From Pseudomonas fluorescens (GTDB taxonomy: Bacteria; Pseudomonadota; Gammaproteobacteria; Pseudomonadales; Pseudomonadaceae), in NCBI RefSeq assembly GCF_902498195.1, contig NZ_CABVIY010000003.1:124001-188000 (forward strand): a DNA stretch of 64,000 bases, given 5' to 3'. A model generated the notes under the pieces. The model was given only the letters and a program-made list of their open reading frames with translations, was not told the DNA's origin and made no database searches. How positions within the stretch are numbered: the stretch's first letter is position 1; the number at the start of each line of letters is the position of its first letter. This document shows, in pieces, positions 1 to 64,000 of the stretch. Made by a program: the position numbers and the translations under genes.

Positions 1-490
<490 letters not shown>

Positions 491-751
491 ACGTTGCCTG
501 ACGAAATCATCGGTTTGCGCAAACACGGCACCACCCTGATCGGCGACACCCTCAGTGAAGGCGAAACCCTGGGCTTGGCCGGGATCCCGCACTTCGCTTC
601 GGATCTATTCCGTTGCGTACGTTTGAAGGATCCGCTGAAATCCAAGCAGCTGAGCCGGTGCCTGTAACAATTGGCCGAAGATGGCGCGCCCCAGATTCTC
701 TTCTCGGAGCGCAGCAACGACATCGTCCCCGGCGCCGTTGGTGTGCTGTAG
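491..751 (+). pseudogene. prfC: Remnant of prfC (peptide chain release factor 3)
   Basis: Read in one frame, this segment gives [20 protein letters not shown], then [20 protein letters not shown] and DPLKSKQL, then QLAEDGAPQ and SERSNDIVPGAVGVL. These match the domain 2/3 region of RF3, a GTPase that recycles class I release factors. The frame has an in-frame TAA at 665-667 and TAG at 749-751. There is no start codon or G domain upstream, and the match fades after about 751. It is a decayed internal fragment, roughly 85 codons of a protein of about 527 residues, not an expressed gene. An intact prfC must exist elsewhere. Confidence 0.85.
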
Positions 752-1091
752 TTCGGTTAGCCAGAGGCAAAGGGTGTCGCTATATACGGTGGTGTTAGAG
801 GACGACGGTTCTGAAATCGCCTCCTACTCGATTCTCGCATCAGGTCACTGCGTGTCAGCTTTCTCAAACCCTCGCTGCTCAATCACGCTAAAAACGTCGA
901 GCATATCCTGCAGCAGGATTCAGCTGATGTTTGTCACGGAGTTGATGTCGTTTTCGGCGTAGTCGGGGAGGCTAGTGCAGGCCATGAGGTGCAGGTATCG
1001 GAGGACGGCGTTGAGGCGTTCGCTGATTCCGTTGTGGAGCTCGCGGATGGGGCTTGGTTGTCAATGAGGAGAACGGTGTAGCTGGTGGCGG
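752..1091. other. Unassigned stretch between two gene remnants
   Basis: This 340-bp stretch lies between the prfC remnant and the truncated HD-domain gene. All frames on both strands are interrupted or look like chance open frames, and I recognise no family in them. It is probably a scar of deletion and rearrangement. Confidence 0.5.
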
Positions 1092-1412
1092 GTGATCCTC
1101 AAAGTCACCACGCTGGAAGAACGCATCATCGCGGTGCTGCATGACGTGGTCGAGGACTGTGACATCAGCCTTGATGAGTTGCGTGAAGAAGGCTTCAGTG
1201 AAACGGTGTTGACGGCCATTGAAGCCGTGACCAAAGTGCCCGGCGAATCCTCCGAGGACTTCATCGCTCGCGCGGCGCAGAACCCGATTGGCCGGGTAGT
1301 GAAATTGGCGGAGCTGGAAGAAAACAGCGACCTCTCGCGGATTGCCCAGCCGAGTTGGGAAGATCTGGAGCGGGTTGAGAAGTATCGGCGGGCGATTGGG
1401 GTGTTGCACTGA
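1092..1412 (+). pseudogene. 5'-truncated HD-family (RelA/SpoT-like) phosphohydrolase
   Basis: The 106 codons encode LEERIIAVLHDVVEDCDISL, FSETVLTAIEAVTK, RVVKLAELEENSDLSRIAQP and DLERVEKYRRAIGVLH. These are the C-terminal three quarters of small HD-domain proteins often annotated as guanosine polyphosphate pyrophosphohydrolase. The HDVVED metal-binding pair is present. The N-terminal segment of about 35 residues (usually with HAGQ and YILHPL) is missing. Homology resumes at the very codons where the frame opens, and an in-frame TGA sits at 1065-1067. The only possible start is a GTG at 1092 without a clear Shine-Dalgarno. Most likely the front was lost in the same event that left the prfC fragment; a short expressed protein cannot be excluded. 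Confidence 0.6.
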
Positions 1413-1523
1413 TAGCTACCATTCATTTCCTCGATATCCATCATTAAAGAATGCAAGTTCTGTTTTTCTGTCATCGGAGGAGGATAGGGTCATACCGATC
1501 TCGCCTTTGAAGGAACCTGCGCG

Positions 1524-2192
1524 ATGAGAATTTCGACCCTGTTGGCGGTTGTCGCCGTGTTGACTGGCAGCCTTGGCGCCACCTTGCCGGCCATGGCGGA
1601 CGGGCAAACCTGCCATTTCCTGCCGATCGCCGACAGCACTGCCAGCCTGCAACAGGCCCGTTCTGTGGCGGTGCTCTACAGCGAAAACACCCTCAATACC
1701 CAGCAATACCTGGAGAGCTACCACGCGGTGGCGGTCAAGGGTGCGCAGAATCCCGAGATGAATGCGCAGATCGCCAAGGCTTTTGTCGACAGCTCCGATC
1801 CGCAGCGGGCGATCACCTGGTTGATGGGTTCGTTGCAGAAGCAATTCACCTCGGTGACGGTCTACGACAATCTTGATGCGGCGGTGCAGGCGCATCCGGA
1901 TGTGGTGGTGATGCTCGACACCTACAGCCGGCTGGTGTCCAAGCGCAACAATCAGGTGGAAGCGCGGTTCCTCGCCAAGTTTTACGACGCCAACCTGCAA
2001 TACATCGGGCAGGCCGAAGGCTCCCGTGCGCAGCAGATGCCATCGGTCTGGGTGCATGGCAAAGCCGCGCCGCAGATCGCCGCGCAGATCGATCAGCAGA
2101 CCGAGTTGCAGGTCAACGCCCTGAAGCAGTTCGATGCATCGCTCAAAGCGTTGATGACATCCGCCAATGCGGCTCACGTCGCCAGTAACTGA
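1524..2192 (+). CDS. Predicted exported protein of unknown function
   Basis: A 222-aa protein with a clear signal peptide (MRISTLLAVVAVLTGSLGAT followed by LPAMADG, cleavage after about residue 25). The mature part is a helical, soluble-looking domain of about 195 residues with segments such as ARSVAVLYSENTLNTQQYLE and VTVYDNLDAAVQAHPDVVVM. I do not recognise a named domain. The start at 1524 is supported by GAAGGAA about 9 nt upstream and by the signal peptide beginning there. The gene ends only 4 bp before the convergent napC stop, with no terminator between, so antisense run-through between the two is possible. Likely periplasmic; no function assigned. Confidence 0.75.
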   Translation: MRISTLLAVVAVLTGSLGATLPAMADGQTCHFLPIADSTASLQQARSVAVLYSENTLNTQQYLESYHAVAVKGAQNPEMNAQIAKAFVDSSDPQRAITWLMGSLQKQFTSVTVYDNLDAAVQAHPDVVVMLDTYSRLVSKRNNQVEARFLAKFYDANLQYIGQAEGSRAQQMPSVWVHGKAAPQIAAQIDQQTELQVNALKQFDASLKALMTSANAAHVASN

Positions 2193-2196
2193 GCCG

Positions 2197-2793
2197 CTAC
2201 CAGCCTTTGACCCCGCTCATGTCCGGCAGCTTGTGCGCAATGCCTTTGTGGCAGTCGATGCAGGTGGCTTCACCCTTGGCCAGTGACGTTGAATGCATGG
2301 CGGCCGCACGTTTGCTCTGGCGGGTGAAGTCCATGAATTCGAAGTTATGGCAGTTACGGCATTCCCGTGAGTCGTTGGCCTTGAGCCTGGCCCATTCGTG
2401 TTCCGCCAGTTCACGGCGCAGGGCGAGGAACTTGTCGCGGGTGTCGATGGTGCCGAACAGCTTGCCCCAGACTTCCTTCGACGCCTGCATCTTGCGGGCG
2501 ATCTTGTGGGTCCATTCATGGGGGACGTGGCAGTCCGGGCAACTGGCGCGCACGCCGGACCGGTTGGTGTAGTGGATGGTGTCCTGCAATTCGACATACA
2601 CGTTGTCGCGCATCTCGTGGCAGGAAATACAGAACTTCTCGGTGTTGGTCAGCTCCAGCGCCGTGTTGAAACCACCCCAGAAAATAATCCCGGCGATAAA
2701 GCCCCCCAGCGTCAGAAAACCCAGGCTGAAGTAGACACTCGGCCGACAGAGGATGCCCCAGTAGTCCTTAAGCAGGGCGAACAGTGCTTTCAT
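2197..2793 (-). CDS. napC: Membrane-anchored tetraheme cytochrome c NapC
   Basis: Quinol dehydrogenase that passes electrons from the ubiquinol pool to the periplasmic NapAB nitrate reductase. The 198-aa protein has one N-terminal membrane anchor (about residues 15-40, [20 protein letters not shown]) and four CxxCH heme sites: CISCH, CPDCH, CRNCH and CIDCH. That pattern and length fit the NapC/NirT family. It is the last gene of napEDABC; its ATG lies 10 bp after the napB stop. In denitrifiers and aerobic nitrate reducers, Nap serves redox balancing or the first denitrification step. Confidence 0.95.
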
Positions 2794-2802
2794 GGCGCCT
2801 CC

Positions 2803-3288
2803 TCAAGGTTTCTGCGCGGCGTTGGCGTCGTCTTGCAGGATTTTGTCGATGGTCTCGAAGCTGTTGCCCACCAGCGGCAGCACTTCCTTTTGCGGTACAT
2901 GACACTGGTTGCAGAAGTAGCGGCGCGGAGAGACGGCGGCCAGTGCCTGGCCATCGCGGTCCATGTAGTGGGTGATGCTGATCATGGTCGCCTGGGTCCG
3001 TGCGCTGTTGGCCCGGCTGTGGCAGGACAGGCATTTGTTGCCGTTCTTGTCGATCTGGTAACCGCGAATGCTATGGGGGATGGTCGGCGGCTGGTCGGGG
3101 TAATTGCGTTCGCGCTTGAGGTCCTTGTTTTCATCGTTGGCAATCGGCGGGGCGGGCATGCTCTGGGTCAGCGTGCCACCGGGACGACGTCCGTCCGGGC
3201 CCGGCGCGTCCAGGGGGTAGTCGACTTCGGCGGCAATGGCCACACCGATGACAGCGAGAAAAACCAGCGGCAGGATTCGAAAGGTCAT
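2803..3288 (-). CDS. napB: Diheme cytochrome c NapB, small subunit of periplasmic nitrate reductase
   Basis: Receives electrons from NapC and hands them to NapA. The 161-aa protein starts MTFRILPLVFLAVIGVAIA, a signal peptide, so the start is taken at 3288 and not at the longer open frame that would overlap napA. A Shine-Dalgarno-like GGAG precedes it. Two heme sites are visible: CLSCH and CNQCH, with downstream histidines (ITHYMD and others) as candidate distal ligands. It sits 11 bp after napA and 10 bp before napC in the same operon and acts in the periplasm. Confidence 0.94.
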   Translation of the reverse strand: MTFRILPLVFLAVIGVAIAAEVDYPLDAPGPDGRRPGGTLTQSMPAPPIANDENKDLKRERNYPDQPPTIPHSIRGYQIDKNGNKCLSCHSRANSARTQATMISITHYMDRDGQALAAVSPRRYFCNQCHVPQKEVLPLVGNSFETIDKILQDDANAAQKP

Positions 3289-3299
3289 GACGGTTCTCC

Positions 3300-5804
3300 T
3301 CAAGCCGCGCTGATCAACTCGATGCGAATGGCGCATTTCTTGTAGTCGGTCTGTTTGGAGATCGGGTCGGTGGCATCCAGCGTGACCTTGTTGATCAGCT
3401 TGTTGGCATCGAAGAACGGCACGAACACCAGGCCGCGCGGTGGTTTGTTACGCCCTCGGGTTTCGATGCGCGCGCGGATTTCGCCGCGCCGGCTGATCAG
3501 TTTCACCTCGCTGCCACGCCGCGCCTTCATCGCCTTGGCATCTTCGGGGTGCATGTACACCAGCGCGTCCGGCACGGCCTTGTACAGTTCCTCGACCCGC
3601 TGGGTCATGCTGCCCGTGTGCCAGTGTTCCAGTACCCGGCCGGTGCTCAGCCAGAACGGGTATTCGGCATCCGGGGCTTCGGCGGGCGGCTCGTAGGGCA
3701 GGGCGAAGATGATCGCTTTCTTGTCCGGGTAGCCGTAGAACTGCACGCCGCTGCCGGTCTCCACATAAGGGTCGTAGCCCTCGCGATAGCGCCAGCGGGT
3801 TTCCTTGCCATCCACCACCGGCCAGCGCAGGCCGCGTTCGCTGTGGTAACGGTCGAAGGCGGCCAGGTCATGACCATGGCCACGGCCGAACTGGGCGTAT
3901 TCTTCGAACAGGCCTTTTTGCAGGTAGAAACCGAAGGCCGTGGCTTCGTCGTTCTTGTAGCCGTCCTCGATCTGCCCAACCGGAAACTGGTCGACCTGGC
4001 CGTTCCTGAACAATACGTCGAACAGGGTCTTGCCCTTGTATTCAGGCGACTTGGCCAGCAGCTGGGCCGGCCAGACTTCTTCGATCTTGAAACGCTTGGA
4101 AAACTCCACCAATTGCCAGAGATCCGACCTGGCCTCGCCCGGTGCGCTCACCAACTGATGCCAGAATTGCGTGCGCCGTTCGGCGTTGCCAAAGGCACCT
4201 TCCTTTTCCACCCACATCGCACTGGGCAGGATCAGGTCAGCCGCCTGGGCGGACACCGTGGGGTAGACGTCAGAGACGATCACGAAGTTTTCCGGGTTGC
4301 GCCAGCCGGGCAGGACTTCCTGCATGATGTTGGGCCCGGCGTGCATGTTGTTGCTGGCCTGGGTCCAGTAGACGTTGAGCACGCCGTCCTTGAGCATGCG
4401 GCTCTGTTGCACGGCGTGAAAACCGACTTTCTCCTGGATGGTCCCGTCGGGCAGCTTCCAGATTTTTTCGGCGGTGGCGCGGTGCTTGGGGTTGGTCACC
4501 ACCAGGTCGGCGGGCAGGCGATGGGAGAAGGTCCCGACTTCGCGCGCGGTGCCACAGGCCGAGGGCTGGCCGGTCAACGAGAAGGGGCTGTTGCCCGGCT
4601 CGCTGATCTTCCCGGTCAGCAGGTGGATGTTGTAGATCAGGTTGTTGGCCCACACCCCGCGCGTGTGCTGATTGAAGCCCATGGTCCAGAACGACACGAC
4701 CTTGCGTTTCGGGTCGGCGTACAACTCAGCCAGGCTCTTGAGGCGTTCGGCCGGGACACCGGTTTCCTTGGCGGTGCGCTCCAGGGTGTAGGGTTTGACG
4801 AAGGCGGCGAATTGCTCGTAGGAGATGTCTGTCCAGGTGTTGGCCTTGTCGGCGTTTTTCGCCTGTTTTTCCCGTGGATCGTCCGGGCGCAACCCATAGC
4901 CGATGTCATCGGCGCCCTGGGCGAAGCGCGTGTGCTGGCTGATGAAGTCCTTGTTGACCGCGCCGCTTTCGATGATGTGGTTGGCGATGTAGTTGAGGAT
5001 CAGCAGATCGGTCTGTGGCTTGAACACCATGGGAATGTCGGCCAGTTCGAAACTGCGGTGCTCGAAGGTCGACAGCACCGCGACCTTCACGTGCGGGTAA
5101 CTCAGGCGCCGGTCGGTGACCCGGCTCCACAAAATCGGGTGCATCTCGGCCATGTTCGAGCCCCACAGCACGAAGGCGTCGGTGGCTTCGATGTCGTCGT
5201 AGCAACCCATGGGCTCGTCCATGCCGAAGGTGCGCATGAAGCCCATCACCGCCGAAGCCATGCAATGGCGGGCGTTGGGGTCGATGTTGTTGCTGCGAAA
5301 GCCGGCCTTCATCAGCTTGTTGGCGGCGTAGCCTTCCCACACCGTCCATTGCCCGGAACCGAACATGCCGATCGATTCCGGTCCCTTGGTCTTCAAGGCC
5401 TGCTTGAATTTCGCTTCCATGATGTCGAAGGCCTTGTCCCAGCTGATCGGCTCGAATTCACCCTGTTTGTCGAACTGGCCGTTTTTCATGCGCAGCAGCG
5501 GCTGGGTCAGGCGATCGACGCCGTACATGATCTTGGACAGGAAGTAACCCTTCACACAGTTCAGCCCACGATTGACCTCGGCCTTGACGTCGCCATGGGT
5601 GGCGACCACCCGGTTGTCCCGGGTCGCGACCATCACGCTGCAACCGGTGCCGCAGAAACGGCAGGGCGCCTTGTTCCAGTCCAGGGTCACCATGTCCGCT
5701 TCGGTGACCAGGTTGCTGGCCGTGGTGAAAATCGGCAGGCCAGCCGCGGAGGCAGCAATGGCGGCGGCCTGGGCTTTGACGAATGCTCGACGCGACAGGC
5801 TCAT
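3300..5804 (-). CDS. napA: Periplasmic nitrate reductase catalytic subunit NapA
   Basis: Reduces nitrate to nitrite in the periplasm using a bis-MGD molybdenum cofactor and one [4Fe-4S] cluster. The 834-aa protein opens with a twin-arginine signal ([20 protein letters not shown]). The cluster motif follows: CRFCGTGC with a fourth cysteine in GLNCVKG. The molybdenum-ligand cysteine lies in [13 protein letters not shown] (about residue 180). Length is typical of NapA. The start overlaps the napD stop by 4 bp. NapA needs Tat export after cofactor loading in the cytoplasm, with NapD as chaperone. It depends on the general Moco pathway; the Moco genes 10 kb downstream seem tied to another enzyme. 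Confidence 0.97.
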
Positions 5805-6061
5805 TCGATGTCTCCGGCAGGATCGAGGATTTCGTGATAGATCAACGCGGCGTTAAGTACGCCCGGCAAATTGTTGATCTGCTCGATACGTTGAAGAATC
5901 TGGTTTTCATGGTCCGCCTCAAGAACGACCACCAGTTTTCCGGCGGCACTTTCCTGATGCAGTTCAACGCCATCCAATAAGCGCAGGTTGGCTTTAACGG
6001 CGTCGAAAAGTTCCGGGCGTGCAAGTACTACAAGACTGGCAATGTGCAGGGCTTCGTCCAT
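5801..6061 (-). CDS. napD: NapD, Tat signal chaperone for NapA
   Basis: A small 86-aa cytoplasmic protein of ferredoxin-like fold that binds the NapA twin-arginine peptide and prevents export before the cofactor is in place. Segments [20 protein letters not shown] and [20 protein letters not shown] fit the beta-alpha-beta layout of NapD. Its stop overlaps the napA start, so the two are translationally coupled, as expected for a chaperone and its client. Start ATG at 6059-6061. Confidence 0.9.
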
Positions 6062-6084
6062 GCGCTGACTCCAACAGAGAGTGA

Positions 6085-6252
6085 TCAGTTGGGCGGCCCG
6101 GGCGGGCCGTAGATCATTTGCAAAAACCAGATGATGAAGCCGTAGCCGCCGACAATAGCGACCGACAGCAGCGGGAACAGGCAGACGACCAGGAACAGGA
6201 ACAGCCGGGTTTCCTTGCGCCGCTGCAGTTTTTGTTCTTCAGCCAATGACAT
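6085..6252 (-). CDS. napE: NapE, small membrane protein of the nap operon
   Basis: A 55-aa protein beginning MSLAEEQKLQRRKETRLFLF. A charged cytoplasmic N-terminus is followed by one or two membrane segments (LFLFLVVCLFPLLSVAIVGG and GFIIWFLQM) and a proline-rich tail ending GPPGPPN. This is the NapE pattern; the biochemical role of NapE is unknown. It is the first gene of the operon, 23 bp before napD, so the promoter must lie in 6253-6446. I see no convincing Anr/FNR site (TTGAT-N4-ATCAA) there. Confidence 0.88.
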   Translation of the reverse strand: MSLAEEQKLQRRKETRLFLFLVVCLFPLLSVAIVGGYGFIIWFLQMIYGPPGPPN

Positions 6253-6446
6253 GGAGTTCACTCCGCCGAACTTGCAATCAGGCTAGTCCATGAAGTTTTC
6301 GCGGGTTTAAGCACTTGGGTTTTTAGCGACCGACGGCGGAGCATTGTTAGTTCGCGGGCACCACAAGTTATAACGCTGATGCTTATTACAGCGGCCAGTT
6401 ACCACTTACTGTGGGAGTGATAGTCATTCTTGTTTGTAATGGAGCT

Positions 6447-6478
6447 TCACTCAGGCAGTCAAAGGGCTGCCTGAGTGA
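6447..6478 (-). terminator. Hairpin after the ornithine decarboxylase gene
   Basis: A perfect 12-bp inverted repeat (TCACTCAGGCAG with CTGCCTGAGTGA) flanks an 8-nt loop, 15 bp beyond the stop codon of the decarboxylase gene. The T-tract on the minus strand is weak, so it may be a terminator or an mRNA-end stabiliser. Confidence 0.65.
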
Positions 6479-6493
6479 GAGTTAACGCGCAGG

Positions 6494-8677
6494 TTAGTTC
6501 TTGAGCACATACCCATAGGCACGGGTACGTCCGTTTTCCTCTTTCAAGTACACCCCTTGCAGTTCCGGGGTAAATCCGGGCAATGCGTTAATGCCTTCTT
6601 CCAGCGCCAGGAAGTATTTCAATACCGCGCCGCCCCAGATTTCCCCCGGCACCACGCAGAGCACGCCAGGCGGGTAGGGCAAAGCCCCTTCGGCGGCGAT
6701 GCGCCCGTCGGCGTCAGCCAGCGCCACCAGTTCGACGTTGCCCCGGATGTACTCGATTTGCGCGGCCTGTGGGTCCATGGCTTTTTTCGGGAAGTGTTCC
6801 TTGCGGAACATCGCCTTCTGCAATTGCTGCACGTTGTGGTTGCGGTACAGGTCGTGCATTTCCTGGCAGAGCTGGCGAATGGTGTAGTTGCGATAGCGTT
6901 CCGAATGCTGGGCATAGATCGCCGGCAACACCCGGCTCATCGGCGCGTCATCACTGACGAAGCGTTCGAAGCGGGCGATTTGCGAGGCCAGGTGGGTCAT
7001 CTTCGCCCAGTCTTCGGCCGGGGTGAGCAGGAACAGAATCGAGTTCAGGTCGCACTTTTCCGGAACGATGCCGTTCTCGCGCAGGAAGTTGGCGAGGATG
7101 CCGGCATGAATCCCGAAGTCGGTGTAGCTGCCGTCCACCGGGTCGATGCCCGGGGTGGTGAACAGCAACTTGCAGGGGTCGATGAAGTATTGTTTTTCGG
7201 CGTATCCACCGAAGGCGTGCCAGCGATCCTTGGGGTGGAATTCGAAGAAGCGCAGGTCGGCGGCAATGTCTTCCGTGGGGTAGTCCTCCCACGCACGGCC
7301 CTCAATGGTGTCGGGCACGAACGGGCGAATCATGGTGCAGGCTTCGAGGATCAACTTGCGCGCATCGATGCCGAACTTCACGCAGTCTTCCCACAGGCGC
7401 AGGCCGCTGCGGCCGGCATGGATGCGCGCATTGACGTCCAGCGAGGCAAAAATCGCATAGAACGGGCTGGTCGAGGCCTGGGCCATGAACGCGTTGTTCA
7501 GGCGGTGATGGTTGCAATAGCGTGCCTGGCCCTTGATGTGGCGATCTTTCTTGTGGATCTGCGAGGCCTGGGAAAAACCGGCCTGTTGTTTGTGCACCGA
7601 CTGGGTGACGAAGATGCCGGGGTCGTTTTCATTAAGGTCCAGCAGCAGCGGTGAACAGTCCTTCATCATCGGGATGAACTGTTCGTAGCCGACCCACGCC
7701 GAGTCGAACAGGATGTAGTCGCACAGTTTGCCAATGCGGTCGACCACTTGCCGGGCGTTGTAGACGGTGCCGTCGTAGGTGCCCAGCTGGATGATCGCCA
7801 GGCGAAACGGCCGTGGCAGGTGGGCCTTGTCCGGAGCGACTTCGCTGACCAGTTCACGCAGGTAGGCTTCTTCGAAGCAATGGGCGTCGATGCCGCCGAT
7901 AAAACCGTAGGGGTTGCGCGCGGTTTCCAGGTACACCGGCGTGGCGCCGGCCTGGATCAACGCGCCCTGATGGTTGGATTTGTGGTTGTTGCGGTCGAAC
8001 AGCACCAGGTCGCCGGGGGTGAGCAGGGCGTTGGTGACGACCTTGTTCGAGGCCGACGTGCCGTTGAGGACGAAGTAGGTCTTGTCGGCGTTGAACACCT
8101 TGGCCGCGTGCTTCTGCGCCCTGAGCGCCGGGCCTTCGTGGATCAGCAGGTCGCCGAGCTTGACGTCGGCGTTGCACATGTCGGCGCGAAACACGGTTTC
8201 GCCGAGGAAGTCGAAGAACTGCCGGCCCGCCGGGTGCTTGCGGAAAAACTGGCCGCCCTGGTGACCGGGGCAGGCAAAGGTCGCGTTGGCCGATTCGGTG
8301 TAGCGCTTGAGCGTGTCGAAGAACGGTGGCAGCAGGCTGTCTTCGTAGGCTTTGGCCGCCGTTTCCAGCTGATGGCCATGGTATTGGGCGTTGTTGCTGG
8401 AAGGGTCGAATATCCCGTTCACCTGCAGCAACACGTCTTCCAGGTGCTTATACACGTCCCGTGCGCGAGTGCCGGTGCCGGGGGCGGTGACCAGGAAAAT
8501 CGGAATATCGAAACCGGTACGTTGCAGGGCGGCCAGGGCGCCGGCCAGGACATCCTCGACCGAGAACACGGCGACGGCGACGTCGGTGTAGTCGGTCTGG
8601 GTGATCGGGATGACTTCGCGGGAGGTCTGGAAACTGTCGTGTACGGTGTCGCTCGCGGCTATCTTCAATGCTTTCAT
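6494..8677 (-). CDS. speC: Ornithine decarboxylase, SpeC/SpeF type
   Basis: Decarboxylates L-ornithine to putrescine with pyridoxal phosphate in the cytoplasm. The 727-aa protein (from MKALKIAASDTVHDSF) has the fold type I layout: an N-terminal wing domain to about residue 110, a PLP domain with CPGHQGGQFFRKHPAG and ADKTYFVLNGTS, and the PLP-lysine site QSVHKQQAGFSQ near residue 350. The C-terminal region has PGVLCVVPGEIWGGA. Similarity is to enteric SpeC/SpeF and not to Pseudomonas LdcA lysine decarboxylase. The start at 8677 has GGAG about 10 nt upstream; a longer in-frame start adds 18 unlikely residues. The biodegradative family is usually induced by acid or excess amino acid. The neighbouring putrescine-degrading genes suggest a shared polyamine theme. 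Confidence 0.93.
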   Translation of the reverse strand: MKALKIAASDTVHDSFQTSREVIPITQTDYTDVAVAVFSVEDVLAGALAALQRTGFDIPIFLVTAPGTGTRARDVYKHLEDVLLQVNGIFDPSSNNAQYHGHQLETAAKAYEDSLLPPFFDTLKRYTESANATFACPGHQGGQFFRKHPAGRQFFDFLGETVFRADMCNADVKLGDLLIHEGPALRAQKHAAKVFNADKTYFVLNGTSASNKVVTNALLTPGDLVLFDRNNHKSNHQGALIQAGATPVYLETARNPYGFIGGIDAHCFEEAYLRELVSEVAPDKAHLPRPFRLAIIQLGTYDGTVYNARQVVDRIGKLCDYILFDSAWVGYEQFIPMMKDCSPLLLDLNENDPGIFVTQSVHKQQAGFSQASQIHKKDRHIKGQARYCNHHRLNNAFMAQASTSPFYAIFASLDVNARIHAGRSGLRLWEDCVKFGIDARKLILEACTMIRPFVPDTIEGRAWEDYPTEDIAADLRFFEFHPKDRWHAFGGYAEKQYFIDPCKLLFTTPGIDPVDGSYTDFGIHAGILANFLRENGIVPEKCDLNSILFLLTPAEDWAKMTHLASQIARFERFVSDDAPMSRVLPAIYAQHSERYRNYTIRQLCQEMHDLYRNHNVQQLQKAMFRKEHFPKKAMDPQAAQIEYIRGNVELVALADADGRIAAEGALPYPPGVLCVVPGEIWGGAVLKYFLALEEGINALPGFTPELQGVYLKEENGRTRAYGYVLKN

Positions 8678-8796
8678 GCGGGGAAATCTCCAGGCAGACA
8701 TCCATTTGTCCACCGCTGTCCGAGAGATCAACTACTTTGGGGGACGCCTTCAAGCGACCTGAGCCAAAGCATGCCAGCATTGTTTATAGATCAAAT

Positions 8797-8810
8797 ATGA
8801 CCGGGGTCAT
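8797..8810. promoter_or_regulatory. Palindrome ATGACC-GG-GGTCAT
   Basis: A perfect 6-bp inverted repeat with 2-bp spacer, about 120 bp upstream of the ornithine decarboxylase start and just past the end of a possible small ORF. It could be an operator or a small hairpin in the leader. No regulator can be named from sequence. Confidence 0.35.
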
Positions 8811-8830
8811 GGTTTTTGCCGATTGCTGGA

Positions 8831-8899
8831 TCAGGTGTGCACCAGGGCGATGGTGAACGAGACCACGATCATGCACGCAAACGCGAAATTGAGATTCAT
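8831..8899 (-). CDS. Possible 22-aa membrane miniprotein upstream of ornithine decarboxylase
   Basis: The reading frame encodes MNLNFAFACMIVVSFTIALV then HT and a TGA. It is almost entirely one membrane helix, resembling YnhF-type small membrane proteins. It lies on the same strand as the decarboxylase gene, with its stop about 150 bp before that start, so it could be in the leader transcript. The Shine-Dalgarno is weak (GGATGG about 10 nt upstream). Too short for homology calls from reading alone; it may be a real small protein, a leader peptide or chance. Confidence 0.4.
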   Translation of the reverse strand: MNLNFAFACMIVVSFTIALVHT

Positions 8900-9098
8900 G
8901 AGGTATCCATCCAGAACATTTTTGATGGCGCCATTGTGATGACCGGCCAGGGAAATAAAAAATTGGGCGTAATGATTTAAAAGATCGAAATAAATGATAC
9001 CTGGGGCACCTCGCCGGGGCGGGCGCGGGTTTGTGTTTGAGCGGTGGTTTGGCTAATCTCGCACAAACACGCAAATTCACGCATAAACAGGCATGATC

Positions 9099-9884
9099 AT
9101 GCACGACCATTCTCCCGCCGAACTGCCTCACCTGCGTCGCCAGAAAATCCTCCTGATCCTCGAACGCGACGGCAAGGTCATGGCGTCCGAATTGAGCCAG
9201 CATTTCGCCGTCTCAGAAGACACCATCCGCCGCGACCTGTCGGAACTGGCCGGCGCCGGCTTGGTGCAGCGGGTGCACGGCGGGGCCTTGCCCAGGCCCA
9301 AGGACACCGGCAAGGACTACTTCACCCGCATCAGTGAAACCGATGAGGTGAAAACCCGGTTGGCGCAGCTGGCGGCCGACCGGGTCGAGAACGGGCAGAT
9401 CGTGATGTTCGATTCCGGCACCACCACCTTGCAGATCGCGCGGTCACTGCCGTCGGACATCTGCATCACCGCGGTCACCGCCTCGCCGATGACCGCGATT
9501 ACCCTGTCCGAATACCCGGGCATCAAGGTGATTCTGGCGGGTGGTCAGCTCAACCCGGCAACGATGTCGGCCAGTGGCCATGAAACCTTGCGCCTGCTTG
9601 AAGGCATCAACGCCGACCTATTGTTCACCGGGGTGTGCGCGATACACCCGGACGTCGGCATCAGCTCGCTGCACTTTGACGAAGTGCCGGTGAAACAGGC
9701 GATGCTCGACAGTGCGTCCCGGGTGATTGCGGTCACCACCGCGGACAAACTGGGCGCGGTGGAACCCTTCGTGGTCGCGCCCTGTTCGCGCTTGCACACG
9801 CTGATCACCGAGTGGCATGTGGCCTCGGGGGATGTCGGGGACTACCGGGCGCTGGGGATCGAGGTGGTGCAGGTAGACGCTTGA
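9099..9884 (+). CDS. DeoR/GlpR-family transcriptional regulator
   Basis: A 261-aa repressor-type protein. The N-terminus holds a winged helix-turn-helix (RRQKILLILERDGKVMASEL then FAVSEDTIRRDLSELAGAGL, about residues 14-60) and the hinge VQRVHGGALP typical of DeoR members. The C-terminal DeoRC sensor domain has the sugar-isomerase-like motif MFDSGTTTLQIARSL. Members usually bind a phosphorylated sugar or similar effector. ATG at 9099 is preferred over 9093 because AGG lies 7 nt upstream of it. The gene is transcribed away from the decarboxylase gene, with about 420 bp between, and it may control that divergent promoter. The ligand is not predictable. Confidence 0.88.
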   Translation: MHDHSPAELPHLRRQKILLILERDGKVMASELSQHFAVSEDTIRRDLSELAGAGLVQRVHGGALPRPKDTGKDYFTRISETDEVKTRLAQLAADRVENGQIVMFDSGTTTLQIARSLPSDICITAVTASPMTAITLSEYPGIKVILAGGQLNPATMSASGHETLRLLEGINADLLFTGVCAIHPDVGISSLHFDEVPVKQAMLDSASRVIAVTTADKLGAVEPFVVAPCSRLHTLITEWHVASGDVGDYRALGIEVVQVDA

Positions 9885-9890
9885 AATCAC

Positions 9891-9995
9891 CCCTGTAGGA
9901 GCTGCCGAAGGCTGCGATCTTTTGATCTTCGCTTTTAAGATCAAAAGATCGCAGCCTCGTTTCACTCGACAGCTCCTACACAGCTCCTACAGGGG
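9891..9995. repeat. REP/BIME element, GTAGGAGCTGCC type
   Basis: Two head-to-head REP units start with TGTAGGAGCTGCCGAAGGCT and end with its complement. A central AGATCAAAAGATC palindrome gives a long hairpin. The last unit end CAGCTCCTACA is duplicated. It sits between the ends of the convergent DeoR and FAD-oxidase genes. Confidence 0.85.
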
Positions 9996-10007
9996 TTGTT
10001 GGGGGAA

Positions 10008-11294
10008 TCAGCGCAATCGTTCGAGCATCTGGTAGTACCACATGCCCGCCGCCAGCATCGGGTTGCCGAGCAGGTCGCCCATGGGCACGCGGATGTGCTG
10101 GCAGGCGGCGAAGGTGTCGAACTGCTGCAGTTGCCCGGTGATCGCGCGGCCCATGATTTCGCCCATGATGTGGGTGGTGGCGATGCCGTGGCCGGAGTAG
10201 CCCTGGCAGTACCAGACGTTGTCCGAGAGCTTGCCCAGTTGCGGGATGCGGTTGATGACGATGCCCATCGCGCAACTCCACTGGTAATCGATGGCCACGC
10301 CCTTGAGCGCCGGGAATGTCTGCTCGATGCACGGGCGCAGTTCGGCGGCGATGTCGCGCGAGTCCTTGCCGCTGTAGTTGGCGCCGCCGCCGAACAACAG
10401 GCGGCCGTCGGCGGTCAGGCGGTAGTAGTCGAGTACGAAACGGCAGTCATACACGGCCAGGTCTTCGGGGTTGATCTGCCGGGCCAGGTCGCCCAGCGGC
10501 GCGGTGGTGACGATGCCGCCCATGGCCGGGAAGATTTTGCCCTTGAGCTTGCCCGGTTCGAGCTTGTGGTAGACGTCGCCGGCCAGCAGCACCTGATTGG
10601 CGTCGATGCGGCCATGAGCCGTGCGCACACCGGGCGTGTCGCCATGGATGATCTCCAGCACTTCGCTGTTTTCGAAGATCAGCGCGCCAAGACTCTGCGC
10701 CGCCCGCGCTTCGCCGATGCACAGGTTCAGCGGGTGCAGGTGCATGTTGCGGGTGTTCTTGATGGCGCCATGGTAGAGGTCGCTTTGCAGCAGGTCGCGC
10801 ACCTCACTGCGGTCAAGCAGGCTGACGTCATCGCCCATGCCCCGGTGCACCGCCTCTACGTAATCCTTGCGCAAGCCGACCATGTGGCTCGGCTTGTAGG
10901 CGGCATGCAGATGCCCGTGCTTGAGGTCGCAGGCGATGCCGTACTTTTCCACCCGTTGCTCGATGATCTGGTGGCCGCGCCAGCGCAGGTGCCAGATGAA
11001 ATCATCGACGTCCTCACCGAGGGTGCGGCGCATCTGTTTGCGCATCGCTTCGTCGCCCGACAGGCTGCCGGTGACCTGGCCACCGTTGCGCCCGGTGGCG
11101 CCCCAGCCGATCTTGTGGCTTTCGACGATGGCGACCTTCAGGCCTTTTTCCGCCAGTTCGACGGCCGTGGCGACGCCGGTGAAACCGCCGCCGATGATCA
11201 CCACGTCAACCCGGTGATGCCCTTGCAGGGTCGGGTAGTCGGTGTCCTGGTTGAGGGTGGCGGTGTAGTAGGAATGGGTGCGTTGTTGAGTCAT
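10008..11294 (-). CDS. puuB: FAD-dependent oxidase, gamma-glutamylputrescine oxidase type
   Basis: Probably oxidises gamma-glutamylputrescine to the gamma-aminobutyraldehyde derivative with release of ammonia and hydrogen peroxide. The 428-aa DAO-fold protein has the FAD-binding motif VDVVIIGGGFTGVATAVELA at about residues 29-48, then GWGATGRNGGQVTGSLSG. The C-terminal part has FGGGANYSGKD and the FAD-contacting CQGYSGHGIATTH. The start MTQQRTHSYY at 11294 is chosen because the upstream open frame reads through a REP element. It lies 157 bp from a glutamine-synthetase-like gene of the same strand that makes the expected substrate. Other amine or amino-acid oxidases of the family share this fold, so the substrate is inferred from context. 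Confidence 0.85.
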   Translation of the reverse strand: MTQQRTHSYYTATLNQDTDYPTLQGHHRVDVVIIGGGFTGVATAVELAEKGLKVAIVESHKIGWGATGRNGGQVTGSLSGDEAMRKQMRRTLGEDVDDFIWHLRWRGHQIIEQRVEKYGIACDLKHGHLHAAYKPSHMVGLRKDYVEAVHRGMGDDVSLLDRSEVRDLLQSDLYHGAIKNTRNMHLHPLNLCIGEARAAQSLGALIFENSEVLEIIHGDTPGVRTAHGRIDANQVLLAGDVYHKLEPGKLKGKIFPAMGGIVTTAPLGDLARQINPEDLAVYDCRFVLDYYRLTADGRLLFGGGANYSGKDSRDIAAELRPCIEQTFPALKGVAIDYQWSCAMGIVINRIPQLGKLSDNVWYCQGYSGHGIATTHIMGEIMGRAITGQLQQFDTFAACQHIRVPMGDLLGNPMLAAGMWYYQMLERLR

Positions 11295-11338
11295 TTTGGC
11301 GTCCGGGCGAAAAGCGGTAGTGAAGACAGTGGGGACCT

Positions 11339-11430
11339 TGTAGGAGCGAGCCTGCTCGCGATAGCGGTGTGTCATTCACCAAAAATGTGGCTGATATGAC
11401 CTCATCGCGAGCAGGCTCGCTCCTACAGGG
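11339..11430. repeat. REP/BIME element, GTAGGAGCGAGC type
   Basis: A pair of inverted REP units (TGTAGGAGCGAGCCTGCTCG at the left and CGAGCAGGCTCGCTCCTACA at the right) sits between the gamma-glutamylputrescine synthetase and oxidase genes. It interrupts what would otherwise be a simple two-gene operon. Confidence 0.9.
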
Positions 11431-11451
11431 GATAGCGTGCATCCAACGGGC

Positions 11452-12816
11452 TTACGCCTCAGTCAAATACCAGCGCCAATCCTGCTCCCCCACCTCGGCC
11501 ATGAACTGCCGATACTCGGCCCGCTTGACCGCCAGATACACCCCCAAAAATTCCTGCCCCAACGCATCCCGCGCCCACGCCGAGTTCTCCAGCGCCGTCA
11601 GCGACGTCAGCCAGTCGGTGGGCAGCAGTTGCGTGGCTTGCGCATAGCCGTTGCCTTGCACCGGCTCACCCGGATCGAGGTTCTCGCGGATACCGCGATG
11701 GATGCCGGCCAGGATCGCCGCCGCCGCCAGGTACGGGTTGGCGTCGGCACCACAAATACGATGTTCGATATGTCGGCTGTTGGCCGGTCCGCCCGGAACC
11801 CGCAGGCTGACGGTGCGGTTGTCCACGCCCCAGGTCGGCGCCAGCGGCGCATAGCTGTTGGCCTGGAAACGCCGGTAGGAGTTGGCGTTGGGGCAGAACA
11901 GCAGCAGCGAGTCGAGCAGGGAGGCGAGCATGCCGCCGATGGCCGTGCGCAGCAGCGGCGTGCCGGCCGGGTCTTCGGAGGCGAACAGGTTGCGGCCCTC
12001 GGCATCGGCGATGCTGACGTGCATGTGCATGCCGGTGCCGGCCAGGTGATCGAAGGGTTTGGCCATGAACGTGGCTTGCATGCCGTGTTGGTGGGCAACG
12101 GCTTTGACCAGTCGCTTGTAACGCACCGCCTGGTCCATCGCCTGCAAGGCATCGCCGTGTTCCAGGGTGATTTCCACCTGGCCGGGGGCGTACTCGGAAA
12201 TCGCCGTGCGCGCCGGGATGCCGTGGAGTTTGCACGCGGCATAAAGGTCGGCGAGGAACGGTTCGATCTGCTCCAGTTCGCGCAGGCCATAGACCTGCGT
12301 ATGCCTCGGTCGACCACCGTCGGCATCCAGTGCCGGTTGCGGGCGCCCCTGATGATCACGCTTGGCATCGAGCAAGTAGAACTCCAGCTCGCAGGCCATC
12401 ACCGGGTGATAACCCTCGGCTTTCAGGCCATCGATGATCTTGATCAGCAGGTGGCGCGGGTCGGCGATGCTCGCCGGCTGGCCTTCCTGCGGGTGCATGC
12501 TGACTTGCACCGCGGCGGTCGGAATCTGCCGCCATGGCAAACGTACCAGGCTGCCTTCGAGCGGGTAGGCGCGGCAATCGATATCGCCCACATCCCAGAC
12601 CAGCCCGGAGTTCTCGACGTCGTCGCCCTGCAAGGTCAGGCCGAGGATGGTGCTGGGCAGCGGACGACCGCTTTCGTACACCGCCAGCAGTTCCTCGCGG
12701 TGCAACAGCTTGCCGCGCGGCACGCCGTTGGCGTCGAGGATGAACAGCTCGATCATGTCGATATCGGGGTTGTTCGCCAAAAACAGTTGGGCATCTTCAA
12801 GGGCTGCGAATTTCAT
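11452..12816 (-). CDS. puuA: Gamma-glutamylputrescine synthetase (glutamine synthetase family)
   Basis: ATP-dependent ligation of glutamate to putrescine, the entry to the gamma-glutamylated putrescine route to GABA. The 454-aa protein has the GS beta-grasp N-domain (MKFAALEDAQLFLANNPDID then MIELFILDANGVPRGK). The catalytic domain has the metal-ligand strands MACELEFYLLDA, HMHVSIAD and ISEYAPGQVEITLEHGD, and the ATP-site motif ANSYRRFQANSYAPLAPTWG. Length fits PuuA/PauA rather than housekeeping GlnA (about 469 with a different tail). Neighbouring oxidase supports putrescine as substrate; related polyamines are possible. Confidence 0.88.
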   Translation of the reverse strand: MKFAALEDAQLFLANNPDIDMIELFILDANGVPRGKLLHREELLAVYESGRPLPSTILGLTLQGDDVENSGLVWDVGDIDCRAYPLEGSLVRLPWRQIPTAAVQVSMHPQEGQPASIADPRHLLIKIIDGLKAEGYHPVMACELEFYLLDAKRDHQGRPQPALDADGGRPRHTQVYGLRELEQIEPFLADLYAACKLHGIPARTAISEYAPGQVEITLEHGDALQAMDQAVRYKRLVKAVAHQHGMQATFMAKPFDHLAGTGMHMHVSIADAEGRNLFASEDPAGTPLLRTAIGGMLASLLDSLLLFCPNANSYRRFQANSYAPLAPTWGVDNRTVSLRVPGGPANSRHIEHRICGADANPYLAAAAILAGIHRGIRENLDPGEPVQGNGYAQATQLLPTDWLTSLTALENSAWARDALGQEFLGVYLAVKRAEYRQFMAEVGEQDWRWYLTEA

Positions 12817-13206
12817 TGTTCGTCACTCACGTTGGCGCCACGCGGGCGCACGGATTCAGGCCACGACACGACGGCGGGCAAAAGCCCGGGGCGTGCTGGC
12901 AGCGATAGCGAAAAGAAGAGGCTCTACGCGTCGGGAACGCGATCAGGCGAGCAGGGTGCTATCCGGCGGACGTGCGGAGTGACGCAGTTTTGAGCGGCGC
13001 AGGGCCATGGGCAGGTTGACGATGCGTTTCATGGGGCAATGCCGTCCGCGGCCAGCAGCGAGGTGGCCTGAATCGAGACGTGTTGCTCTGGCGGCAATTG
13101 GCTCATGAATCTTTTTCCAGCAGGGGGAAAACGTCGGTGGCTGATGACACGCCATCCGGGGGTGTCTGGATACTAGGGGTGAAAGCGATGCCTGTAAATG
13201 TTTGTT
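12817..13206. other. 390-bp spacer with two tandem tiny ORFs
   Basis: The spacer upstream of puuA contains two minus-strand mini-ORFs in start-stop overlap. One is 13029-13106 (25 aa, MSQLPPEQHVSIQATSLLAA and five more). The other is 12943-13032 (29 aa, MKRIVNLPMALRRSKLRHSA and nine more, strongly basic). The first has GGA about 9 nt upstream of its ATG. They could be leader peptides or chance. No repeat or known RNA is recognised. Confidence 0.3.
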
Positions 13207-14565
13207 TCAGCGTAGAAGGTGCACCCCCAGTCCGATCAGCCCGCAGCCGATCAACACTTCGATCACCCCGCGCTTGAACCGAAGCAGCGCGGTCGCGGCG
13301 GCGAGGGCGATCAGCAGCGAAGGCCAGTCCAGTTGCCCGGCGAAGCCGTTGGGCCAGAGGACGTGGTAGGCAAAGAAGCATGCCAGGTTGAGGATCACGC
13401 CGACCACGGCCGCCGTGATCGCCGTCAGCGGGGCGGTGAACTGGAGTTGGTTGTGCGTCGACTCCACCAGCGGCCCGCCGGCGAGGATGAACAGGAACGA
13501 GGGCAGGAAGGTGAACCAGGTCACCAGCGTCGCGGCGACCGCGCCGGCGACGAACGCCTGGTCCGGGCCGAACACCTGATGCACATAGGCACCGATAAAG
13601 CCGACGAAGGCCACGACCATGATCAACGGGCCGGGGGTGGTTTCGCCGAGCGCCAGGCCATCGATCATTTGCGTCGGCGTCAGCCAGCCATAATGGCCGA
13701 CCGCGCCCTGATACACATACGGCAGCACGGCGTAGGCGCCGCCGAACGTCAGCAGCGCCGCCTTGGTGAAGAACCAGCTCATCTGCGTCAGCGTGCCGTC
13801 CCAGCCGAACAGCGCGGTGAGGGTGGCCATCGGCAGCGTCCACAACACCGCGCCCACGAGGCTCAGGCGCAGCAGTTTCCAGCGACTGAAACGGGCATGT
13901 GCGGGAGGCGGCGTGTCGTCGTCGATCAGCGCCGGGCCGAAGGATTTCCGGGCGCTGGCGTGGCCGCCTACGCTGAATGTGTCCGGCGCCAGGCGCCCCC
14001 CCAGAAAGCCGGTGATGGCTGCGCCCAGCACAATCAGCGGAAACGGCACATTGAGCAGGAAAATGGCGACGAAAGAGGCGCCGGCGATGCCCCACAGCCA
14101 GCCGTTCTTCAATGCCCGGGAACCGATCCGGTGAGCCGCCTGTACCACGATCGCCGTCACCGCCGGCTTGATCCCGTAGAACAGACCGGCCACCGCCGGC
14201 ACCTCACCGAAGGCGATGTACACCCAGGACAACGCTATCAGGATGAACAGCGACGGCAGCACGAACAGCGCGCCCGCCAGCACGCCACCCCGGGTGCGGT
14301 GCATCAGCCAGCCGATGTAGGTCGCCAGTTGCTGGGCCTCGGGGCCGGGCAGCAACATGCAGTAGTTGAGGGCATGCAGAAAGCGTCGCTCGGATATCCA
14401 GCGACGGCGCTCGACCAGTTCCTGGTGCATGATCGAAATCTGCCCCGCCGGCCCGCCGAAACTGATGAAACCGAGCTTGAGCCAGAAACCGAAGGCTTGC
14501 CGCAGGCTGACCGGCGCGGGCCGTGGCAAATCCTGTTGCGTGGTGGGGGGCGTTGTGAGGCTCAA
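13207..14565 (-). CDS. chrA: Chromate/oxyanion transporter ChrA
   Basis: A 452-aa CHR-family inner-membrane protein with two duplicated halves of about six helices each. [20 protein letters not shown] in the first half is mirrored by [20 protein letters not shown] in the second. Each half carries the family PxPE/TPGP loop: [17 protein letters not shown] and [14 protein letters not shown] proteins export chromate; other oxyanions have not been excluded. The start is taken as TTG at 14563-14565, because AAGGAG lies 7 nt upstream and the frame before it looks non-coding. It lies 76 bp downstream of moaD on the same strand, so it may be read from the fdhD-moaC-moaD transcript. Given these neighbours, a role in molybdate-related oxyanion balance is possible but unproven. 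Confidence 0.9.
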
Positions 14566-14641
14566 GCGTGGGCTCCTTGAATTGATGCGCCTTGAGCCAG
14601 AGACAGTAGCCATGATGCGGCGGTTTGCCCAGCCGGTGTGT

Positions 14642-14893
14642 TCAGCCCCCGGTGACGGGCGGGAAAAACGCGATCTCGTCAAAGTCCTCGATCCGCTGAT
14701 CCGGTTGGCACAGCTCCTGGTTCAGCGCGCACATCAGGCGGCTTTCACCGAGCACGGTGTGCCACAACTCGCTGCGAGCCATGAGCAATTGACGGACGTC
14801 TTCGATGGTCTTGAGGTCGTCGGTCAATGGCAGTTTTTCACCGCCCAGGTTGAGCAGGTCGCGGTAGCGGGCGAAGTAGTTGATCAGGATCAT
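14642..14893 (-). CDS. moaD: MoaD, molybdopterin synthase sulfur carrier
   Basis: An 83-aa ubiquitin-like protein that carries sulfur as a C-terminal thiocarboxylate for the dithiolene of molybdopterin. It begins [20 protein letters not shown] and ends [13 protein letters not shown]; the terminal Gly-Gly is the functional signature. Its start overlaps the moaC stop by 4 bp (ATGA), so the pair is coupled. No moaE follows in this window; the large synthase subunit must come from elsewhere. Confidence 0.93.
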
Positions 14894-15396
14894 TGCGCGT
14901 CCTCGAAGGTGAAGTGCCCGGAGCGGCCGCCCTGTTTGCTGAGCAGGCGGATATCGTCGATGACCATGCCGCGGTCCACCGCCTTGCACATGTCGTAGAG
15001 CGTCAAGGCGGCGACGCTGACGGCGGTCAGCGCTTCAAGCTCGACGCCGGTCTGGCCCTCGACGCGACAGGTGCCGACGATTTTCACGCTGTCCGGCGCG
15101 CAGGCCTTGAGTTCGATGTGGATCGAACTGAGCAGCAAGGTGTGGCACAGCGGGATCAGCTCGCTGGTTTTCTTCGCCGCCATGATCCCGGCGATCCGCG
15201 CCACGGCGAATACATCGCCCTTGGGATGGCCGTCGCTCTGGATCAGTTTCAGGGTGTCGGGGCGCATGCGCACCCAGGCCTGGGCCTGCGCCTCGCGCTG
15301 GGTCGAGCGCTTGTCGCTGACATCGACCATGTTGGCGTGGCCCTGGCTGTCGAGGTGGGTCAAGCCGCCGGGCGGTAAATCCGAAGGGGTGGTCAC
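14890..15396 (-). CDS. moaC: MoaC, cyclic pyranopterin monophosphate synthase
   Basis: Converts the MoaA product into cyclic pyranopterin monophosphate, the second half of step one of Moco synthesis. The 168-aa protein shows the MoaC landmarks [58 protein letters not shown] and [20 protein letters not shown], with the expected conserved Lys and His residues. It lies 43 bp after fdhD and overlaps moaD. It is probably transcribed from the LysR-controlled fdhD promoter. Confidence 0.95.
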
Positions 15397-15439
15397 GGGT
15401 AACTCCTGCGCCGGTCAGCGCGGTGATCGTGTGAAGGCA

Positions 15440-16267
15440 TCATGCCGGGCTGTAGATACGGGGGGCGTTGCGGTGAGGCACATGGATCAGGTTGAGGCGG
15501 TGTCTGATCGCCCATTGCACGGTCAGCGCGGTGGGCGCGGAGAGGCTGACCAGCGTGCCAAGCCTGGCCCTGACCGCCTTGTGAATCAGTTCCAGGCTGC
15601 ACCGGCTGGTGACCACGGTGAAGCCGCGACGGCTGTCGATGCCGGCGTGCTGCAGGGCGCCGATCAATTTATCCAGCGCGTTGTGGCGACCGATGTCCTC
15701 ACGGCAGACCAGCGCCGAGCCCTGGTCATCGAAGTACAGCGCCGCGTGCAGTGCGCCGCTGCTGCGCGCCATTTGCTGGGCCTGTTCGATGCGATCGCGG
15801 ATGCCGATGAAATGCTCCGCCGGGGGCAGGGCGACGGGGTCGAGCATGGCCAGTTTCGGCAGCGCCTGCTCCAGCGCCTCCACGCCGCACAGCCCGCAAC
15901 CGCTGGTGCCGGCCATTTGCCGGCGATGGTTTTTCAGGGCCCAGAATGCGCGGCTGGAAATCTGCACATCGGCCTGCACGGCCTGATCGAAATGGCTGAG
16001 GCGCAGGTCGTAGATTTCGTCCTGGTCCTCGACGATGTCGTTGCTGACGCTGAAACCGCGGATGAAGTCTTCGAGATTGCCGGGCGACACCATCATCACC
16101 GCCTGGCTCAAACCGTTGTAAGTGATCGCCAGGGCAATTTCCGCCGCCAGGGCGGCCCGGGAGGTGGCCGCGCCGCTGTCGTATTCGCGAAAGTTCACGT
16201 CCAGTGGTTTAGGCGCAGGGGCGTTGGTATCGCTTCGATCACTATGGTTTTCAACTTGGCACAACAT
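15440..16267 (-). CDS. fdhD: FdhD, sulfur carrier for formate-dehydrogenase-type molybdoenzymes
   Basis: Transfers sulfur from IscS to the molybdenum cofactor, a requirement for activity of FdhF-type enzymes. The 275-aa protein has the conserved cysteine loop GTSGCGLCG (CxxC) near residue 125 and the nucleotide-binding segment ALVCREDIGRHNALDKLIGA. The start at 16267 (MLCQVENHSD) has GAGG about 8 nt upstream; the longer frame would run through the regulatory element. First gene of an fdhD-moaC-moaD(-chrA) run. The natural client in this window is the FdhF/YdeP-type oxidoreductase, which shares its promoter element. Confidence 0.93.
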   Translation of the reverse strand: MLCQVENHSDRSDTNAPAPKPLDVNFREYDSGAATSRAALAAEIALAITYNGLSQAVMMVSPGNLEDFIRGFSVSNDIVEDQDEIYDLRLSHFDQAVQADVQISSRAFWALKNHRRQMAGTSGCGLCGVEALEQALPKLAMLDPVALPPAEHFIGIRDRIEQAQQMARSSGALHAALYFDDQGSALVCREDIGRHNALDKLIGALQHAGIDSRRGFTVVTSRCSLELIHKAVRARLGTLVSLSAPTALTVQWAIRHRLNLIHVPHRNAPRIYSPA

Positions 16268-16322
16268 GAAAAGAACCTCGAAGCACTGGGTTGAGTTCAG
16301 GCTACGGGCAACTTTTCGGGGC

Positions 16323-16363
16323 GTCCAATCGCTTGTTCCGATGCGCTGATTGGTGAGGTCTAT
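16323..16363 (-). promoter_or_regulatory. LysR-type operator, copy A (fdhD promoter)
   Basis: Read toward fdhD: box ATAGACCTCACCAAT (T-N11-A), 18 bp, then GATTGGAC within AGCGATTGGAC. TTGGAC can serve as -35, and GTAGCC lies 17 bp downstream as a weak -10. The element ends 55 bp before the fdhD ATG. One of five copies with identical spacing. Confidence 0.75.
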
Positions 16364-16414
16364 CATCGCTGGCGAAGTGGTTTGGCTGAATGTTTTTAAT
16401 TAATCAATTGATAG

Positions 16415-17305
16415 TCAGTTCTTTGGTGGAAACAGCAATCGCGCTTCGGCAAAACACTTTTCGGCGATGGCCGAGCGCGGTTCGGTCTTGCGCATCACCA
16501 GGCCCAGGGGGGCCAGCACGCTGGCGTCCGGCAGATCGATGAACGCCAGGTGTTCGATCGGTTCTTCAAGGCCGCTGTCAAGCGGCATGATCGAGCAACA
16601 GAACCCTTCGTGGATCGCCTGGAGCAGCTGGTACGTCGAATCGCTTTCCAGGATCGGTTGCGGGTTGAGCCCGCGGCTGCGGAAGCTCAGGTCGATGGAT
16701 TTTCGGTAATGCATGCCGTTGCTGATCATGCCCAGGGGCAGTTCGGCGGCGTCTTCCCAGCTCATTTCGTTGCCGTCGAAATGGAAATGCCGGGTGTCGT
16801 ACAGCAAGCCGACGCGGGTCTCGCCGATCTCGAAAAACTCGAAGTAGTTCGGGTTGACGTGGTCGAGGTAGCACACGCCCAGGTCCAGTTGGTTGTTGCC
16901 CAGGCTCTCGATGATCTGGTCGGAACTCAAGGACGACAGGCTGAACTTGAGCTCCGGAAAGCGGTGGGACAGGCCCTGGATGTAGCTGACGGGGTTGAAA
17001 CTGCTCAGTGGCACCAGGCCCATGCGCAGGTTGCCGACCAGTTGCCCACGGCACGCGGCGGCTTCGGCGAACAGCCCGTCGTGGGCGGCCAGCAGGGTCC
17101 GGGCCCAGGCCAGCACGCGCTCGCCCGCCTCGGTGAAACCCTCGAAACGCTGGCCGCGAGTGACCAGCACCAGGTCCAGTTCATCCTCCAGGTTGCGCAG
17201 GCGCATCGACAGGGTCGGCTGGGTGATGTGGCAGCGCGCGGCGGCCTGGCCGAAGTGGCGGGTCTGCTCCAGGGCGATCAGGAACTTGAGTTGTTTAATG
17301 TCCAT
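16415..17305 (-). CDS. LysR-family regulator of the molybdoenzyme/Moco genes
   Basis: A 296-aa LysR protein. The winged helix is at residues 1-60 (MDIKQLKFLIALEQTRHFGQ and ITQPTLSMRLRNLEDELDLV). The substrate-binding domain follows, with GVCYLDHVNPNYFEFFEIGE and a C-terminal MRKTEPRSAIAEKCFAEARL. Start at 17305 is fixed by family alignment; the long upstream open frame crosses a REP and is not coding. The gene lies between fdhD and moaB and carries its own copy of the shared T-N11-A element, so autoregulation is likely. The five promoters with this element make it the obvious regulator. The effector is unknown; formate, molybdate or the enzyme substrate are candidates. Confidence 0.9.
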   Translation of the reverse strand: MDIKQLKFLIALEQTRHFGQAAARCHITQPTLSMRLRNLEDELDLVLVTRGQRFEGFTEAGERVLAWARTLLAAHDGLFAEAAACRGQLVGNLRMGLVPLSSFNPVSYIQGLSHRFPELKFSLSSLSSDQIIESLGNNQLDLGVCYLDHVNPNYFEFFEIGETRVGLLYDTRHFHFDGNEMSWEDAAELPLGMISNGMHYRKSIDLSFRSRGLNPQPILESDSTYQLLQAIHEGFCCSIMPLDSGLEEPIEHLAFIDLPDASVLAPLGLVMRKTEPRSAIAEKCFAEARLLFPPKN

Positions 17306-17375
17306 GACGGCACCTGCTGGCGAAGGGACGGAGAGGTAAGTATTGACGCGGACGATCGCATTGTCGTTGACAGGC

Positions 17376-17416
17376 GTCCAATCACTGCTGTTGAACGCGT
17401 TATCGATCGGCTCTAT
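17376..17416 (-). promoter_or_regulatory. LysR-type operator, copy B (lysR promoter)
   Basis: Read toward lysR: box ATAGAGCCGATCGAT, 18 bp, then AGTGATTGGAC. It ends 70 bp before the lysR ATG. A -10 at the usual distance is poor (CGATCG). Probable autoregulatory site. Confidence 0.7.
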
Positions 17417-17429
17417 CACAGCCTCGATA

Positions 17430-17535
17430 CCTGTAGGAGCGAGCACGCTCGCGAAAAACGCAAGGGCGTTGTTGGGCATCTGGTTTAACGCGTTATCGTT
17501 CACGACCATCGCGAGTGAACTCGCTCCTACAGGGG
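17430..17535. repeat. REP/BIME element, GTAGGAGCGAGC type
   Basis: An inverted REP pair with the intervening sequence GCGTTATCGTTCACGACCAT shared with the elements at 36088 and 57180. It separates the lysR promoter element from the divergent moaB promoter element. Confidence 0.9.
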
Positions 17536-17547
17536 TCGGATATACCG

Positions 17548-17588
17548 ATAGATCGCCTCGATAGTGCAGTTGGTTAGAGTGATTAGAC
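17548..17588 (+). promoter_or_regulatory. LysR-type operator, copy D (moaB promoter)
   Basis: Box ATAGATCGCCTCGAT, 18 bp, then AGTGATTAGAC. TTAGAC is a plausible -35, and CTTAGT lies 17 bp further as a -10. It ends 62 bp before the moaB ATG. Confidence 0.75.
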
Positions 17589-17650
17589 ACTGCCAGTGAC
17601 CGCGCCTTAGTCTCTGAAAGTTATTTAATCGAGATTGGCCGGAGAGTCCC

Positions 17651-18190
17651 ATGAGCGTTAAACCGGATGCATTGTTTATTCCGTTGAATATCGCCGTTCT
17701 GACGGTGAGTGATACCCGTGACTATGCCAACGATACGTCCGGGCAACTGTTGGTCAGTCGTTTGCTGGAGGCCGGTCACACCCTCGGCGAGCGCAATCTG
17801 CTCAAGGATGATCTGTACAAAATCCGTGCGCAGGTGGCGGCCTGGATTGCCGATGACCGGATCCAGGTGGTGCTGATCACCGGCGGCACCGGCTTCACCG
17901 GGCGCGACAGCACGCCTGAAGCCGTGGCCTGTTTGCTGGATAAACAGATCGATGGCTTCGGCGAGTTGTTCCGGGCGATATCCATCCTCGACATTGGCAC
18001 CTCGACCGTACAGAGCCGGGCCCTGGCCGGACTGTCCAATGGCACGCTGGTCTGCTGCCTGCCCGGTTCCACCGGCGCCTGTCGCACCGCGTGGGAAGGC
18101 ATTCTCGCCGAGCAACTGGACGCACGGCATCGTCCGTGCAATTTCGTCCCGCACCTGAAATCCGTTCAGGCTTGCGGGACGAGAGCGTGA
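17651..18190 (+). CDS. moaB: MoaB, molybdenum cofactor biosynthesis protein B
   Basis: A MogA/MoaB-fold protein associated with adenylylation of molybdopterin before molybdate insertion. The 179-aa sequence has IAVLTVSDTRDYANDTSGQL, the nucleotide-binding IQVVLITGGTGFTGRDSTPE and LVCCLPGSTGACRTAWEGIL. GGAG lies about 8 nt before the ATG. Its stop overlaps the moeA start (GTGA), forming a tightly coupled pair. It is driven from a promoter with the shared LysR-type element. Confidence 0.93.
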   Translation: MSVKPDALFIPLNIAVLTVSDTRDYANDTSGQLLVSRLLEAGHTLGERNLLKDDLYKIRAQVAAWIADDRIQVVLITGGTGFTGRDSTPEAVACLLDKQIDGFGELFRAISILDIGTSTVQSRALAGLSNGTLVCCLPGSTGACRTAWEGILAEQLDARHRPCNFVPHLKSVQACGTRA

Positions 18191-19392
18191 GTGCCTCAGC
18201 GTTAATGCCAGTGGAGGAGGCCATCCGCCGCTTGCTGGAGATGGCCGAGGCACAGCGTCTGCAAGACAGCGAATCGGTGCCGGTCAGTGCCGCGCGGCAA
18301 CGGGTGTTGGCCGCTGACCTGGTGGCGACCCTGGATCTGCCACCGTGGCCCAACAGCGCCATGGACGGTTACGCGCTGAACGTCGACGACTGGGACGGCC
18401 AGCCATTGCCCGTGTCGCAGCAGGTGTTTGCCGGGCAAGCCCCCGAAGCGCTGACACCGGGAACGTGCGCGCGAATCTTCACCGGTGCGCCCATACCTGA
18501 AGGCGCCAATGGGGTGCAGATGCAGGAAAACACCGAAGTGCTGGATGACGGCCGCATTCGCTTCACGCAAGCGCTGAACGTGGGCAGCAACATCCGCCCG
18601 CAAGGCCAGGAGAACCGCGCCGGTGATGTACTGCTGCACGCCGGCCAGCGCCTGGGGCCGTTCGAGTTGGCGGTGGCGGCGGCTCAGGGCTGCACCCATG
18701 TCCAGGTGGTGCGTCGGCCGCGCGTGGCGTTGCTGTCCACCGGCAATGAACTGGTCGAACCGGGCACGCCGCTCAAACCCGGCAGTATCTACAACAGCAA
18801 CCGCACGTTGTTGAGCCATTGGTTGAGTGCCTTGGGCTGCGACGTCATCGACGCCGGCATTGTTCCCGACGATCTGCGGCAGACGCGACTCACGCTCGAA
18901 CACTTGCAGCACGCAACCGACCTGATTCTGACCACCGGCGGCGTCTCGGCCGGCGACGCCGATTGCCTCGGCCAGGTGCTGCGCGAATGCGGCAAACCGC
19001 TGTTGTGGAAGCTCTCGATCAAACCCGGAAAACCCTTGACCGTTGGCCAGTTCGGCCCTGTACCGGTGATGGGCTTGCCGGGTAATCCGGCCTCGGCGCT
19101 GGTGACCTTCGGCCTGTTGGCCCGGCCGTACCTGCTGCGAATCCAGGGCGTCGAAGCGGTCGAGCCACTGAGTTTCCCCATCCCCGTCGGCTTCGCCTGG
19201 CCGAAGCCGGGAAGCCGCCGCGAATACCTGCGCGCCAGGCTGGAAGGCGGTCGCGCCGTGCTCTATCCGAACCAGAGCTCAGGCGTATTGCTGGGGGCCT
19301 CCTGGGCGGATGGGCTGTTGGAAGTGCTGGAGAACCGTACGCTGGCAGTCGGCGATACGGCACGGTTCATCCCGTTCAGCGAGTTGTCCTGA
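18187..19392 (+). CDS. moeA: MoeA, molybdopterin molybdenumtransferase
   Basis: Inserts molybdate into adenylylated molybdopterin. The 401-aa protein shows the MoeA domain order: N-terminal PVSAARQRVLAADL and PPWPNSAMDGYALN, the beta-barrel segment RIFTGAPIPEGANGV, then the MoCF-like domain with VALLSTGNELVEPG, TTGGVSAGDADCL and MGLPGNPASALVTFGLLARP. The start is a GTG at 18187 overlapping the moaB TGA; the upstream in-frame sequence is moaB read in another frame. It ends just before a REP element. With moaA, B, C, D it gives a nearly full Moco set lacking moaE and a nucleotide-adding enzyme. Confidence 0.94.
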   Translation: MSASALMPVEEAIRRLLEMAEAQRLQDSESVPVSAARQRVLAADLVATLDLPPWPNSAMDGYALNVDDWDGQPLPVSQQVFAGQAPEALTPGTCARIFTGAPIPEGANGVQMQENTEVLDDGRIRFTQALNVGSNIRPQGQENRAGDVLLHAGQRLGPFELAVAAAQGCTHVQVVRRPRVALLSTGNELVEPGTPLKPGSIYNSNRTLLSHWLSALGCDVIDAGIVPDDLRQTRLTLEHLQHATDLILTTGGVSAGDADCLGQVLRECGKPLLWKLSIKPGKPLTVGQFGPVPVMGLPGNPASALVTFGLLARPYLLRIQGVEAVEPLSFPIPVGFAWPKPGSRREYLRARLEGGRAVLYPNQSSGVLLGASWADGLLEVLENRTLAVGDTARFIPFSELS

Positions 19393-19402
19393 AGCCGCAA
19401 TA

Positions 19403-19498
19403 CCTGTAGGAGCTGCCGCAGGCTGCGATCTTTTGATCTTGATCTTCGACAATCACTGAGATCGCCAAAAGATCGCAGCCTGCGGCAGCTCCTACAGG
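19403..19498. repeat. REP/BIME element, GTAGGAGCTGCC type
   Basis: Inverted pair TGTAGGAGCTGCCGCAGGCT and AGCCTGCGGCAGCTCCTACA around an AT-containing loop region. It sits between the 3' ends of convergent moeA and the bestrophin gene, where it could block read-through in both directions. Confidence 0.92.
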
Positions 19499-19520
19499 AT
19501 TTGCGTTGTTTTTGAAGGTG

Positions 19521-20420
19521 TCAGTTGAGGACGAAGTCCACCGGTTCCAGCTGCGGTGGCAGTTCGCTCACGCCCAGGGCTTGCAGGACATCGCGCTCGA
19601 TGTTGCGTACGATGGCGTCGGTGGGCAGGTCGTTTTCGTCGCGGCCGAACGGGTCTTCCAGTTCATCGGCAATCGCATCCAGGCCGAAAAAGGTGTAGCT
19701 GACAATCGCGGTGAAGACCGGCGTCAGCCAGCCCAGGGGTTCGGCCATGGCGAACGGCAACAGGATGCAGAACAGGTAAATGGTCCGGTGCAGCAGCAAG
19801 GTGTAGGGGAACGGCAGCGGTGTGTTCTTGATCCGTTCGCAGACCGCTTGCGCGCGGGTCAGGTTGGCCAGGTGGCTGGCTATGATGGTGTAGCGCCATT
19901 CGCTGATGACGCCTGACTCATTGAGGTTCGAGCACTGCTGCCCGACCTGCAGCAGCACCTGCCCGCTGATGTCCGTCGTGCCGCTTGTGGGCAACGGCTG
20001 CAACCAGTCGCCACTGGCGGCCAGTTCGTTTTCCGTGCGCAAGCGGGCATTGAGCGCATGGGCGAAACCGCACAGGTTGCTGAGGAGGGTGTGGCGCTCG
20101 CCGGCATCCTTGATGATCAGGGTTTCGCGGATCATCGAACGGATCTCGACGATCACATCCCCCCACGCCTTGCGCGCTTCATACCAGCGGTCATAGCAGG
20201 CGTTGTTGCGAAAACTCATGAAGATCGACAACGACAAGCCGAGCAGGGTGAACGGCGTGGCACTGACCTTGGAGAAGTAGCTCGGGTGCAGGGTTTCGAT
20301 GAGCACGATGGCCGAGGCCAGCAAGGTCACCATCAGGCTGCGCCTTGCAATGCGTTTGGCGATCGAGCCCTTGAGCGACGTCAGGACGCCGATCAGGTTG
20401 GGTTTGGGTCTGACGATCAT
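19521..20420 (-). CDS. Bestrophin-family anion channel
   Basis: A 299-aa inner-membrane protein of the bacterial bestrophin (YneE/UPF0187) family, which forms pentameric anion channels. Landmarks: LIETLHPSYFSKVSATPFTL, LGLSLSIFMSFRNNACYDRW with YEARKAWGDVI, and the C-terminal FTAIVSYTFFGLDAIADELE with DPFGRDENDLP. Helices lie at about residues 28-45, 55-75, 215-235 and 238-258. Its ATG begins only 4 bp after the moaA stop on the same strand, so it is almost certainly co-transcribed with moaA under the LysR-type element. This links an anion channel to the molybdoenzyme regulon; which anion passes is unknown. Confidence 0.92.
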   Translation of the reverse strand: MIVRPKPNLIGVLTSLKGSIAKRIARRSLMVTLLASAIVLIETLHPSYFSKVSATPFTLLGLSLSIFMSFRNNACYDRWYEARKAWGDVIVEIRSMIRETLIIKDAGERHTLLSNLCGFAHALNARLRTENELAASGDWLQPLPTSGTTDISGQVLLQVGQQCSNLNESGVISEWRYTIIASHLANLTRAQAVCERIKNTPLPFPYTLLLHRTIYLFCILLPFAMAEPLGWLTPVFTAIVSYTFFGLDAIADELEDPFGRDENDLPTDAIVRNIERDVLQALGVSELPPQLEPVDFVLN

Positions 20421-20424
20421 GGTT

Positions 20425-21423
20425 TCAGCCGCCCGTCATGTTCATGAAGCGAACGACCTGGACATCGTCGTTCACTTCGAAGTTGTGTCGGTAAGGTTTG
20501 AGTTTCATCGCCTCGATAATGGCCTTTTCCAGGCGTTCGGGTTGTCCGGGATGGCTGCGCAGCACCGCCTTGAGGTCCGCGGAGTGCTCGTTGCCCAGGC
20601 ACAGCAGCAGCCGTCCCTCGACGGTCAGCCGCACCCGGTTGCAGGTGCCGCAGAAGTTGTGGCTGTGGGGCGAAATGAACCCCAGGCGAATATGCGGCGC
20701 CTCGGCCAGCCGCCAGTAGCGCGAAGGGCCCTGGGTCGACTCGGCGGAATCAATCAGAGTGTAGCGTTCGGCAATCCGCTCACGGACCTGGGCGCTTGAA
20801 TAAAACGACTCCGCGCGGCTGTGTTCACTGATGGTGCCCAAGGGCATTTCTTCGATGAAGGAGATGTCGAGGTTGCGGTCGATGGCAAAGCTCACCAGAT
20901 CGTTGATCTCATGATCGTTGCGGCCCTTCATCACCACGCAGTTGAGCTTGGTGTTACGAAAGCCGGCCTGACTGGCGGCGTCGATGCCCTTGATCACCTG
21001 CGCCAGATCACCGGTGCGGGTCAGTTCACGAAAGCGTTGCGGGTCCAGGCAGTCGAGGCTGATATTGAGGCGCTTGACCCCGGCCTCGAACAACGGCCCG
21101 GCCAGTTTCGCCAGCTGCGAACCGTTGGTGGTCATGCACAGTTCGCGCAGGCCGGGCAGGGCGGCGATCTTCTGGCACAGCGGCACCACGCCCGGACGGA
21201 TCAGCGGCTCGCCCCCGGTCAGGCGGATCTTGCGGGTGCCCAGCGCGACGAAACTCTGCGCCACCTGGTAGATCTCTTCCAGGGTCAGCACCCGCTGGCG
21301 CGGCAGGAACTGCATGTCCTCGGCCATGCAATACACGCAACGGAAATCGCAGCGATCGGTGACCGACATCCGCAGATAGTCCACGCGCCTGGCGAACCCA
21401 TCAATCAAGACTCGTTCCGACAT
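20425..21423 (-). CDS. moaA: MoaA, GTP 3',8-cyclase
   Basis: Radical SAM enzyme that turns GTP into 3',8-cyclo-GTP, the committed step of Moco synthesis. The 332-aa protein has the SAM cluster motif CDFRCVYC at residues 25-32, the motif [12 protein letters not shown], the second cluster cysteines in [20 protein letters not shown] and the C-terminal double glycine required for activity (MNMTGG). The start [20 protein letters not shown] at 21423 is fixed by homology; the longer frame runs into a REP. The leader between the operator/promoter (copy C) and the ATG is about 180 bp and contains that REP. It is followed by the bestrophin gene. Confidence 0.95.
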
Positions 21424-21458
21424 GACATCCTCACTTGGCACTGCGTGCATTGATTGAA

Positions 21459-21561
21459 CTGTAGGAGCGAGCCGTGCTCGCGATGGTCGCCAACGATGAC
21501 GCGTGCTTACTGGCTGAACGCGGTGCTCTTGAGTCCATCGCGAGCAGGGCTCGCTCCTACA
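21459..21561. repeat. REP/BIME element inside the moaA leader
   Basis: Inverted units GTAGGAGCGAGCCGTGCTCG and GAGCAGGGCTCGCTCCTACA. It lies between promoter element C and the moaA start, so the moaA mRNA should begin with this large hairpin. Confidence 0.9.
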
Positions 21562-21605
21562 ATAAGGGGGTTGTTGAGCGCAGGCTAAGTGCAACTTGAG
21601 GGGGC

Positions 21606-21646
21606 GTCCAATCACTATTAATGACTGGTTGATCGACGGGCTCTAT
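21606..21646 (-). promoter_or_regulatory. LysR-type operator, copy C (moaA promoter)
   Basis: Read toward moaA: box ATAGAGCCCGTCGAT, 18 bp, then AGTGATTGGAC. TTGGAC is a likely -35, with TTAGCC 17 bp downstream. The flank CAACTT and CAGGCTA beyond it also matches copy A upstream of fdhD, which supports a shared core promoter. Confidence 0.78.
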
Positions 21647-21719
21647 GATGAATAAAGTTTCCACTTTGAATGTTTCATAAGTTTTGTAAATCATTGATAA
21701 ACAACGATAAAAAACGATG

Positions 21720-21760
21720 ATAAATATCTTCGATCAAGTGGTCATAAATAGCGATTAGAC
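21720..21760 (+). promoter_or_regulatory. LysR-type operator, copy E (YdeP-type gene promoter)
   Basis: Box ATAAATATCTTCGAT, 18 bp, then AGCGATTAGAC. TTAGAC followed 17 bp later by CATATG can serve as -35/-10. It ends 92 bp before the chosen ATG at 21853. Together with copy C it makes a divergent promoter pair facing away from each other. Confidence 0.72.
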
Positions 21761-21852
21761 AATAATTTCTCCCCGTTCATATGCTTTCTCCGTCAAACGA
21801 TCAATGGCCTGAATCGGGCCAAAGCCTGTGTGCATTGTCACGGAGAAGCCGC

Positions 21853-24177
21853 ATGTCTCAAGTCGACCGCTACAAACCCTACAAAGGAGCCGCCGCCGGT
21901 TGGGGCGCGCTGATCGCCGTTACCAAAAACTGGCTGGGCAGTGAAAACGCCCTGAAGAACATCCGCATGATGCTCAAGACCAACCAGAACGGCGGCTTCG
22001 ACTGCCCCGGTTGCGCGTGGGGCGAGTCGCCGGAAAACGGCATGGTCAAGTTCTGCGAGAACGGCGCCAAAGCGGTTAACTGGGAAGCCACCGGCCGCCT
22101 GGTCAACCCGGCCTTCTTCAACAAGTACAGCGTCGCGACGCTGGCCGAACAAAGCGATTACTGGCTGGAGTATCAAGGCCGGCTGACCCATCCGATGCGC
22201 TATGACGCCAGCACCGACCGCTACGTGGAAACCACCTGGGACGACGCCTTCGCGCTGATCGCCAAACATCTCAATGCCCTGGAGTCGCCAGACCAGGCCG
22301 AGTTCTACACCTCGGGCCGGGCCAGCAACGAAGCGGCGTTTCTCTATCAATTGTTCGTCCGCGCCTACGGCACCAACAATTTTCCCGACTGCTCCAACAT
22401 GTGCCACGAAGCCAGCGCGGTGGCAATGATCGAAAGCCTGGGCGTGGGCAAGGGCACTGTGGTGTTCGACGACCTGGAGCATGCCGACGCGATTTTCGTC
22501 ATTGGCCAGAACCCCGGCACCAACCACCCACGGATGCTCGAACCGCTGCGTGAAGCGGTCAAGCGCGGGGCGCAGGTGATCTGCATCAATCCGCTCAAGG
22601 AGCGCGGGCTGGAGCGTTTCCAGCATCCGCAGCACCCGATCGAAATGCTGCTCAACGGTTCCGAACCGACCAACACCGCCTACTTCCGCCCGGCACTGGG
22701 TGGCGACATGGCGGTCTTTCGCGGCATGGCCAAGTTCCTCTTGCAATGGGAGCGTGAAGCCCAGGCCACCGGTGGCGAGCCGGTGTTCGATCACGCGTTC
22801 ATCGCCGAGCACACCTCGGGCATGGACGACTACCTGGCCGAAGTCGACGCCACCGCCTGGGCACACATCGAGCAACAGTCGGGCATGACCCTGGCCGACA
22901 TCGAACTGGCCGCGCGCATGTACGCCCGGGCCAAACGCGTGATCATGTGCTGGGCGATGGGCCTGACCCAGCACACGCACTCGGTGCCGACGTTGCAGGA
23001 AGTCATCAACCTGATGCTGCTGCGCGGCAATGTCGGCCGTCCTGGCGCCGGCCTGTCACCGGTTCGCGGCCATAGCAACGTGCAAGGCGACCGGACCATG
23101 GGCATCAACGAACTGGCGCCCACCGAATTGCTCGACGCCCTGGAAAAACGCTTCGCCTTCAAGCCGCCACGGGAACATGGCCACAACACGGTGATGGCGA
23201 TTTCGGCGATGGAGCAGAAGCGTTCGAAGGTGTTTATCGCCCTGGGCGGCAACTTCGCCCAGGCCACCCCGGACACCCCACGCACCCACGCCGCGCTGCG
23301 CAACTGCGAGCTGACCGTGCACATCGCCACCAAGCTCAACCGCAGCCATCTGGTGACCGGGCGTGAAGCGCTGATCCTGCCGTGCCTGGGCCGTACCGAC
23401 ATCGACCTGCAAGCCGAAGGGCCGCAGGGCGTCACCGTGGAAGACACTTTCAGCATGATCCACATCTCCCACGGCCAGCTGAAGCCCAAGTCAAAACACC
23501 TGCGCTCGGAACCGGCGATCATTGCCGGCATCGCCGCCGCGACCCTGGGTAACCGGCCGATCGACTGGAACTGGGCCGTCGGTGACTACGGGCGTATCCG
23601 CAACCTGATTGCCGACACCATTCCCGGCTTCCACGACTTCAACCAGCGCGTGCAGCACCCGGGTGGTTTCCACATGCCGAACGACGCGGCGGATCGCATC
23701 TGGAAAACCGCGAGCGGCAAGGCGCAATTCACCCCGAGCGTGTTGCCCGAGCACCTGATCAGCGAAGGCGTGCGCAACCTGGCGGTCAAGCCGCATCTGA
23801 TCCTGCAGACCATGCGCTCCCACGATCAGTACAACACCACGCTCTACGGCCTGGACGATCGTTATCGCGGGGTCTACGGCATGCGCGACGTGGTGTTCGC
23901 CAACGAGCAGGACATCCGCCGGCTCGGGTTCGAACCGGGGCAGAAGGTCGACCTGGTGGCGCTGTGGGACGACGACCGCGAGCGTCGGGTCAGCGGCTTT
24001 ACCCTGATCGCCTACGACATTCCGGCCGGGCAGGCCGCCGCGTATTACCCGGAGACCAACCCGCTGGTGCCGCTGGAAAGCTACGGCGACCGTACCTACA
24101 CCCCGACTTCCAAGTTCGTCGCCATCCGGCTTGAGCAGGCGAAGGCCAACGGCCTGATTTCCACTTCGGCCGCGTAG
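21853..24177 (+). CDS. ydeP: FdhF/YdeP-family molybdopterin oxidoreductase
   Basis: A 774-aa cytoplasmic bis-MGD-type oxidoreductase of the FdhF/YdeP family. The physiological substrate of YdeP is not established; in Escherichia coli the gene has been linked to acid resistance. It has no twin-arginine signal. Visible features: GFDCPGCAWGESPENGMVKF near residue 35, the molybdenum-ligand region NFPDCSNMCHEASAVAMIES, the MGD-binding segments DAIFVIGQNPGTNHPRMLEP and VIMCWAMGLTQHTHSVPTLQ, and the C-terminal molybdopterin dinucleotide domain ending near YTPTSKFVAIRLE. ATG at 21853 has GGAG about 8 nt upstream; an in-frame ATG at 21781 would add 24 residues. It shares its regulatory element with moaA, moaB, fdhD and lysR, which strongly suggests it is the client of this dedicated Moco/FdhD set. 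Confidence 0.92.
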   Translation: MSQVDRYKPYKGAAAGWGALIAVTKNWLGSENALKNIRMMLKTNQNGGFDCPGCAWGESPENGMVKFCENGAKAVNWEATGRLVNPAFFNKYSVATLAEQSDYWLEYQGRLTHPMRYDASTDRYVETTWDDAFALIAKHLNALESPDQAEFYTSGRASNEAAFLYQLFVRAYGTNNFPDCSNMCHEASAVAMIESLGVGKGTVVFDDLEHADAIFVIGQNPGTNHPRMLEPLREAVKRGAQVICINPLKERGLERFQHPQHPIEMLLNGSEPTNTAYFRPALGGDMAVFRGMAKFLLQWEREAQATGGEPVFDHAFIAEHTSGMDDYLAEVDATAWAHIEQQSGMTLADIELAARMYARAKRVIMCWAMGLTQHTHSVPTLQEVINLMLLRGNVGRPGAGLSPVRGHSNVQGDRTMGINELAPTELLDALEKRFAFKPPREHGHNTVMAISAMEQKRSKVFIALGGNFAQATPDTPRTHAALRNCELTVHIATKLNRSHLVTGREALILPCLGRTDIDLQAEGPQGVTVEDTFSMIHISHGQLKPKSKHLRSEPAIIAGIAAATLGNRPIDWNWAVGDYGRIRNLIADTIPGFHDFNQRVQHPGGFHMPNDAADRIWKTASGKAQFTPSVLPEHLISEGVRNLAVKPHLILQTMRSHDQYNTTLYGLDDRYRGVYGMRDVVFANEQDIRRLGFEPGQKVDLVALWDDDRERRVSGFTLIAYDIPAGQAAAYYPETNPLVPLESYGDRTYTPTSKFVAIRLEQAKANGLISTSAA

Positions 24178-24194
24178 TAGCGATCACCCAAAAC

Positions 24195-24287
24195 CTTGTA
24201 GGAGCGAGCCTGCTCGCGAATGCGGAGTGTCAGGCGCCATTGATGTTGAAGGTGCCGGCCTCTTCGCGAGCAGGCTCGCTCCTACAG
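24195..24287. repeat. REP/BIME element, GTAGGAGCGAGC type
   Basis: Inverted REP pair between the YdeP-type gene and cioA, both read rightward. It probably separates the two transcripts or protects the upstream mRNA end. Confidence 0.9.
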
Positions 24288-24314
24288 TTTCAAAGCCTCG
24301 ACGAGGATTTCGAC

Positions 24315-25736
24315 ATGTTCAATTGGCAGGCACTGGACCTGGCGCGGATGCAATTCGCGTTCACGGTTTCGTTCCACATCATCTTTCCCGCCATCACCAT
24401 CGGCCTGGCCAGTTTCCTGGCAGTACTCGAAGGGCTCTGGCTGAAAACCCGCAACGACACTTACCGCGATCTCTACCATTTCTGGTCGAAGATTTTTGCG
24501 GTCAACTTCGGCATGGGCGTGGTCTCGGGGCTGGTCATGGCCTATGAGTTCGGCACCAACTGGAGCCGGTTCTCCGACTTCGCCGGCGCCATCACCGGCC
24601 CGCTGCTGACTTACGAAGTGCTCACCGCGTTCTTCCTCGAAGCCGGGTTCCTGGGGGTCATGCTGTTTGGCTGGAACCGGGTCGGGCGCGGCTTGCACTT
24701 CTTCTCGACGGTCATGGTCGCCATCGGCACCTTGATCTCGACCTTCTGGATTCTTGCCTCCAACAGCTGGATGCAGACGCCCCAGGGCTTCGAGATCGTC
24801 GACGGCCGCGTCGTGCCGCTGGACTGGCTGGCCATCGTGTTCAACCCGTCGTTCCCGTACCGCCTGGCGCACATGGCGATTGCCGCGTTCGTCGCCACGG
24901 CGTTTTTTGTCGGCGCGTCGGCGGCCTGGCACCTATTGCGCGGCAACGACACCAAACAAGTGCGCAAGATGCTGTCGATGGCGCTGTGGATGGCCTTGAT
25001 CGTCTGCCCGATCCAGGCTGTGGTGGGCGATGCCCATGGCTTGAATACCCTGGAACATCAGCCGGCGAAAATCGCCGCCATTGAAGGGCACTGGGAAAAC
25101 AATGGCACCGAAGCCACGCCGCTGGTGCTATTCGGCATCCCCGACATGCAGGCCGAGAAAACCCGATACGCCATTGAGATTCCGTACCTGGGCAGCCTGA
25201 TCCTGACCCACAGCCTCGACCAGCAAATCCCGGCGCTCAAGAGCTTCCCGAAAGAGGACCGGCCCAACGCGACGATCATCTTCTGGAGCTTCCGCGTCAT
25301 GGCGGGCCTTGGGATGTTGATGGTGCTGGCCGGCGTACTGGGCCTGGCCTTGCGCCGCAGCGGCGCGATCTATCGCAATCGCTGGTTTCTGCGCCTGATG
25401 CTGTGGATGGGGCCGAGCGGCCTGATTGCCATGCTGGCCGGCTGGATCACCACCGAAGTCGGGCGTCAGCCGTGGGTGGTGTATGGCCTGCAACGCACGG
25501 CGAACGCCGCGTCCAATCACAGTGTCACGCAGCTGAGCATCTCGCTGGCGCTGTTCGTGATCATTTACTTCTCGGTGTTCACCGTGGGCATCGGCTACAT
25601 GATGAAACTGGTGCGCAAGGGGCCGCAGCCTCATCACGAACACGCCGTTACAGGTCATTCCGAGCAAGTGGTCACGCCGCGCCGGCCACTGTCGGCGGAC
25701 GCTGACGTCTTTGAAACCGACGCCCGCGTCCATTGA
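24315..25736 (+). CDS. cioA: Cyanide-insensitive terminal oxidase subunit I, CioA
   Basis: Heme-bearing subunit of a bd-type ubiquinol oxidase that reduces oxygen at the inner membrane and resists cyanide. The 473-aa protein has the CydA landmarks FTVSFHIIFPAITIGLASFL (heme-ligand His near residue 20), NFGMGVVSGLVMAYEFGTNW, FVGASAAWHLLRG and GWITTEVGRQPWVVYGLQRT. The quinol-binding loop is short, which marks the CIO subgroup. Start ATG at 24315 with GAGG upstream; a longer frame would read through a REP. First gene of cioA-cioB-small subunit. Confidence 0.94.
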   Translation: MFNWQALDLARMQFAFTVSFHIIFPAITIGLASFLAVLEGLWLKTRNDTYRDLYHFWSKIFAVNFGMGVVSGLVMAYEFGTNWSRFSDFAGAITGPLLTYEVLTAFFLEAGFLGVMLFGWNRVGRGLHFFSTVMVAIGTLISTFWILASNSWMQTPQGFEIVDGRVVPLDWLAIVFNPSFPYRLAHMAIAAFVATAFFVGASAAWHLLRGNDTKQVRKMLSMALWMALIVCPIQAVVGDAHGLNTLEHQPAKIAAIEGHWENNGTEATPLVLFGIPDMQAEKTRYAIEIPYLGSLILTHSLDQQIPALKSFPKEDRPNATIIFWSFRVMAGLGMLMVLAGVLGLALRRSGAIYRNRWFLRLMLWMGPSGLIAMLAGWITTEVGRQPWVVYGLQRTANAASNHSVTQLSISLALFVIIYFSVFTVGIGYMMKLVRKGPQPHHEHAVTGHSEQVVTPRRPLSADADVFETDARVH

Positions 25737-25753
25737 TAAAGGGGAGTTGAAAC

Positions 25754-26770
25754 ATGGGTATTCAAGGTATCGATTTATCGCTGATCTGGGGCGTGATCAT
25801 CGCCTTCGGCGTGATGATGTACGTGATCATGGACGGCTTCGACCTGGGGCTGGGCATTCTGTTTCCGCTGATCCCGGATGCCAGGGAACGGGATGTGATG
25901 ATGAACACCGTGGCGCCGGTCTGGGACGGCAACGAGACCTGGCTGGTGCTGGGCGGCGCGGCGCTGTACGGCGCGTTTCCGCTGGCGTATTCGGTGATTC
26001 TGGAGGCGTTGTATTTGCCGCTGATCCTGATGTTGTGCGGCTTGATCTTTCGCGGTGTGGCCTTTGAGTTTCGCTTCAAGGCCAGCCCGCAGAAGCGCCA
26101 CATCTGGGACATGGCGTTCATCGGCGGTTCGCTGCTGGCGACATTCAGCCAGGGCGTGGTGATCGGCACCTACATTGCCGGTATCCCGGTGGTCGACCGC
26201 CAGTTCGCCGGCGGCTCGCTGGACTGGCTCGCGCCGTTTCCGCTGTTCTGCGGTGTCGGGCTGATCGTCGCCTACGCGCTGCTGGGCAGCACCTGGTTGC
26301 TGGTCAAGACCGAGGGCATGCTGGAATCGCGGATGCGCCTGTTCACCCGGCCCCTGGCCTGGCTGCTGCTGGCGGTGATCGGCGTGATCTGCGTGTGGAC
26401 GCCGATCCTGCACCCGGACATCGCCACGCGCTGGTTCAGCCATGCGCACCTGGCGGTGTTCGGCGCGCTGGCGGTACTGGCCTTGCTGGCGCTGTTCGGC
26501 CTGCTCAGGACCTTGCGCCAACGCCACACCCACTGGCCGTTCGCCTTTACCTTGATGCTGGTGTTCCTCGGCTACATCGGCCTGGCGTTCAGCCTCTGGC
26601 CCAACATCGTGCCGCCGTCGATCAGCCTGTGGGCAGCGGCTTCACCGGCGACCAGCCAGTTGTTCATCCTGATCGGCGCACTGTTCATCCTGCCGATCAT
26701 CCTGATGTACACGGTCTGGAGCTACTACGTATTCCGCGGCAAAGTGAGGATTGGCGATGGCTACCATTGA
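25754..26770 (+). CDS. cioB: Cyanide-insensitive terminal oxidase subunit II, CioB
   Basis: The 338-aa partner of CioA with about eight or nine membrane helices. It begins MGIQGIDLSLIWGVIIAFGV and MMYVIMDGFDLGLGILFPLI, a CydB signature, followed by TVAPVWDGNETWLVLGGAAL. The start is preceded by GGGGAGTTG 7-8 nt upstream and lies 17 bp after the cioA stop. The subunit stabilises the complex; it carries no catalytic heme ligands of its own in known bd oxidases. Confidence 0.94.
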   Translation: MGIQGIDLSLIWGVIIAFGVMMYVIMDGFDLGLGILFPLIPDARERDVMMNTVAPVWDGNETWLVLGGAALYGAFPLAYSVILEALYLPLILMLCGLIFRGVAFEFRFKASPQKRHIWDMAFIGGSLLATFSQGVVIGTYIAGIPVVDRQFAGGSLDWLAPFPLFCGVGLIVAYALLGSTWLLVKTEGMLESRMRLFTRPLAWLLLAVIGVICVWTPILHPDIATRWFSHAHLAVFGALAVLALLALFGLLRTLRQRHTHWPFAFTLMLVFLGYIGLAFSLWPNIVPPSISLWAAASPATSQLFILIGALFILPIILMYTVWSYYVFRGKVRIGDGYH

Positions 26771-26891
26771 TAGTGGGTACAAGCGGCTGGGATGGCTGGG
26801 GGTGATCTGGTTGGGGAGTGTGGTTTCGTTGGCGGTGGTGGCCGAGGCGCTGCGGATGTTGATGCAGGCGGCGGGGATGAGTAGCCACTGA
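26757..26891 (+). CDS. Small DUF2474-type subunit of the bd oxidase
   Basis: A 44-aa protein, MATIDSGYKRLGWLGVIWLG then SVVSLAVVAEALRMLMQAAG, with one membrane helix. It starts inside the last codons of cioB (14-bp overlap). Position and size fit the DUF2474 miniproteins that accompany CioAB, analogous to CydX of other bd oxidases. Probably assembles with or stabilises the oxidase in the inner membrane. Confidence 0.85.
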   Translation: MATIDSGYKRLGWLGVIWLGSVVSLAVVAEALRMLMQAAGMSSH

Positions 26892-26911
26892 TCACACGCG
26901 CCTGTAGGCGC

Positions 26912-27007
26912 TGTGTAGGAGCTGACGAGTGCAACGAGGCTGCGATCTTTTGATTTTGTTTTTGAAGCAAGATCAAAAGATCGCAGCCTCCGGCGGCTCC
27001 TACAGGG
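26912..27007. repeat. REP/BIME element, GTAGGAGCTG type
   Basis: Degenerate left unit GTAGGAGCTGACGAGTGCAA and right unit GGCGGCTCCTACAGGG around an AGATCAAAAGATC-type core. It lies between the convergent ends of the cio operon and the CAP-domain gene. Confidence 0.85.
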
Positions 27008-27036
27008 AAAGAATATTCCAGGCTGGCCAAGGCCGC

Positions 27037-27888
27037 TTACTGCGCCCCGAACATCACTGTCCAGTAAATCCCCGCATCACTCTTCGGATCGGTCGCATAC
27101 GCGGCGCCCACATCGCGGAACTGCGGGTTCATCAGGTTGGCGCAATGGCCGGGGCTGGTCAGCCAGCCGTCGACCACCTTGCGTACGCTGTCCTGCCCGG
27201 CGGCGATGTTCTCGCCGATCTGCTGGAAGTCGTAGCCCGCCAGTTCCGCGCGGTCGCCCGGGGTGCGGCCATCGCGGTCCTTGTGATCGAAATAATTGTT
27301 GTTGGCCATGCTGCGCGACTGGGCTTCGGCGGCGCTGGCCAGGGTGGCGTTCCAGGTCAGTGGCGTGGTGGCGTTGAAGGATTGCGCGCCGCATTGGCGC
27401 GTTCGGGTGCGGGCGACGTTAATCTCGGCCAGCAGCTTCTGGCCTTCGGCCTGCCAATCTCCCAGGCGTGCGCTCAACAGCGGGCGCGCCACCACGATGC
27501 GCCAGTCGCGGTCCTGGTGGCTGACGCCGACATCGACGAATTGCGGGTCCAGCACGATCTGGCAAAAGCTTTCCTGGATCGCCTTCATCGCCGACGCCGC
27601 ATCACGCGGTCCGGACAGGCTGATCGCCTGCACGTTTTTCATCGGATAACCCGCCGTGGCCATGGCCTGTTGCAGGTTGCCGATGCTGGCGGCGTTCAGC
27701 GCCAGTCGCGGATCGGCCGCCAGCGGTGGCAGTTCCGAGGAGACCTGGCCGGCGCAGCGCTGCAACTGGCTGCGGTAGACGTTGATCGATTCGATCAGTT
27801 GCGACTCTTCGCTCGCCAACGCGGTGGCGGCGAACGACAAGCCCAGTGAAAAACCGGCAAAGCGCAGAGCGGATGATAGGAAACGCAT
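27037..27888 (-). CDS. Secreted CAP/SCP-domain protein (YkwD-like)
   Basis: A 283-aa exported protein. The signal peptide is MRFLSSALRFAGFSLGLSFA with cleavage near ATALASEE. The last 130 residues form a CAP domain: LAEINVARTRTRQCGAQ, WNATLASAAEAQSRSMANNN, FDHKDRDGRTPGDRAELAGY and GHCANLMNPQFRDVGAAYA, with the conserved His/Glu region. The N-terminal half is a helical domain without a name. Bacterial CAP proteins are extracytoplasmic and of uncertain biochemical role. The start at 27888 is chosen for the signal peptide. Confidence 0.88.
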   Translation of the reverse strand: MRFLSSALRFAGFSLGLSFAATALASEESQLIESINVYRSQLQRCAGQVSSELPPLAADPRLALNAASIGNLQQAMATAGYPMKNVQAISLSGPRDAASAMKAIQESFCQIVLDPQFVDVGVSHQDRDWRIVVARPLLSARLGDWQAEGQKLLAEINVARTRTRQCGAQSFNATTPLTWNATLASAAEAQSRSMANNNYFDHKDRDGRTPGDRAELAGYDFQQIGENIAAGQDSVRKVVDGWLTSPGHCANLMNPQFRDVGAAYATDPKSDAGIYWTVMFGAQ

Positions 27889-28030
27889 GGAAATCCTCCT
27901 TGAGCTGACTGCGCCCATGATGCGCGAAATTGCCCCCTTGAAGACACCGGATTTTCGTGAAGGTTAGAGGCGATGTGCAATCATTTCACTACTACACTGA
28001 AGCGATCATTCCCACTGAGTCCTTCCGACC

Positions 28031-28648
28031 ATGCGCCTCGACTGGATCGCTGCCTGTCTTGCACTGACAATCCTTGCCGCGCCGGCGTTCGCCGCAGACG
28101 AAGCAAAACAAAAAGTGGCCGAAGACAAGGCCGAGGTGCTGGAGCAAAAAGCCGCTGAAAACAGCAGCCCCGCACCGGCGCCCAAGGCCGAAGCCATTAC
28201 CCAGTCCGAAGTCCAGGCCGTGGACCCCGCCGGCGCCGCGCCGCTGGACGACGCCATCACCTGCCTGGCCCGCTCGATCTACTGGGAAGCCAAGGGCAAG
28301 GACTCGGCCGACATGGAAGCGGTAGCCAACGTGGTCATGAACCGCCTCGGTCACGAGGGGTTCCCGGATACCGTGTGCGGCGTGGTCAAGCAGGGTTCGG
28401 AAACCAAGAGTTGCCAGTTCTCCTGGTGGTGCGACGGCAAATCCGATTCGGTGCAGGAAGAAGTGCCGTATGCCATGGCCAAGGAAATCGCGCGCAAGGC
28501 GCTGAACAAACAGCTGCCGGATCGCACCGGGGGCGCCCTGTATTTCCATGACCGCACGGTGAAGCCGGATTGGTCCAAGGAATACATCAAGACCGTGGAA
28601 ATCGGCTTGTTCAAGTTCTACAAACCCCGTGGCGGGGATGCGAAATAG
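28031..28648 (+). CDS. Cell-wall hydrolase, SleB family
   Basis: A 205-aa exported protein: signal peptide MRLDWIAACLALTILAAPAF ending at AFAADE, an Ala/Lys/Glu-rich linker (residues 22-70), then a SleB-type hydrolase domain. That domain has CLARSIYWEAKGKDSADMEA, VANVVMNRLGHEGFPDTVCG, CQFSWWCDGK and GALYFHD. The domain cleaves the peptidoglycan glycan strand in spore formers; in Pseudomonas it probably acts in wall remodelling. The divergent CAP-domain gene starts about 140 bp away. Confidence 0.88.
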   Translation: MRLDWIAACLALTILAAPAFAADEAKQKVAEDKAEVLEQKAAENSSPAPAPKAEAITQSEVQAVDPAGAAPLDDAITCLARSIYWEAKGKDSADMEAVANVVMNRLGHEGFPDTVCGVVKQGSETKSCQFSWWCDGKSDSVQEEVPYAMAKEIARKALNKQLPDRTGGALYFHDRTVKPDWSKEYIKTVEIGLFKFYKPRGGDAK

Positions 28649-28752
28649 CCGCATTAACGTAGCAAAAACGTCGAAACTTTGTTGAACCACCGAAACTGAC
28701 ATATTTCTGTTTTACAAGCTTCATGACGGGACAACCAGGTTGGAAAAACGTC

Positions 28753-29526
28753 ATGAACGGGAACAGAACCATGGGCCAGGACATTTTAGTATCGGTGCTG
28801 ATTCCAGCGAAGAACGAAGCGAACAACCTCAAGCCGTTGCTTGAGGAAATTCGCGTGGCCATGGCCGATGAGTCCTATGAAATCATCGTGGTCGACGATG
28901 GCAGTACCGATGCCACCTTGCACGAACTGCGGCAGGTCAGGGACAGCGGCCTGGGCACCTTGCGCATCCTGCGTCATGAGCGTTCGCTGGGCCAAAGCAC
29001 ATCGCTCTACCACGCGGCGCGGGAGGCGCGGGGGCAATGGCTGGCCACCCTCGATGGCGACGGGCAAAACGATCCGGCGGACATCCCCGGCATGCTGGCG
29101 CTGGTACAGGGCGAGGCGGGCAGGGCGGGTGTGCAACTGGTGGCCGGGCATCGGGTCAACCGCCGCGATACGCCGAGCAAGCGCTGGGCCTCGCGTTTTG
29201 CCAATAACCTGCGCCGTCGTCTGCTCAAGGACGCCACCCCGGACACCGGCTGCGGCTTGAAGCTGATCGAGCGGTCGGCGTTTTTGCGCCTGCCGTATTT
29301 CGACCACATGCACCGCTTTATTCCCGCGTTGATCCAGCGCCACAACGGCCGAATGATCGTCCACCCGGTCAACCACCGGCCGCGCACGGCCGGGGTATCC
29401 AAGTACGGCAACCTCGACCGCGCGCTGGTGGGCATCCTCGACCTGATCGGTGTCTGGTGGCTGATCAGGCGCACCCGCCTGAATACCCATGCCCAGGAAA
29501 TTCACGCCCAGGAGCTGGAAGGATGA
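28753..29526 (+). CDS. Family 2 glycosyltransferase (polyprenyl-phosphate sugar transferase type)
   Basis: A 257-aa GT-A enzyme that likely loads a sugar onto undecaprenyl phosphate on the cytoplasmic side. Motifs: VSVLIPAKNEANNLKPLLEE, YEIIVVDDGSTDATLHELRQ, WLATLDGDGQNDPADIPGML (DGD/DGQND nucleotide-sugar site), TPDTGCGLKLIERSAFLRLP and the late HRPRTAGVSKYGNLDRALVG. Three in-frame ATGs are possible (28723, 28753, 28771); 28753 has GGA about 9 nt upstream. The two downstream genes encode an LAB_N membrane protein and an ArnT-like transferase, so the product is probably used for glycosylating lipid A or another envelope glycolipid. Confidence 0.88.
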   Translation: MNGNRTMGQDILVSVLIPAKNEANNLKPLLEEIRVAMADESYEIIVVDDGSTDATLHELRQVRDSGLGTLRILRHERSLGQSTSLYHAAREARGQWLATLDGDGQNDPADIPGMLALVQGEAGRAGVQLVAGHRVNRRDTPSKRWASRFANNLRRRLLKDATPDTGCGLKLIERSAFLRLPYFDHMHRFIPALIQRHNGRMIVHPVNHRPRTAGVSKYGNLDRALVGILDLIGVWWLIRRTRLNTHAQEIHAQELEG

Positions 29527-29801
29527 TCCTGACGCGCGAAGCCTTGTGGCTGGTGATCGGCTTTGCCGGGCAGATCGCCTTTACCGGCCGATTCGTCTTG
29601 CAGTGGCTGTACAGCGAATACAAAAAACGCAGCGTGATCCCGGTGAGCTTCTGGTACTTGAGCATCGTCGGCAGCACCTTGCTGTTCGCCTACGCCATTT
29701 ACCGCCAGGACCCGGTGTTCATTGCCGGCCAGGCCTTTGGCTCGATCGTGTATTTGCGCAACCTGCAATTGATCGCCAAAAGCCGGAAAACCAAGGAATA
29801 A
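29523..29801 (+). CDS. LAB_N (lipid A biosynthesis N-terminal domain) membrane protein
   Basis: A 92-aa protein beginning MILTREALWLVIGFAGQIAF. The core has FVLQWLYSEYKKRSVIPVSF and WYLSIVGSTLLFAYAIYRQD, then AFGSIVYLRNLQLI. Three short membrane helices are visible. LAB_N proteins occur beside polyprenyl-phosphate glycosyltransferases and LpxB; they are thought to help flip or present the lipid-linked sugar, without direct proof. The start overlaps the GT2 stop by 4 bp, and the stop lies 3 bp before the next gene. Confidence 0.88.
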   Translation: MILTREALWLVIGFAGQIAFTGRFVLQWLYSEYKKRSVIPVSFWYLSIVGSTLLFAYAIYRQDPVFIAGQAFGSIVYLRNLQLIAKSRKTKE

Positions 29802-29804
29802 GCC

Positions 29805-31340
29805 ATGCACCGAACCTTGTCGCCCAGGGTCGAGTGCCTGGGCCTGATGCTGCTTGCCTTTGTGTTGATGGGTGCAGGTCTGGGATTGCGCGAGGCGCAG
29901 AACGTCGACGAGGAACGGTTCCTCGGCGTGGCGCTGGAGATGTTGCATAACGGTGCCTGGCTGATTCCGCACCGCGCTGGCGAGATCTACGGCGACAAGC
30001 CACCGATCTTCATGTGGACGGTGGCGTTGTTCGTCTGGCTCACCGGCAAGCCCAACATTGCCCTCTATCTTCCGGGGTTGTTTTCGGCGGTGACGGTCAC
30101 GGCGATGGTCTACGACCTGGGGCGGCGGCTATGGACCCGGCGTATCGGTCGCATCGCGGCACTGTTGTTCCTGGCCACGTACCAGACCTACAGCATCCTG
30201 CGCACCGGCCAGATCGACAGCTTTCTGATTCTGTTCACGACCCTGGGCCTGTACGGCCTGGCGCGTCATCTGCTGCTCGGGCCGGCGTGGCGCTGGTTTT
30301 ACGTGGGCTGTGCGGCCATGGGCATCGGCGTGATCACCAAAGGCGTGGGCTTTCTTCCAGCCTTGATGCTGATCCCCTATGGCTACGCGGTGCGCCAGCG
30401 CTGGCCCGGCGTGGTGGCGATGCCGGGCGAGGCGCGTCGCTGGTTGCTGGGGGTGGGGGTGATGCTGGCGGCCATTGCGATCTGGCTGCTGCCGCTCGCC
30501 CTGTCCATCACGCTCAACGGCACGGCGGACGAACTCGCCTATGCGCGGGAAATCCTCCTGCGCCAGACTGCCGGGCGCTACGCCGCCGCGTGGCACCATC
30601 GCGAACCGTTCTGGTACTTCTTCACCCACGTCATCCCGCAATATTGGCTGCCGCTGGTGCTGGTGCTGCCATGGCTGGTGCCGGCGTGGCGCCGCCAACT
30701 GCAAAAGCGAGACGGCCGGGTGCTGGTGCTGCTGGGCTGGGTGCTGCTGGTGGTGCTGTTTTTCTGCATCAGCAGCGGCAAGCGCAAGCTGTACATTTAC
30801 CCGGCGTTGCCCGCGCTGGTGCTGGTGGCCGCGCCGCTGGTGCCCTGGCTGTTGCAGCGCTGGCTGCGCCCGCGCCCGAGGCTGCGGCGGGTGTTGCCGG
30901 CGCTGGTGGTGACCTGGTTCGTGCTGTGGTTCGCCCGGGGTTTCGTCGAGCCAGTCAGGGACGGCACCAATCCCAATGAGACGATCATGGCGCGGGCGAA
31001 CACCCTGACCCAAGGCGCGAACCTGGTGCTGGTCAACTGGAGCGAAGGGCACTGGTTGTTCGCGCGCCAGCCGATCGTGCACTTCGGCATGCTCGACTCC
31101 ACGGTAGAAAGCGCCGCGCAATGGCTGCGCGAACATCCGCAGGACTTTGCACTGGTGCCGGACGAATTGTTGACGCGTTGCTTCCATCCCGAGGCTGCCC
31201 GGGCGCTGGGTGAAAACTCGCGGTCGTCATGGTCGATTGTCGGGGCGGATGCGGATAACGGCCAGTGTCATCCGGGGCCGGCAACCAGGGTTTATCGCTT
31301 TGCATGGAGCGATCCGGTCGCCGAACGAAAACCACTGTAG
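29805..31340 (+). CDS. ArnT-like glycosyltransferase (GT39/GT83 superfamily)
   Basis: A 511-aa integral membrane transferase that uses a polyprenyl-phosphate sugar on the periplasmic face. The first periplasmic loop holds the acidic catalytic pair in LREAQNVDEERFLGVALEML and the motif GEIYGDKPPIFMWTVALFVW. About ten helices follow up to residue 390, then a soluble C-terminal domain (IVHFGMLDSTVESAAQWLRE, LVPDELLTRCF). Resemblance is to ArnT, which adds aminoarabinose to lipid A, but the arn synthesis genes are absent here. The sugar may therefore be different. Confidence 0.88.
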   Translation: MHRTLSPRVECLGLMLLAFVLMGAGLGLREAQNVDEERFLGVALEMLHNGAWLIPHRAGEIYGDKPPIFMWTVALFVWLTGKPNIALYLPGLFSAVTVTAMVYDLGRRLWTRRIGRIAALLFLATYQTYSILRTGQIDSFLILFTTLGLYGLARHLLLGPAWRWFYVGCAAMGIGVITKGVGFLPALMLIPYGYAVRQRWPGVVAMPGEARRWLLGVGVMLAAIAIWLLPLALSITLNGTADELAYAREILLRQTAGRYAAAWHHREPFWYFFTHVIPQYWLPLVLVLPWLVPAWRRQLQKRDGRVLVLLGWVLLVVLFFCISSGKRKLYIYPALPALVLVAAPLVPWLLQRWLRPRPRLRRVLPALVVTWFVLWFARGFVEPVRDGTNPNETIMARANTLTQGANLVLVNWSEGHWLFARQPIVHFGMLDSTVESAAQWLREHPQDFALVPDELLTRCFHPEAARALGENSRSSWSIVGADADNGQCHPGPATRVYRFAWSDPVAERKPL

Positions 31341-31438
31341 GAGCGAGCGCTGCTCGTGATGGACGCGAAAGCGCCATGTACCTGCGTCGGGTACTCGTCA
31401 TCGTTCACCACCATCGCGAGCAGGCTCGCTCCTACAGG
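31335..31438. repeat. REP/BIME element, GTAGGAGCGAGC type
   Basis: Inverted REP pair between the convergent ends of the ArnT-like gene and the 1180-aa membrane protein gene. Its first bases overlap the last codons of the ArnT-like gene. Confidence 0.9.
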
Positions 31439-31452
31439 TTCAATGAGAGCCG

Positions 31453-34400
31453 TTAAAACTTGGCGAAATTCAACGCATCGACAATGGCCGAGCCGCCAAT
31501 GCCCGTCAGTGACAGTAGCAAGGCCCGCACCAGCGGTTCCTCGGAGTAGCGCGAAAACGAGCCGGTGTTGAGTGTCGCAATGCGCTCGCGAATCATCTGG
31601 AACTTGTCATACCCGTTGGTGGTGGCAGGTGTTGCCAGCAGGTAGGCGTCTATGCGCTGCAACGCCATTCCCCGGGCTTTTTCCGCGGCGCGGCGCAACG
31701 ACAGTGCGGACGCCAGCAACAGCAGCGCGGTCAGCGTGAATGAAATGACCATGCCGGGCGGTGTGGGCCAGTTATCGAACACGCTGCTGCGCGAGGCAAT
31801 CAGGATCAGCATGACCACGGTCGGTGCGTAGATCAGGCGATTGACCGCCGAGGTGCGTTTGGCAATCAGCAACAGGTCGACCCAGTCATCGATGCACGGA
31901 TGCTTGCCGACGCCAAAGATCTTCTGATGTTCGGCTTGCAGTTTGACCGGCCAGATCGCGTAGCGCGTGCTCAAGTGGCGGATGAACCGCGTCAGCAACA
32001 GGTTGGCGTCCACCACCCAGAACACCAGCACCTGGAAGGCCAGCGTCGGCAATAGCCAGCTGAGCAGCCAGACGGGCGAGTCACCACGAACGGGGATCCC
32101 GGCCACCGGCCAGATGACGTACAGCACGCTGGTGGCCACCACAAATATCCAGGTGGCGAGCATGGCCCGCAGCATGCGGGCACCGAATGAACCGCACACA
32201 CAGTGCTCTCCCCAAAAGCGTGCGACGGACATGACGGGGCGTCCATCGGCGCTGGTTTCCGAGACCAGTGACTTGGACCTGGACCACTCGACGCTGGCGT
32301 TGGACAGTGGAAACAGAATGAGAAACAGGCACTGGCCCAATTCCTTGCACCACTGGCGCCATGTTTTGTCTTTCTTGCCCCGGGCAAAGCTCGGAAGCTG
32401 CCCCAGGAGACTCATCCGGTATTTCTGGATGTGGGGACGCAAGTGATAGGCCGTTTCGATTTCGATCCTGTTGATGCGCAAGTTGCGCTGGCCCCACGCC
32501 AGCGCCGAAATGCAGATGAGCACGGCGAGCAGGCGCAACGCAGCGGTCGGCCAGGCACTGATGCCTTCGAACAGGAACATCGGCTCACCCAGCCCGTGGT
32601 CGGTCAATGCGCTGCGCATTTGATAGGCCAGCATCAGGGCCAGGACAAACACCACCAGGGGCACCGCGATGTACCAGGCGCTGGCGTCGAACATCCCGTG
32701 GCCCACCACGGGCGGTGAAATTCTGGCCAGCGGCTGAAGCGAGCGACGGGTCAGCTTCGAGGTGATGATCCCCAGCAGAATCAGGGCGAAACTGCCCCAC
32801 AGGAACTCGGCGTGCCAGTAGCGTGTGCCGATCAAGGCGCAGGCAGCCGCGGCCATGTACAACGCCATCGGTACACCTCGTACCCAGGCCAGGGGCGGGT
32901 CGTTGACCGATTGCGAGCCTTCGATCCACCACCACAGCAGGAACGCGGCCAGCAGTAACAGCGTGAACGTCAGTGGCCCTGCCCAGAAGAACGATTGGGT
33001 TTGCTTGAAGTTTTCACGTATCGAGTCTGACGGCTCGGGGTAGGGCGGGGGTGAAGGGTCTTGCAGGCAACGCAGCGCCATCAGGTCATGGGGACGAATG
33101 CCCCGATTGGATTCGGACAGTGCCGGTGCGGCGCAGTTTTCGGGACGCGACGCTGTCAGTCGGCTGGCCAGCGGAATGAATCCGCTGATCCCGACTTCGT
33201 AGATGCCCGGCGACAGGAGTTCCGATTTGGAGTAGTCGAACTTTGCCCGTTTGACATCGAAGGGCTGCGGCGCCAAGGCCGCCAGCACCGAGATAAACAC
33301 CGAGCTTTGCAGGCTGTCGCGAAAGGGCGGGATGTCCTGTTGCAGGGCGCGCGTCAGTGTCAGCCCGTAAGGCGCCGCGAGGATCAGGTTGCGCGTGGTT
33401 TCCGCCTGCCCCCGTTGCAGCATCCGCGCATCCAGGTCGGTGGAGAAGTAGAGCTTGTAGGGCATCCGGGCCTTGAGGGCCTGCAGCACCAGCAACTTGT
33501 CGTAGCTGTCGACGCCCAGCACGCCGATGGCGCCGATTCCGCTGACCCCGTCGCGCCGGTAGGCTTCGTCTTCGTTGGCGATGTGATCGGCCAGGCGGCG
33601 CAAGTAGTCGAGCTGCGAGTTGCCGTCGGATTTCTCCAGCGGGCTGAGGTCCACCTGGGTGGCCGCTCGGCTGTTTTTACTGGACTCGGGGCTGGTGGAT
33701 TTTTCGCTACTGGCGGACTCTTCCGGCAGGCGTCCGTCCAGGCCTCGCAGATAGCTGAAGCGCAAGACCCACTGATCGACGACGCCCTTTTTATCTTTTT
33801 CGTCGTCACCCAGGTGAGCGTCCAGCGCCACCTGATCCTTGAAACTCTCCATCAGCGCCCGACTGTAGAAACTGTCCCATTCGGCGATCAGCGCAATGCG
33901 ATTGGTCTTCGCCCAGCGATTGACGTTGCAAGGCGATCCGACGCGACGCAGTTTGCCTTCGCTGCAGCGAATACCCGTGGCCGGGTCCACTTTGCGCAGC
34001 TTCAGTTCTTCGAGCAACAGGTGGGTCATGGTGCCGTCGTCGCTGACGGTACGCAGCAATTTCATGGGCTGTCTGAGGGGTGTTTCCTGCGGTGGCGTCT
34101 GCCCCGCCAGATCCGGCAAGGCTTGCACCACCTTGCGCATTTTATCGGCCTCGGAAGGCTTGAGGCTTTTCTTGAGCGTTTCGTTATCCGCCGTCGCCAG
34201 CGGTGAATAAATCTCGACAGCGGGCGTTGCCTTGTTGTCCGCATCTTGCTGGTACATGTCCAGCAGAACCGTCGAGGTCGAAGGGCCAATGACTTTCAGC
34301 ACCGGTGATTTATCAGGTTGTTCGCAGGCCGTTTCGATGCCTCCCGCTTGTCCAGTGGTGCAGGCCAGGCGCCGGCGCAACGACTCCAGGGCCTCCAGGG

Positions 34401-34995
34401 GGTACTGCCCCAGTTCGTCCTGTTTCATCCAGAATACGTAGGTGCGATCAGGCGGCGCCGCCAGCCCCTCCAGTGCGACAGGTCGATCGAAGCGATTGGA
34501 GACGAACATTTCATAGGGAAGGTTCAGATCCCGTGAACTGGAGGGACTGACGACCAGGTTGGGCACTTTCAGGCAATGTATGTATTGCTCCTGATCCGGC
34601 ACCCGCTGGGAGTTCTTGAAGCCCGCCAGGAGGGCATAGCGGATACGCCGCCGCCGTTCGACCTCATCGGCGTAAGGCCCACCCTCGACCAGCACCACCA
34701 TGAGATCGGGAGCGGTTTTTTCGTTGTCTACCTTGTCGATGGTTTCATTGCACACCTCGGTTTTCCCGGACCCGCTGTCCTTGAGTTTTTTGCGATACCG
34801 CTCAAGGGCATCAAACGGGTCTTGCCACAAGCGCGCTTCGATAGGCAGTTGGGCCTGAAACTGCGCACCGATGGGCCGCGGCTCAAGAAACGGTTCGCGA
34901 GTCAATGCGAACGTCGATATCACCAGACTGAGGATGACCGCACCTCCCGGCAACCAGAACGCCAGGTTAGCGCCTGAATCCCTATTGTTTTCCAT
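31453..34995 (-). CDS. Unrecognised 1180-residue multi-spanning membrane protein
   Basis: I do not recognise a named family. An N-terminal helix (about residues 11-30, AFWLPGGAVILSLVISTFAL) is followed by a large soluble, probably periplasmic part to about residue 690. Around nine or ten further helices follow (from FFWAGPLTFTLLLLAAFLLW to VISFTLTALLLLASALSLRR), with a cytoplasmic loop of about 100 residues between them. The soluble part has alternating strands and helices reminiscent of type I periplasmic binding domains: TNRIALIAEWDSFYSRALME, VVDQWVLRFSYLRGLDGRLP and IGAIGVLGVDSYDKLLVLQA. A Ser-rich insert (ESASSEKSTSPESSKNSRA) interrupts it. GAGG lies 8 nt before the ATG. The gene stands alone next to AT-rich DNA. 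A signalling or sensing role is plausible but unproven. Confidence 0.85.
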   Translation of the reverse strand: MENNRDSGANLAFWLPGGAVILSLVISTFALTREPFLEPRPIGAQFQAQLPIEARLWQDPFDALERYRKKLKDSGSGKTEVCNETIDKVDNEKTAPDLMVVLVEGGPYADEVERRRRIRYALLAGFKNSQRVPDQEQYIHCLKVPNLVVSPSSSRDLNLPYEMFVSNRFDRPVALEGLAAPPDRTYVFWMKQDELGQYPLEALESLRRRLACTTGQAGGIETACEQPDKSPVLKVIGPSTSTVLLDMYQQDADNKATPAVEIYSPLATADNETLKKSLKPSEADKMRKVVQALPDLAGQTPPQETPLRQPMKLLRTVSDDGTMTHLLLEELKLRKVDPATGIRCSEGKLRRVGSPCNVNRWAKTNRIALIAEWDSFYSRALMESFKDQVALDAHLGDDEKDKKGVVDQWVLRFSYLRGLDGRLPEESASSEKSTSPESSKNSRAATQVDLSPLEKSDGNSQLDYLRRLADHIANEDEAYRRDGVSGIGAIGVLGVDSYDKLLVLQALKARMPYKLYFSTDLDARMLQRGQAETTRNLILAAPYGLTLTRALQQDIPPFRDSLQSSVFISVLAALAPQPFDVKRAKFDYSKSELLSPGIYEVGISGFIPLASRLTASRPENCAAPALSESNRGIRPHDLMALRCLQDPSPPPYPEPSDSIRENFKQTQSFFWAGPLTFTLLLLAAFLLWWWIEGSQSVNDPPLAWVRGVPMALYMAAAACALIGTRYWHAEFLWGSFALILLGIITSKLTRRSLQPLARISPPVVGHGMFDASAWYIAVPLVVFVLALMLAYQMRSALTDHGLGEPMFLFEGISAWPTAALRLLAVLICISALAWGQRNLRINRIEIETAYHLRPHIQKYRMSLLGQLPSFARGKKDKTWRQWCKELGQCLFLILFPLSNASVEWSRSKSLVSETSADGRPVMSVARFWGEHCVCGSFGARMLRAMLATWIFVVATSVLYVIWPVAGIPVRGDSPVWLLSWLLPTLAFQVLVFWVVDANLLLTRFIRHLSTRYAIWPVKLQAEHQKIFGVGKHPCIDDWVDLLLIAKRTSAVNRLIYAPTVVMLILIASRSSVFDNWPTPPGMVISFTLTALLLLASALSLRRAAEKARGMALQRIDAYLLATPATTNGYDKFQMIRERIATLNTGSFSRYSEEPLVRALLLSLTGIGGSAIVDALNFAKF

Positions 34996-36087
34996 GGCCT
35001 GTCCCTCGGATGGCCGACTGTTACAAGTAATGTATAGACCCGATTAACCAAATAGTTCATGGCGGCGTTTAGTTACCTGGCTCGCGTGTGTGGCTGATTA
35101 ACGCCGGTTGGTATGGGAAGCGGAGATGTTTATTTCGCGCTGTACCGGCGTCAGTAAGAACTTGCATTTGGGCGCTCTGAAAGTTTAGGGCTTGACTGTC
35201 TGGATTGATTTGTAAGTTTGAAATTTATTAGTTGTTGTGCAGGAGAGGTGAAGTACGACAGTGCCAATTAATAAAAAAGAAGTTGGTGTTTCTGGTTTAA
35301 ATGCTGCAGGCAAAAATTGCCGAGTGAAGTTGGAGTTCACTGTGTGCGACCGTATCGACAAGGTGTAAGAACTATTTGTGAAGAGCATGTCATGACGCGT
35401 CTGTCTTTTAATCATGCTGGATCAGCCGGTCTAGAGCGGTTGTTCGGCTCGTCGATACGGTGGCGAGCCAAAAGGCTGGCCGTAAAAGCCTTGAGGTGAT
35501 GGGCGATGGAGGGGATGGAGACAGGGTCAGCAGGCATTGGCTGCACGTCGACCCGGATTCACCTGAGATATTAATGTACGGAGAATCGTCGAACTGTCGA
35601 TCTGCATGGATTTATTTGCGAGACGTTATCAGTTGATGTTGGAGTTGAACTTTTTGGATCCGTATATCGTGCAGGCATAGTAATGAGTCAAGCAAAAAAC
35701 GCAATGAAAGCCAGGCGGTTGATAGACGCAAAACATCAATGGGTGCAGCCACTTGATAATAACGGTCGGACCTAATAGGCAGCTTCTAAATGTCGAAATA
35801 TTCCAAGAAAAGTCTGAACTTTTTTCGGCTGTCGTTTGGTGTTTGAAGAGCTTGAAGGGTTTTTGCGTATTGGAGCGGACTGTTATTCAATCGGACTGTA
35901 AGGTTATTAATACAAGTGGGTGTCTGCATAGAAATAAGGAGGTTTAATAACTGTCCCGGTTTGAAGTCTTGTGCTTGTCCTGAAAGCAAGTATTCCCTCC
36001 TTTTGAGTCATCGCACATGTTCATGTGCATGAGCGCGGTGCGCATCCGAAACGGTCTGAAGCTGTGGCGCCGTAAGAAATCTGATCC
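34996..36087. other. AT-rich 1.1-kb stretch without a convincing gene
   Basis: Base composition drops clearly compared with flanking genes. Open frames are short. The most gene-like is a GTG-started 35-codon frame at 35261-35368 (MPINKKEVGVSGLNAAGKNC and fifteen more), preceded at poor spacing by AGGAGAGG. An AAGGAGG at about 35936 is not followed by an open frame. No tRNA, insertion sequence or repeat is recognised. The stretch must contain the promoter of the 1180-aa protein gene and may be decayed accessory DNA. Confidence 0.45.
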
Positions 36088-36194
36088 CCCTGTAGGAGCG
36101 AGCACGCTCGCGATGGTCGCTAACGATGACGCGTACTGAGGGGGTCAGCGCGTTATCGTTCACGACCATCGCGAGCGTGCTCGCTCCTACAGGG
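36088..36194. repeat. REP/BIME element, GTAGGAGCGAGC type
   Basis: Nearly perfect inverted pair TGTAGGAGCGAGCACGCTCG and CGAGCGTGCTCGCTCCTACA with the common GCGTTATCGTTCACGACCAT middle part. It lies just after the DoxX gene stop. Confidence 0.92.
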
Positions 36195-36207
36195 AAAACG
36201 GGTGGGT

Positions 36208-36723
36208 TCAGGCGTGGCTGCGGCGCCAGAAGAAGCGTGCCAGCACGCTATCGAGGCTGAATTTGCCTGGGCCTGTGAACACCAGTGGCACCAGTGCCGC
36301 GAGGTAGATCAACGGCAGCTTGAAGTTGCCGTAACCCTTGTTGGTGATTGAGTAACCCTGGGCCAGTTCGCTCAGGCTCGACCAGTCGGCAGGCCAGTGG
36401 ACGGCGGCGGTGGCGACAATGGTGACCACGATCAGGCTGATCGCCGAAAAGCGCGTGGCCAGGCCCACCAGCAGGGCGAGGGCGCAGATCAGTTCCACCC
36501 ACATCGACAGTTCCCAGTTCAGCGTGGCCGGCAGGTGGTTGAACGGAAACAGGAAACGGTCCTGGATGTCGGCGAACCAGTTCTCGCCATTGAATTTTTC
36601 CAGCCCCGACTCGAAAAACTCCCAGGCCAGGAATACCCGCAGCGTCAGCGGCGCGATCCAGTTGCCGGCACGGTCAAGGTTCAGGTGCAGGCCTTTGACG
36701 GCCGATGAAATCGAAGTGCTCAT
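36208..36723 (-). CDS. DoxX-family membrane protein
   Basis: A 171-aa protein with four membrane helices: [54 protein letters not shown] and [20 protein letters not shown] with FSLDSVL. The first helix with the Glu-Lys pair and the final GxGxFSLD segment are DoxX hallmarks. Family members are linked to quinone or thiol redox balance, but no reaction is established. It stands as a single gene with GGAG before its ATG. Confidence 0.88.
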
Positions 36724-37143
36724 GGACGGTGTTCTCCTTCAAATCAGGGATGTCGGGCGGTGGCAGGCCCGTTCAGCGCAAGGATCGGCTGGGCCAATCG
36801 ACAGGTGAATTTCATCAGGCGGGTGTATCTGCGATGTGTCGCTGGCGCGCAGGTTTGAAGGTTTGTTGTGTCAGGGGCGGGGCTGTACACACTTTGATAC
36901 GTAGATGACCTCCAGACGCCGATGGTCCTCTGTAGGAGCGAGCCTGCTCGCGAAGCGGACTGACCCGTCGACATCTATGTTGGATGTTGCATTGCTTTCG
37001 CGAGCAGGCTCGCTCCTACAAAGGAATGTGTGCGTTTGTGTAACGGTGGCCTGCTGTTAATTCGTCGAATTGGATCTTTTACCCGGCCCCGTAGCTTCGT
37101 ATCGTCCGCGCTTTTGACGCCTTGCGTCTGGGGGAGAGTGGGG
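36724..37143. other. Spacer between DoxX and chemoreceptor genes
   Basis: A 420-bp divergent intergenic region. It holds the DoxX promoter on the left, a REP pair at 36930-37021 and the promoter and leader of the chemoreceptor gene on the right. No further gene is seen. Confidence 0.5.
36930..37021. repeat. REP/BIME element, GTAGGAGCGAGC type
   Basis: Inverted REP pair with CCTGCTCGCGAAGC / GCTTTCGCGAGCAGG arms, located in a divergent intergenic region rather than after a gene end. Confidence 0.9.
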
Positions 37144-38223
37144 ATGAATTTCACATGGCGCAGGAAGACCGCTGAATCCACCGTTGAGCCATCCGTGCCG
37201 GCGAACCCGCCATCGATCGCGGCTAAAAGCGATGACGCTCAACTGGCCGCGCGCAAGGCCGAGCTTCGCGACCGGGATTTTTTCCGCGGCCTGGCACAGC
37301 ACCTGCTGACCTGCGGTAACTCGCTGTCACCGGTCAGCGAGTCCTTCTCGATGCTCAACCAGCGCCTCAAGCTCAACCACCAGCGGGCGGAAACCGTGGC
37401 TCGCGCGGCCATCGACAACCGCGAGCAGGTCAGTCATCTGCAAGAGCAATCGCGGGTCATGGCCGCCGGGCTGGATGCGCTGGAAGGCGTGATCACCCAC
37501 CTGGTGGGTCGCGCCAGCGAGATCGACCGCATCGTCGACCTGATCAGCGACATCGCGCGCAAGACCAACCTGCTGGCCCTCAATGCCGCCATCGAAGCCG
37601 CGCGCGCCGGCGACACCGGGCGCGGTTTTGCGGTGGTGGCCGGGGAAGTGCGATTGCTGGCGGAAAAGACCGCCGAAGCGACCCGGGAAATCGTCAAGGA
37701 AACCTCGGCCATCCAGCAGGAAATCAGCCACGCCAAACAGGCGATTTCGCAACAGAGCCAGGTCTCCAGTGCCTTCGGTGCGGTGATCGACAAAACGGCC
37801 GAGGCCATGGCTGGCATGTATGGCGAGGCGCAACAGATGCAGCGGGACATCGACCAGTCGCACCTGCTGTCCAATGTCGAACTGGCCAACCTGCAGGAAT
37901 TGACGCTGAAAGTGGCGGTGTACGACCGCCTGCTCAACCCCAAGCCCCATTCACCCTTGATCCTGCCGGATGAAACCGAGTGCCTGTTCGGCCAGTGGTA
38001 TTACGGTGAAGAGAACCAGACCCAGCAGCGCGATGCGGATTTCCGGCGCATGGAAGTGCCCCATCGGCTGGTGCACAGCAGCGGCCAGGCGGCGCTGCAA
38101 GCACACGCCCGTGGCGAACTGGAAGAGGCGCTCAAGCAGGTCGGGCAGATGGAAGACGCGAATGCCGCGGTGATGCGCACGGTCAAGGGGTTGCTGCATT
38201 CGCGCCTGCAAGCGGCGGTCTGA
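37144..38223 (+). CDS. Soluble methyl-accepting chemotaxis protein with CZB zinc-binding domain
   Basis: A 359-aa cytoplasmic chemoreceptor without membrane helices. The signalling tip is [20 protein letters not shown] followed by [20 protein letters not shown], the kinase-control hairpin. The C-terminal domain (about residues 270-350) has the CZB pattern: [26 protein letters not shown] and a further His region, giving the Cys/His zinc site. CZB receptors have been shown to sense oxidants such as hypochlorous acid in other bacteria. ATG at 37144 has GGGGAGAG upstream. No che genes are nearby. Confidence 0.92.
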
Positions 38224-38239
38224 CACCGGGCTCCCGGTG

Positions 38240-39031
38240 CTAGAGCGGCAAGGCCAGGATGCGGTTGCGCAAGTGCTCCAGCGTCTCGTCATCCAGCACC
38301 GTGGTGAGGTCCAGGCCTTCTTTGGCCTGGTACAGGTTCATCGCGTCCCGGGTCTGTTTGCCGACGATGCCGTCGATCGGGCCGGGGTGCCAGCCCAGGT
38401 ACGTCAGGTAGGTTTGTGCCGTTCGAATCCTCAGGTCCGGCGTGCCGCCATAAGAAAACTTCTGATACGCGGCGCTGAGTCGCACGTCGTAGTTGTTGAT
38501 GGCGTAGTTGGGGCCGTTGTAGCGCCGGGCGAAATTCGCCCAGTCCCTGGCCCGCAGCGCCGCCACGGAGCCGCCGCCGATGAGTTCGCCGACGGTGCAC
38601 AGCAGTTGTTCGTTCTCGGACACGACCATGCGCTTGACCATCGCCTCGACATCCGCCGAGCCGGCCGAGGCGAAATTGAACCCCATCGTCTGGCCCAGCC
38701 CCCACGACGTACTTTGCAGGGCCGCATTGCGGTTCAGGGCGATGGCCTGGTTCAGCCGGTCGTACTGGTGGTCCCCCGAGGCACCATAATTACCGGGGGT
38801 TTTACTGCTGATATCGGGGTGTTGCGCATCAAACTTCTGGTGGGTGAGGCGGCTGAATACGTGGCGCTCGAAAAGGATCTTCGGACGGCGGTCAGAAAAG
38901 TAGCCGTTGCCGGAGGTTTCTACTGCCAGAACAGCCCAGAGTTGCGCGGCGCTGACTTTGGCCAGGTCCAGTGCCTGTTCCAGGCCTTCGTCGTCAATGG
39001 CCACGCCATGGCCTGTGAATTCATCGCTCAT
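38240..39031 (-). CDS. N-acetylmuramidase with C-terminal peptidoglycan-binding domain
   Basis: A 263-aa endolysin-like protein. Residues 20-185 form an N-acetylmuramidase domain: WAVLAVETSGNGYFSDRRPK (catalytic Glu candidate in VETSG), ILFERHVFSRLT, LQSTSWGLGQTMGFNFASAG and FARRYNGPNY. Residues 195-255 form a PG_binding_1 domain: LRIRTAQTYLTYLGWHPGPI then DGIVGKQTRDAMNLYQ. There is no signal peptide, as in phage endolysins that need a holin. It stands alone and no phage genes are around it, so it may be a domesticated lysin. Confidence 0.88.
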   Translation of the reverse strand: MSDEFTGHGVAIDDEGLEQALDLAKVSAAQLWAVLAVETSGNGYFSDRRPKILFERHVFSRLTHQKFDAQHPDISSKTPGNYGASGDHQYDRLNQAIALNRNAALQSTSWGLGQTMGFNFASAGSADVEAMVKRMVVSENEQLLCTVGELIGGGSVAALRARDWANFARRYNGPNYAINNYDVRLSAAYQKFSYGGTPDLRIRTAQTYLTYLGWHPGPIDGIVGKQTRDAMNLYQAKEGLDLTTVLDDETLEHLRNRILALPL

Positions 39032-39208
39032 GACGGCCTCCTACGTAACAGGAAACGCGGGTACACGCTTTAAGCGTAGGTGGGCCGGGCGCGGGCAGGG
39101 GGCTTTGCGATTACCGGCACAGGCCGACGGCGCAGCGCGGCGGCGGGTGACGCTCGGGGACTTTTGCTATACATTTTCCGCCCGCCCATTGCATGGTGTA
39201 ACCGCTTC

Positions 39209-40711
39209 ATGTCCTTTGCGCTCGAACGTCTAGTCGCTGGCACGCCCATCCCTTTCGCCGGTAATCGTGTCACCGTGGTCAGCCCCGAACTGGCGGCCCG
39301 CTTCCAGCCCGGGGACCACCTGCTGGTGGAGCAGGTCAGCGGTGAATTGCTGCTGATTCCGGTGGCTGACCAGCAGGCGGCAGCGGTGGCGATCGAGCGC
39401 GCTGAAGCGGCGTTTGGCGCGATGTCGGCAGTCTCGGACCAGGCCATCAGCCAGTTCTTCGATCTGTTCGCCCAACGCCTGGAAACCCCGGCGTGCTGGG
39501 CCTTGATCGAAGCGGCCAACCAGGCCGACATCGAACGGGCCAAGGCCCGTGGCCGCTCGACCACGCGCCTGCTGGCCGACGAACGCATGCGCGGCGACAT
39601 GATCGCCGGCCTGCGCGCCTGGCGCGATGCGTCGGCCTCGCGCGGCAAGGTGATCAGTTGCGTCGAGCACGACGGCTGGAAAGTCGAGCAAGTGGTCTCG
39701 CCTCTGGGCATCGTCGCGTTTGTCTTCGAAGGCCGGCCGAATGTCTTCGCCGATGCCGCCGGCGTATTGCGCACCGGCAACACGGCCGTGCTGCGCATCG
39801 GCAGCGATGCGTTGGGCACGGCCCAGGCCATCGTCACCCACGCGCTGAATCCGGCACTGGCCGAAGCCGGATTGCCGGAAGGCGCGGTGTCGCTGGTGGA
39901 AAGCGTCAATCACGCCGCCGGTTGGGCGATGTTCGCCGATCGCCGGTTGTCGCTGGCCGTGGCCCGTGGTTCAGGGCGCGCCGTCAGCCAGTTGGGCAGT
40001 ATCGCGCAACAGGCCGGTACCGCCGTCAGCCTGCACGGCACCGGTGGTGCCTGGCTGATCGCCGATACCGACGCCGATGCCGCGCGCTTTGGCCGCGTGG
40101 TGCGCAACTCCCTCGACCGCAAGGTCTGCAATACCCTGAACGTCTGCCTGATCCACCGCGACCGCGCCGCGCAACTGGTGCCGCTGTTTCTTGACGCGCT
40201 GCAACAGGCCGGCAAGGCACGGGGCCAGGGTTGCAAGCTGCACATCGTCGAGGGCAGCGAACAGTACCTGCCCGCCGAATGGCAAACCGCAACCGTCGAG
40301 GTTTACCGCGCTGAAGGCTACCGCACCGAAGCGCTGGCTGAAGCGCTGGCGGAAGATCAGTTGGGCCGCGAGTGGGAGTGGGAAGAAACCCCGGAAGTCA
40401 GCCTGAAAATCGTCGACGACCTGGACAGCGCCATTGCCTTGTTCAATCGCTACAGCCCGCAGTTCACGGTGTCGCTGATCAGCGAAACGGCGACGACCCA
40501 GGAGCGCTTCTACAACGCCGTCAACGCACCCTTTGTCGGCAATGGCATTACCCGCTGGGTCGACGGCCAGTACGCGCTCAACAAGCCGGAACTGGGCCTG
40601 TCGAACTGGGAGAGCGGGCGCCTGTTTGCCCGCAGCGCGATCCTGTCGGGCGACGGTGTGTTCACCATTCGCAGCCGCATGACCCAGATCGACCTGGGCG
40701 TCAAACGCTAG
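39209..40711 (+). CDS. Aldehyde dehydrogenase related to glutamate-5-semialdehyde dehydrogenase (ProA-like)
   Basis: A 500-aa ALDH-fold protein, about 80 residues longer than housekeeping ProA. The core matches the gamma-glutamyl phosphate reductase family: GWKVEQVVSPLGIVAFVFEG with RPNVFADAA, TGNTAVLRIGSDALGTA and the active-site cysteine in VVRNSLDRKVCNTLNVCLIH. The last part has NAPFVGNGITRWVDGQYALN. The first 75 residues form an unusual N-terminal extension (PIPFAGNRVTVVSPELAARF). Proline synthesis normally uses the separate proA gene, so this is probably a paralogue acting on another semialdehyde or acyl phosphate. Start at 39209 by alignment. Confidence 0.8.
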   Translation: MSFALERLVAGTPIPFAGNRVTVVSPELAARFQPGDHLLVEQVSGELLLIPVADQQAAAVAIERAEAAFGAMSAVSDQAISQFFDLFAQRLETPACWALIEAANQADIERAKARGRSTTRLLADERMRGDMIAGLRAWRDASASRGKVISCVEHDGWKVEQVVSPLGIVAFVFEGRPNVFADAAGVLRTGNTAVLRIGSDALGTAQAIVTHALNPALAEAGLPEGAVSLVESVNHAAGWAMFADRRLSLAVARGSGRAVSQLGSIAQQAGTAVSLHGTGGAWLIADTDADAARFGRVVRNSLDRKVCNTLNVCLIHRDRAAQLVPLFLDALQQAGKARGQGCKLHIVEGSEQYLPAEWQTATVEVYRAEGYRTEALAEALAEDQLGREWEWEETPEVSLKIVDDLDSAIALFNRYSPQFTVSLISETATTQERFYNAVNAPFVGNGITRWVDGQYALNKPELGLSNWESGRLFARSAILSGDGVFTIRSRMTQIDLGVKR

Positions 40712-40723
40712 GACGTGCCTCAT

Positions 40724-40755
40724 GCGACCGCCGCAATGGCGGTCGCTGTGCTTTT
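40724..40755. terminator. Bidirectional terminator between the ALDH gene and cynT
   Basis: Stem GCGACCGCC / GGCGGTCGC with a 5-nt loop, followed by GCTTTTG on the plus strand. It lies between two convergent genes. Confidence 0.75.
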
Positions 40756-40757
40756 GA

Positions 40758-41417
40758 TCAGGCAGCATCAACCACCTGGTCATACACGGCGCAAGTGGTC
40801 GGGTGCTCGGCCAGCGACACGAAGCGGCGGCTGCTGCCTTCGAGGGCATCGATCGAACCGGTCTCGATGTCGTATACCCAACCGTGCAACTTCAGCAGAC
40901 CTTTTTCCTGGGCCAGGCGCACGCTCGGATGGGTCTGGATGTTAGCCAGCTGCGCGATCACATTCTCCCGAACCATTGAACTCACTTTCGCCGCTTCATT
41001 GGCGTGATGACGCGACTCGTTGATGACTTTTGCCGACTCGGCGTGTTGCAGCCAGCTGCCGACGGCGGGCAGGTGATCCATGCAGGTGCACTTGGCGACA
41101 GCGGTCATGGCGCCGCAGTCGGAATGGCCGCAGATCACGATATCGGTCACGCCCAGCACGGCGACGGCGTATTCGACCGTGGCTGACACACCCCCGGGAT
41201 GGGGGCTGTAGGAGGGCACGATGTTGCCGGCGTTACGGATCACGAACAGCTCGCCCGGTTCTTGCTGGGTCAGCAATTCCGGCACCACACGGCTGTCGGA
41301 ACAGGTGATGAACAGCGTGCCGGGGTGTTGCGTGGTGGCCAGGTGTTTGAACAGGTCGGTGCGTTGTGGAAAGACGTCTTTCTGGAACTTCAAAAAACCT
41401 TCGATGAGCGCTTTCAT
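40758..41417 (-). CDS. cynT: Beta-class carbonic anhydrase
   Basis: Hydrates carbon dioxide to bicarbonate with zinc. The 219-aa protein shows the beta-class ligands: Cys and Asp in [14 protein letters not shown] and His/Cys in [15 protein letters not shown]. In the cyanate locus it keeps up bicarbonate, which cyanase consumes and which would otherwise leave the cell as carbon dioxide. It lies 59 bp after cynS on the same strand. Confidence 0.93.
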
Positions 41418-41476
41418 GGTGGTGTCCTCATGGGGGGCCGGGTTTGGCCCGCACGGAGGTGCGGGCCGTTGTCGAG

Positions 41477-41944
41477 TCAGAAAGGACGCAGGGGCAGGAA
41501 CTTGCCGTCCAGGGTGATCACGGCGCGGTGGCCGCCTTCCGGGTCTTCAACCTTCTTCATGTCCAGCTTGAAGTTGATGGCGCTGATGATGCCGTCGCCG
41601 AACTGTTCATGGACCAGGGCTTTCAAGGTGGTGCCGTAGATCTGGATCATTTCGTAGAAGCGGTAGATGGTCGGGTCGGTCGGGACGCCCGAGAGGCTGC
41701 CGCGCAGCGGGATGATTTGCAGGCGGGCCACCGCGTCGGCGTCCAGTTCGAGTTTGTCGCCAATCACCTGGGCAGCGCTTTGCGGCAGTGGGTGCTGGCC
41801 GAGCAGGGCGGCGGTGACGTAGGCTAGGCCAAGGCCGGTGCCGTCAGTCAGGTCCTGCCAGGACAGGTTTTTACGCGCCTTGGCGTCGAGGATCTCGGTG
41901 GTCAGGGCCAGGCTTGGATCGTTGTAGGCGTGGGACTGTTGCAT
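41477..41944 (-). CDS. cynS: Cyanase (cyanate hydratase)
   Basis: Converts cyanate and bicarbonate to ammonia and carbon dioxide. The 155-aa protein has an N-terminal helical domain (residues 1-85) and a C-terminal catalytic domain. The active-site residues are seen in [12 protein letters not shown] (Arg and Glu three apart) and in [11 protein letters not shown] (Ser). The protein normally forms a decamer. Start [20 protein letters not shown] at 41944 with GGAG about 8 nt upstream; the longer frame runs into the operator region. First gene of cynS-cynT. Confidence 0.95.
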
Positions 41945-42038
41945 GATGAATCTCCGTTTGCAGTGGGGTGTGGCTGGGTGTGGGGTCATCTTCTGCCGAT
42001 CCACTCATAGCGTCCAAGATCGATATACAATGCAAGGC

Positions 42039-42053
42039 ATAAGTACTGCCTAT
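42039..42053 (+). promoter_or_regulatory. Probable CynR operator
   Basis: ATAAGTACTGCCTAT is an imperfect palindrome with the LysR T-N11-A spacing, 13 bp before the cynR ATG and about 95 bp from the divergent cynS start. Its place fits autorepression of cynR and activation of cynS. Confidence 0.55.
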
Positions 42054-42066
42054 AGATGGAGTTCCC

Positions 42067-42948
42067 ATGCTGCTGCGTCATTTGCGTTACTTGCTGGCCG
42101 TCGCCGACCACGGCGGTTTCACCCGCGCCGCTGAAGCCCTGCACGTGTCCCAGCCCACCCTTTCGCAACAGATCCGCCAGCTTGAGGACACACTCGGTGT
42201 CAGCCTGTTTGACCGCACCTCGCGCACGGTCAAGCCCACCGACGCGGGCCAGGCCTATATCGAGTGCGCCCGGCGGGTGCTGGTGGAGCTGGAGGCGGGC
42301 AAGCGCGCGTTGCATGACGTGAAGGACCTGTCACGTGGCAGCCTGCGGGTAGCCATGACCCCGACCTTCATGGCGTATATGGTGGGGCCGCTGGTACGCG
42401 ACTATGTGGCGCGGTATCCGAACATCCATCTGGAAGTCTTCGAATTGTCGATGGACGACATCGAAAGCGGGCTGGCGGATGACTCGCTGGACGTTGCGAT
42501 CGCGTTCGACCAGGTGAGAAACGCCGACATCGAGTCGATCCCGGCGTTTAACGAGACCCTGGGGCTAATGGTCGGCCGGGCGCATCCGCTGTATGAAAGC
42601 CAGGACGCGTTGACGACGGGGCAGGTGGCGCAACTGGAATTTGCCCTGTTGACCCCGGAATTCTTCACGCGTACCTGCATCGACGAGTACTTCGCGCTGG
42701 CACGGATCACGCCGAAGGTGGCCATCGAGGTCAACTCGGTCAACACGCTGCTGGAAGTCATCCGCCACACCGCCATGGCAACGATCCTGCCGGAACCTAT
42801 CGCCACGGGCGAGCGGGCGTTGCGCAAGATTCCACTGGTGCAGGAAGCGCCGAGGCGCGGCGCGGCGGTGCTGCGACGCAGGAACAACTATCACAGTGCG
42901 GCAGCGATGGCGTTTGTGGCGTTGGTGTTAGGCACCGATCTTCCATAG
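42067..42948 (+). CDS. cynR: CynR, LysR-type activator of the cyanate operon
   Basis: A 293-aa LysR protein divergent from cynS-cynT, matching CynR in length and context. HTH region: MLLRHLRYLLAVADHGGFTR and LHVSQPTLSQQIRQLEDTLG. Effector domain with FMAYMVGPLVRDYVARYPNI and FTRTCIDEYFALARITPKVA. CynR proteins respond to cyanate. Start ATG at 42067 with GGAG about 8 nt upstream. Confidence 0.9.
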   Translation: MLLRHLRYLLAVADHGGFTRAAEALHVSQPTLSQQIRQLEDTLGVSLFDRTSRTVKPTDAGQAYIECARRVLVELEAGKRALHDVKDLSRGSLRVAMTPTFMAYMVGPLVRDYVARYPNIHLEVFELSMDDIESGLADDSLDVAIAFDQVRNADIESIPAFNETLGLMVGRAHPLYESQDALTTGQVAQLEFALLTPEFFTRTCIDEYFALARITPKVAIEVNSVNTLLEVIRHTAMATILPEPIATGERALRKIPLVQEAPRRGAAVLRRRNNYHSAAAMAFVALVLGTDLP

Positions 42949-42958
42949 CACCACAAAA

Positions 42959-43054
42959 CCCTGTGGGAGCGGGCTTGCTCGCGAAGGCGGTATGTCAATC
43001 GATACCTGGGCTGACTGACACACCGCCTTCGCGAGCAAGCCCGCTCCCACAGGG
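42959..43054. repeat. REP element, GTGGGAGCGGGC variant
   Basis: Inverted pair CTGTGGGAGCGGGCTTGCTC and GAGCAAGCCCGCTCCCACAG. This is a distinct sequence variant from the GTAGGAGCGAGC elements. The arms extend inward (GCGAAGGCGGT / ACCGCCTTCGC), giving a long hairpin after cynR. Confidence 0.9.
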
Positions 43055-43071
43055 TTTCGATGCGGCACAAA

Positions 43072-43107
43072 AAAAGGCCTGCTCTTTTTGGGAGCAGGCC
43101 CTTTTTA
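43072..43107. terminator. Strong bidirectional terminator
   Basis: A-run, stem GGCCTGCTC / GAGCAGGCC, then CTTTTTATT. It serves cynR on the plus strand and the small minus-strand gene that ends at 43136. Confidence 0.9.
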
Positions 43108-43135
43108 TTAATAAGCCACTAATGACTCATTTCAA

Positions 43136-43465
43136 TTAGTAGAACCGGTCAATCACCCGAACTTCATTCTGATTCTGCATCGATGCCCACGCCTGTTTCA
43201 GCGTTTGCAGCACATTACCGATGAAGTCCTTGTCGGCTGCGGCTTTCTTGCCGACGTAGCCCTGGCCGCGACGGTACATCTTCAGTCGGGCGAGCAGGTG
43301 CTGGTTGTTCTGGTCGAACTCCGCTTCATGGCTGTGAGGCGACAGGCAGTCGATATGAACCTGGCCCGATTTGCTGATCCACAGAATATGGCTGTCGAGG
43401 CTGTCTTTTTGCGCAGCGAACATACGAGCCAGTTCTTCGATAGTGGGTTGATTGTTCAGATTCAT
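43136..43465 (-). CDS. Conserved hypothetical protein, 109 aa
   Basis: A soluble 109-aa protein, MNLNNQPTIEELARMFAAQK then DSLDSHILWISKSGQVHIDC, ending QNQNEVRVIDRFY. No signal peptide, helix or known domain is visible. GGGGG lies 7 nt before the ATG and a strong terminator follows the stop, so expression as a single gene is likely. Function not assigned. Confidence 0.75.
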   Translation of the reverse strand: MNLNNQPTIEELARMFAAQKDSLDSHILWISKSGQVHIDCLSPHSHEAEFDQNNQHLLARLKMYRRGQGYVGKKAAADKDFIGNVLQTLKQAWASMQNQNEVRVIDRFY

Positions 43466-43689
43466 GATAAAGCCCCCTTGACCATTTGGTGATCTTTCAA
43501 AGTTGATTCGCTAATACAAGTAGCCCATCGGTTAGTTGATCCCTGGCACCGAAACCAGGACGTCAGCAATCGTCCGCCGCAAGTGGCGAGGTCCTGCGTC
43601 TGTTGCATGTAGTCGTGTTGAATAACTGCTACGCAATAGCGTCACAACGAAGAGAAGCGGCGATAACCTTTTGGCCCCTGCCGACGTTT
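43466..43689. other. Leader/promoter region of the 109-aa gene
   Basis: About 220 bp without a supported gene, expected to hold the promoter of the 109-aa protein gene. A plus-strand open frame starting near 43603 shows no gene-like features and is not called. Confidence 0.4.
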
Positions 43690-43986
43690 TCAGGGTCGGC
43701 CACAAGCTTCATGAGGACGGATCGCCAGCGCTTCTCGTCCTTGTACTGGACGTTCAGGCCAGGTCAGCTTCTTCAATCTGCCTTGTGGGCAGCGTGTATC
43801 CGGAAAAAACAGCTCGGCGGTCAGACGAGCTTGCTCAAACGTGTTGCCTGTACTCCCGATCGGGGAGACGTCTGCATCATGCAAGGGCAAATCGAAGGCG
43901 TCAACGGTTTTGTAGTGAATATCTTTGGTCACTACATATTGTCGGACAAAGCCGGGTGGAATTAGAAAAGGGTCGTTCGAAAGCAC
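43690..43986 (-). CDS. Doubtful 98-aa ORF in frame behind the acetyltransferase gene
   Basis: A GTG-started frame reading VLSNDPFLIPPGFVRQYVVT, then KDIHYKTVDAFDLPLHDADV, and ending HEACGRP. Its start lies one codon after the stop of the acetyltransferase gene and in the same frame, so it would arise by re-initiation or stop-codon read-through. Codon choice looks moderately gene-like. A plus-strand frame overlaps it. No family recognised; it may be a decayed 3' extension or chance. Confidence 0.3.
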   Translation of the reverse strand: MLSNDPFLIPPGFVRQYVVTKDIHYKTVDAFDLPLHDADVSPIGSTGNTFEQARLTAELFFPDTRCPQGRLKKLTWPERPVQGREALAIRPHEACGRP

Positions 43987-43989
43987 CGG

Positions 43990-44493
43990 TCAGGCCGACG
44001 GCGGCGAGGCGTTGAAGCGGTAGAACGTGCAGGGCAAACCCTCCACCTCCCGCTGATGCAGGGTGAACTCGCCACCCGTGAGACCCGGCATCACCCCGGC
44101 CCAGAACCGCCGCGCAGGCGGGTTCGCATCGATGTGGAAAATCTGCCATTGACCCGGGAAACGGCTCAAGAGGGTGGAAACGACAAACCTCGCGACACCT
44201 TGGCCACGAAAGCGCCGTGCGACAAACAGGTAGCCGATGTTGTACCGGGCGCCGGGCAGGTGGGTTTCATCATCCACGGTCACAAAACCGGCCAGTTCGC
44301 CGTCGACCTGGATCAGAAACGGCCGGGTCGCGGCGTTGCGCCAGTAGTCCGGCAAGGGGCGAATGTTGAAGAAGCCGTGTTCACCCAGCTGTAGCGGCAA
44401 CCACTCGCTGAAATCATAGGTATAGAACTGCATGAGGTTCTCAATGATTTGCAGTTCGTCGCGCTGTGCGGCGTGCAGGGCTATCGAGGGCAT
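43990..44493 (-). CDS. GNAT-family N-acetyltransferase
   Basis: A 167-aa acetyl-CoA-dependent acetyltransferase. The GNAT core is FLIQVDGELAGFVTVDDETH, then YNIGYLFVARRFRGQGVARF (motif A with RRFRGQG, the pyrophosphate loop), then FHIDANPPARRFWAGVMPGL. Substrate is not predictable. Start MPSIALHAAQRDELQIIENL at 44493 is chosen by family alignment; the in-frame extension to 44601 is not supported. Confidence 0.85.
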   Translation of the reverse strand: MPSIALHAAQRDELQIIENLMQFYTYDFSEWLPLQLGEHGFFNIRPLPDYWRNAATRPFLIQVDGELAGFVTVDDETHLPGARYNIGYLFVARRFRGQGVARFVVSTLLSRFPGQWQIFHIDANPPARRFWAGVMPGLTGGEFTLHQREVEGLPCTFYRFNASPPSA

Positions 44494-44625
44494 CGAAGTG
44501 GCTCCCGAGACATCGTGAGAAGTGTGCCCGCATTCAGCCGCATTGCCATTGCACAGACCTCTTCGAGTCGCCCTTTCAAGTGTGAGTTGATGGTATCTCA
44601 ACTCAGGCTGGCAAGAGGCGTGAGG

Positions 44626-45516
44626 TCATTGCTCCCACTGTTCCAGCAGTATCGAGACGAATTTTTCCGCAGCCGGGGACAATGAGGCGCCTCGTCGATA
44701 AACCAGTCCCAGGGACCGGTTCACAATGGGTTCTATCAACGGGACGCTCACCAGCGTTGGATGATCCACGGCAGGCATTGCAAGACTCGGCATGGCCGAA
44801 ACGCCCAATCCCGCTTCTACCAGCCCCAGCGATGTAGACAGGTGTTGCACCTCATAGAACCACTGCGGGCGCCAGCTCAAGCCCGACAATGCGTGGTCCA
44901 GCAACATGCGGTTGCCGCTCAGGCGACCGACCCCGATCAGGCGGTAGTTGCTCAGTTCAGACCAGGTGACCGAGCTGCGTCCGGCCAGCTCATGATCGCG
45001 TCGACAGGCTAAAACAAAAGGCTCGTTGACCAGCGGCACGAACTCGATGTCCGGGTGCTGGCCGCTCATCATGTTGATGCCAAAGTCGGCTTCGCCTCGC
45101 AGAACGGCTTCCAGCCCTTCGTTGGCACTCAGGTCAAGCAGGCGAATGCGGATTTGTGGATAGCGCTCGTTGTAGAGGCGGATGACTGAAGGAAGAAAGT
45201 AGAAGGCTGCGGTGGGAATGCAGGCGAGGGTGACACGGCCGCTTTGCCGCTCCGCCAGCTCCCGGATATTGAGTATCGAGTCGTCGAAGTCGTCCAGCAG
45301 GCGTCGCGCCTTGGGCAGGAAGTCTCGGCCAACGCTGGTGAGGCTTACCCGTCTTGTGGTGCGATCGAGGAGGGCAGTGCCCAATCCCTCCTCAAGCTTT
45401 TTCATTCGGCGACTGAGCGCTGGCTGGGACAGATGCAACGCATCGGCAGCCTCGTGGAAACTGCCAAGTTCTGCGATTTTCACGAAAGATCGGATGTCAT
45501 TGAGCTCGTAGTTCAC
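44626..45516 (-). CDS. LysR-family regulator of the adjacent carboxylate cluster
   Basis: A 296-aa LysR protein divergent from the PrpF-fold isomerase gene. HTH: DIRSFVKIAELGSFHEAADA and LHLSQPALSRRMKKLEEGLG. Effector domain: VTLACIPTAAFYFLPSVIRL and GEADFGINMMSGQHPDIEFV. LysR genes in this arrangement usually activate the divergent operon in response to its substrate. The spacer holds an ATCAAT-N7-ATTGAT repeat that could be its site. Confidence 0.9.
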   Translation of the reverse strand: MNYELNDIRSFVKIAELGSFHEAADALHLSQPALSRRMKKLEEGLGTALLDRTTRRVSLTSVGRDFLPKARRLLDDFDDSILNIRELAERQSGRVTLACIPTAAFYFLPSVIRLYNERYPQIRIRLLDLSANEGLEAVLRGEADFGINMMSGQHPDIEFVPLVNEPFVLACRRDHELAGRSSVTWSELSNYRLIGVGRLSGNRMLLDHALSGLSWRPQWFYEVQHLSTSLGLVEAGLGVSAMPSLAMPAVDHPTLVSVPLIEPIVNRSLGLVYRRGASLSPAAEKFVSILLEQWEQ

Positions 45517-45646
45517 TTTTTTTATCTCGACAGACCAGAGTTGTCCAGCTCGGTCACTCTAAATTTATCATTCGTAAAACGCAATAATCAGGCTGATATT
45601 TGCATTGGAAACAATTTTCAAAGCCTGCGACTCTTGCTCACAAGAC

Positions 45647-45665
45647 ATCAATTACCCCTATTGAT
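45647..45665. promoter_or_regulatory. Inverted repeat ATCAAT-N7-ATTGAT before the isomerase gene
   Basis: A perfect 6-bp inverted repeat 18 bp before the ATG, overlapping the palindrome TTGATCAA. It is a candidate regulator site. It does not match the Anr/FNR arrangement. Confidence 0.35.
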
Positions 45666-45683
45666 CAACAAGAGTCAGTATTC

Positions 45684-46766
45684 ATGCAACGAATTCCCTG
45701 TGTGCTGATGCGCGGTGGTACGTCGAAGGGCCCGGTATTTCTCGCCTGGGATCTACCTGTTGCGATCGAAGAGCGTGATGAGCTGCTGCTCAACCTCATG
45801 GGTTCTGGCCACGAGCTGGAAATTGACGGTATCGGCGGCGGTAGCCCACAAACCAGCAAGGTGGCGATCGTCAGCCCGTCGCTGCATCCTGACGCGGATG
45901 TCGACTATCTGTTTGTCCAGGTCATGGTCTCCCAGCGCCGGGTCGACACGGCGCCCAATTGCGGCAACATGCTGTGCGCCGTTGGCCCGTTCGCCATCGA
46001 GCAGGGGCTGGTCAAGGCCACCAAAGACGTCACCCGTGTGCGTATTCGCAACATCAATACCGGGACGTTTGTGAACTCGGACGTGCAGACGCCCGGTGGC
46101 ACGGTCAGCTATGAAGGCGACACCGCTATCGATGGCGTGCCGGGTACCGCCGCGCCTGTGCAACTGACCTTCCTCGATGCGGCGGGCAGCAAGACCGGCA
46201 AACTGTTCCCGACCGGGCAAACGCAGGATGTGATCGACGGCATTGCCGTGACCTGCATCGACATGGCGATGCCGATGATGATCGTCGAAGCCGGCCAACT
46301 GGGTAAACGCGGTGATGAAAGCCCTGCCGAGCTGGATGCCGACAAAGCGTTCCTGCGTCGCCTGGAGTCCTTGCGCCTGCAAGCGGGCCTGGCCATGGGC
46401 CTGGGTGACGTCAGCGACAAAGTGATTCCCAAGCCAGTACTGGTGTCACCGGCCAAGGCGGGCGGCACCGTCCAGGTGCGCTACTTCATGCCACACAACT
46501 GCCACCGGGCCCTGGCGATCACCGGCTCCATCGGCCTGGCCACCGCTTGCGTCACGCAAGGCAGCGTGGTCGCGCAATTGCTGGGTGGGGTTAGCGAGCC
46601 GCGCTTGAAGCAAGTGCGCATTGAACATCCAAGTGGCGGGATAGATGTCGTATTGTCCTACACCGGTGCTCAGGGTGAGACCATTCGCGCTTCGGTGGTG
46701 CGCACTTCGCGCAGGCTGTTCTCCGGTTTTGTCTACGCCACGGCTTCCCAACGACTCGCCGGATAA
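45684..46766 (+). CDS. PrpF-family isomerase (4-oxalomesaconate tautomerase / aconitate isomerase type)
   Basis: A 360-aa protein of the PrpF/GalD family, with two diaminopimelate-epimerase-like halves. It starts MQRIPCVLMRGGTSKGPVFL; the MRGGTSKG loop is a family hallmark. APNCGNMLCAVGPFAIEQGL carries the usual catalytic Cys position. Family members move a double bond or proton in unsaturated tricarboxylates: oxalomesaconate tautomerisation in gallate breakdown, or methylaconitate cis-trans isomerisation. No gallate dioxygenase or methylcitrate genes are near. The neighbouring carriers favour a role with aconitate-like acids, which is inference. The galD symbol is not assigned for that reason. 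Confidence 0.88.
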   Translation: MQRIPCVLMRGGTSKGPVFLAWDLPVAIEERDELLLNLMGSGHELEIDGIGGGSPQTSKVAIVSPSLHPDADVDYLFVQVMVSQRRVDTAPNCGNMLCAVGPFAIEQGLVKATKDVTRVRIRNINTGTFVNSDVQTPGGTVSYEGDTAIDGVPGTAAPVQLTFLDAAGSKTGKLFPTGQTQDVIDGIAVTCIDMAMPMMIVEAGQLGKRGDESPAELDADKAFLRRLESLRLQAGLAMGLGDVSDKVIPKPVLVSPAKAGGTVQVRYFMPHNCHRALAITGSIGLATACVTQGSVVAQLLGGVSEPRLKQVRIEHPSGGIDVVLSYTGAQGETIRASVVRTSRRLFSGFVYATASQRLAG

Positions 46767-46822
46767 TTTCCCCCAGTCATTGCCGTTTTTGCATCAGCAC
46801 AATTCTAAAAATGGGTGATGCC

Positions 46823-48142
46823 ATGAAAGTTGTTAAATCGCTCTACGTCCAGATTCTCTTCGCCGTGCTGTTGGGCGTGCTGGTCGGTCATTTCTGGTCG
46901 CAACAGGCCATTGCTTTGAAACCGCTGGGTGATGCCTTCATCAAGCTGATCAAGATGATGATCGCCCCCGTGGTGTTCTGCACCATCGTCACCGGCATCG
47001 CCGGCATGAGCGACAAACGCTCCCTCGGACGGCTGCTGAGCAAGACCATGCTGCTGTTCCTGGGGTTGACGGTGATCAGCCTGATCATCGGCCTGGTGGC
47101 GGTCTACCTGTTCAAACCCGGTGTGGGCATGAACATTGACCCCGCCCAGTTGAGCACCCAGGGCCTGTCGCAGTACACCGATTCCGCCGCGAAGCTGGGC
47201 GTGGTCGAGTTTTTCATGCACATCATCCCGGATACGTTCATCGGTGCCTTCAATAAAGGTGAAGTGCTGCCGGTGTTGTTCATCGCGGTGCTGAGCGGTT
47301 TTGCGCTTTCGGCCATAGGCGAGCGGGGCAAGCCGGTGCTGGATGTACTGGAATCCGCCTCGCACATGGTGTTCAAGATTTTCTCCTACCTGATGCGCTT
47401 CGCTCCGATCGGTGCCTTCGGCGCCCTGGCGTTCACCGTCGGCCAGTACGGCATCACCTCGCTGGGCTCGCTGGCCAAGCTGATCATGACCTTGTATATC
47501 GCCTGTGCCTTCTTCGTCTTTGTGGTGCTGGGGAGCATTTGCCGGGCCAATGGCTTCAGCTTGTGGAAATTGCTGCGCTACTTCCGTGAAGAATTCCTGG
47601 TGGTGCTGGGGACTTCTTCCACGGAGCCGGTAATGCCCCGCATGCTGGAAAAGCTGCAAGCCCTGGGCTGCAAGAAAGGGGTGGTGGGGCTGGTGTTGCC
47701 AACGGGTTACTCGTTCAACCTCGACGGTACGGCGATCTACCTCTCGCTGGCAGCGGTCTTCATTGCCCAGGCCTGCAACATCGAGCTGAGCCTGACCCAG
47801 ACCGTGACCATGCTGGCGATCATGTTGTTGTCCTCCAAGGGGGCGGCCGGTGTCACTGGCGCCGGTTTCGTCGCGCTGGCGTCGACACTGACGGTGATCC
47901 ATGACATTCCCCTGGCCGGCCTTGCCCTGCTGATCGGTATCGACCGCTTCATGTCGGAAGCCCGGGCATTGACCAGCCTGGCAAGCAACGCGGTGGCTAC
48001 CGTGGTGATGTCCATCTCGGAGAACGCCTGCGATCGCGAGACACTGATGCGCACCCTGGACGGCAAACCTTCGCCCGCTGCGACCCCCACCCCAGTCCGG
48101 AACCCGGACTGGGATGGCCTGAAGGCCACGGAACAGGCCTGA
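46823..48142 (+). CDS. Dicarboxylate/proton-sodium symporter, DctA-like
   Basis: A 439-aa DAACS-family carrier: KSLYVQILFAVLLGVLVGHF, IKLIKMMIAPVVFCTIVTGI, LGTSSTEPVMPRMLEKLQAL, VVGLVLPTGYSFNLDGTAIY (NLDGT cation/substrate motif) and LLSSKGAAGVTGAGFVALAS. These are the re-entrant loop motifs of C4-dicarboxylate symporters. ATG at 46823 is preferred over an in-frame ATG at 46811. It is the second gene of the cluster, 56 bp after the isomerase. Substrate could be succinate, malate or an unsaturated analogue. Confidence 0.9.
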   Translation: MKVVKSLYVQILFAVLLGVLVGHFWSQQAIALKPLGDAFIKLIKMMIAPVVFCTIVTGIAGMSDKRSLGRLLSKTMLLFLGLTVISLIIGLVAVYLFKPGVGMNIDPAQLSTQGLSQYTDSAAKLGVVEFFMHIIPDTFIGAFNKGEVLPVLFIAVLSGFALSAIGERGKPVLDVLESASHMVFKIFSYLMRFAPIGAFGALAFTVGQYGITSLGSLAKLIMTLYIACAFFVFVVLGSICRANGFSLWKLLRYFREEFLVVLGTSSTEPVMPRMLEKLQALGCKKGVVGLVLPTGYSFNLDGTAIYLSLAAVFIAQACNIELSLTQTVTMLAIMLLSSKGAAGVTGAGFVALASTLTVIHDIPLAGLALLIGIDRFMSEARALTSLASNAVATVVMSISENACDRETLMRTLDGKPSPAATPTPVRNPDWDGLKATEQA

Positions 48143-48187
48143 CCGGTCGCGGTTGAGTCCAAACCCCTGATTACCTCAATGAACACC

Positions 48188-48222
48188 CCCGCCAGGCACC
48201 GTTGATCGTGCCGTCTGGCGGG
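48188..48222 (+). terminator. Hairpin between the two carrier genes
   Basis: Stem CCCGCCAG / CTGGCGGG extended by GCAC / GTGC with a 3-nt bulge. No T-run follows, so it may be an attenuator or RNA-processing site, not a full stop. Confidence 0.5.
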
Positions 48223-48281
48223 CACGGGGTCGTGCGCCTGTGCGTCGGCCACGCTACTCATAAGAACAAGAGAACTGACCT

Positions 48282-49586
48282 ATGCTCGCATTGCTTGGCT
48301 TGGCCATGGTGGTGGTCTTCACCGTCCTGATAATGACCAAACGCTTGTCACCGATTGTCGCCCTGACGGTGGTGCCGATTGTCTTTGCCGTCATTGGCGG
48401 TTTCGGTGGCACGACCGGCAAGATGATGCTGGACGGCCTGAAAATGGTTGCACCGTCGGCCGCGCTGCTGCTGTTCGCGATTCTGTTTTTCGGCTTGATG
48501 ATCGACGCCGGCCTGTTCGACCCGCTGATTCGCAAGATCCTCAAGCGCGTCAACGGCGACCCGATGAAAATCGCGGTCGGCACCGCCTTGCTGTCGCTGC
48601 TGGTGGCCCTGGACGGAGATGGCACCACCACCTACATGATCACCTGTGCGGCCATGCTTCCCCTGTACAAGCGTATCGGCATGAATCCGATGATTCTGGC
48701 GACCATTGCCATGCTGTCCCTGAGCATCATGAGCGGCATGACCCCTTGGGGAGGGCCGGCGACCCGGGCGATCGCGGCGCTGGGCCTGGATGCCGGTGAA
48801 TATTTCGTTCCGTTGCTGCCGACCATGATTGGCGGGGCGATGTGGGTGGTGTTCACCGCCTTCCTGCTGGGCCGTGCCGAGCGCAAGCGTATCGGTAATA
48901 TCCAGCTGGAAAGCGGCGGCGGTGATTGCTACATCAAGGCGATTCTTGAAGACACGCCGCACAAGCGACCGAAACTGGCGTACGTCAACCTGCTGCTGGT
49001 AATCGCCGTGATGGTCGCGCTGGTGATGGGGATCATGCATTCCGCGATCCTGTTCCTGATCGGCTTCGTACTGGCGCTGATGATCAACTATCCGCAACTG
49101 GATATTCAGAAGGAACGCATCCTCGCCCATTCGGGCAACGCCATGACCGTCGTACTGTTGGTGTTTGCCGCCGGCATCTTTGCCGGGATCTTCTCCGGCA
49201 CCAAGATGGTCGACTCGCTGGCGCAAACCCTGGTCGACTGGATCCCGCCGTCCTGGGGGCACCTGTTCCCGCTGGTGGTGGCAATTACCAGTATGCCGCT
49301 GACCTTCGTCCTGTCCAACGATGCTTACTACTTCGGTGTGGTGCCTATCCTGGCGAATGCCGCGGCGGCTTATGGCATTGACCCGGTGGAAATCGCCCGC
49401 GCGTCGATTCTCGGGCAGCCCGTGCACCTGATGAGTCCGTTGGTTGCCTCAACCCTGTTGCTGGTGGGGATGGTTGATCGCGATATCGGCGACTTCCAGA
49501 AAGCCACCGTCAAGTGGGCGGTGCTCACCTCCCTTGTGATTACCGCGTTGGCCCTGCTGACCGGGGCAATCAGTCTCTTCACCTGA
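48282..49586 (+). CDS. CitMHS-family citrate/tricarboxylate transporter
   Basis: A 434-aa carrier with about 11-12 helices. Landmarks: LALLGLAMVVVFTVLIMTKR, VVPIVFAVIGGFGG, VALDGDGTTTYMITCAAMLP (metal-citrate site region), SIMSGMTPWGGPATRAIAAL and LPLTFVLSN-like PLTFVLSNDAYYFGVVPILA. CitMHS proteins import citrate complexed with Mg or Ca together with protons. In this cluster it probably brings in the isomerase substrate. GAGAACTGACCT precedes the ATG. Confidence 0.92.
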   Translation: MLALLGLAMVVVFTVLIMTKRLSPIVALTVVPIVFAVIGGFGGTTGKMMLDGLKMVAPSAALLLFAILFFGLMIDAGLFDPLIRKILKRVNGDPMKIAVGTALLSLLVALDGDGTTTYMITCAAMLPLYKRIGMNPMILATIAMLSLSIMSGMTPWGGPATRAIAALGLDAGEYFVPLLPTMIGGAMWVVFTAFLLGRAERKRIGNIQLESGGGDCYIKAILEDTPHKRPKLAYVNLLLVIAVMVALVMGIMHSAILFLIGFVLALMINYPQLDIQKERILAHSGNAMTVVLLVFAAGIFAGIFSGTKMVDSLAQTLVDWIPPSWGHLFPLVVAITSMPLTFVLSNDAYYFGVVPILANAAAAYGIDPVEIARASILGQPVHLMSPLVASTLLLVGMVDRDIGDFQKATVKWAVLTSLVITALALLTGAISLFT

Positions 49587-49615
49587 TCCACCCAAACCAC
49601 CGGTTGTCCCCTGAC

Positions 49616-49635
49616 GCGCCTCGCGAGCGAGGCGC
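49616..49635. repeat. Short perfect hairpin after the CitMHS gene
   Basis: GCGCCTCGC / GCGAGGCGC with a 2-nt centre, 30 bp after the stop codon. No T-run follows; it may slow 3' decay or partly terminate. Confidence 0.5.
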
Positions 49636-49677
49636 GCGCTGTTCTGCACTCTAAAAAACAACAATGAGTAGTTCGCT

Positions 49678-50931
49678 ATGACGACTTTGTTCACCCGTGG
49701 AGTTTCATTTCCTCTTCTGGCACTTGTGCCATTGGCGAGTGCCAGCGCTGAAGGATTTATCGACGACAGCAAGCTCAAGCTGCAATTGCGCAACGTCTAT
49801 TTCAACGAAAACTTCCGCGACGAGCATGGCTTGAGTGCCAGGTCGGCAAGCACGGCGAAGAGCGAACGAACCGAATGGGCCCAGGGATTTCTGTTGGATT
49901 ACCAGTCGGGATTTACCCCTGGCACCCTCGGCTTTGGCGTGGATGCCCTTGGCTTGCTCGGGGTCAAGCTCGACTCCGGCCGTGGCCGCAGCGGTACGGG
50001 CTTGTTGCCCGTCCATGATGACGGTCGCGCGGCTGACGAATTCGCCAGCCTGGGTCTGACGGCCAAGGCCCAACTGGCCAGGACCACGGTCAAATACGGC
50101 ACCTTGTTACCCAAGACTCCGGTGTTGATCTACAACGATGCGCGTCTGTTGCCGCAGACGTACCAGGGCACACAGATCAGTAGCCTCGACATCGACAACC
50201 TCACCCTCACCGGGGGCTACCTGGATCGATTCAAACTGCGTGATTCCACCGACAGCATGCCGATTGTGCCCGACGGTTATGGCGGGGATAAATCAGGCGA
50301 CTTCAACTACGCAGGGGCCGAATACAAGCTGGGGAAAACCATTCGCTTGAGTTACTTCTACGGCGAACTGGAAAACTTTTACCGTCAGAATTTCGCGGGC
50401 ATCCAGCACGATCTGCCTTTGGGCGGCGGCGTGCTGACCAGTGATCTGCGCTACTTCAACAGCGTCGATACCGGCTCTGCCTACGCTGGCAAGATCGACA
50501 ACGACATGCTGAGCGGGCAGCTGTCCTACGCCATCTCCGGCCATACCTTCGGTGGCGGATACCAGGCCCTCAGGGGTGACGCCGGACTGCCCTACATCAG
50601 TGGCGCCACGGTTTATTCCTTCAGCAACGCCGGTATCGGCAAGTTCATCGAGGAGGATGAAAAAACCTGGATGCTCGGTTACGGCTATAACTTTGCGGCC
50701 GTCGGCGTGCCGGGCCTGACGTTCTCGACCCGTTACCTGAGCGGCAACGACGGCAAGTCCGACACTGCGATAAAAGAGTGGGAGCGTGATGCTGAACTGG
50801 CGTATGTCGTGCAGCAAGGCACCTTCAAGGGGCTGGGTGTGCGGTTGCGTAACTACGTGTACCGCTCGGATTATTCCCGTGGCCGAGACAGCAACCGGAT
50901 CTACTTTACCTACGACATCGCGCTTTGGTGA
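49678..50931 (+). CDS. OprD-family outer-membrane porin
   Basis: A 417-aa substrate-specific porin. Signal peptide MTTLFTRGVSFPLLALVPLA with cleavage near SASAEG. The mature part has the OprD opening FIDDSKLKLQLRNVYFNENF, EWAQGFLLDYQSGFTPGTLG and repeating amphipathic strands such as LSYFYGELENFYRQNFAGIQ, ending DSNRIYFTYDIALW with an aromatic C-terminus. OprD-type channels commonly take up carboxylates, so it fits as the outer-membrane entry for the acid imported by the two neighbouring carriers. Confidence 0.93.
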   Translation: MTTLFTRGVSFPLLALVPLASASAEGFIDDSKLKLQLRNVYFNENFRDEHGLSARSASTAKSERTEWAQGFLLDYQSGFTPGTLGFGVDALGLLGVKLDSGRGRSGTGLLPVHDDGRAADEFASLGLTAKAQLARTTVKYGTLLPKTPVLIYNDARLLPQTYQGTQISSLDIDNLTLTGGYLDRFKLRDSTDSMPIVPDGYGGDKSGDFNYAGAEYKLGKTIRLSYFYGELENFYRQNFAGIQHDLPLGGGVLTSDLRYFNSVDTGSAYAGKIDNDMLSGQLSYAISGHTFGGGYQALRGDAGLPYISGATVYSFSNAGIGKFIEEDEKTWMLGYGYNFAAVGVPGLTFSTRYLSGNDGKSDTAIKEWERDAELAYVVQQGTFKGLGVRLRNYVYRSDYSRGRDSNRIYFTYDIALW

Positions 50932-50941
50932 TCCCCTGATC

Positions 50942-50973
50942 GCGGCCTTGCGATTTTCGCAGGCCGCCTTTTC
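50942..50973 (+). terminator. Terminator after the OprD gene
   Basis: Stem GCGGCC-T-TGCGA / TCGCA-GGCCGC (one bulge) followed by CTTTTC. It ends the carboxylate operon before the chemoreceptor gene. Confidence 0.7.
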
Positions 50974-51011
50974 AGCGTCGGCTTCATAGGATTGGGTAAA
51001 GGATTTCAACG

Positions 51012-52685
51012 ATGTCGTTCAAAACCAAAATACTGCTGCTGACCTTGTTACCCGTGATGTTGTTTGCCCTGGTGACAGGGTTGAGCACCCGCGCCACTTT
51101 ACTGTCCCAGGCCGAGCAGGAAATCGCTCAGACCCGCGAGCGACTGCTTGAGGAGAGCCGCACCCGGCTCAAGGACTACGCCAGCATTGCGCGCACGGCT
51201 ATCGCCGATCTTTATGATCAGGCGGCTCCCGGGGATCCCTCCATCCGAGCCCTGGCGATCAGTCGCTTGTCGACCGTGAAGTATGGTGATGACGGTTACT
51301 TCATGGGGTACGACAGCCAGGTCGTGCGCCTGTTTCGCGGTGACAGCAGCGAAGGCGTCGGCACCAACATGAGTGATCGCAAGGACAACAACGGGGTTTA
51401 TTTGAACCGTGAAATGGTCGCGGCGGCAAAAAATGACACGCACTTCGTCAATTACTCAGGTGGGGTGGTCAACACCGCTAAAGTGGTGCCAAAGCTCGCC
51501 TACAGCTTCTATTTGCCCAAGTGGGACATGGTCGTGGTCACCGCGATCAACCTGGACCGCATTGAAGTTCAGGTCGCAGAAGTGCGGGCGGATGTGGATG
51601 CGCGGGTGCACAGCCTGATGTACAGCATTGCGATCATCGCTTCGGTGCTAGTGGGCATGATCGGGGCTTTGGCCCTGCTGCTGGTCAGGCGCAGTTTGCG
51701 TCCCTTGACCCTGATCCGGACCCATCTCGACCAAATCGCTGCGGGTGAGGGTGACCTGACGCGGCGTCTGCCACTTGTCAGTCGGGACGAGCTGGGACAA
51801 CTGGCCGGTTCGTTCAATGCGTTTATCGAAAAGATTCACGGCCTTGTCAGCCAGATCGTCGCCATGAGCGAGCAGTTGAATGGATCAGTGAGCCATGTGG
51901 CCGAGCAGAGCAGGCACATTGACCGCGCCATGGATAAGCAGCGCCAGGAAACCGACCAGGTGGCGGCGGCCATAAACGAGATGTCATCGGCGGCGCAAGA
52001 AGTGTCGGCCAGCGCGCAAAATGCTGCAGACGCAGCGGTCGAGACCGACAGACAGTCCCGGCACGCCAGGCAAATAGTCAACGGCAGCATGACTCGAATC
52101 CAGGCACTGACCGTGGAGCTTGATGAGAGTGGCGTCTCGATGAAGAGTCTCCAGGACGATGTCGCGTCTATCGTCACCGTACTGGATGTCATTCGCTCGA
52201 TTGCCGAGCAGACCAATCTTCTGGCACTCAACGCGGCCATTGAAGCTGCGCGTGCCGGTGCTGCCGGGCGCGGATTTGCGGTGGTTGCCGATGAGGTGCG
52301 AGCCTTGGCCGGCCGGACTCAGCGCAGCACCCAGGAAATCCAGGCGATGGTTGAGCGCCTCAAGAGCACGACGGGTGGCGTAGTCACTGCCATGCACCAG
52401 TCCACCCAGGCAGCTCAAGGCGCTAACGCTCAGGCCGATCAGGCGGGTGAGTTCCTGGGCAACACTGTTGAACTGATCGCGACTATCAATGCGATGAACG
52501 CTCAAATCGCAAGTGCTGCAGAGGAGCAAACCTCGGTGGCTGAGGAGATCAACCGGGGAGTGCATCAGATCGCGCGGGCGATCGACGCCGTTGCCAACCA
52601 GACTCAGAACGGGGTCAAGACAGTCGATGAGCTGTATACGATCGGCAAACGTCTGCAAAGCTTGCTGGGGCAATTCAAAATTTGA
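51012..52685 (+). CDS. Methyl-accepting chemotaxis protein with periplasmic sCache sensor
   Basis: A 557-aa transmembrane chemoreceptor. TM1 is residues 8-28. A periplasmic sCache_2-type sensor spans residues 30-200 ([40 protein letters not shown] with [13 protein letters not shown]). TM2 is about residues 205-228, followed by HAMP and a signalling tip with [20 protein letters not shown]. sCache_2 receptors in Pseudomonas often bind short organic acids. Lying directly behind a carboxylate uptake operon, it probably senses the same compound. Confidence 0.92.
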
Positions 52686-52762
52686 TGCGGTCCTGCACGG
52701 TGTTTGTCAGGACTCGCCGGCAAGTGCTCTGCATTCAATCGCTGATGAAAAAATTCAAAAAA

Positions 52763-54721
52763 CTATGAAGCACTGCGCTTGCGGGGGGCCTTGGCCGTGG
52801 GTTTGGCGCCCGTCGATGGTTTGCGCTTGGCCGGCTTGCGTTTGTTTTTCCATGGCGTGGCACCTTTCCCGGCTGGGCTTGCCGGGCCGGTGATGGTCAG
52901 GTTCAGGCTGGCGCAGCGGGCAACCTGCTTGCTCATCCACGCCGCCTGTTTGGTGACGAACTCTTCGAGGCTCATTTCCCCGCTCTGCACCATGTCCAGC
53001 GCCTGCTCCCAGATGGCCGTGGTGCCCGGATCGGCAATCGCTCGCGGCACGGCATCGATCAGGCTGAACGCGGCGGGTGTGGCCGACAGGGCCTTGCCGT
53101 TCTTGACCAGATAACCACGGTCGAGCAGGCCCTGGATGATCGAGGCGCGGGTGGCTTCGGTGCCGATGCCGGTGGTGTCCTTGAGCTTTTGCTTGAGCAG
53201 CGGATCTTCCACCAGCCTGGCCACGTTCTTCATGGCTTTGATCAGGTCGCCTTCGGTGAAGGGCTTGGGTGGTTGGGTCCAGAGGTCCTTGAGCTGCACG
53301 TTGGCCACCGCGCAATCGATACCTTCGCGCAGGGCGGGCAGGGTTTGCGGGGCCGGTGTCTCCCGGCCTTTGGCCGGGGCGAGGGCTTCGGGCAGGGCGC
53401 GTTTCCAGCCGGGCTCGACAATCTGCTTGCCGACCGCGCGCAGGGCTTCGCCGGCGCAGTCGAAATCGGCCTGGGTACGGTCATATTCGTGATTGGGCAG
53501 GAATTGCGCGAGGTAGCGCGCGCGGATCAGGGTGTAGACCGCCCGTTGCTTGCCCACCAGTCGGTCGAGGTTTTTCGCCGCGGCGGTGGGGATGATGCCG
53601 TGGTGCGCGCTGACCTTGGCATCGTTCCAGGCGCGCGAGCGGCGTTGCGGTTCGAGATGATCGTGCAAGGCGTTCAGCGCCGGATCGGCCTGGCGCAGCG
53701 CCGCGAGGATGCCCGGCGCCTCGCTGTGCTGGCTCAGCGGCAGGTAGCCGCAGTCGCTGCGCGGGTAGGTGATGAGTTTGTGCGTCTCGTAGAGCGCCTG
53801 GGCGATGTCGAGGGTTTCCTGGGCGCCGAGACCGAGTTTCTTCGAGCAGACTTCCTGCAAGGTGCCCAGGTCGAACGGCAGCGGGGCCACTTCGCGCATC
53901 CGCTCGGTGCGCAGCTTGATCACCCTGGCACTCGCCGCGCCCATCATCGCCTCGGCGGCCTGCCGGGCCAGCGCCTGGTTCAGGCAGCGATCCTGATCGT
54001 CGCAGGCCTCGGAAGCCGCACGCCATTGCGCGGTGAACGGGGTGCCGTCGTGCAGCAGGTGCACGTCGATGGCCCAGTAGGCGACGGGGACGAAGTCGGC
54101 AATGCTGCGATCGCGATCCACCACCAGGCGTAGGGTCGGGGTTTGCACCCGGCCGACCGGCAGCACGCCCTGATACCCGGACTGGCGCCCCAGCAGGGTG
54201 AACAGTCGGCTCATGTTCATCCCGATCAGCCAGTCGGCCCGGCTGCGTCCCAGGGCCGAATGGTACAGGCTGAAGGTCTCGCTCCCCGGCTTCAGGGCGG
54301 CGAGGGCCTTACGGATCGAGGCATCGTCCAGCGCCGACAGCCACAAGCGGCGAATCGGTCCGCGATAGCGGCAATGCTCCACCAGTTCCCGGGCGATCAT
54401 TTCGCCTTCACGGTCGGCGTCCGTGGCGATGATCAATTCGCTGGCCTCGCCGAGCAGGCGCTTGACCGCCTTGTACTGGCTGGCCGTGCGCGGCTTGACC
54501 GTCATCTTCCATTGCTCCGGGATGATCGGCAGGTCGGCCAGCACCCAGCGCTTGTAGCGCGCGTCATAGGCATCCGGCGGCGCGGTTTCCAGCAGATGGC
54601 CGATGCACCAGGTCACGGTGACGTCTGTTCCCAGCCAGCAGCCATCGCCGCGGCGTTTGGCGCCGAGCACGGCCGCAATGTCCTTGGCCTGGGAAGGTTT
54701 TTCACAAAGGTACAGCCGCAT
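52763..54721 (-). CDS. topB: DNA topoisomerase III
   Basis: Type IA topoisomerase that passes single strands to separate replication and recombination intermediates. The 652-aa protein has the Toprim start MRLYLCEKPSQAKDIAAVLG, the acidic metal site IIATDADREGEMIARELVEH, and the catalytic tyrosine in THKLITYPRSDCGYLPLSQH. The tail is Lys/Arg/Pro-rich (NKRKPAKRKPSTGAKP), probably for DNA contact. Start at 54721 by alignment with TopB; a second ATG three codons upstream is possible. Confidence 0.94.
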   Translation of the reverse strand: MRLYLCEKPSQAKDIAAVLGAKRRGDGCWLGTDVTVTWCIGHLLETAPPDAYDARYKRWVLADLPIIPEQWKMTVKPRTASQYKAVKRLLGEASELIIATDADREGEMIARELVEHCRYRGPIRRLWLSALDDASIRKALAALKPGSETFSLYHSALGRSRADWLIGMNMSRLFTLLGRQSGYQGVLPVGRVQTPTLRLVVDRDRSIADFVPVAYWAIDVHLLHDGTPFTAQWRAASEACDDQDRCLNQALARQAAEAMMGAASARVIKLRTERMREVAPLPFDLGTLQEVCSKKLGLGAQETLDIAQALYETHKLITYPRSDCGYLPLSQHSEAPGILAALRQADPALNALHDHLEPQRRSRAWNDAKVSAHHGIIPTAAAKNLDRLVGKQRAVYTLIRARYLAQFLPNHEYDRTQADFDCAGEALRAVGKQIVEPGWKRALPEALAPAKGRETPAPQTLPALREGIDCAVANVQLKDLWTQPPKPFTEGDLIKAMKNVARLVEDPLLKQKLKDTTGIGTEATRASIIQGLLDRGYLVKNGKALSATPAAFSLIDAVPRAIADPGTTAIWEQALDMVQSGEMSLEEFVTKQAAWMSKQVARCASLNLTITGPASPAGKGATPWKNKRKPAKRKPSTGAKPTAKAPRKRSAS

Positions 54722-54927
54722 ATCCACCATCGTCGATCAGTCACCGGAAGGTGCACAGAATGGCGGGTGATGGGCGCGGGGGCAATCTTTATCTGTATGG
54801 ATGTACAGTTTGTGCGTGGCGGTTGGTGATGCAGGCCGTTTGGCTGTGAGGCGATCGTGAATGCAAAAACTGGGTTATACCTGATAAATCGTGGTCTCAG
54901 GTTTTGGGGCTGCTGCGCTGCCCATCG

Positions 54928-54960
54928 CTGTAGGCGCGAGCTTGCTCGCGATGAACGATA
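54928..54960. repeat. Single REP half-element
   Basis: One isolated unit CTGTAGGCGCGAGCTTGCTC with the GCGATGAACGATAACGCG continuation but no inverted partner. A decayed or solitary REP before the DUF427 gene. Confidence 0.7.
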
Positions 54961-54991
54961 ACGCGGTTAATCGTCATGAGGAACGAACGCC

Positions 54992-55360
54992 ATGAAAAGC
55001 ACCGGTCCCAGTCCTGTCATCACCATCGCCGAACAACCCGGCTGCCTGTTGGTGAAGTTCCACGGTATCCAGGTGGCCGCGTCCTCGCGCGCGCTGGTGC
55101 TGCTGGAGGCCAATTACCCGCCGGTGTACTACGTGCCGCGCGAGGACATCGACGAGAAGTATTACGCCCGCACCGATCACACCAGCTATTGCCCCTACAA
55201 GGGCGATGCCAGTTACTTCAGTCTGCAGATCCCGGGGCATGAAGGCGCCAACGCGGTGTGGAGCTACGAGAACCCCAAGGTGTCCGTCGCACAAATTCGC
55301 GAATACATGGCGTTCTATCCGGACCAGGTGAAGTTCGAGGTGGTTGAACTCGACGAGTGA
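54992..55360 (+). CDS. DUF427-domain protein
   Basis: A 122-aa cytoplasmic protein with a single DUF427 beta-fold: SRALVLLEANYPPVYYVPRE, DIDEKYYARTDHTSYCPYKG and WSYENPKVSVAQIREYMAFY. The motif TxHxSYCPYKGDA is the family core and could be a ligand site. No biochemical role is established. Start ATG at 54992; an AGGAACGAACGCC segment lies upstream. Confidence 0.9.
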   Translation: MKSTGPSPVITIAEQPGCLLVKFHGIQVAASSRALVLLEANYPPVYYVPREDIDEKYYARTDHTSYCPYKGDASYFSLQIPGHEGANAVWSYENPKVSVAQIREYMAFYPDQVKFEVVELDE

Positions 55361-55369
55361 GTCGCATGA

Positions 55370-55443
55370 AAAGATCGCCGCCTGCGGCAGCTCCTACAGG
55401 GACGCATTCCAAAGTAGGAGCTGCCGAAGGCTGCGATCTTTTG
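55370..55443. repeat. REP pair in reversed (tail-to-tail) arrangement
   Basis: GATCGCCGCCTGCGGCAGCT with CCTACAGG comes first, then GTAGGAGCTGCCGAAGGCTG. The orientation is opposite to the other pairs in this window, where GTAGGAGC stands at the outer left. Confidence 0.85.
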
Positions 55444-55450
55444 AGTTCAA

Positions 55451-57073
55451 TCAGTTCTTGTCCAGATCCACGTTCCGTGTCTCACGCAGGCACAACATCC
55501 CCACCACCAGGCTCACCCCGGTAATCAACACCGGGTACCACAGCCCGTAGAAGATGTCCCCGGTGTACACCACCAGCGCGAACGACACCGTCGGCAGGAA
55601 GCCGCCAAACCAGCCGTTGCCAATGTGGTAGGGCAGGGACATCGAGGTGTAGCGGATGCGGGTCGGGAACAGTTCGACCATCAGCGCCGCCAGCGGGCCG
55701 TAGCACATGGCGGAAATGATGATCAGCGCGACGATCAGCGCCACGATCATCGGCTTGTTGATTTGCTGCATGTCGGCCTGTTGCGGGTAGCCGGCGAGGG
55801 TCACCGCGCCGCGCAGGGCGGCTTCGTCGAAACCGTCGATCTTCACGTCGCCGACGCTCACCTGCACGCCACTGCCCGCCGGGGCGGCGGCGCTGCTGTA
55901 CGGCAGGCCCTGTTTGACCAGGAAGGTCTTGACCTTGTCGCAGGGGCTATCGAATTTCGCCTTGCCCACCGGATCGAACTGGAAGGTGCAGGTGGCCGGG
56001 TCGGCCAGTACGGTGATCGGTGCCTGGCGGCTGGCCTGGTCGATGGCCGGGTTGGCGTAGTGAGCCAGGCTCTTGAAGATCGGGAAGTACAGCGCAGTGG
56101 CCAGCAGCAGGCCGATCATCAGCACCGGTTTACGCCCGACCTTGTCCGACAGCCAGCCGAAGAAAATGAAGAACGGCGCGCCGATGGTCACGCTGACGAT
56201 CAGCAGGCCGTTGGCCACGGCGGGGTCCATTTTCAGGAACTGGGTGAGGAAGAACAGCACGTAGAACTGTGCCGCATAGAAGGTCACGGCTTGCCCGGCG
56301 TTGATGCTGAACAGGGCGATCAGCACGACCTTGAGGTTTTCCCATTTACCGAAGGAATCGCGGATCGGCGATTTGCACAGCTTGCCTTCCTCTTTCATTT
56401 TCACGAAGGCCGGCGACTCGTGCAGGCTCAGGCGGATCCAGGTCGAGATGCCCAGCAGGATGATCGAGAACAGGAACGGAATGCGCCAGCCCCAGACTTC
56501 GAACTGATCGCCCGTGAAGTAGCGGCAACCGAGCACCACCAGCAGCGACAGCAACAGGCCGAGGGTCGCGGTGGACTGAATCCAGCTGGTATGGAAGCCG
56601 CGCTTGCCCATCGGCGCGTGTTCGGCCACGTAGGTCGCAGCGCCGCCGTACTCGCCGCCCAGGGCCAGGCCCTGGAGCATGCGCAGCACCACAAGGATGA
56701 TCGGGGCGGCGATGCCGATGCTGGCGTAGGTCGGCAGCAAGCCGACACAGAAGGTCGCCAGGCCCATGAGGATGATGGTGGCGAGGAAGGTGTACTTGCG
56801 TCCGATCATGTCCCCCAGCCGGCCGAACACCAGGGCGCCGAACGGCCTGACGACGAAGCCGGCGGCGAAGGCCATCAGCGCGAAGATGAACGCCGTGGTG
56901 TCGTTGACCCCGGCGAAGAACTGTTTGCTGATCACCGCCGCGAGGGCGCCATAGAGGAAAAAGTCATACCACTCGAAGACCGTCCCTAGCGACGAGGCGA
57001 AGATGACTTTCTGGGTTTCCTTGCTGGTGCCCGCGCTGCGCACGGCTTCCAGGGGCTGAACGTGTTCTGACAT
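55451..57073 (-). CDS. MFS transporter of the metabolite:proton symporter type
   Basis: A 540-aa carrier with 12 helices. Opening motifs: FASSLGTVFEWYDFFLYGAL, GRLGDMIGRKYTFLATIILM (MFS motif A) and RMLQGLALGGEYGGAATYVA; the second half has GWLSDKVGRKPVLMIG. These fit the MHS family with proline/betaine, ketoglutarate and shikimate carriers. An extra soluble loop of about 90 residues between two late helices (from about residue 345) holds two cysteines (PATCTFQF and SPCDKV). Start at 57073 (MSEHVQPLEA). Substrate unknown. Confidence 0.9.
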   Translation of the reverse strand: MSEHVQPLEAVRSAGTSKETQKVIFASSLGTVFEWYDFFLYGALAAVISKQFFAGVNDTTAFIFALMAFAAGFVVRPFGALVFGRLGDMIGRKYTFLATIILMGLATFCVGLLPTYASIGIAAPIILVVLRMLQGLALGGEYGGAATYVAEHAPMGKRGFHTSWIQSTATLGLLLSLLVVLGCRYFTGDQFEVWGWRIPFLFSIILLGISTWIRLSLHESPAFVKMKEEGKLCKSPIRDSFGKWENLKVVLIALFSINAGQAVTFYAAQFYVLFFLTQFLKMDPAVANGLLIVSVTIGAPFFIFFGWLSDKVGRKPVLMIGLLLATALYFPIFKSLAHYANPAIDQASRQAPITVLADPATCTFQFDPVGKAKFDSPCDKVKTFLVKQGLPYSSAAAPAGSGVQVSVGDVKIDGFDEAALRGAVTLAGYPQQADMQQINKPMIVALIVALIIISAMCYGPLAALMVELFPTRIRYTSMSLPYHIGNGWFGGFLPTVSFALVVYTGDIFYGLWYPVLITGVSLVVGMLCLRETRNVDLDKN

Positions 57074-57179
57074 ATCGGTATCCCTCACAGTGATTGTTTT
57101 TGTTGTTCCACTGTCGGCGCCAGCCTTGTGGGCGGGTACCGCTACTGCGATGTATCGGGTGTACTCGTTAATCTGCTTT

Positions 57180-57285
57180 CTGTAGGAGCGAGCCTGCTCG
57201 CGATGGACTTCAGGGCGCCGCGGGGTATCCGGGTTCCCGCGTTATCGTTCACGACCATCGCGAGCAGGCTCGCTCCTACAGGGGG
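57180..57285. repeat. REP/BIME element, GTAGGAGCGAGC type
   Basis: Inverted pair with the shared middle GCGTTATCGTTCACGACCAT, between the GMC oxidoreductase gene and the MFS gene of the same strand. Confidence 0.92.
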
Positions 57286-57294
57286 GCGCATGGT

Positions 57295-58941
57295 TCAGGG
57301 GTGTGTGACCAGTTCCAATGTCGGGGTGATACTCCTTGTCGCGGGATTGAGGATCAGTTCCGCGGCTTTCTCCGCGATCATCAGCGTAGGCGAACAGGTG
57401 TTGCCCGAGGTGATGCGCGGCATGATCGAGGCGTCGGCGATGCGCAGGCCCGGGATGCCGTGGACCCGCAGTTCGGCATCGACCACCGCATCGGCATCGT
57501 TGCCCATGCGGCAGGTGCCGACCGGATGGAAAATGGTGGTGCCGATGCGCGCGGCAGCCTCGTGCAGTTGCTCTTCGCTTTGCAGACTGTCGCCGGGCAG
57601 GTATTCGACCGGTTTGAACGGTTTTAGGGCCGGTGCCGCCACGATTCGCCGGGTCAGGCGAATGGCCTCGGCGGCCACCCGCAAATCTTCCGGATGGCTC
57701 AAATAGTTGGGCTGGATCAGCGGCGCGTCTTGTGGGTTCGCGGAACGAATCTCCACCCGGCCACGGCTTTGCGGACGCAGGTCACAGACCGACGCGGTGA
57801 ACGCCGGGAAGGCATGCAGCGGCTCGCCGAAGCGCTCCAGCGACAGCGGCTGCACGTGGTATTCGAGATTGGCCGAGGTCTGCTCCGGCCCTGAACGGGC
57901 AAAGGCCCCAAGCTGGCTTGGCGCCATGGACAGCGGGCCGCTGCGGTCATACAGATAACGCAGGCCCATGCCCATCTTGCCCCAGAGGCTGCCGGCGATC
58001 TGATTGAGGGTGCGGGCATTTTCCAGTTTGTAGATCAGCCGCAGTTGCAGGTGGTCTTGCAGGTTGCCACCCACGCCGGACAGTTCATGGGTGACGCCGA
58101 TACCCAGGCGTTGCAGCAGCGGGCGAGGGCCGATGCCCGAGCGCTGGAGGATGCTGGGCGAACCGATGGAGCCGGCGCACAGGATGATTTCCTTGCGTGC
58201 CTTGAACGTTTTCGCCTGCGCGTGCAAGCGGACACTGACCGCTGAGGCGCGGCCGTTTTCCAGCAGTACCCGGTCGACTTCGACACCCGTCAATACGGTC
58301 AGATTGGCCCGATCGCGGATCGGCTTGAGAAACGCCTTGGCCGCGTTCCAGCGAACCCCGGCTTTCTGGTTGACCTGGAAGTAGCCACAACCTTCGTTGT
58401 CGCCCTGGTTGAAGTCGTCGATGCTGGCGATGCCGCTTTGTTCGGCGGCGCTGCGAAACGCATCGAGAATGGGCCACGACAGGCGCTGGCGTTCGACTCG
58501 CCATTGGCCGGTGGCGCCATGGAACTCGGACTCTCCGGCAAAGTGGTTTTCGCTTTTCCTGAACAGTGGCAGTACGTCCTGCCAGCGCCAGCCGGGGTTG
58601 CCGTCGGCGGCCCAGCCGTCGTAATCGCCGGCCTGGCCACGCATGTAGATCATGCCGTTGATCGAGGAGCAGCCACCCAGCACTTTGCCGCGTGGATAAC
58701 TCAGGGTCCGGCCTTGCAGGCCGGGTTGCGCTTCGGTCTTGAAGCACCAGTCGGTGCGCGGGTTGCCGACGCAGTACAGGTAACCCACGGGGATATGAAT
58801 CCACGCATAGTTATCGCGGCCGCCGGCTTCGAGCAGCAACACCCGGTGTTGCGGGTTGGCCGATAGCCGATTGGCCAGCAGGCAGCCGGCCGGGCCGGCC
58901 CCGACCACGATGTAGTCGTATTCATCAAGGGAAGCTTGCAT
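57295..58941 (-). CDS. GMC-family FAD oxidoreductase (choline dehydrogenase-like)
   Basis: A 548-aa alcohol dehydrogenase of the GMC family. FAD site YDYIVVGAGPAGCLLANRLS at the N-terminus; GMC signature 1 near PRGKVLGGCSSINGMIYMRG; signature 2 GSIGSPSILQRSGIGP; C-terminal catalytic region HPVGTCRMGNDADAVVDAEL with ASIMPRITSGNTCSPTLMIA. The active-site His lies in the HPVG motif. Start at 58941 has GAGG 6 nt upstream. The MFS carrier downstream and the divergent LysR gene suggest a small catabolic unit for an alcohol; true choline dehydrogenase BetA is usually in a bet operon. Confidence 0.9.
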   Translation of the reverse strand: MQASLDEYDYIVVGAGPAGCLLANRLSANPQHRVLLLEAGGRDNYAWIHIPVGYLYCVGNPRTDWCFKTEAQPGLQGRTLSYPRGKVLGGCSSINGMIYMRGQAGDYDGWAADGNPGWRWQDVLPLFRKSENHFAGESEFHGATGQWRVERQRLSWPILDAFRSAAEQSGIASIDDFNQGDNEGCGYFQVNQKAGVRWNAAKAFLKPIRDRANLTVLTGVEVDRVLLENGRASAVSVRLHAQAKTFKARKEIILCAGSIGSPSILQRSGIGPRPLLQRLGIGVTHELSGVGGNLQDHLQLRLIYKLENARTLNQIAGSLWGKMGMGLRYLYDRSGPLSMAPSQLGAFARSGPEQTSANLEYHVQPLSLERFGEPLHAFPAFTASVCDLRPQSRGRVEIRSANPQDAPLIQPNYLSHPEDLRVAAEAIRLTRRIVAAPALKPFKPVEYLPGDSLQSEEQLHEAAARIGTTIFHPVGTCRMGNDADAVVDAELRVHGIPGLRIADASIMPRITSGNTCSPTLMIAEKAAELILNPATRSITPTLELVTHP

Positions 58942-59073
58942 CCCTGGCCTCGTATTGTTGTTCTTGTTGTGTCCCATCCTAGTTGTTAGCTTTCGTTAAA
59001 AGAATGTTAGTTTTTACCCAGCTGCTGTGCGTTTTTAGACAGCGCCTTCAATTGCCTGGCCCAAGGATGATTC

Positions 59074-59970
59074 ATGTTCGACTGGAACGACCTGCGGTTT
59101 TTTCTGGAGTTACAGCGCAGCGGGCGTTTGCTGACCGCCGCCCGCCGTTTGAACACCACCCATGCCACCGTCGCCCGGCACATCGAGGCCATCGAAAAGA
59201 GCCTCGGCACCGCGCTGTTCGTCCAGCATGCCCAGGGCTATGAGCTGACACCGGCGGGCGAAGCGCTGCTCAAGCACGCCGAGGCCATGGAAAACGTCGC
59301 GCTGCTGGCCCAGGAGGAAATCACCCAGTCCACGGCGCCGCTGGGCAAGATCCGCGTCGGGGTCACGGAAGGGCTGGGCATCATGTTCCTGTCCAGCCGC
59401 ATGAACGGGTTGTTCGAGCGTTATCCGGGCCTGGAAGTGGAGTTGGTGGCGGTGCCGCGCTTCGTCAGCATCCTCAACCGCGAAGCGGAAATCAGCATCC
59501 ACCTCGAACGCCCGTCCGCCGACATGCTGGTCACGCGAAAATTGACGGACTATCGCCTGGCGCTCTATGCCAGCCAGGCGTATCTCGACAAGGCGCCACC
59601 GCTGCACCATCGCGAAGACCTGGGGCGTCATGCGTGGATCGGTTACGTCGACGACTTGTTGTTCAGCCAGGAACTGATGTTCCTCAACAGTTTCTGCCGC
59701 AATCCGCAGGTGGTGTTCCACAGCACCAGCGTCATCGCCCAGCAACAGGCCGCCCGCGCCGGCCTGGGCATTGCCGTGCTGCCGTGCTACATGGCCAGCG
59801 CCGACCCCGGGCTGGTGCCGTTGTTCGCCGAGGAAAGCATCCTGCGCAGCTACTGGATCAGCACCCGGCGCGAACTGCACAAATCCGTACGCCTGCGGGT
59901 GATGTGGGACTACGTGGTGGAGTTGTGCGAGCGTGAGCAGGACCTTCTGCTGGGCGCGCAACCCTTGTAG
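59074..59970 (+). CDS. LysR-family regulator divergent from the GMC oxidoreductase
   Basis: A 298-aa LysR protein. HTH: MFDWNDLRFFLELQRSGRLL and RLNTTHATVARHIEAIEKSL, the TTHATV variant helix. Effector domain: IRVGVTEGLGIMFLSSRMNG and RAGLGIAVLPCYMASADPGL. Divergent from the GMC gene across 132 bp, so it probably controls that gene and its MFS partner. Effector unknown. Confidence 0.9.
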   Translation: MFDWNDLRFFLELQRSGRLLTAARRLNTTHATVARHIEAIEKSLGTALFVQHAQGYELTPAGEALLKHAEAMENVALLAQEEITQSTAPLGKIRVGVTEGLGIMFLSSRMNGLFERYPGLEVELVAVPRFVSILNREAEISIHLERPSADMLVTRKLTDYRLALYASQAYLDKAPPLHHREDLGRHAWIGYVDDLLFSQELMFLNSFCRNPQVVFHSTSVIAQQQAARAGLGIAVLPCYMASADPGLVPLFAEESILRSYWISTRRELHKSVRLRVMWDYVVELCEREQDLLLGAQPL

Positions 59971-59984
59971 GGGCAAGCTCGCGC

Positions 59985-61400
59985 CTACGCTTGCGGTGGT
60001 TCGCGGGTAGCGCGCTGCGCTGGGCGGCGCGGCTTTCCATCGGGAATCGACAGGATGGCGCGCAATCCGCCCTCCGGTCGATTGACCAGTGTGATTCGTC
60101 CGCCCAGTCGGGTGGCGATGGCGTTGACGATGGTGAGCCCCAGTCCCGCGCCCTGTGGGTTGCCACGGCTGTAGAAACGTTCGAACAGGCGGGCGCGATC
60201 CGCTTCATCGATACCCGGCCCCTGGTCTTCGACACTCAGGTGATAGAACCCCTCGGCCTGATTCAATTGCACGGTGATCACGCCCTGTTCCGGCGAAAAA
60301 TTCGCAGCGTTGGTGATCAGGTTGTTCAAGGCGATGTCGATGCTGGCGGCGTCCGTGGTCAGGTTGCAAGGATGGTCGCTGCCATCGAATGCCAGTTCCA
60401 GATGCTTGCTCAGCAGCCAGGGCGTGAGTTGAACCAGGCTGTCGCGAATGCTCTGGGTCAGGTCAATGGCGCGCAGGGTCGGGGCGCCGGCCTTGGGCTC
60501 CAGGCGGGCCATGGTCAACAATTGATTGACCAGGCGGCTGGTGCGATCGACGCCCGCGATCAAAAACGCCAGGGACTCGCGACGTTCCTCCTCGGTGCCC
60601 GCTTCCAGCAGGTTTTGCGCGTGCACTCGCAGTACGGCAAGCGGGGTGCGCATCTCATGGGCGGCATCGGCGATGAAACGCCGTTCTCGGCCAAGCACTT
60701 CCTGAATCTGCGCGAGCATCCGGTTGAGCGCCGCCTGCATCGGTTCCAGTTCGCTGGGCAGCGGTGTCAGGTGCAGCGGTTCCAGCGATCCGCTGTGCCG
60801 TGCCCGCAGGGTTGCCGCCATGTCGGCCAGGGGTTTGAGGCCCCAGCCGATGGCCAGCCAGACCATCGCCGCCAGAATCAGGCTGCCCAGCACATTCGGC
60901 CACAGGGTATGGCGCACGATCCGGTCTACCAGGTCAGCCCGCACATCGTCGCGTTCACCGACCCAGATTCGCAGATCATTCTGCTTGTCTTCCAGCAAGA
61001 ACGCGCGCCAGTGGCGGTTATTGAGGTCCACCACGTCACTGAAACCGGGTTTCGACGGGGGCACGGTGAAGGCGGGCGCGCTGGCGGTGTGCACCAGCAC
61101 CTCGCCCTTGTGATTCCAGACCTGAAAGGCAATTTTGCTTTCGTAAGGATGGCCATCGACCCTGGGCACGGCTTCACTCAAGGCCAGGTTGAACGCCTGA
61201 TACAGACGGGTATGTTCCTCGCTGGCCAGCGGCATGCGCATGACACCCTGGAGCAGTCGGGCGTTCTGGGCCAGTTGGGCGTCATAGACTTCGGCAATTT
61301 CGTGATTGCTGTCGTGCAGGTTGAGCACGCTGATCACGGCGAGACCGGCGAGCATCAGGCCGATGATCAGCGTCAGGGTACGACGCCGGATCGAGGTCAC
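59985..61400 (-). CDS. Sensor histidine kinase of an OmpR-type two-component pair
   Basis: A 471-aa inner-membrane kinase of the QseC/TctE type. TM1 is residues 9-27, the periplasmic sensor residues 28-165 (FQVWNHKGEVLVHTASAPAF), TM2 about residues 168-190, then HAMP. The H-box is FIADAAHEMRTPLAVLRVHA; ATPase N-box NNLITNAANFS, G1 DQGPGIDEADRARLFERFYS and G2 GAGLGLTIVNAIA. Its start overlaps the response-regulator stop by 4 bp. It is the last gene of a five-gene run; signal unknown. Confidence 0.92.
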   Translation of the reverse strand: MTSIRRRTLTLIIGLMLAGLAVISVLNLHDSNHEIAEVYDAQLAQNARLLQGVMRMPLASEEHTRLYQAFNLALSEAVPRVDGHPYESKIAFQVWNHKGEVLVHTASAPAFTVPPSKPGFSDVVDLNNRHWRAFLLEDKQNDLRIWVGERDDVRADLVDRIVRHTLWPNVLGSLILAAMVWLAIGWGLKPLADMAATLRARHSGSLEPLHLTPLPSELEPMQAALNRMLAQIQEVLGRERRFIADAAHEMRTPLAVLRVHAQNLLEAGTEEERRESLAFLIAGVDRTSRLVNQLLTMARLEPKAGAPTLRAIDLTQSIRDSLVQLTPWLLSKHLELAFDGSDHPCNLTTDAASIDIALNNLITNAANFSPEQGVITVQLNQAEGFYHLSVEDQGPGIDEADRARLFERFYSRGNPQGAGLGLTIVNAIATRLGGRITLVNRPEGGLRAILSIPDGKPRRPAQRATREPPQA

Positions 61401-62059
61401 CGGCGCTCCTCCACCAGGTAACCGACACCCCGGATGGTGCGGATCAGGTCGGTGGAGAACTTCTTGCGCAAGTGATGGATATGCACTTCCAGGGTGTTGC
61501 TTTCCGCTTCCTCGCTCCAGCCATAGAGCAACTGCATCAAATGATCGCGGGTCATGACCCGGCCCGGCGGCGAAAGCAGTTCGTGGAGCAACTGATATTC
61601 CTTGGGCGTCAGGGCCACGGGTTCCCCGCGATAGGTCACTTGCTGGGTGCCGGGGTTCAGGCTGATGCCGGCATGTTCGATCAACGCATGGGCGCGGCCC
61701 GCGCTGCGCCGCAGCAAGGCCCGCAGGCGCGCCTTGAGTTCGGCGAGGTCGAAGGGTTTGATCAGGTAATCGTCGGCGCCTGCATCCAGCCCGGCGATGC
61801 GGTCTTCAGTGGCATCACGGGCGGTGAGAATCAGCACCGGAACATTCGAGCCACTGTCACGCAGGCGCCGCAGCACGTCGAGGCCATCCATGCGTGGCAG
61901 GCCCAGGTCAAGCACCGCCAGGTCAAAGGCCTCGCTGAGCAACGAATGCAGCGCACTGCAACCGTCCTGCACCCAGTCGACGGTATACCCTTCACGGCCC
62001 AGGGCCTGGTGGATACCTTCGCCCAGGGCCACATCATCCTCGATCAGAAGTAAACGCAC
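61397..62059 (-). CDS. OmpR-family response regulator
   Basis: A 220-aa regulator. Receiver domain with MRLLLIEDDVALGEGIHQAL, phosphoacceptor Asp in FDLAVLDLGLPRMDGLDVLR (about residue 51) and the Lys in DYLIKPFDLAELKARLRALL. The C-terminal winged helix has LTPKEYQLLHELLSPPGRVM and NTLEVHIHHLRKKF. It lies 11 bp after the TPR protein gene and overlaps the kinase gene, so the pair is transcribed with the enzymes upstream and may regulate that operon. Confidence 0.94.
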   Translation of the reverse strand: MRLLLIEDDVALGEGIHQALGREGYTVDWVQDGCSALHSLLSEAFDLAVLDLGLPRMDGLDVLRRLRDSGSNVPVLILTARDATEDRIAGLDAGADDYLIKPFDLAELKARLRALLRRSAGRAHALIEHAGISLNPGTQQVTYRGEPVALTPKEYQLLHELLSPPGRVMTRDHLMQLLYGWSEEAESNTLEVHIHHLRKKFSTDLIRTIRGVGYLVEERR

Positions 62060-62070
62060 GCGGACTCCTG

Positions 62071-62715
62071 TCAGTTGAGTTTCTGGTTAACGTCGACCAA
62101 CAGCGTTTCGATTTCCTGGCGGCGTCCGGCATCGGCGGTTTCCCGACCTGGCCGTGGGGGCGCGTTCAGGGCCTTTTGCAGTGCCGCCTTAGCTTCACTG
62201 TAGCGTTTTTGGCGGTAGAGGTGATCGCCCCAGAAATACAGGCTGTCGATACCGTTGGGGTTCAATTGCAAGGCGAGCTTGAGCAACTGTTCAGCCTTGT
62301 CCGAGTCGCCAAAGCCGATCGGCCAGCCCGGAACACGGTCATACAGTGCCCCAAGGCTGGTGTAGGCCGAGCCCTGCAAGGCCTTGGGATCCAGGGACAG
62401 GGCTTTTTCCAGGTCAACCCTGGCCTCCTTGACCTTGCCCAGTGCGCCGAGCCCGCCTTGGGCGCCGGCCCAACTGCTGGTGACGATGCCGGACCAGATC
62501 CATGCCTCGGCCACCGATTGCCGTTCCTGGGTGAAGCGTGCGGCCTGGGCGGCCAGTTTTTCAAAAGCGGCCGTGCGTTGCCCGGCGGGCAGTTCGTATT
62601 GAATGTGGGCCCAGTTTTGCTGGATGCCGACAAGTCGTTGCTGGTCAGCGGGCTCCAGCGCCCAGACACCCTGGCTCAGCGTGCCCAGCAACAGGTAAGC
62701 GGCGAATTTTTTCAT
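62071..62715 (-). CDS. Exported tetratricopeptide-repeat protein
   Basis: A 214-aa protein. Signal peptide MKKFAAYLLLGTLSQGVWAL. TPR-like helical pairs lie in the second half: ARVDLEKALSLDPKALQGSA, KAEQLLKLALQLNPNGIDSL and YFWGDHLYRQKRYSEAKAAL with QKALNAPPRPGRETADAG. Probably a periplasmic scaffold; partner unknown. Its start overlaps the SDR stop by 4 bp. Confidence 0.85.
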   Translation of the reverse strand: MKKFAAYLLLGTLSQGVWALEPADQQRLVGIQQNWAHIQYELPAGQRTAAFEKLAAQAARFTQERQSVAEAWIWSGIVTSSWAGAQGGLGALGKVKEARVDLEKALSLDPKALQGSAYTSLGALYDRVPGWPIGFGDSDKAEQLLKLALQLNPNGIDSLYFWGDHLYRQKRYSEAKAALQKALNAPPRPGRETADAGRRQEIETLLVDVNQKLN

Positions 62716-63521
62716 GGTTTGAGATCCTCGCTGTCGGGCTTTTGACTCAAGCGGCGAATCAGCGGCAATTGCTTGCGCAAGCCGCGATCCACCAGGTTGG
62801 GCAGCAGGCTGTTGAGGCGCACGAAAAAGCGCTCCGGCCAGCCCAGGTACAAATCACGGCGATCACCGGCGATGGCGTGAATCACGGCCGAGGCGACGGT
62901 CTGCGGATCGTCGACACTGGCTTTGAGTGCGTCATTCAAGGCCTGCGCCGCCGGGCTGTTCATGCTGGTACGCGTGGCACGGGGCGCGACATACAGGACG
63001 CCGACGCGTGTGTCGGCCAGTTCCCGGCGCAAGGCTTCGCAGAACCCGCGCAAGGCAAACTTGGTGGCGCAATAGCTGGCGTAACCGGGGTAGCCGATGG
63101 AGCCGTAGGTCGAGCCGACGTTGACCACCATCGCGCTCTCGGCTTGCTTGAGCAGCGGCAGGAACAGCTTGGTCAGGCAGATCGGTGCGCCGACGTTCAC
63201 GGCCAGCATCGCCTGGATGTCACTGTCTTCGAGCTGTTCGAGCATGGCGAAGTGATTGATCCCGGCGGCGTTGATCAGCAGATTGATGCCGCCGACGGCT
63301 TCGGCGGCGGCCAGCACTTTGTGCCGGTCGGCGATCAAGGTCAGGTCGGCACCCACCCAGGACAGGGTGTGAGGGTAGCGTTCGAGTAAAGGCAACAACG
63401 GCTCCCGATGCCGGGCCACCGCCAATACACAGGCGCCACTGGCGCACAGTGCGGTGGCGATGGCCAGGCCGATACCACCGCTGGCACCGGTCAGCACGAC
63501 ACGAGCCTCACGCAGGCGCAT
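62712..63521 (-). CDS. Short-chain dehydrogenase/reductase
   Basis: A 269-aa NAD(P)-dependent oxidoreductase of classical SDR type. Cofactor motif VVLTGASGGIGLAIATAL, then INLLINAAGINHFAM, the catalytic Ser in VVNVGSTYGSIGY and the YxxxK in GYASYCATKFALRGFCEALR. The C-terminal tail (WPERFFVRLNSLLPNLVDRG) hints at membrane or lipid association, as in fatty aldehyde/alcohol SDRs. Start at 63521, overlapping the upstream gene by 14 bp. Substrate unknown. Confidence 0.9.
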   Translation of the reverse strand: MRLREARVVLTGASGGIGLAIATALCASGACVLAVARHREPLLPLLERYPHTLSWVGADLTLIADRHKVLAAAEAVGGINLLINAAGINHFAMLEQLEDSDIQAMLAVNVGAPICLTKLFLPLLKQAESAMVVNVGSTYGSIGYPGYASYCATKFALRGFCEALRRELADTRVGVLYVAPRATRTSMNSPAAQALNDALKASVDDPQTVASAVIHAIAGDRRDLYLGWPERFFVRLNSLLPNLVDRGLRKQLPLIRRLSQKPDSEDLKP

Positions 63522-64000
63522 GCAGGTTCTCCCCGTCACGTGGCAAGCCGCGAAACATATCGGCGTACAGTTTGTAGACCACCCTGGACGCATGAATCAC
63601 CGCCGCCTGGTCTGTCGGGTCGTCCAGCGTGTTCATCAGTCGGCGATAGGTCTGCATGTGCTCGATATCGAGCGACCCGTGGGAATTGAGGTAGCTGAAG
63701 GCCGTTTCCGGCAAGTCCAGGCGCTCGCGAATGCTGCCGGCCGCGTGGGTGGCCAGGGCTATGCTGGTGCCTTCCAGCACATTGACCATGCCGAACAGGC
63801 CGACCGGGTTGTCCCGGGCAATCAGGTCGTAGAGGAAACCGACCATCAGTTCGATCGGCAAGGAAGGCCGGCCGTCGCGCACGGCGTCCTTGTCGCCGCC
63901 GCAGGCCTGGATGTCATCCAGTACCCATTGTTCGTGGCCATATTCGTCCTCGATGTAGTCGCACACCGCTTCGCGCAGCCACTCCAGGCGCGTGGGCAGA
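63508..64000 (-). CDS. Iron-containing redox enzyme / TenA-like protein (C-terminal part)
   Basis: The 164 codons present are the end of a heme-oxygenase-like-fold protein; the start lies beyond the right edge. Seen: DYIEDEYGHEQWVLDDIQAC (ExxxH-type iron ligands), GFLYDLIARDNPVGLFGMVN, LEGTSIALATHAAGSIRERL and HGSLDIEHMQTYRRLMNTLD (second ligand set). This arrangement of Glu and His residues matches the iron-containing redox enzymes that bind a diiron centre. It is the first visible gene of the run with the SDR, TPR and two-component genes. A role on a fatty acid or similar lipid is a guess from the SDR neighbour. Confidence 0.8.
   Translation of the reverse strand, partial: LPTRLEWLREAVCDYIEDEYGHEQWVLDDIQACGGDKDAVRDGRPSLPIELMVGFLYDLIARDNPVGLFGMVNVLEGTSIALATHAAGSIRERLDLPETAFSYLNSHGSLDIEHMQTYRRLMNTLDDPTDQAAVIHASRVVYKLYADMFRGLPRDGENLHAPA

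Follow-up and report, generated by a model that had tools for sequence, protein, structure and literature searches.

A Pseudomonas protein predicted to join a Venus-flytrap domain to a membrane module that may resemble insect receptor channels

A gene under purifying selection outside the known family models

What kind of protein is encoded by the long open reading frame at 31453–34995 of the window (the whole 64-kb stretch of Pseudomonas fluorescens DNA analysed here), and what could it do in the membrane? The gene lies on the minus strand and encodes 1180 residues plus a stop, at exactly the coordinates of the original prediction; translating the plus strand over the same interval gives 14 stops. 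Its translation, dN/dS, and homologues identify a real ORF, beyond a chance one, that is under purifying selection (dN/dS of 0.13–0.24 in six pairs of homologues). GC content by codon position is 0.606/0.450/0.768, and the neighbouring genes are alike. We tried and rejected a foreign composition: the gene has a GC content of 0.608 and the window one of 0.611, and there is thus no sign of recent alien DNA. The flank is AT-rich, as had been noticed (0.478 at 35000–36200, compared with 0.608 in the gene), and an Rfam scan of 27000–43000 gave zero matches.

The original prediction could not name the family, and this stands: no clear profile match to a characterised family was found in Pfam, NCBIfam, PADLOC, or PHROGs. 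No family was matched among PDB sequences either, and a literature search found no paper on this family. The description of the protein as an orphan holds in the sense that no family model matches it but fails in another, because homologues exist. These are present in 26 out of 398 sampled genomes of the genus, 23 as open, full-length genes and 3 as broken copies (G264, G046, and G135). Such patchy presence fits the suggestion that the gene is accessory, and we class it as an accessory gene that usually stands alone. Homologues occur also in other families and classes, where they are rare. In a sample of the order, the only match in 194 genomes was in the window's own genome, and a second sample of the phylum, queried with a membrane profile, gave 2 matches in 120, both previously found. 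The hypothesis of a mobile or plasmid gene was discarded: the sole plasmid match is partial, an ORF of 152 aa from a Methylosinus plasmid that covers residues 18–139 of the protein. Using the homologue L052 as a query returned the same record, and using L054 returned none.

A predicted periplasmic flytrap domain precedes ten helices

Hydropathy and AlphaFold2 agree on a helix at about residues 12–31, some 640 soluble residues, and ten C-terminal helices, close to the N-terminal helix, roughly 650-residue soluble region, and ten or so helices first proposed. The resulting layout consists of an N-terminal anchor, a flytrap ectodomain, three linker helices, and a C-terminal seven-helix module. 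The putative signal-anchor (residues 12–31, positions 34903–34962, minus strand) is supported by hydropathy; in the model the helix spans residues 17–30, with pLDDT below 50.

In the AlphaFold2 model, about residues 94–617 (33145–34716, minus strand) form a two-lobed alpha/beta domain with the type I periplasmic-binding (Venus-flytrap) fold, which was recognised by Foldseek and VIA-align and would lie in the periplasm. The comparison with LivK (3td9) gave a VIA-align Z of 18.6 and an rmsd of 4.2, with 309 of the 350 target-chain residues aligned at 13% identity, and 737 of the 994 compared chains reached a Z of 8 or more. Foldseek matched the model to mGluR5 with an E-value of 7e-6. Structure prediction and fold search thus bear out the periplasmic-binding-like ectodomain that had been guessed from strand-helix patterns, and both sequence phrases quoted for it lie within the domain. 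Among the matches listed, the flytraps of LivK/LivJ, AmiC, mGluR, and iGluR resemble this region with Z of 15–18.6 over about 300–330 aligned residues, at about 9–13% identity. The protein differs from type I binding proteins in that it carries an anchor at the N-terminus and ten helices at the C-terminus and has no match to a Pfam type I binding-protein family, which is also absent from the Pfam families listed for 30 of its homologues. Within the ectodomain, residues 419–458 (33622–33741, minus strand) form a Ser/Lys-rich loop that is poorly conserved and modelled with pLDDT below 50. Whatever becomes of the interpretation of the membrane part discussed below, the analysis defines a receptor-like family that lacks annotation and whose flytrap domain is clear. 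The sensor role suggested originally fits the modelled fold.

Transporters in which a binding protein is fused to the permease are known, and the ectodomain finds its best matches in the solute-binding proteins that serve ABC importers. The flytrap could then hand its solute to the membrane helices for passage. We regard a transporter as quite unlikely: permease and ATPase families match neither the protein nor any of 30 aligned members of its family, the protein gave no match to an ABC ATPase domain, and no transporter fold occurs among the 50 VIA matches listed above Z 8 for the membrane domain.

Predicted helices and topology of the membrane domain

Three linker helices (A, B, and C; residues 669–757, positions 32725–32991, minus strand) were placed using models and the hydropathy of seven proteins. 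The branch of the family that includes our protein has three of them, whereas the homologue L052 has one. Over the membrane domain, L052 and L053 share 23–24% identity with our protein. The seven-helix module follows at residues 771–1180 (31456–32685, minus strand), as delimited by hydropathy, structural matches, and a model of the membrane domain alone built with no templates (pLDDT 73, pTM 0.74). Its predicted helices are S1 (residues 774–797), S2 (815–849), S3 (937–961), S4 (974–1010), S5 (1033–1068), S6 (1080–1121), S7a (1129–1140), and S7b (1154–1179), with lengths of 24, 35, 25, 37, 36, and 42 residues for S1 to S6 and 12 for S7a. S7a and S7b are modelled as separate helices, the latter with low confidence (pLDDT about 50–57). 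Alignments show in S7b (31459–31536, minus strand) a conserved Pro, a Gly-rich run, and Asp/Glu/Gln, and we consider it the candidate pore helix.

With the linkers excluded, the last seven hydrophobic segments occur at aligned positions in the protein and in six homologues. The number of helices between the flytrap and S1 is odd throughout (three in six of the seven proteins, one in L052), so S1 would start inside the cell if the flytrap is outside. L038 has an extra hydrophobic segment near residues 884–902, which would upset this parity argument if it spans the membrane. The loops assigned to the cytosol have 99, 53, and 55 residues, compared with 22, 12, and 12 on the opposite side. The charge bias is mixed: Lys/Arg are scarce at the N-terminus (0.46 per 10 residues) but not in one loop supposed to be outside (1.20).

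Possible resemblance of the module to insect receptor channels

When the membrane model alone was compared using VIA, insect gustatory and odorant receptors took ranks 1–12 and 14–19 (one row per entry), with 253–289 residues aligned at rmsd of 5.8–7.3 Å and Z of 8.3–11.1, values that lie within the range (under about 13) that VIA itself notes may be due to chance for helical bundles. Rank 13 is an unrelated design (Z 9.2). The Z was 11.1 with Gr43a and 9.4 with Orco (6c70; rmsd 7.0, 280 aligned), both on the scale of Dali but not computed by Dali. All these insect-receptor alignments start at model residue 105 or later, leaving the linker helices outside the match. In the Foldseek search with this model, 7 of the 50 matches listed have a probability of 0.5 or more, all of them insect gustatory receptors with target TM-scores of about 0.2–0.4; the remaining ones listed are at 0.35 or less. 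No match had an E-value under 0.1, and hence none at 0.001 or less; the best by E-value (0.14, probability 0.23) is an unrelated designed cage. The full-length model matched BmGr9 with an E-value of 0.017 and a probability of 0.98. Against a library of viral folds, the membrane model had 166 matches with E-values no higher than 10. Not one was at or below 0.001, and the best probability among the 50 listed was 0.22 or less.

One description of these seven-transmembrane ion channels (7TMICs) characterises them as ligand-gated cation channels with seven helices, an intracellular start, intracellular loops longer than extracellular ones, long TM4–TM6 projecting below the bundle, TM7 split into 7a and 7b, and a characteristic packing that scores a Dali Z above 10 against Orco, and indicates that sequence divergence within the superfamily is extreme (PMC9998090). 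The predicted module has seven helices, longer loops on the side assigned as inner, long S4–S6, and a split S7, and its chain ends just past the last helix, as in insect gustatory and odorant receptors and Orco. The lengths of S1 to S7a follow the pattern given for gustatory receptors in PMC10769236. Unlike these channels, our protein is bacterial and its sequence similarity to them is undetectable: Pfam 7tm_7 matched 1 of 28 family members at chance level (E-value 4.6, among 25 chance families), and searching PDB sequences with profile A4 gave no 7TMIC, just Jun coiled coils at E-values of 4.3 or worse. It also differs in having a separate flytrap and linker helices before the module, whereas insect receptors bind the ligand within the membrane helices (PMC10769236). 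The resemblance of the modelled module to the 7TMIC fold is thus supported but not proven.

Bacterial seven-helix receptors such as 7TMR-DISM relay signals to a cytosolic partner. They too combine an outer domain with seven helices, and the flytrap and the three long conserved cytosolic loops, which could bind a partner, would suit a receptor that senses a periplasmic ligand without opening a pore. Our protein differs from them in that it has no 7TMR-DISM Pfam match and no inner output domain, and its S1 would begin inside the cell and end outside. Among the Foldseek matches of the whole model are full-length chains of class C GPCRs, but at rmsd near 30 Å, and neither GPCRs nor iGluR membrane domains occur among the 50 matches listed for the membrane domain alone (Foldseek, VIA). 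Our protein also has no recognised output domain and no consistent partner gene, and we consider a receptor of this kind unlikely.

A proposed flytrap-gated channel

The structural models lead us to favour, at roughly even confidence, an inner-membrane ligand-gated receptor channel in which the periplasmic flytrap gates a 7TMIC-like pore. The N-terminal helix would anchor the flytrap, which would close upon ligand binding, and the linker helices would transmit the resulting strain to the seven-helix module. The latter would have the 7TMIC arrangement, with short S1 and S3, long S2, S4, S5, and S6, and S7 made of S7a and S7b. A pore lined by S7b would then open in an oligomer, tetrameric if like the insect receptors. 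Computation shows the ORF and the purifying selection on it, the fold of the flytrap, and the number and lengths of the helices; that the protein would bind a ligand, oligomerise, and form a pore, with what ion selectivity, and what opening would do to the cell are inferred. The general plan is that of iGluRs and class C GPCRs, in which an outer flytrap, matching the one found here, controls a membrane domain.

More tentatively, and with less than even confidence, such a channel might be a third way of coupling a flytrap to the membrane, beside iGluRs and class C GPCRs, a lead on the origin of the insect chemoreceptor fold, and, in some lineages, something like a holin that a ligand triggers and that serves an endolysin-like muramidase or a phospholipase encoded nearby. 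If so, the fold that forms the pore of insect taste and smell receptors would exist in free-living bacteria joined to a ligand trap of the glutamate-receptor type, providing a bacterial system to study gating and a test of whether the channel fold is ancient or acquired by gene transfer. A review citing Himmel et al. 2023 describes 7TMICs as believed to have moved from eukaryotes into prokaryotes (PMC11526382). Since prokaryotic 7TMICs are, on this account, already reported, the new part would be the flytrap fusion and the gene context.

Hydrolases near the gene

In some lineages, genes for muramidases, phospholipases, or other hydrolases lie near the gene. In the window, a gene 3.2 kb away (38240–39031, minus strand) encodes an endolysin-like muramidase of 263 aa with a peptidoglycan-binding domain (PF11860, E-value 8e-57; PF01471; PDB endolysin, E-value 9e-37). 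Co-occurrence makes it a possible partner, though no operon member.

The protein might then belong to a module for envelope attack, together with muramidase and phospholipase, and act as its controller, its exporter, or its immunity component. Of 38 loci that carry our gene, 13 have a muramidase, lysozyme-like, or peptidoglycan-binding gene, which seems intact at 11 of them, and 4 have a Tle1-like lipase; these hydrolases span four lineages with differing genes. All seven genomes, out of 398, that have a full-length muramidase of the window type (at least 85% identity) also match our protein; both genes are broken in G046 and G135. G087 and G262 retain a remnant of the muramidase, and no remnant of our gene was found there. 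However, 25 of the 38 loci have no hydrolase probe nearby, the two genes in the window have DoxX and chemoreceptor genes between them, with strands mixed, and this muramidase is limited to one clade of the protein's tree. Its full-length form is missing in 19 of the 26 genomes with the gene, and a relative at 48% identity occurs in G002, which lacks it. Of 37 genomes with the gene, 21 have Tle1-like genes, mostly elsewhere in the genome. An attack module is thus distinctly unlikely. The Tle1-like neighbours led us to consider a T6SS effector-immunity pair; no vgrG was seen by eye in the neighbourhood gene lists.

The suggestion of a defence protein was abandoned: there is no PADLOC match, no viral-contig relative (29 stretches fit a pattern, none confirmed), and no phage record, and the neighbours are mostly ordinary chromosomal genes.

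Our reading of their sequences is that the nearby enzymes may lack signal peptides; a crude hydropathy score gave 1.85 for the muramidase and 1.64 and 2.60 for two secreted controls, with no separation. The family matches in these enzymes start near the N-terminus, at residue 3 in Tle1, residue 9 in the PG_binding protein of L053, and residue 7 in the muramidase when compared with the endolysin structure.

A membrane protein with a predicted periplasmic flytrap

The gene at 31453-34995 of the window (minus strand) encodes 1180 residues, arranged as an N-terminal anchor, a flytrap ectodomain, linker helices and a C-terminal module of seven helices (S1-S6, S7a and S7b). It occurs once in the window's genome, its GC content by codon position (0.606/0.450/0.768) resembles that of neighbouring genes, and six homologue pairs gave dN/dS of 0.13-0.24; residues 270-320 form a hypervariable stretch, with dN/dS of about 1.0 in one pair. 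No family of Pfam, NCBIfam, PADLOC or PHROGs matched the protein, nor did any PDB sequence. With an E limit of 1, a Pfam scan of 30 homologues returned 18 families, each in at most six members and none below E 0.006; these look like chance matches. The upstream region (35000-36200) is AT-rich (GC 0.478), has no annotated gene and is possibly a decayed insertion. Two REP-like imperfect palindromes, with arms of 46 and 42 nt, lie between the gene and DoxX (36088-36194) and past DoxX (36913-37038).

The original prediction was of a periplasmic-binding-like ectodomain, and structural modelling bore it out. A template-free AlphaFold2 model of the full-length protein, built from 30 sequences (mean pLDDT 73, pTM 0.69), shows residues ~94-617 in the type I periplasmic-binding fold, with a VIA Z of 18.6 to LivK (3td9) and with AmiC and glutamate-receptor flytraps within the best 50 VIA rows. 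Foldseek agrees: 13 of its matches have E no higher than 0.001, mGluR5 being the first.

A possible resemblance of the membrane domain to insect receptor channels

Far below these leading flytraps, the Foldseek list of the full model included BmGr9 (E 0.017) and Gr43a (E 0.054), and residues 655-1180 were therefore modelled separately (28 sequences, mean pLDDT 73.1, pTM 0.74). VIA compared this model with 979 chains, and 13 of them scored at least Z 8 against the model as a whole. Counting one row per entry, ranks 1-12 and 14-19 were all insect gustatory or odorant receptors, of the 7TMIC superfamily that includes Orco (Z 8.3-11.1, with 6-11% identity and an rmsd of 5.8-7.3 A over 253-289 aligned residues); designed helical proteins took ranks 13 (Z 9.2) and 20 (Z 7.9). 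The Foldseek signal was weaker: no match reached E 0.001 or less and the top row was an unrelated design; among the matches listed, the seven at probability 0.5 or more were all gustatory receptors. Because VIA Z values below ~13 are possibly due to chance for helical bundles, the likeness of the modelled membrane domain to the 7TMIC fold is suggestive and is no proof. Comparing the family with 7TMICs at the sequence level gave no support.

The modelled helices span 24 (S1, in two pieces), 35 (S2), 25 (S3), 37 (S4), 36 (S5) and 42 residues (S6), and S7a is a separate helix, which agrees with the pattern described for gustatory receptors in PMC10769236. When the window protein and six homologues were compared, one helix separated the flytrap from S1 in L052 and three did so in the others; the number is odd in all seven, so S1 would start inside if the flytrap is outside. 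The homologue L038, with an extra hydrophobic segment near 884-902, is an exception that could break this parity argument. Loops assigned inside are longer than those assigned outside. The agreement of charge with the assigned sides is mixed: positive residues are scarce at the N-terminus but not in one of the loops placed outside, which has 1.20 Lys/Arg per 10 residues.

We give about even chances to a periplasmic flytrap that would gate a 7TMIC-like channel, with a presumed ligand, pore and output. A 2023 Dali screen reported no Orco-like structure in Prokaryota (PMC9998090), and PMC11526382 mentions a transfer of 7TMICs to prokaryotes. A flytrap-fused member was not found in passages of the 7TMIC literature (PMC9998090, PMC10769236, PMC11100771, PMC11526382, PMC12187929), a scope that excludes most subscription papers, and we do not claim its absence from print.

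Taxonomic distribution

Homologues were found in 26 of 398 genomes of the genus sample (23 open and full-length, three broken) and in 8/198 of the family sample, from three of 19 genera, two of the eight being already in the genus count. The order sample gave only the window's own genome (1/194). The phylum sample gave six of 398: the window's own, one from another gammaproteobacterial family (G856) and four from family f78, in which five of 74 genomes matched, one by a 44-residue piece. The class sample gave three of 166, namely the window's own, G1208 (ectodomain only) and G1257 (133 residues, C-terminal only). The closest named relative is from Pseudomonas brassicacearum (75% identity), and the distant homologues share 28-32% identity with the window protein.

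The copy in G1208 (L115, 3183-5336, minus strand) has only the ectodomain; its reading frame continues into the adjacent gene, for an oxidoreductase, and so lacks the membrane part. In G1257, a stand-alone 133-residue protein (L116, 7473-7874, plus strand) matches just the last two helices, S6-S7, and its neighbour is, by eye, M14 carboxypeptidase-like. Its occurrence suggests that this part is separable, though it may instead be a remnant. A 152-residue Methylosinus plasmid ORF (L032, 9953-10411, plus strand) matches residues 18-139 and is perhaps a truncated alphaproteobacterial member.

A possible association with envelope-attacking enzymes

Most Pseudomonas copies lie among ordinary chromosomal genes, and no constant partner was found in their neighbourhoods. 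The context probe search covered 38 loci (the window, L002 and L052-L087). A muramidase, lysozyme-like or peptidoglycan-binding gene occurs at 13 of them, apparently intact in 11 and broken in L086 and L087, and a Tle1-like lipase at four (L053, L065, L066, L083). L053 also has a PhoD-like gene, and L059 encodes a patatin, a metallo-beta-lactamase-fold protein and, by eye, one with an HExxH-like stretch. The 567-residue gene of L066 and L083 is lysozyme-like by eye only, with no match in Pfam or PDB.

The window muramidase (PF11860; 38240-39031, minus strand) has full-length relatives at 85% or more identity in 7/398 genomes, all seven with a match to the flytrap protein (frameshifted in G264). 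Both genes are broken in G046 and G135; G087 and G262 have a muramidase remnant, and no remnant of the flytrap gene was found in them. Against a strict pair, 19 of the 26 genomes with the flytrap protein lack a full-length window-type muramidase, the presence of which maps to a single clade of the flytrap-protein tree, with three or more changes; G002 carries a 48% relative without the flytrap protein; and of 37 genomes with that protein, 21 have Tle1-like genes, the window's own having none. We read the link to envelope-attacking enzymes as a lineage-level tendency, which may be coincidental or may reflect a separate role for the proposed channel.

A G002 locus (L106, 2783-8669) combines a patatin-like protein of 1114 residues, an M15/VanY peptidase and a relative of the L065 muramidase, the flytrap gene being absent. 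Away from the flytrap gene, Tle1-like lipase genes adjoin peptidoglycan-hydrolase-type genes (Rv2525c-like with DUF2272; Amidase_3) at L100 (7057-10321) and L102 (6576-9317), hinting that the pairing of lipase and wall hydrolase is recurrent.
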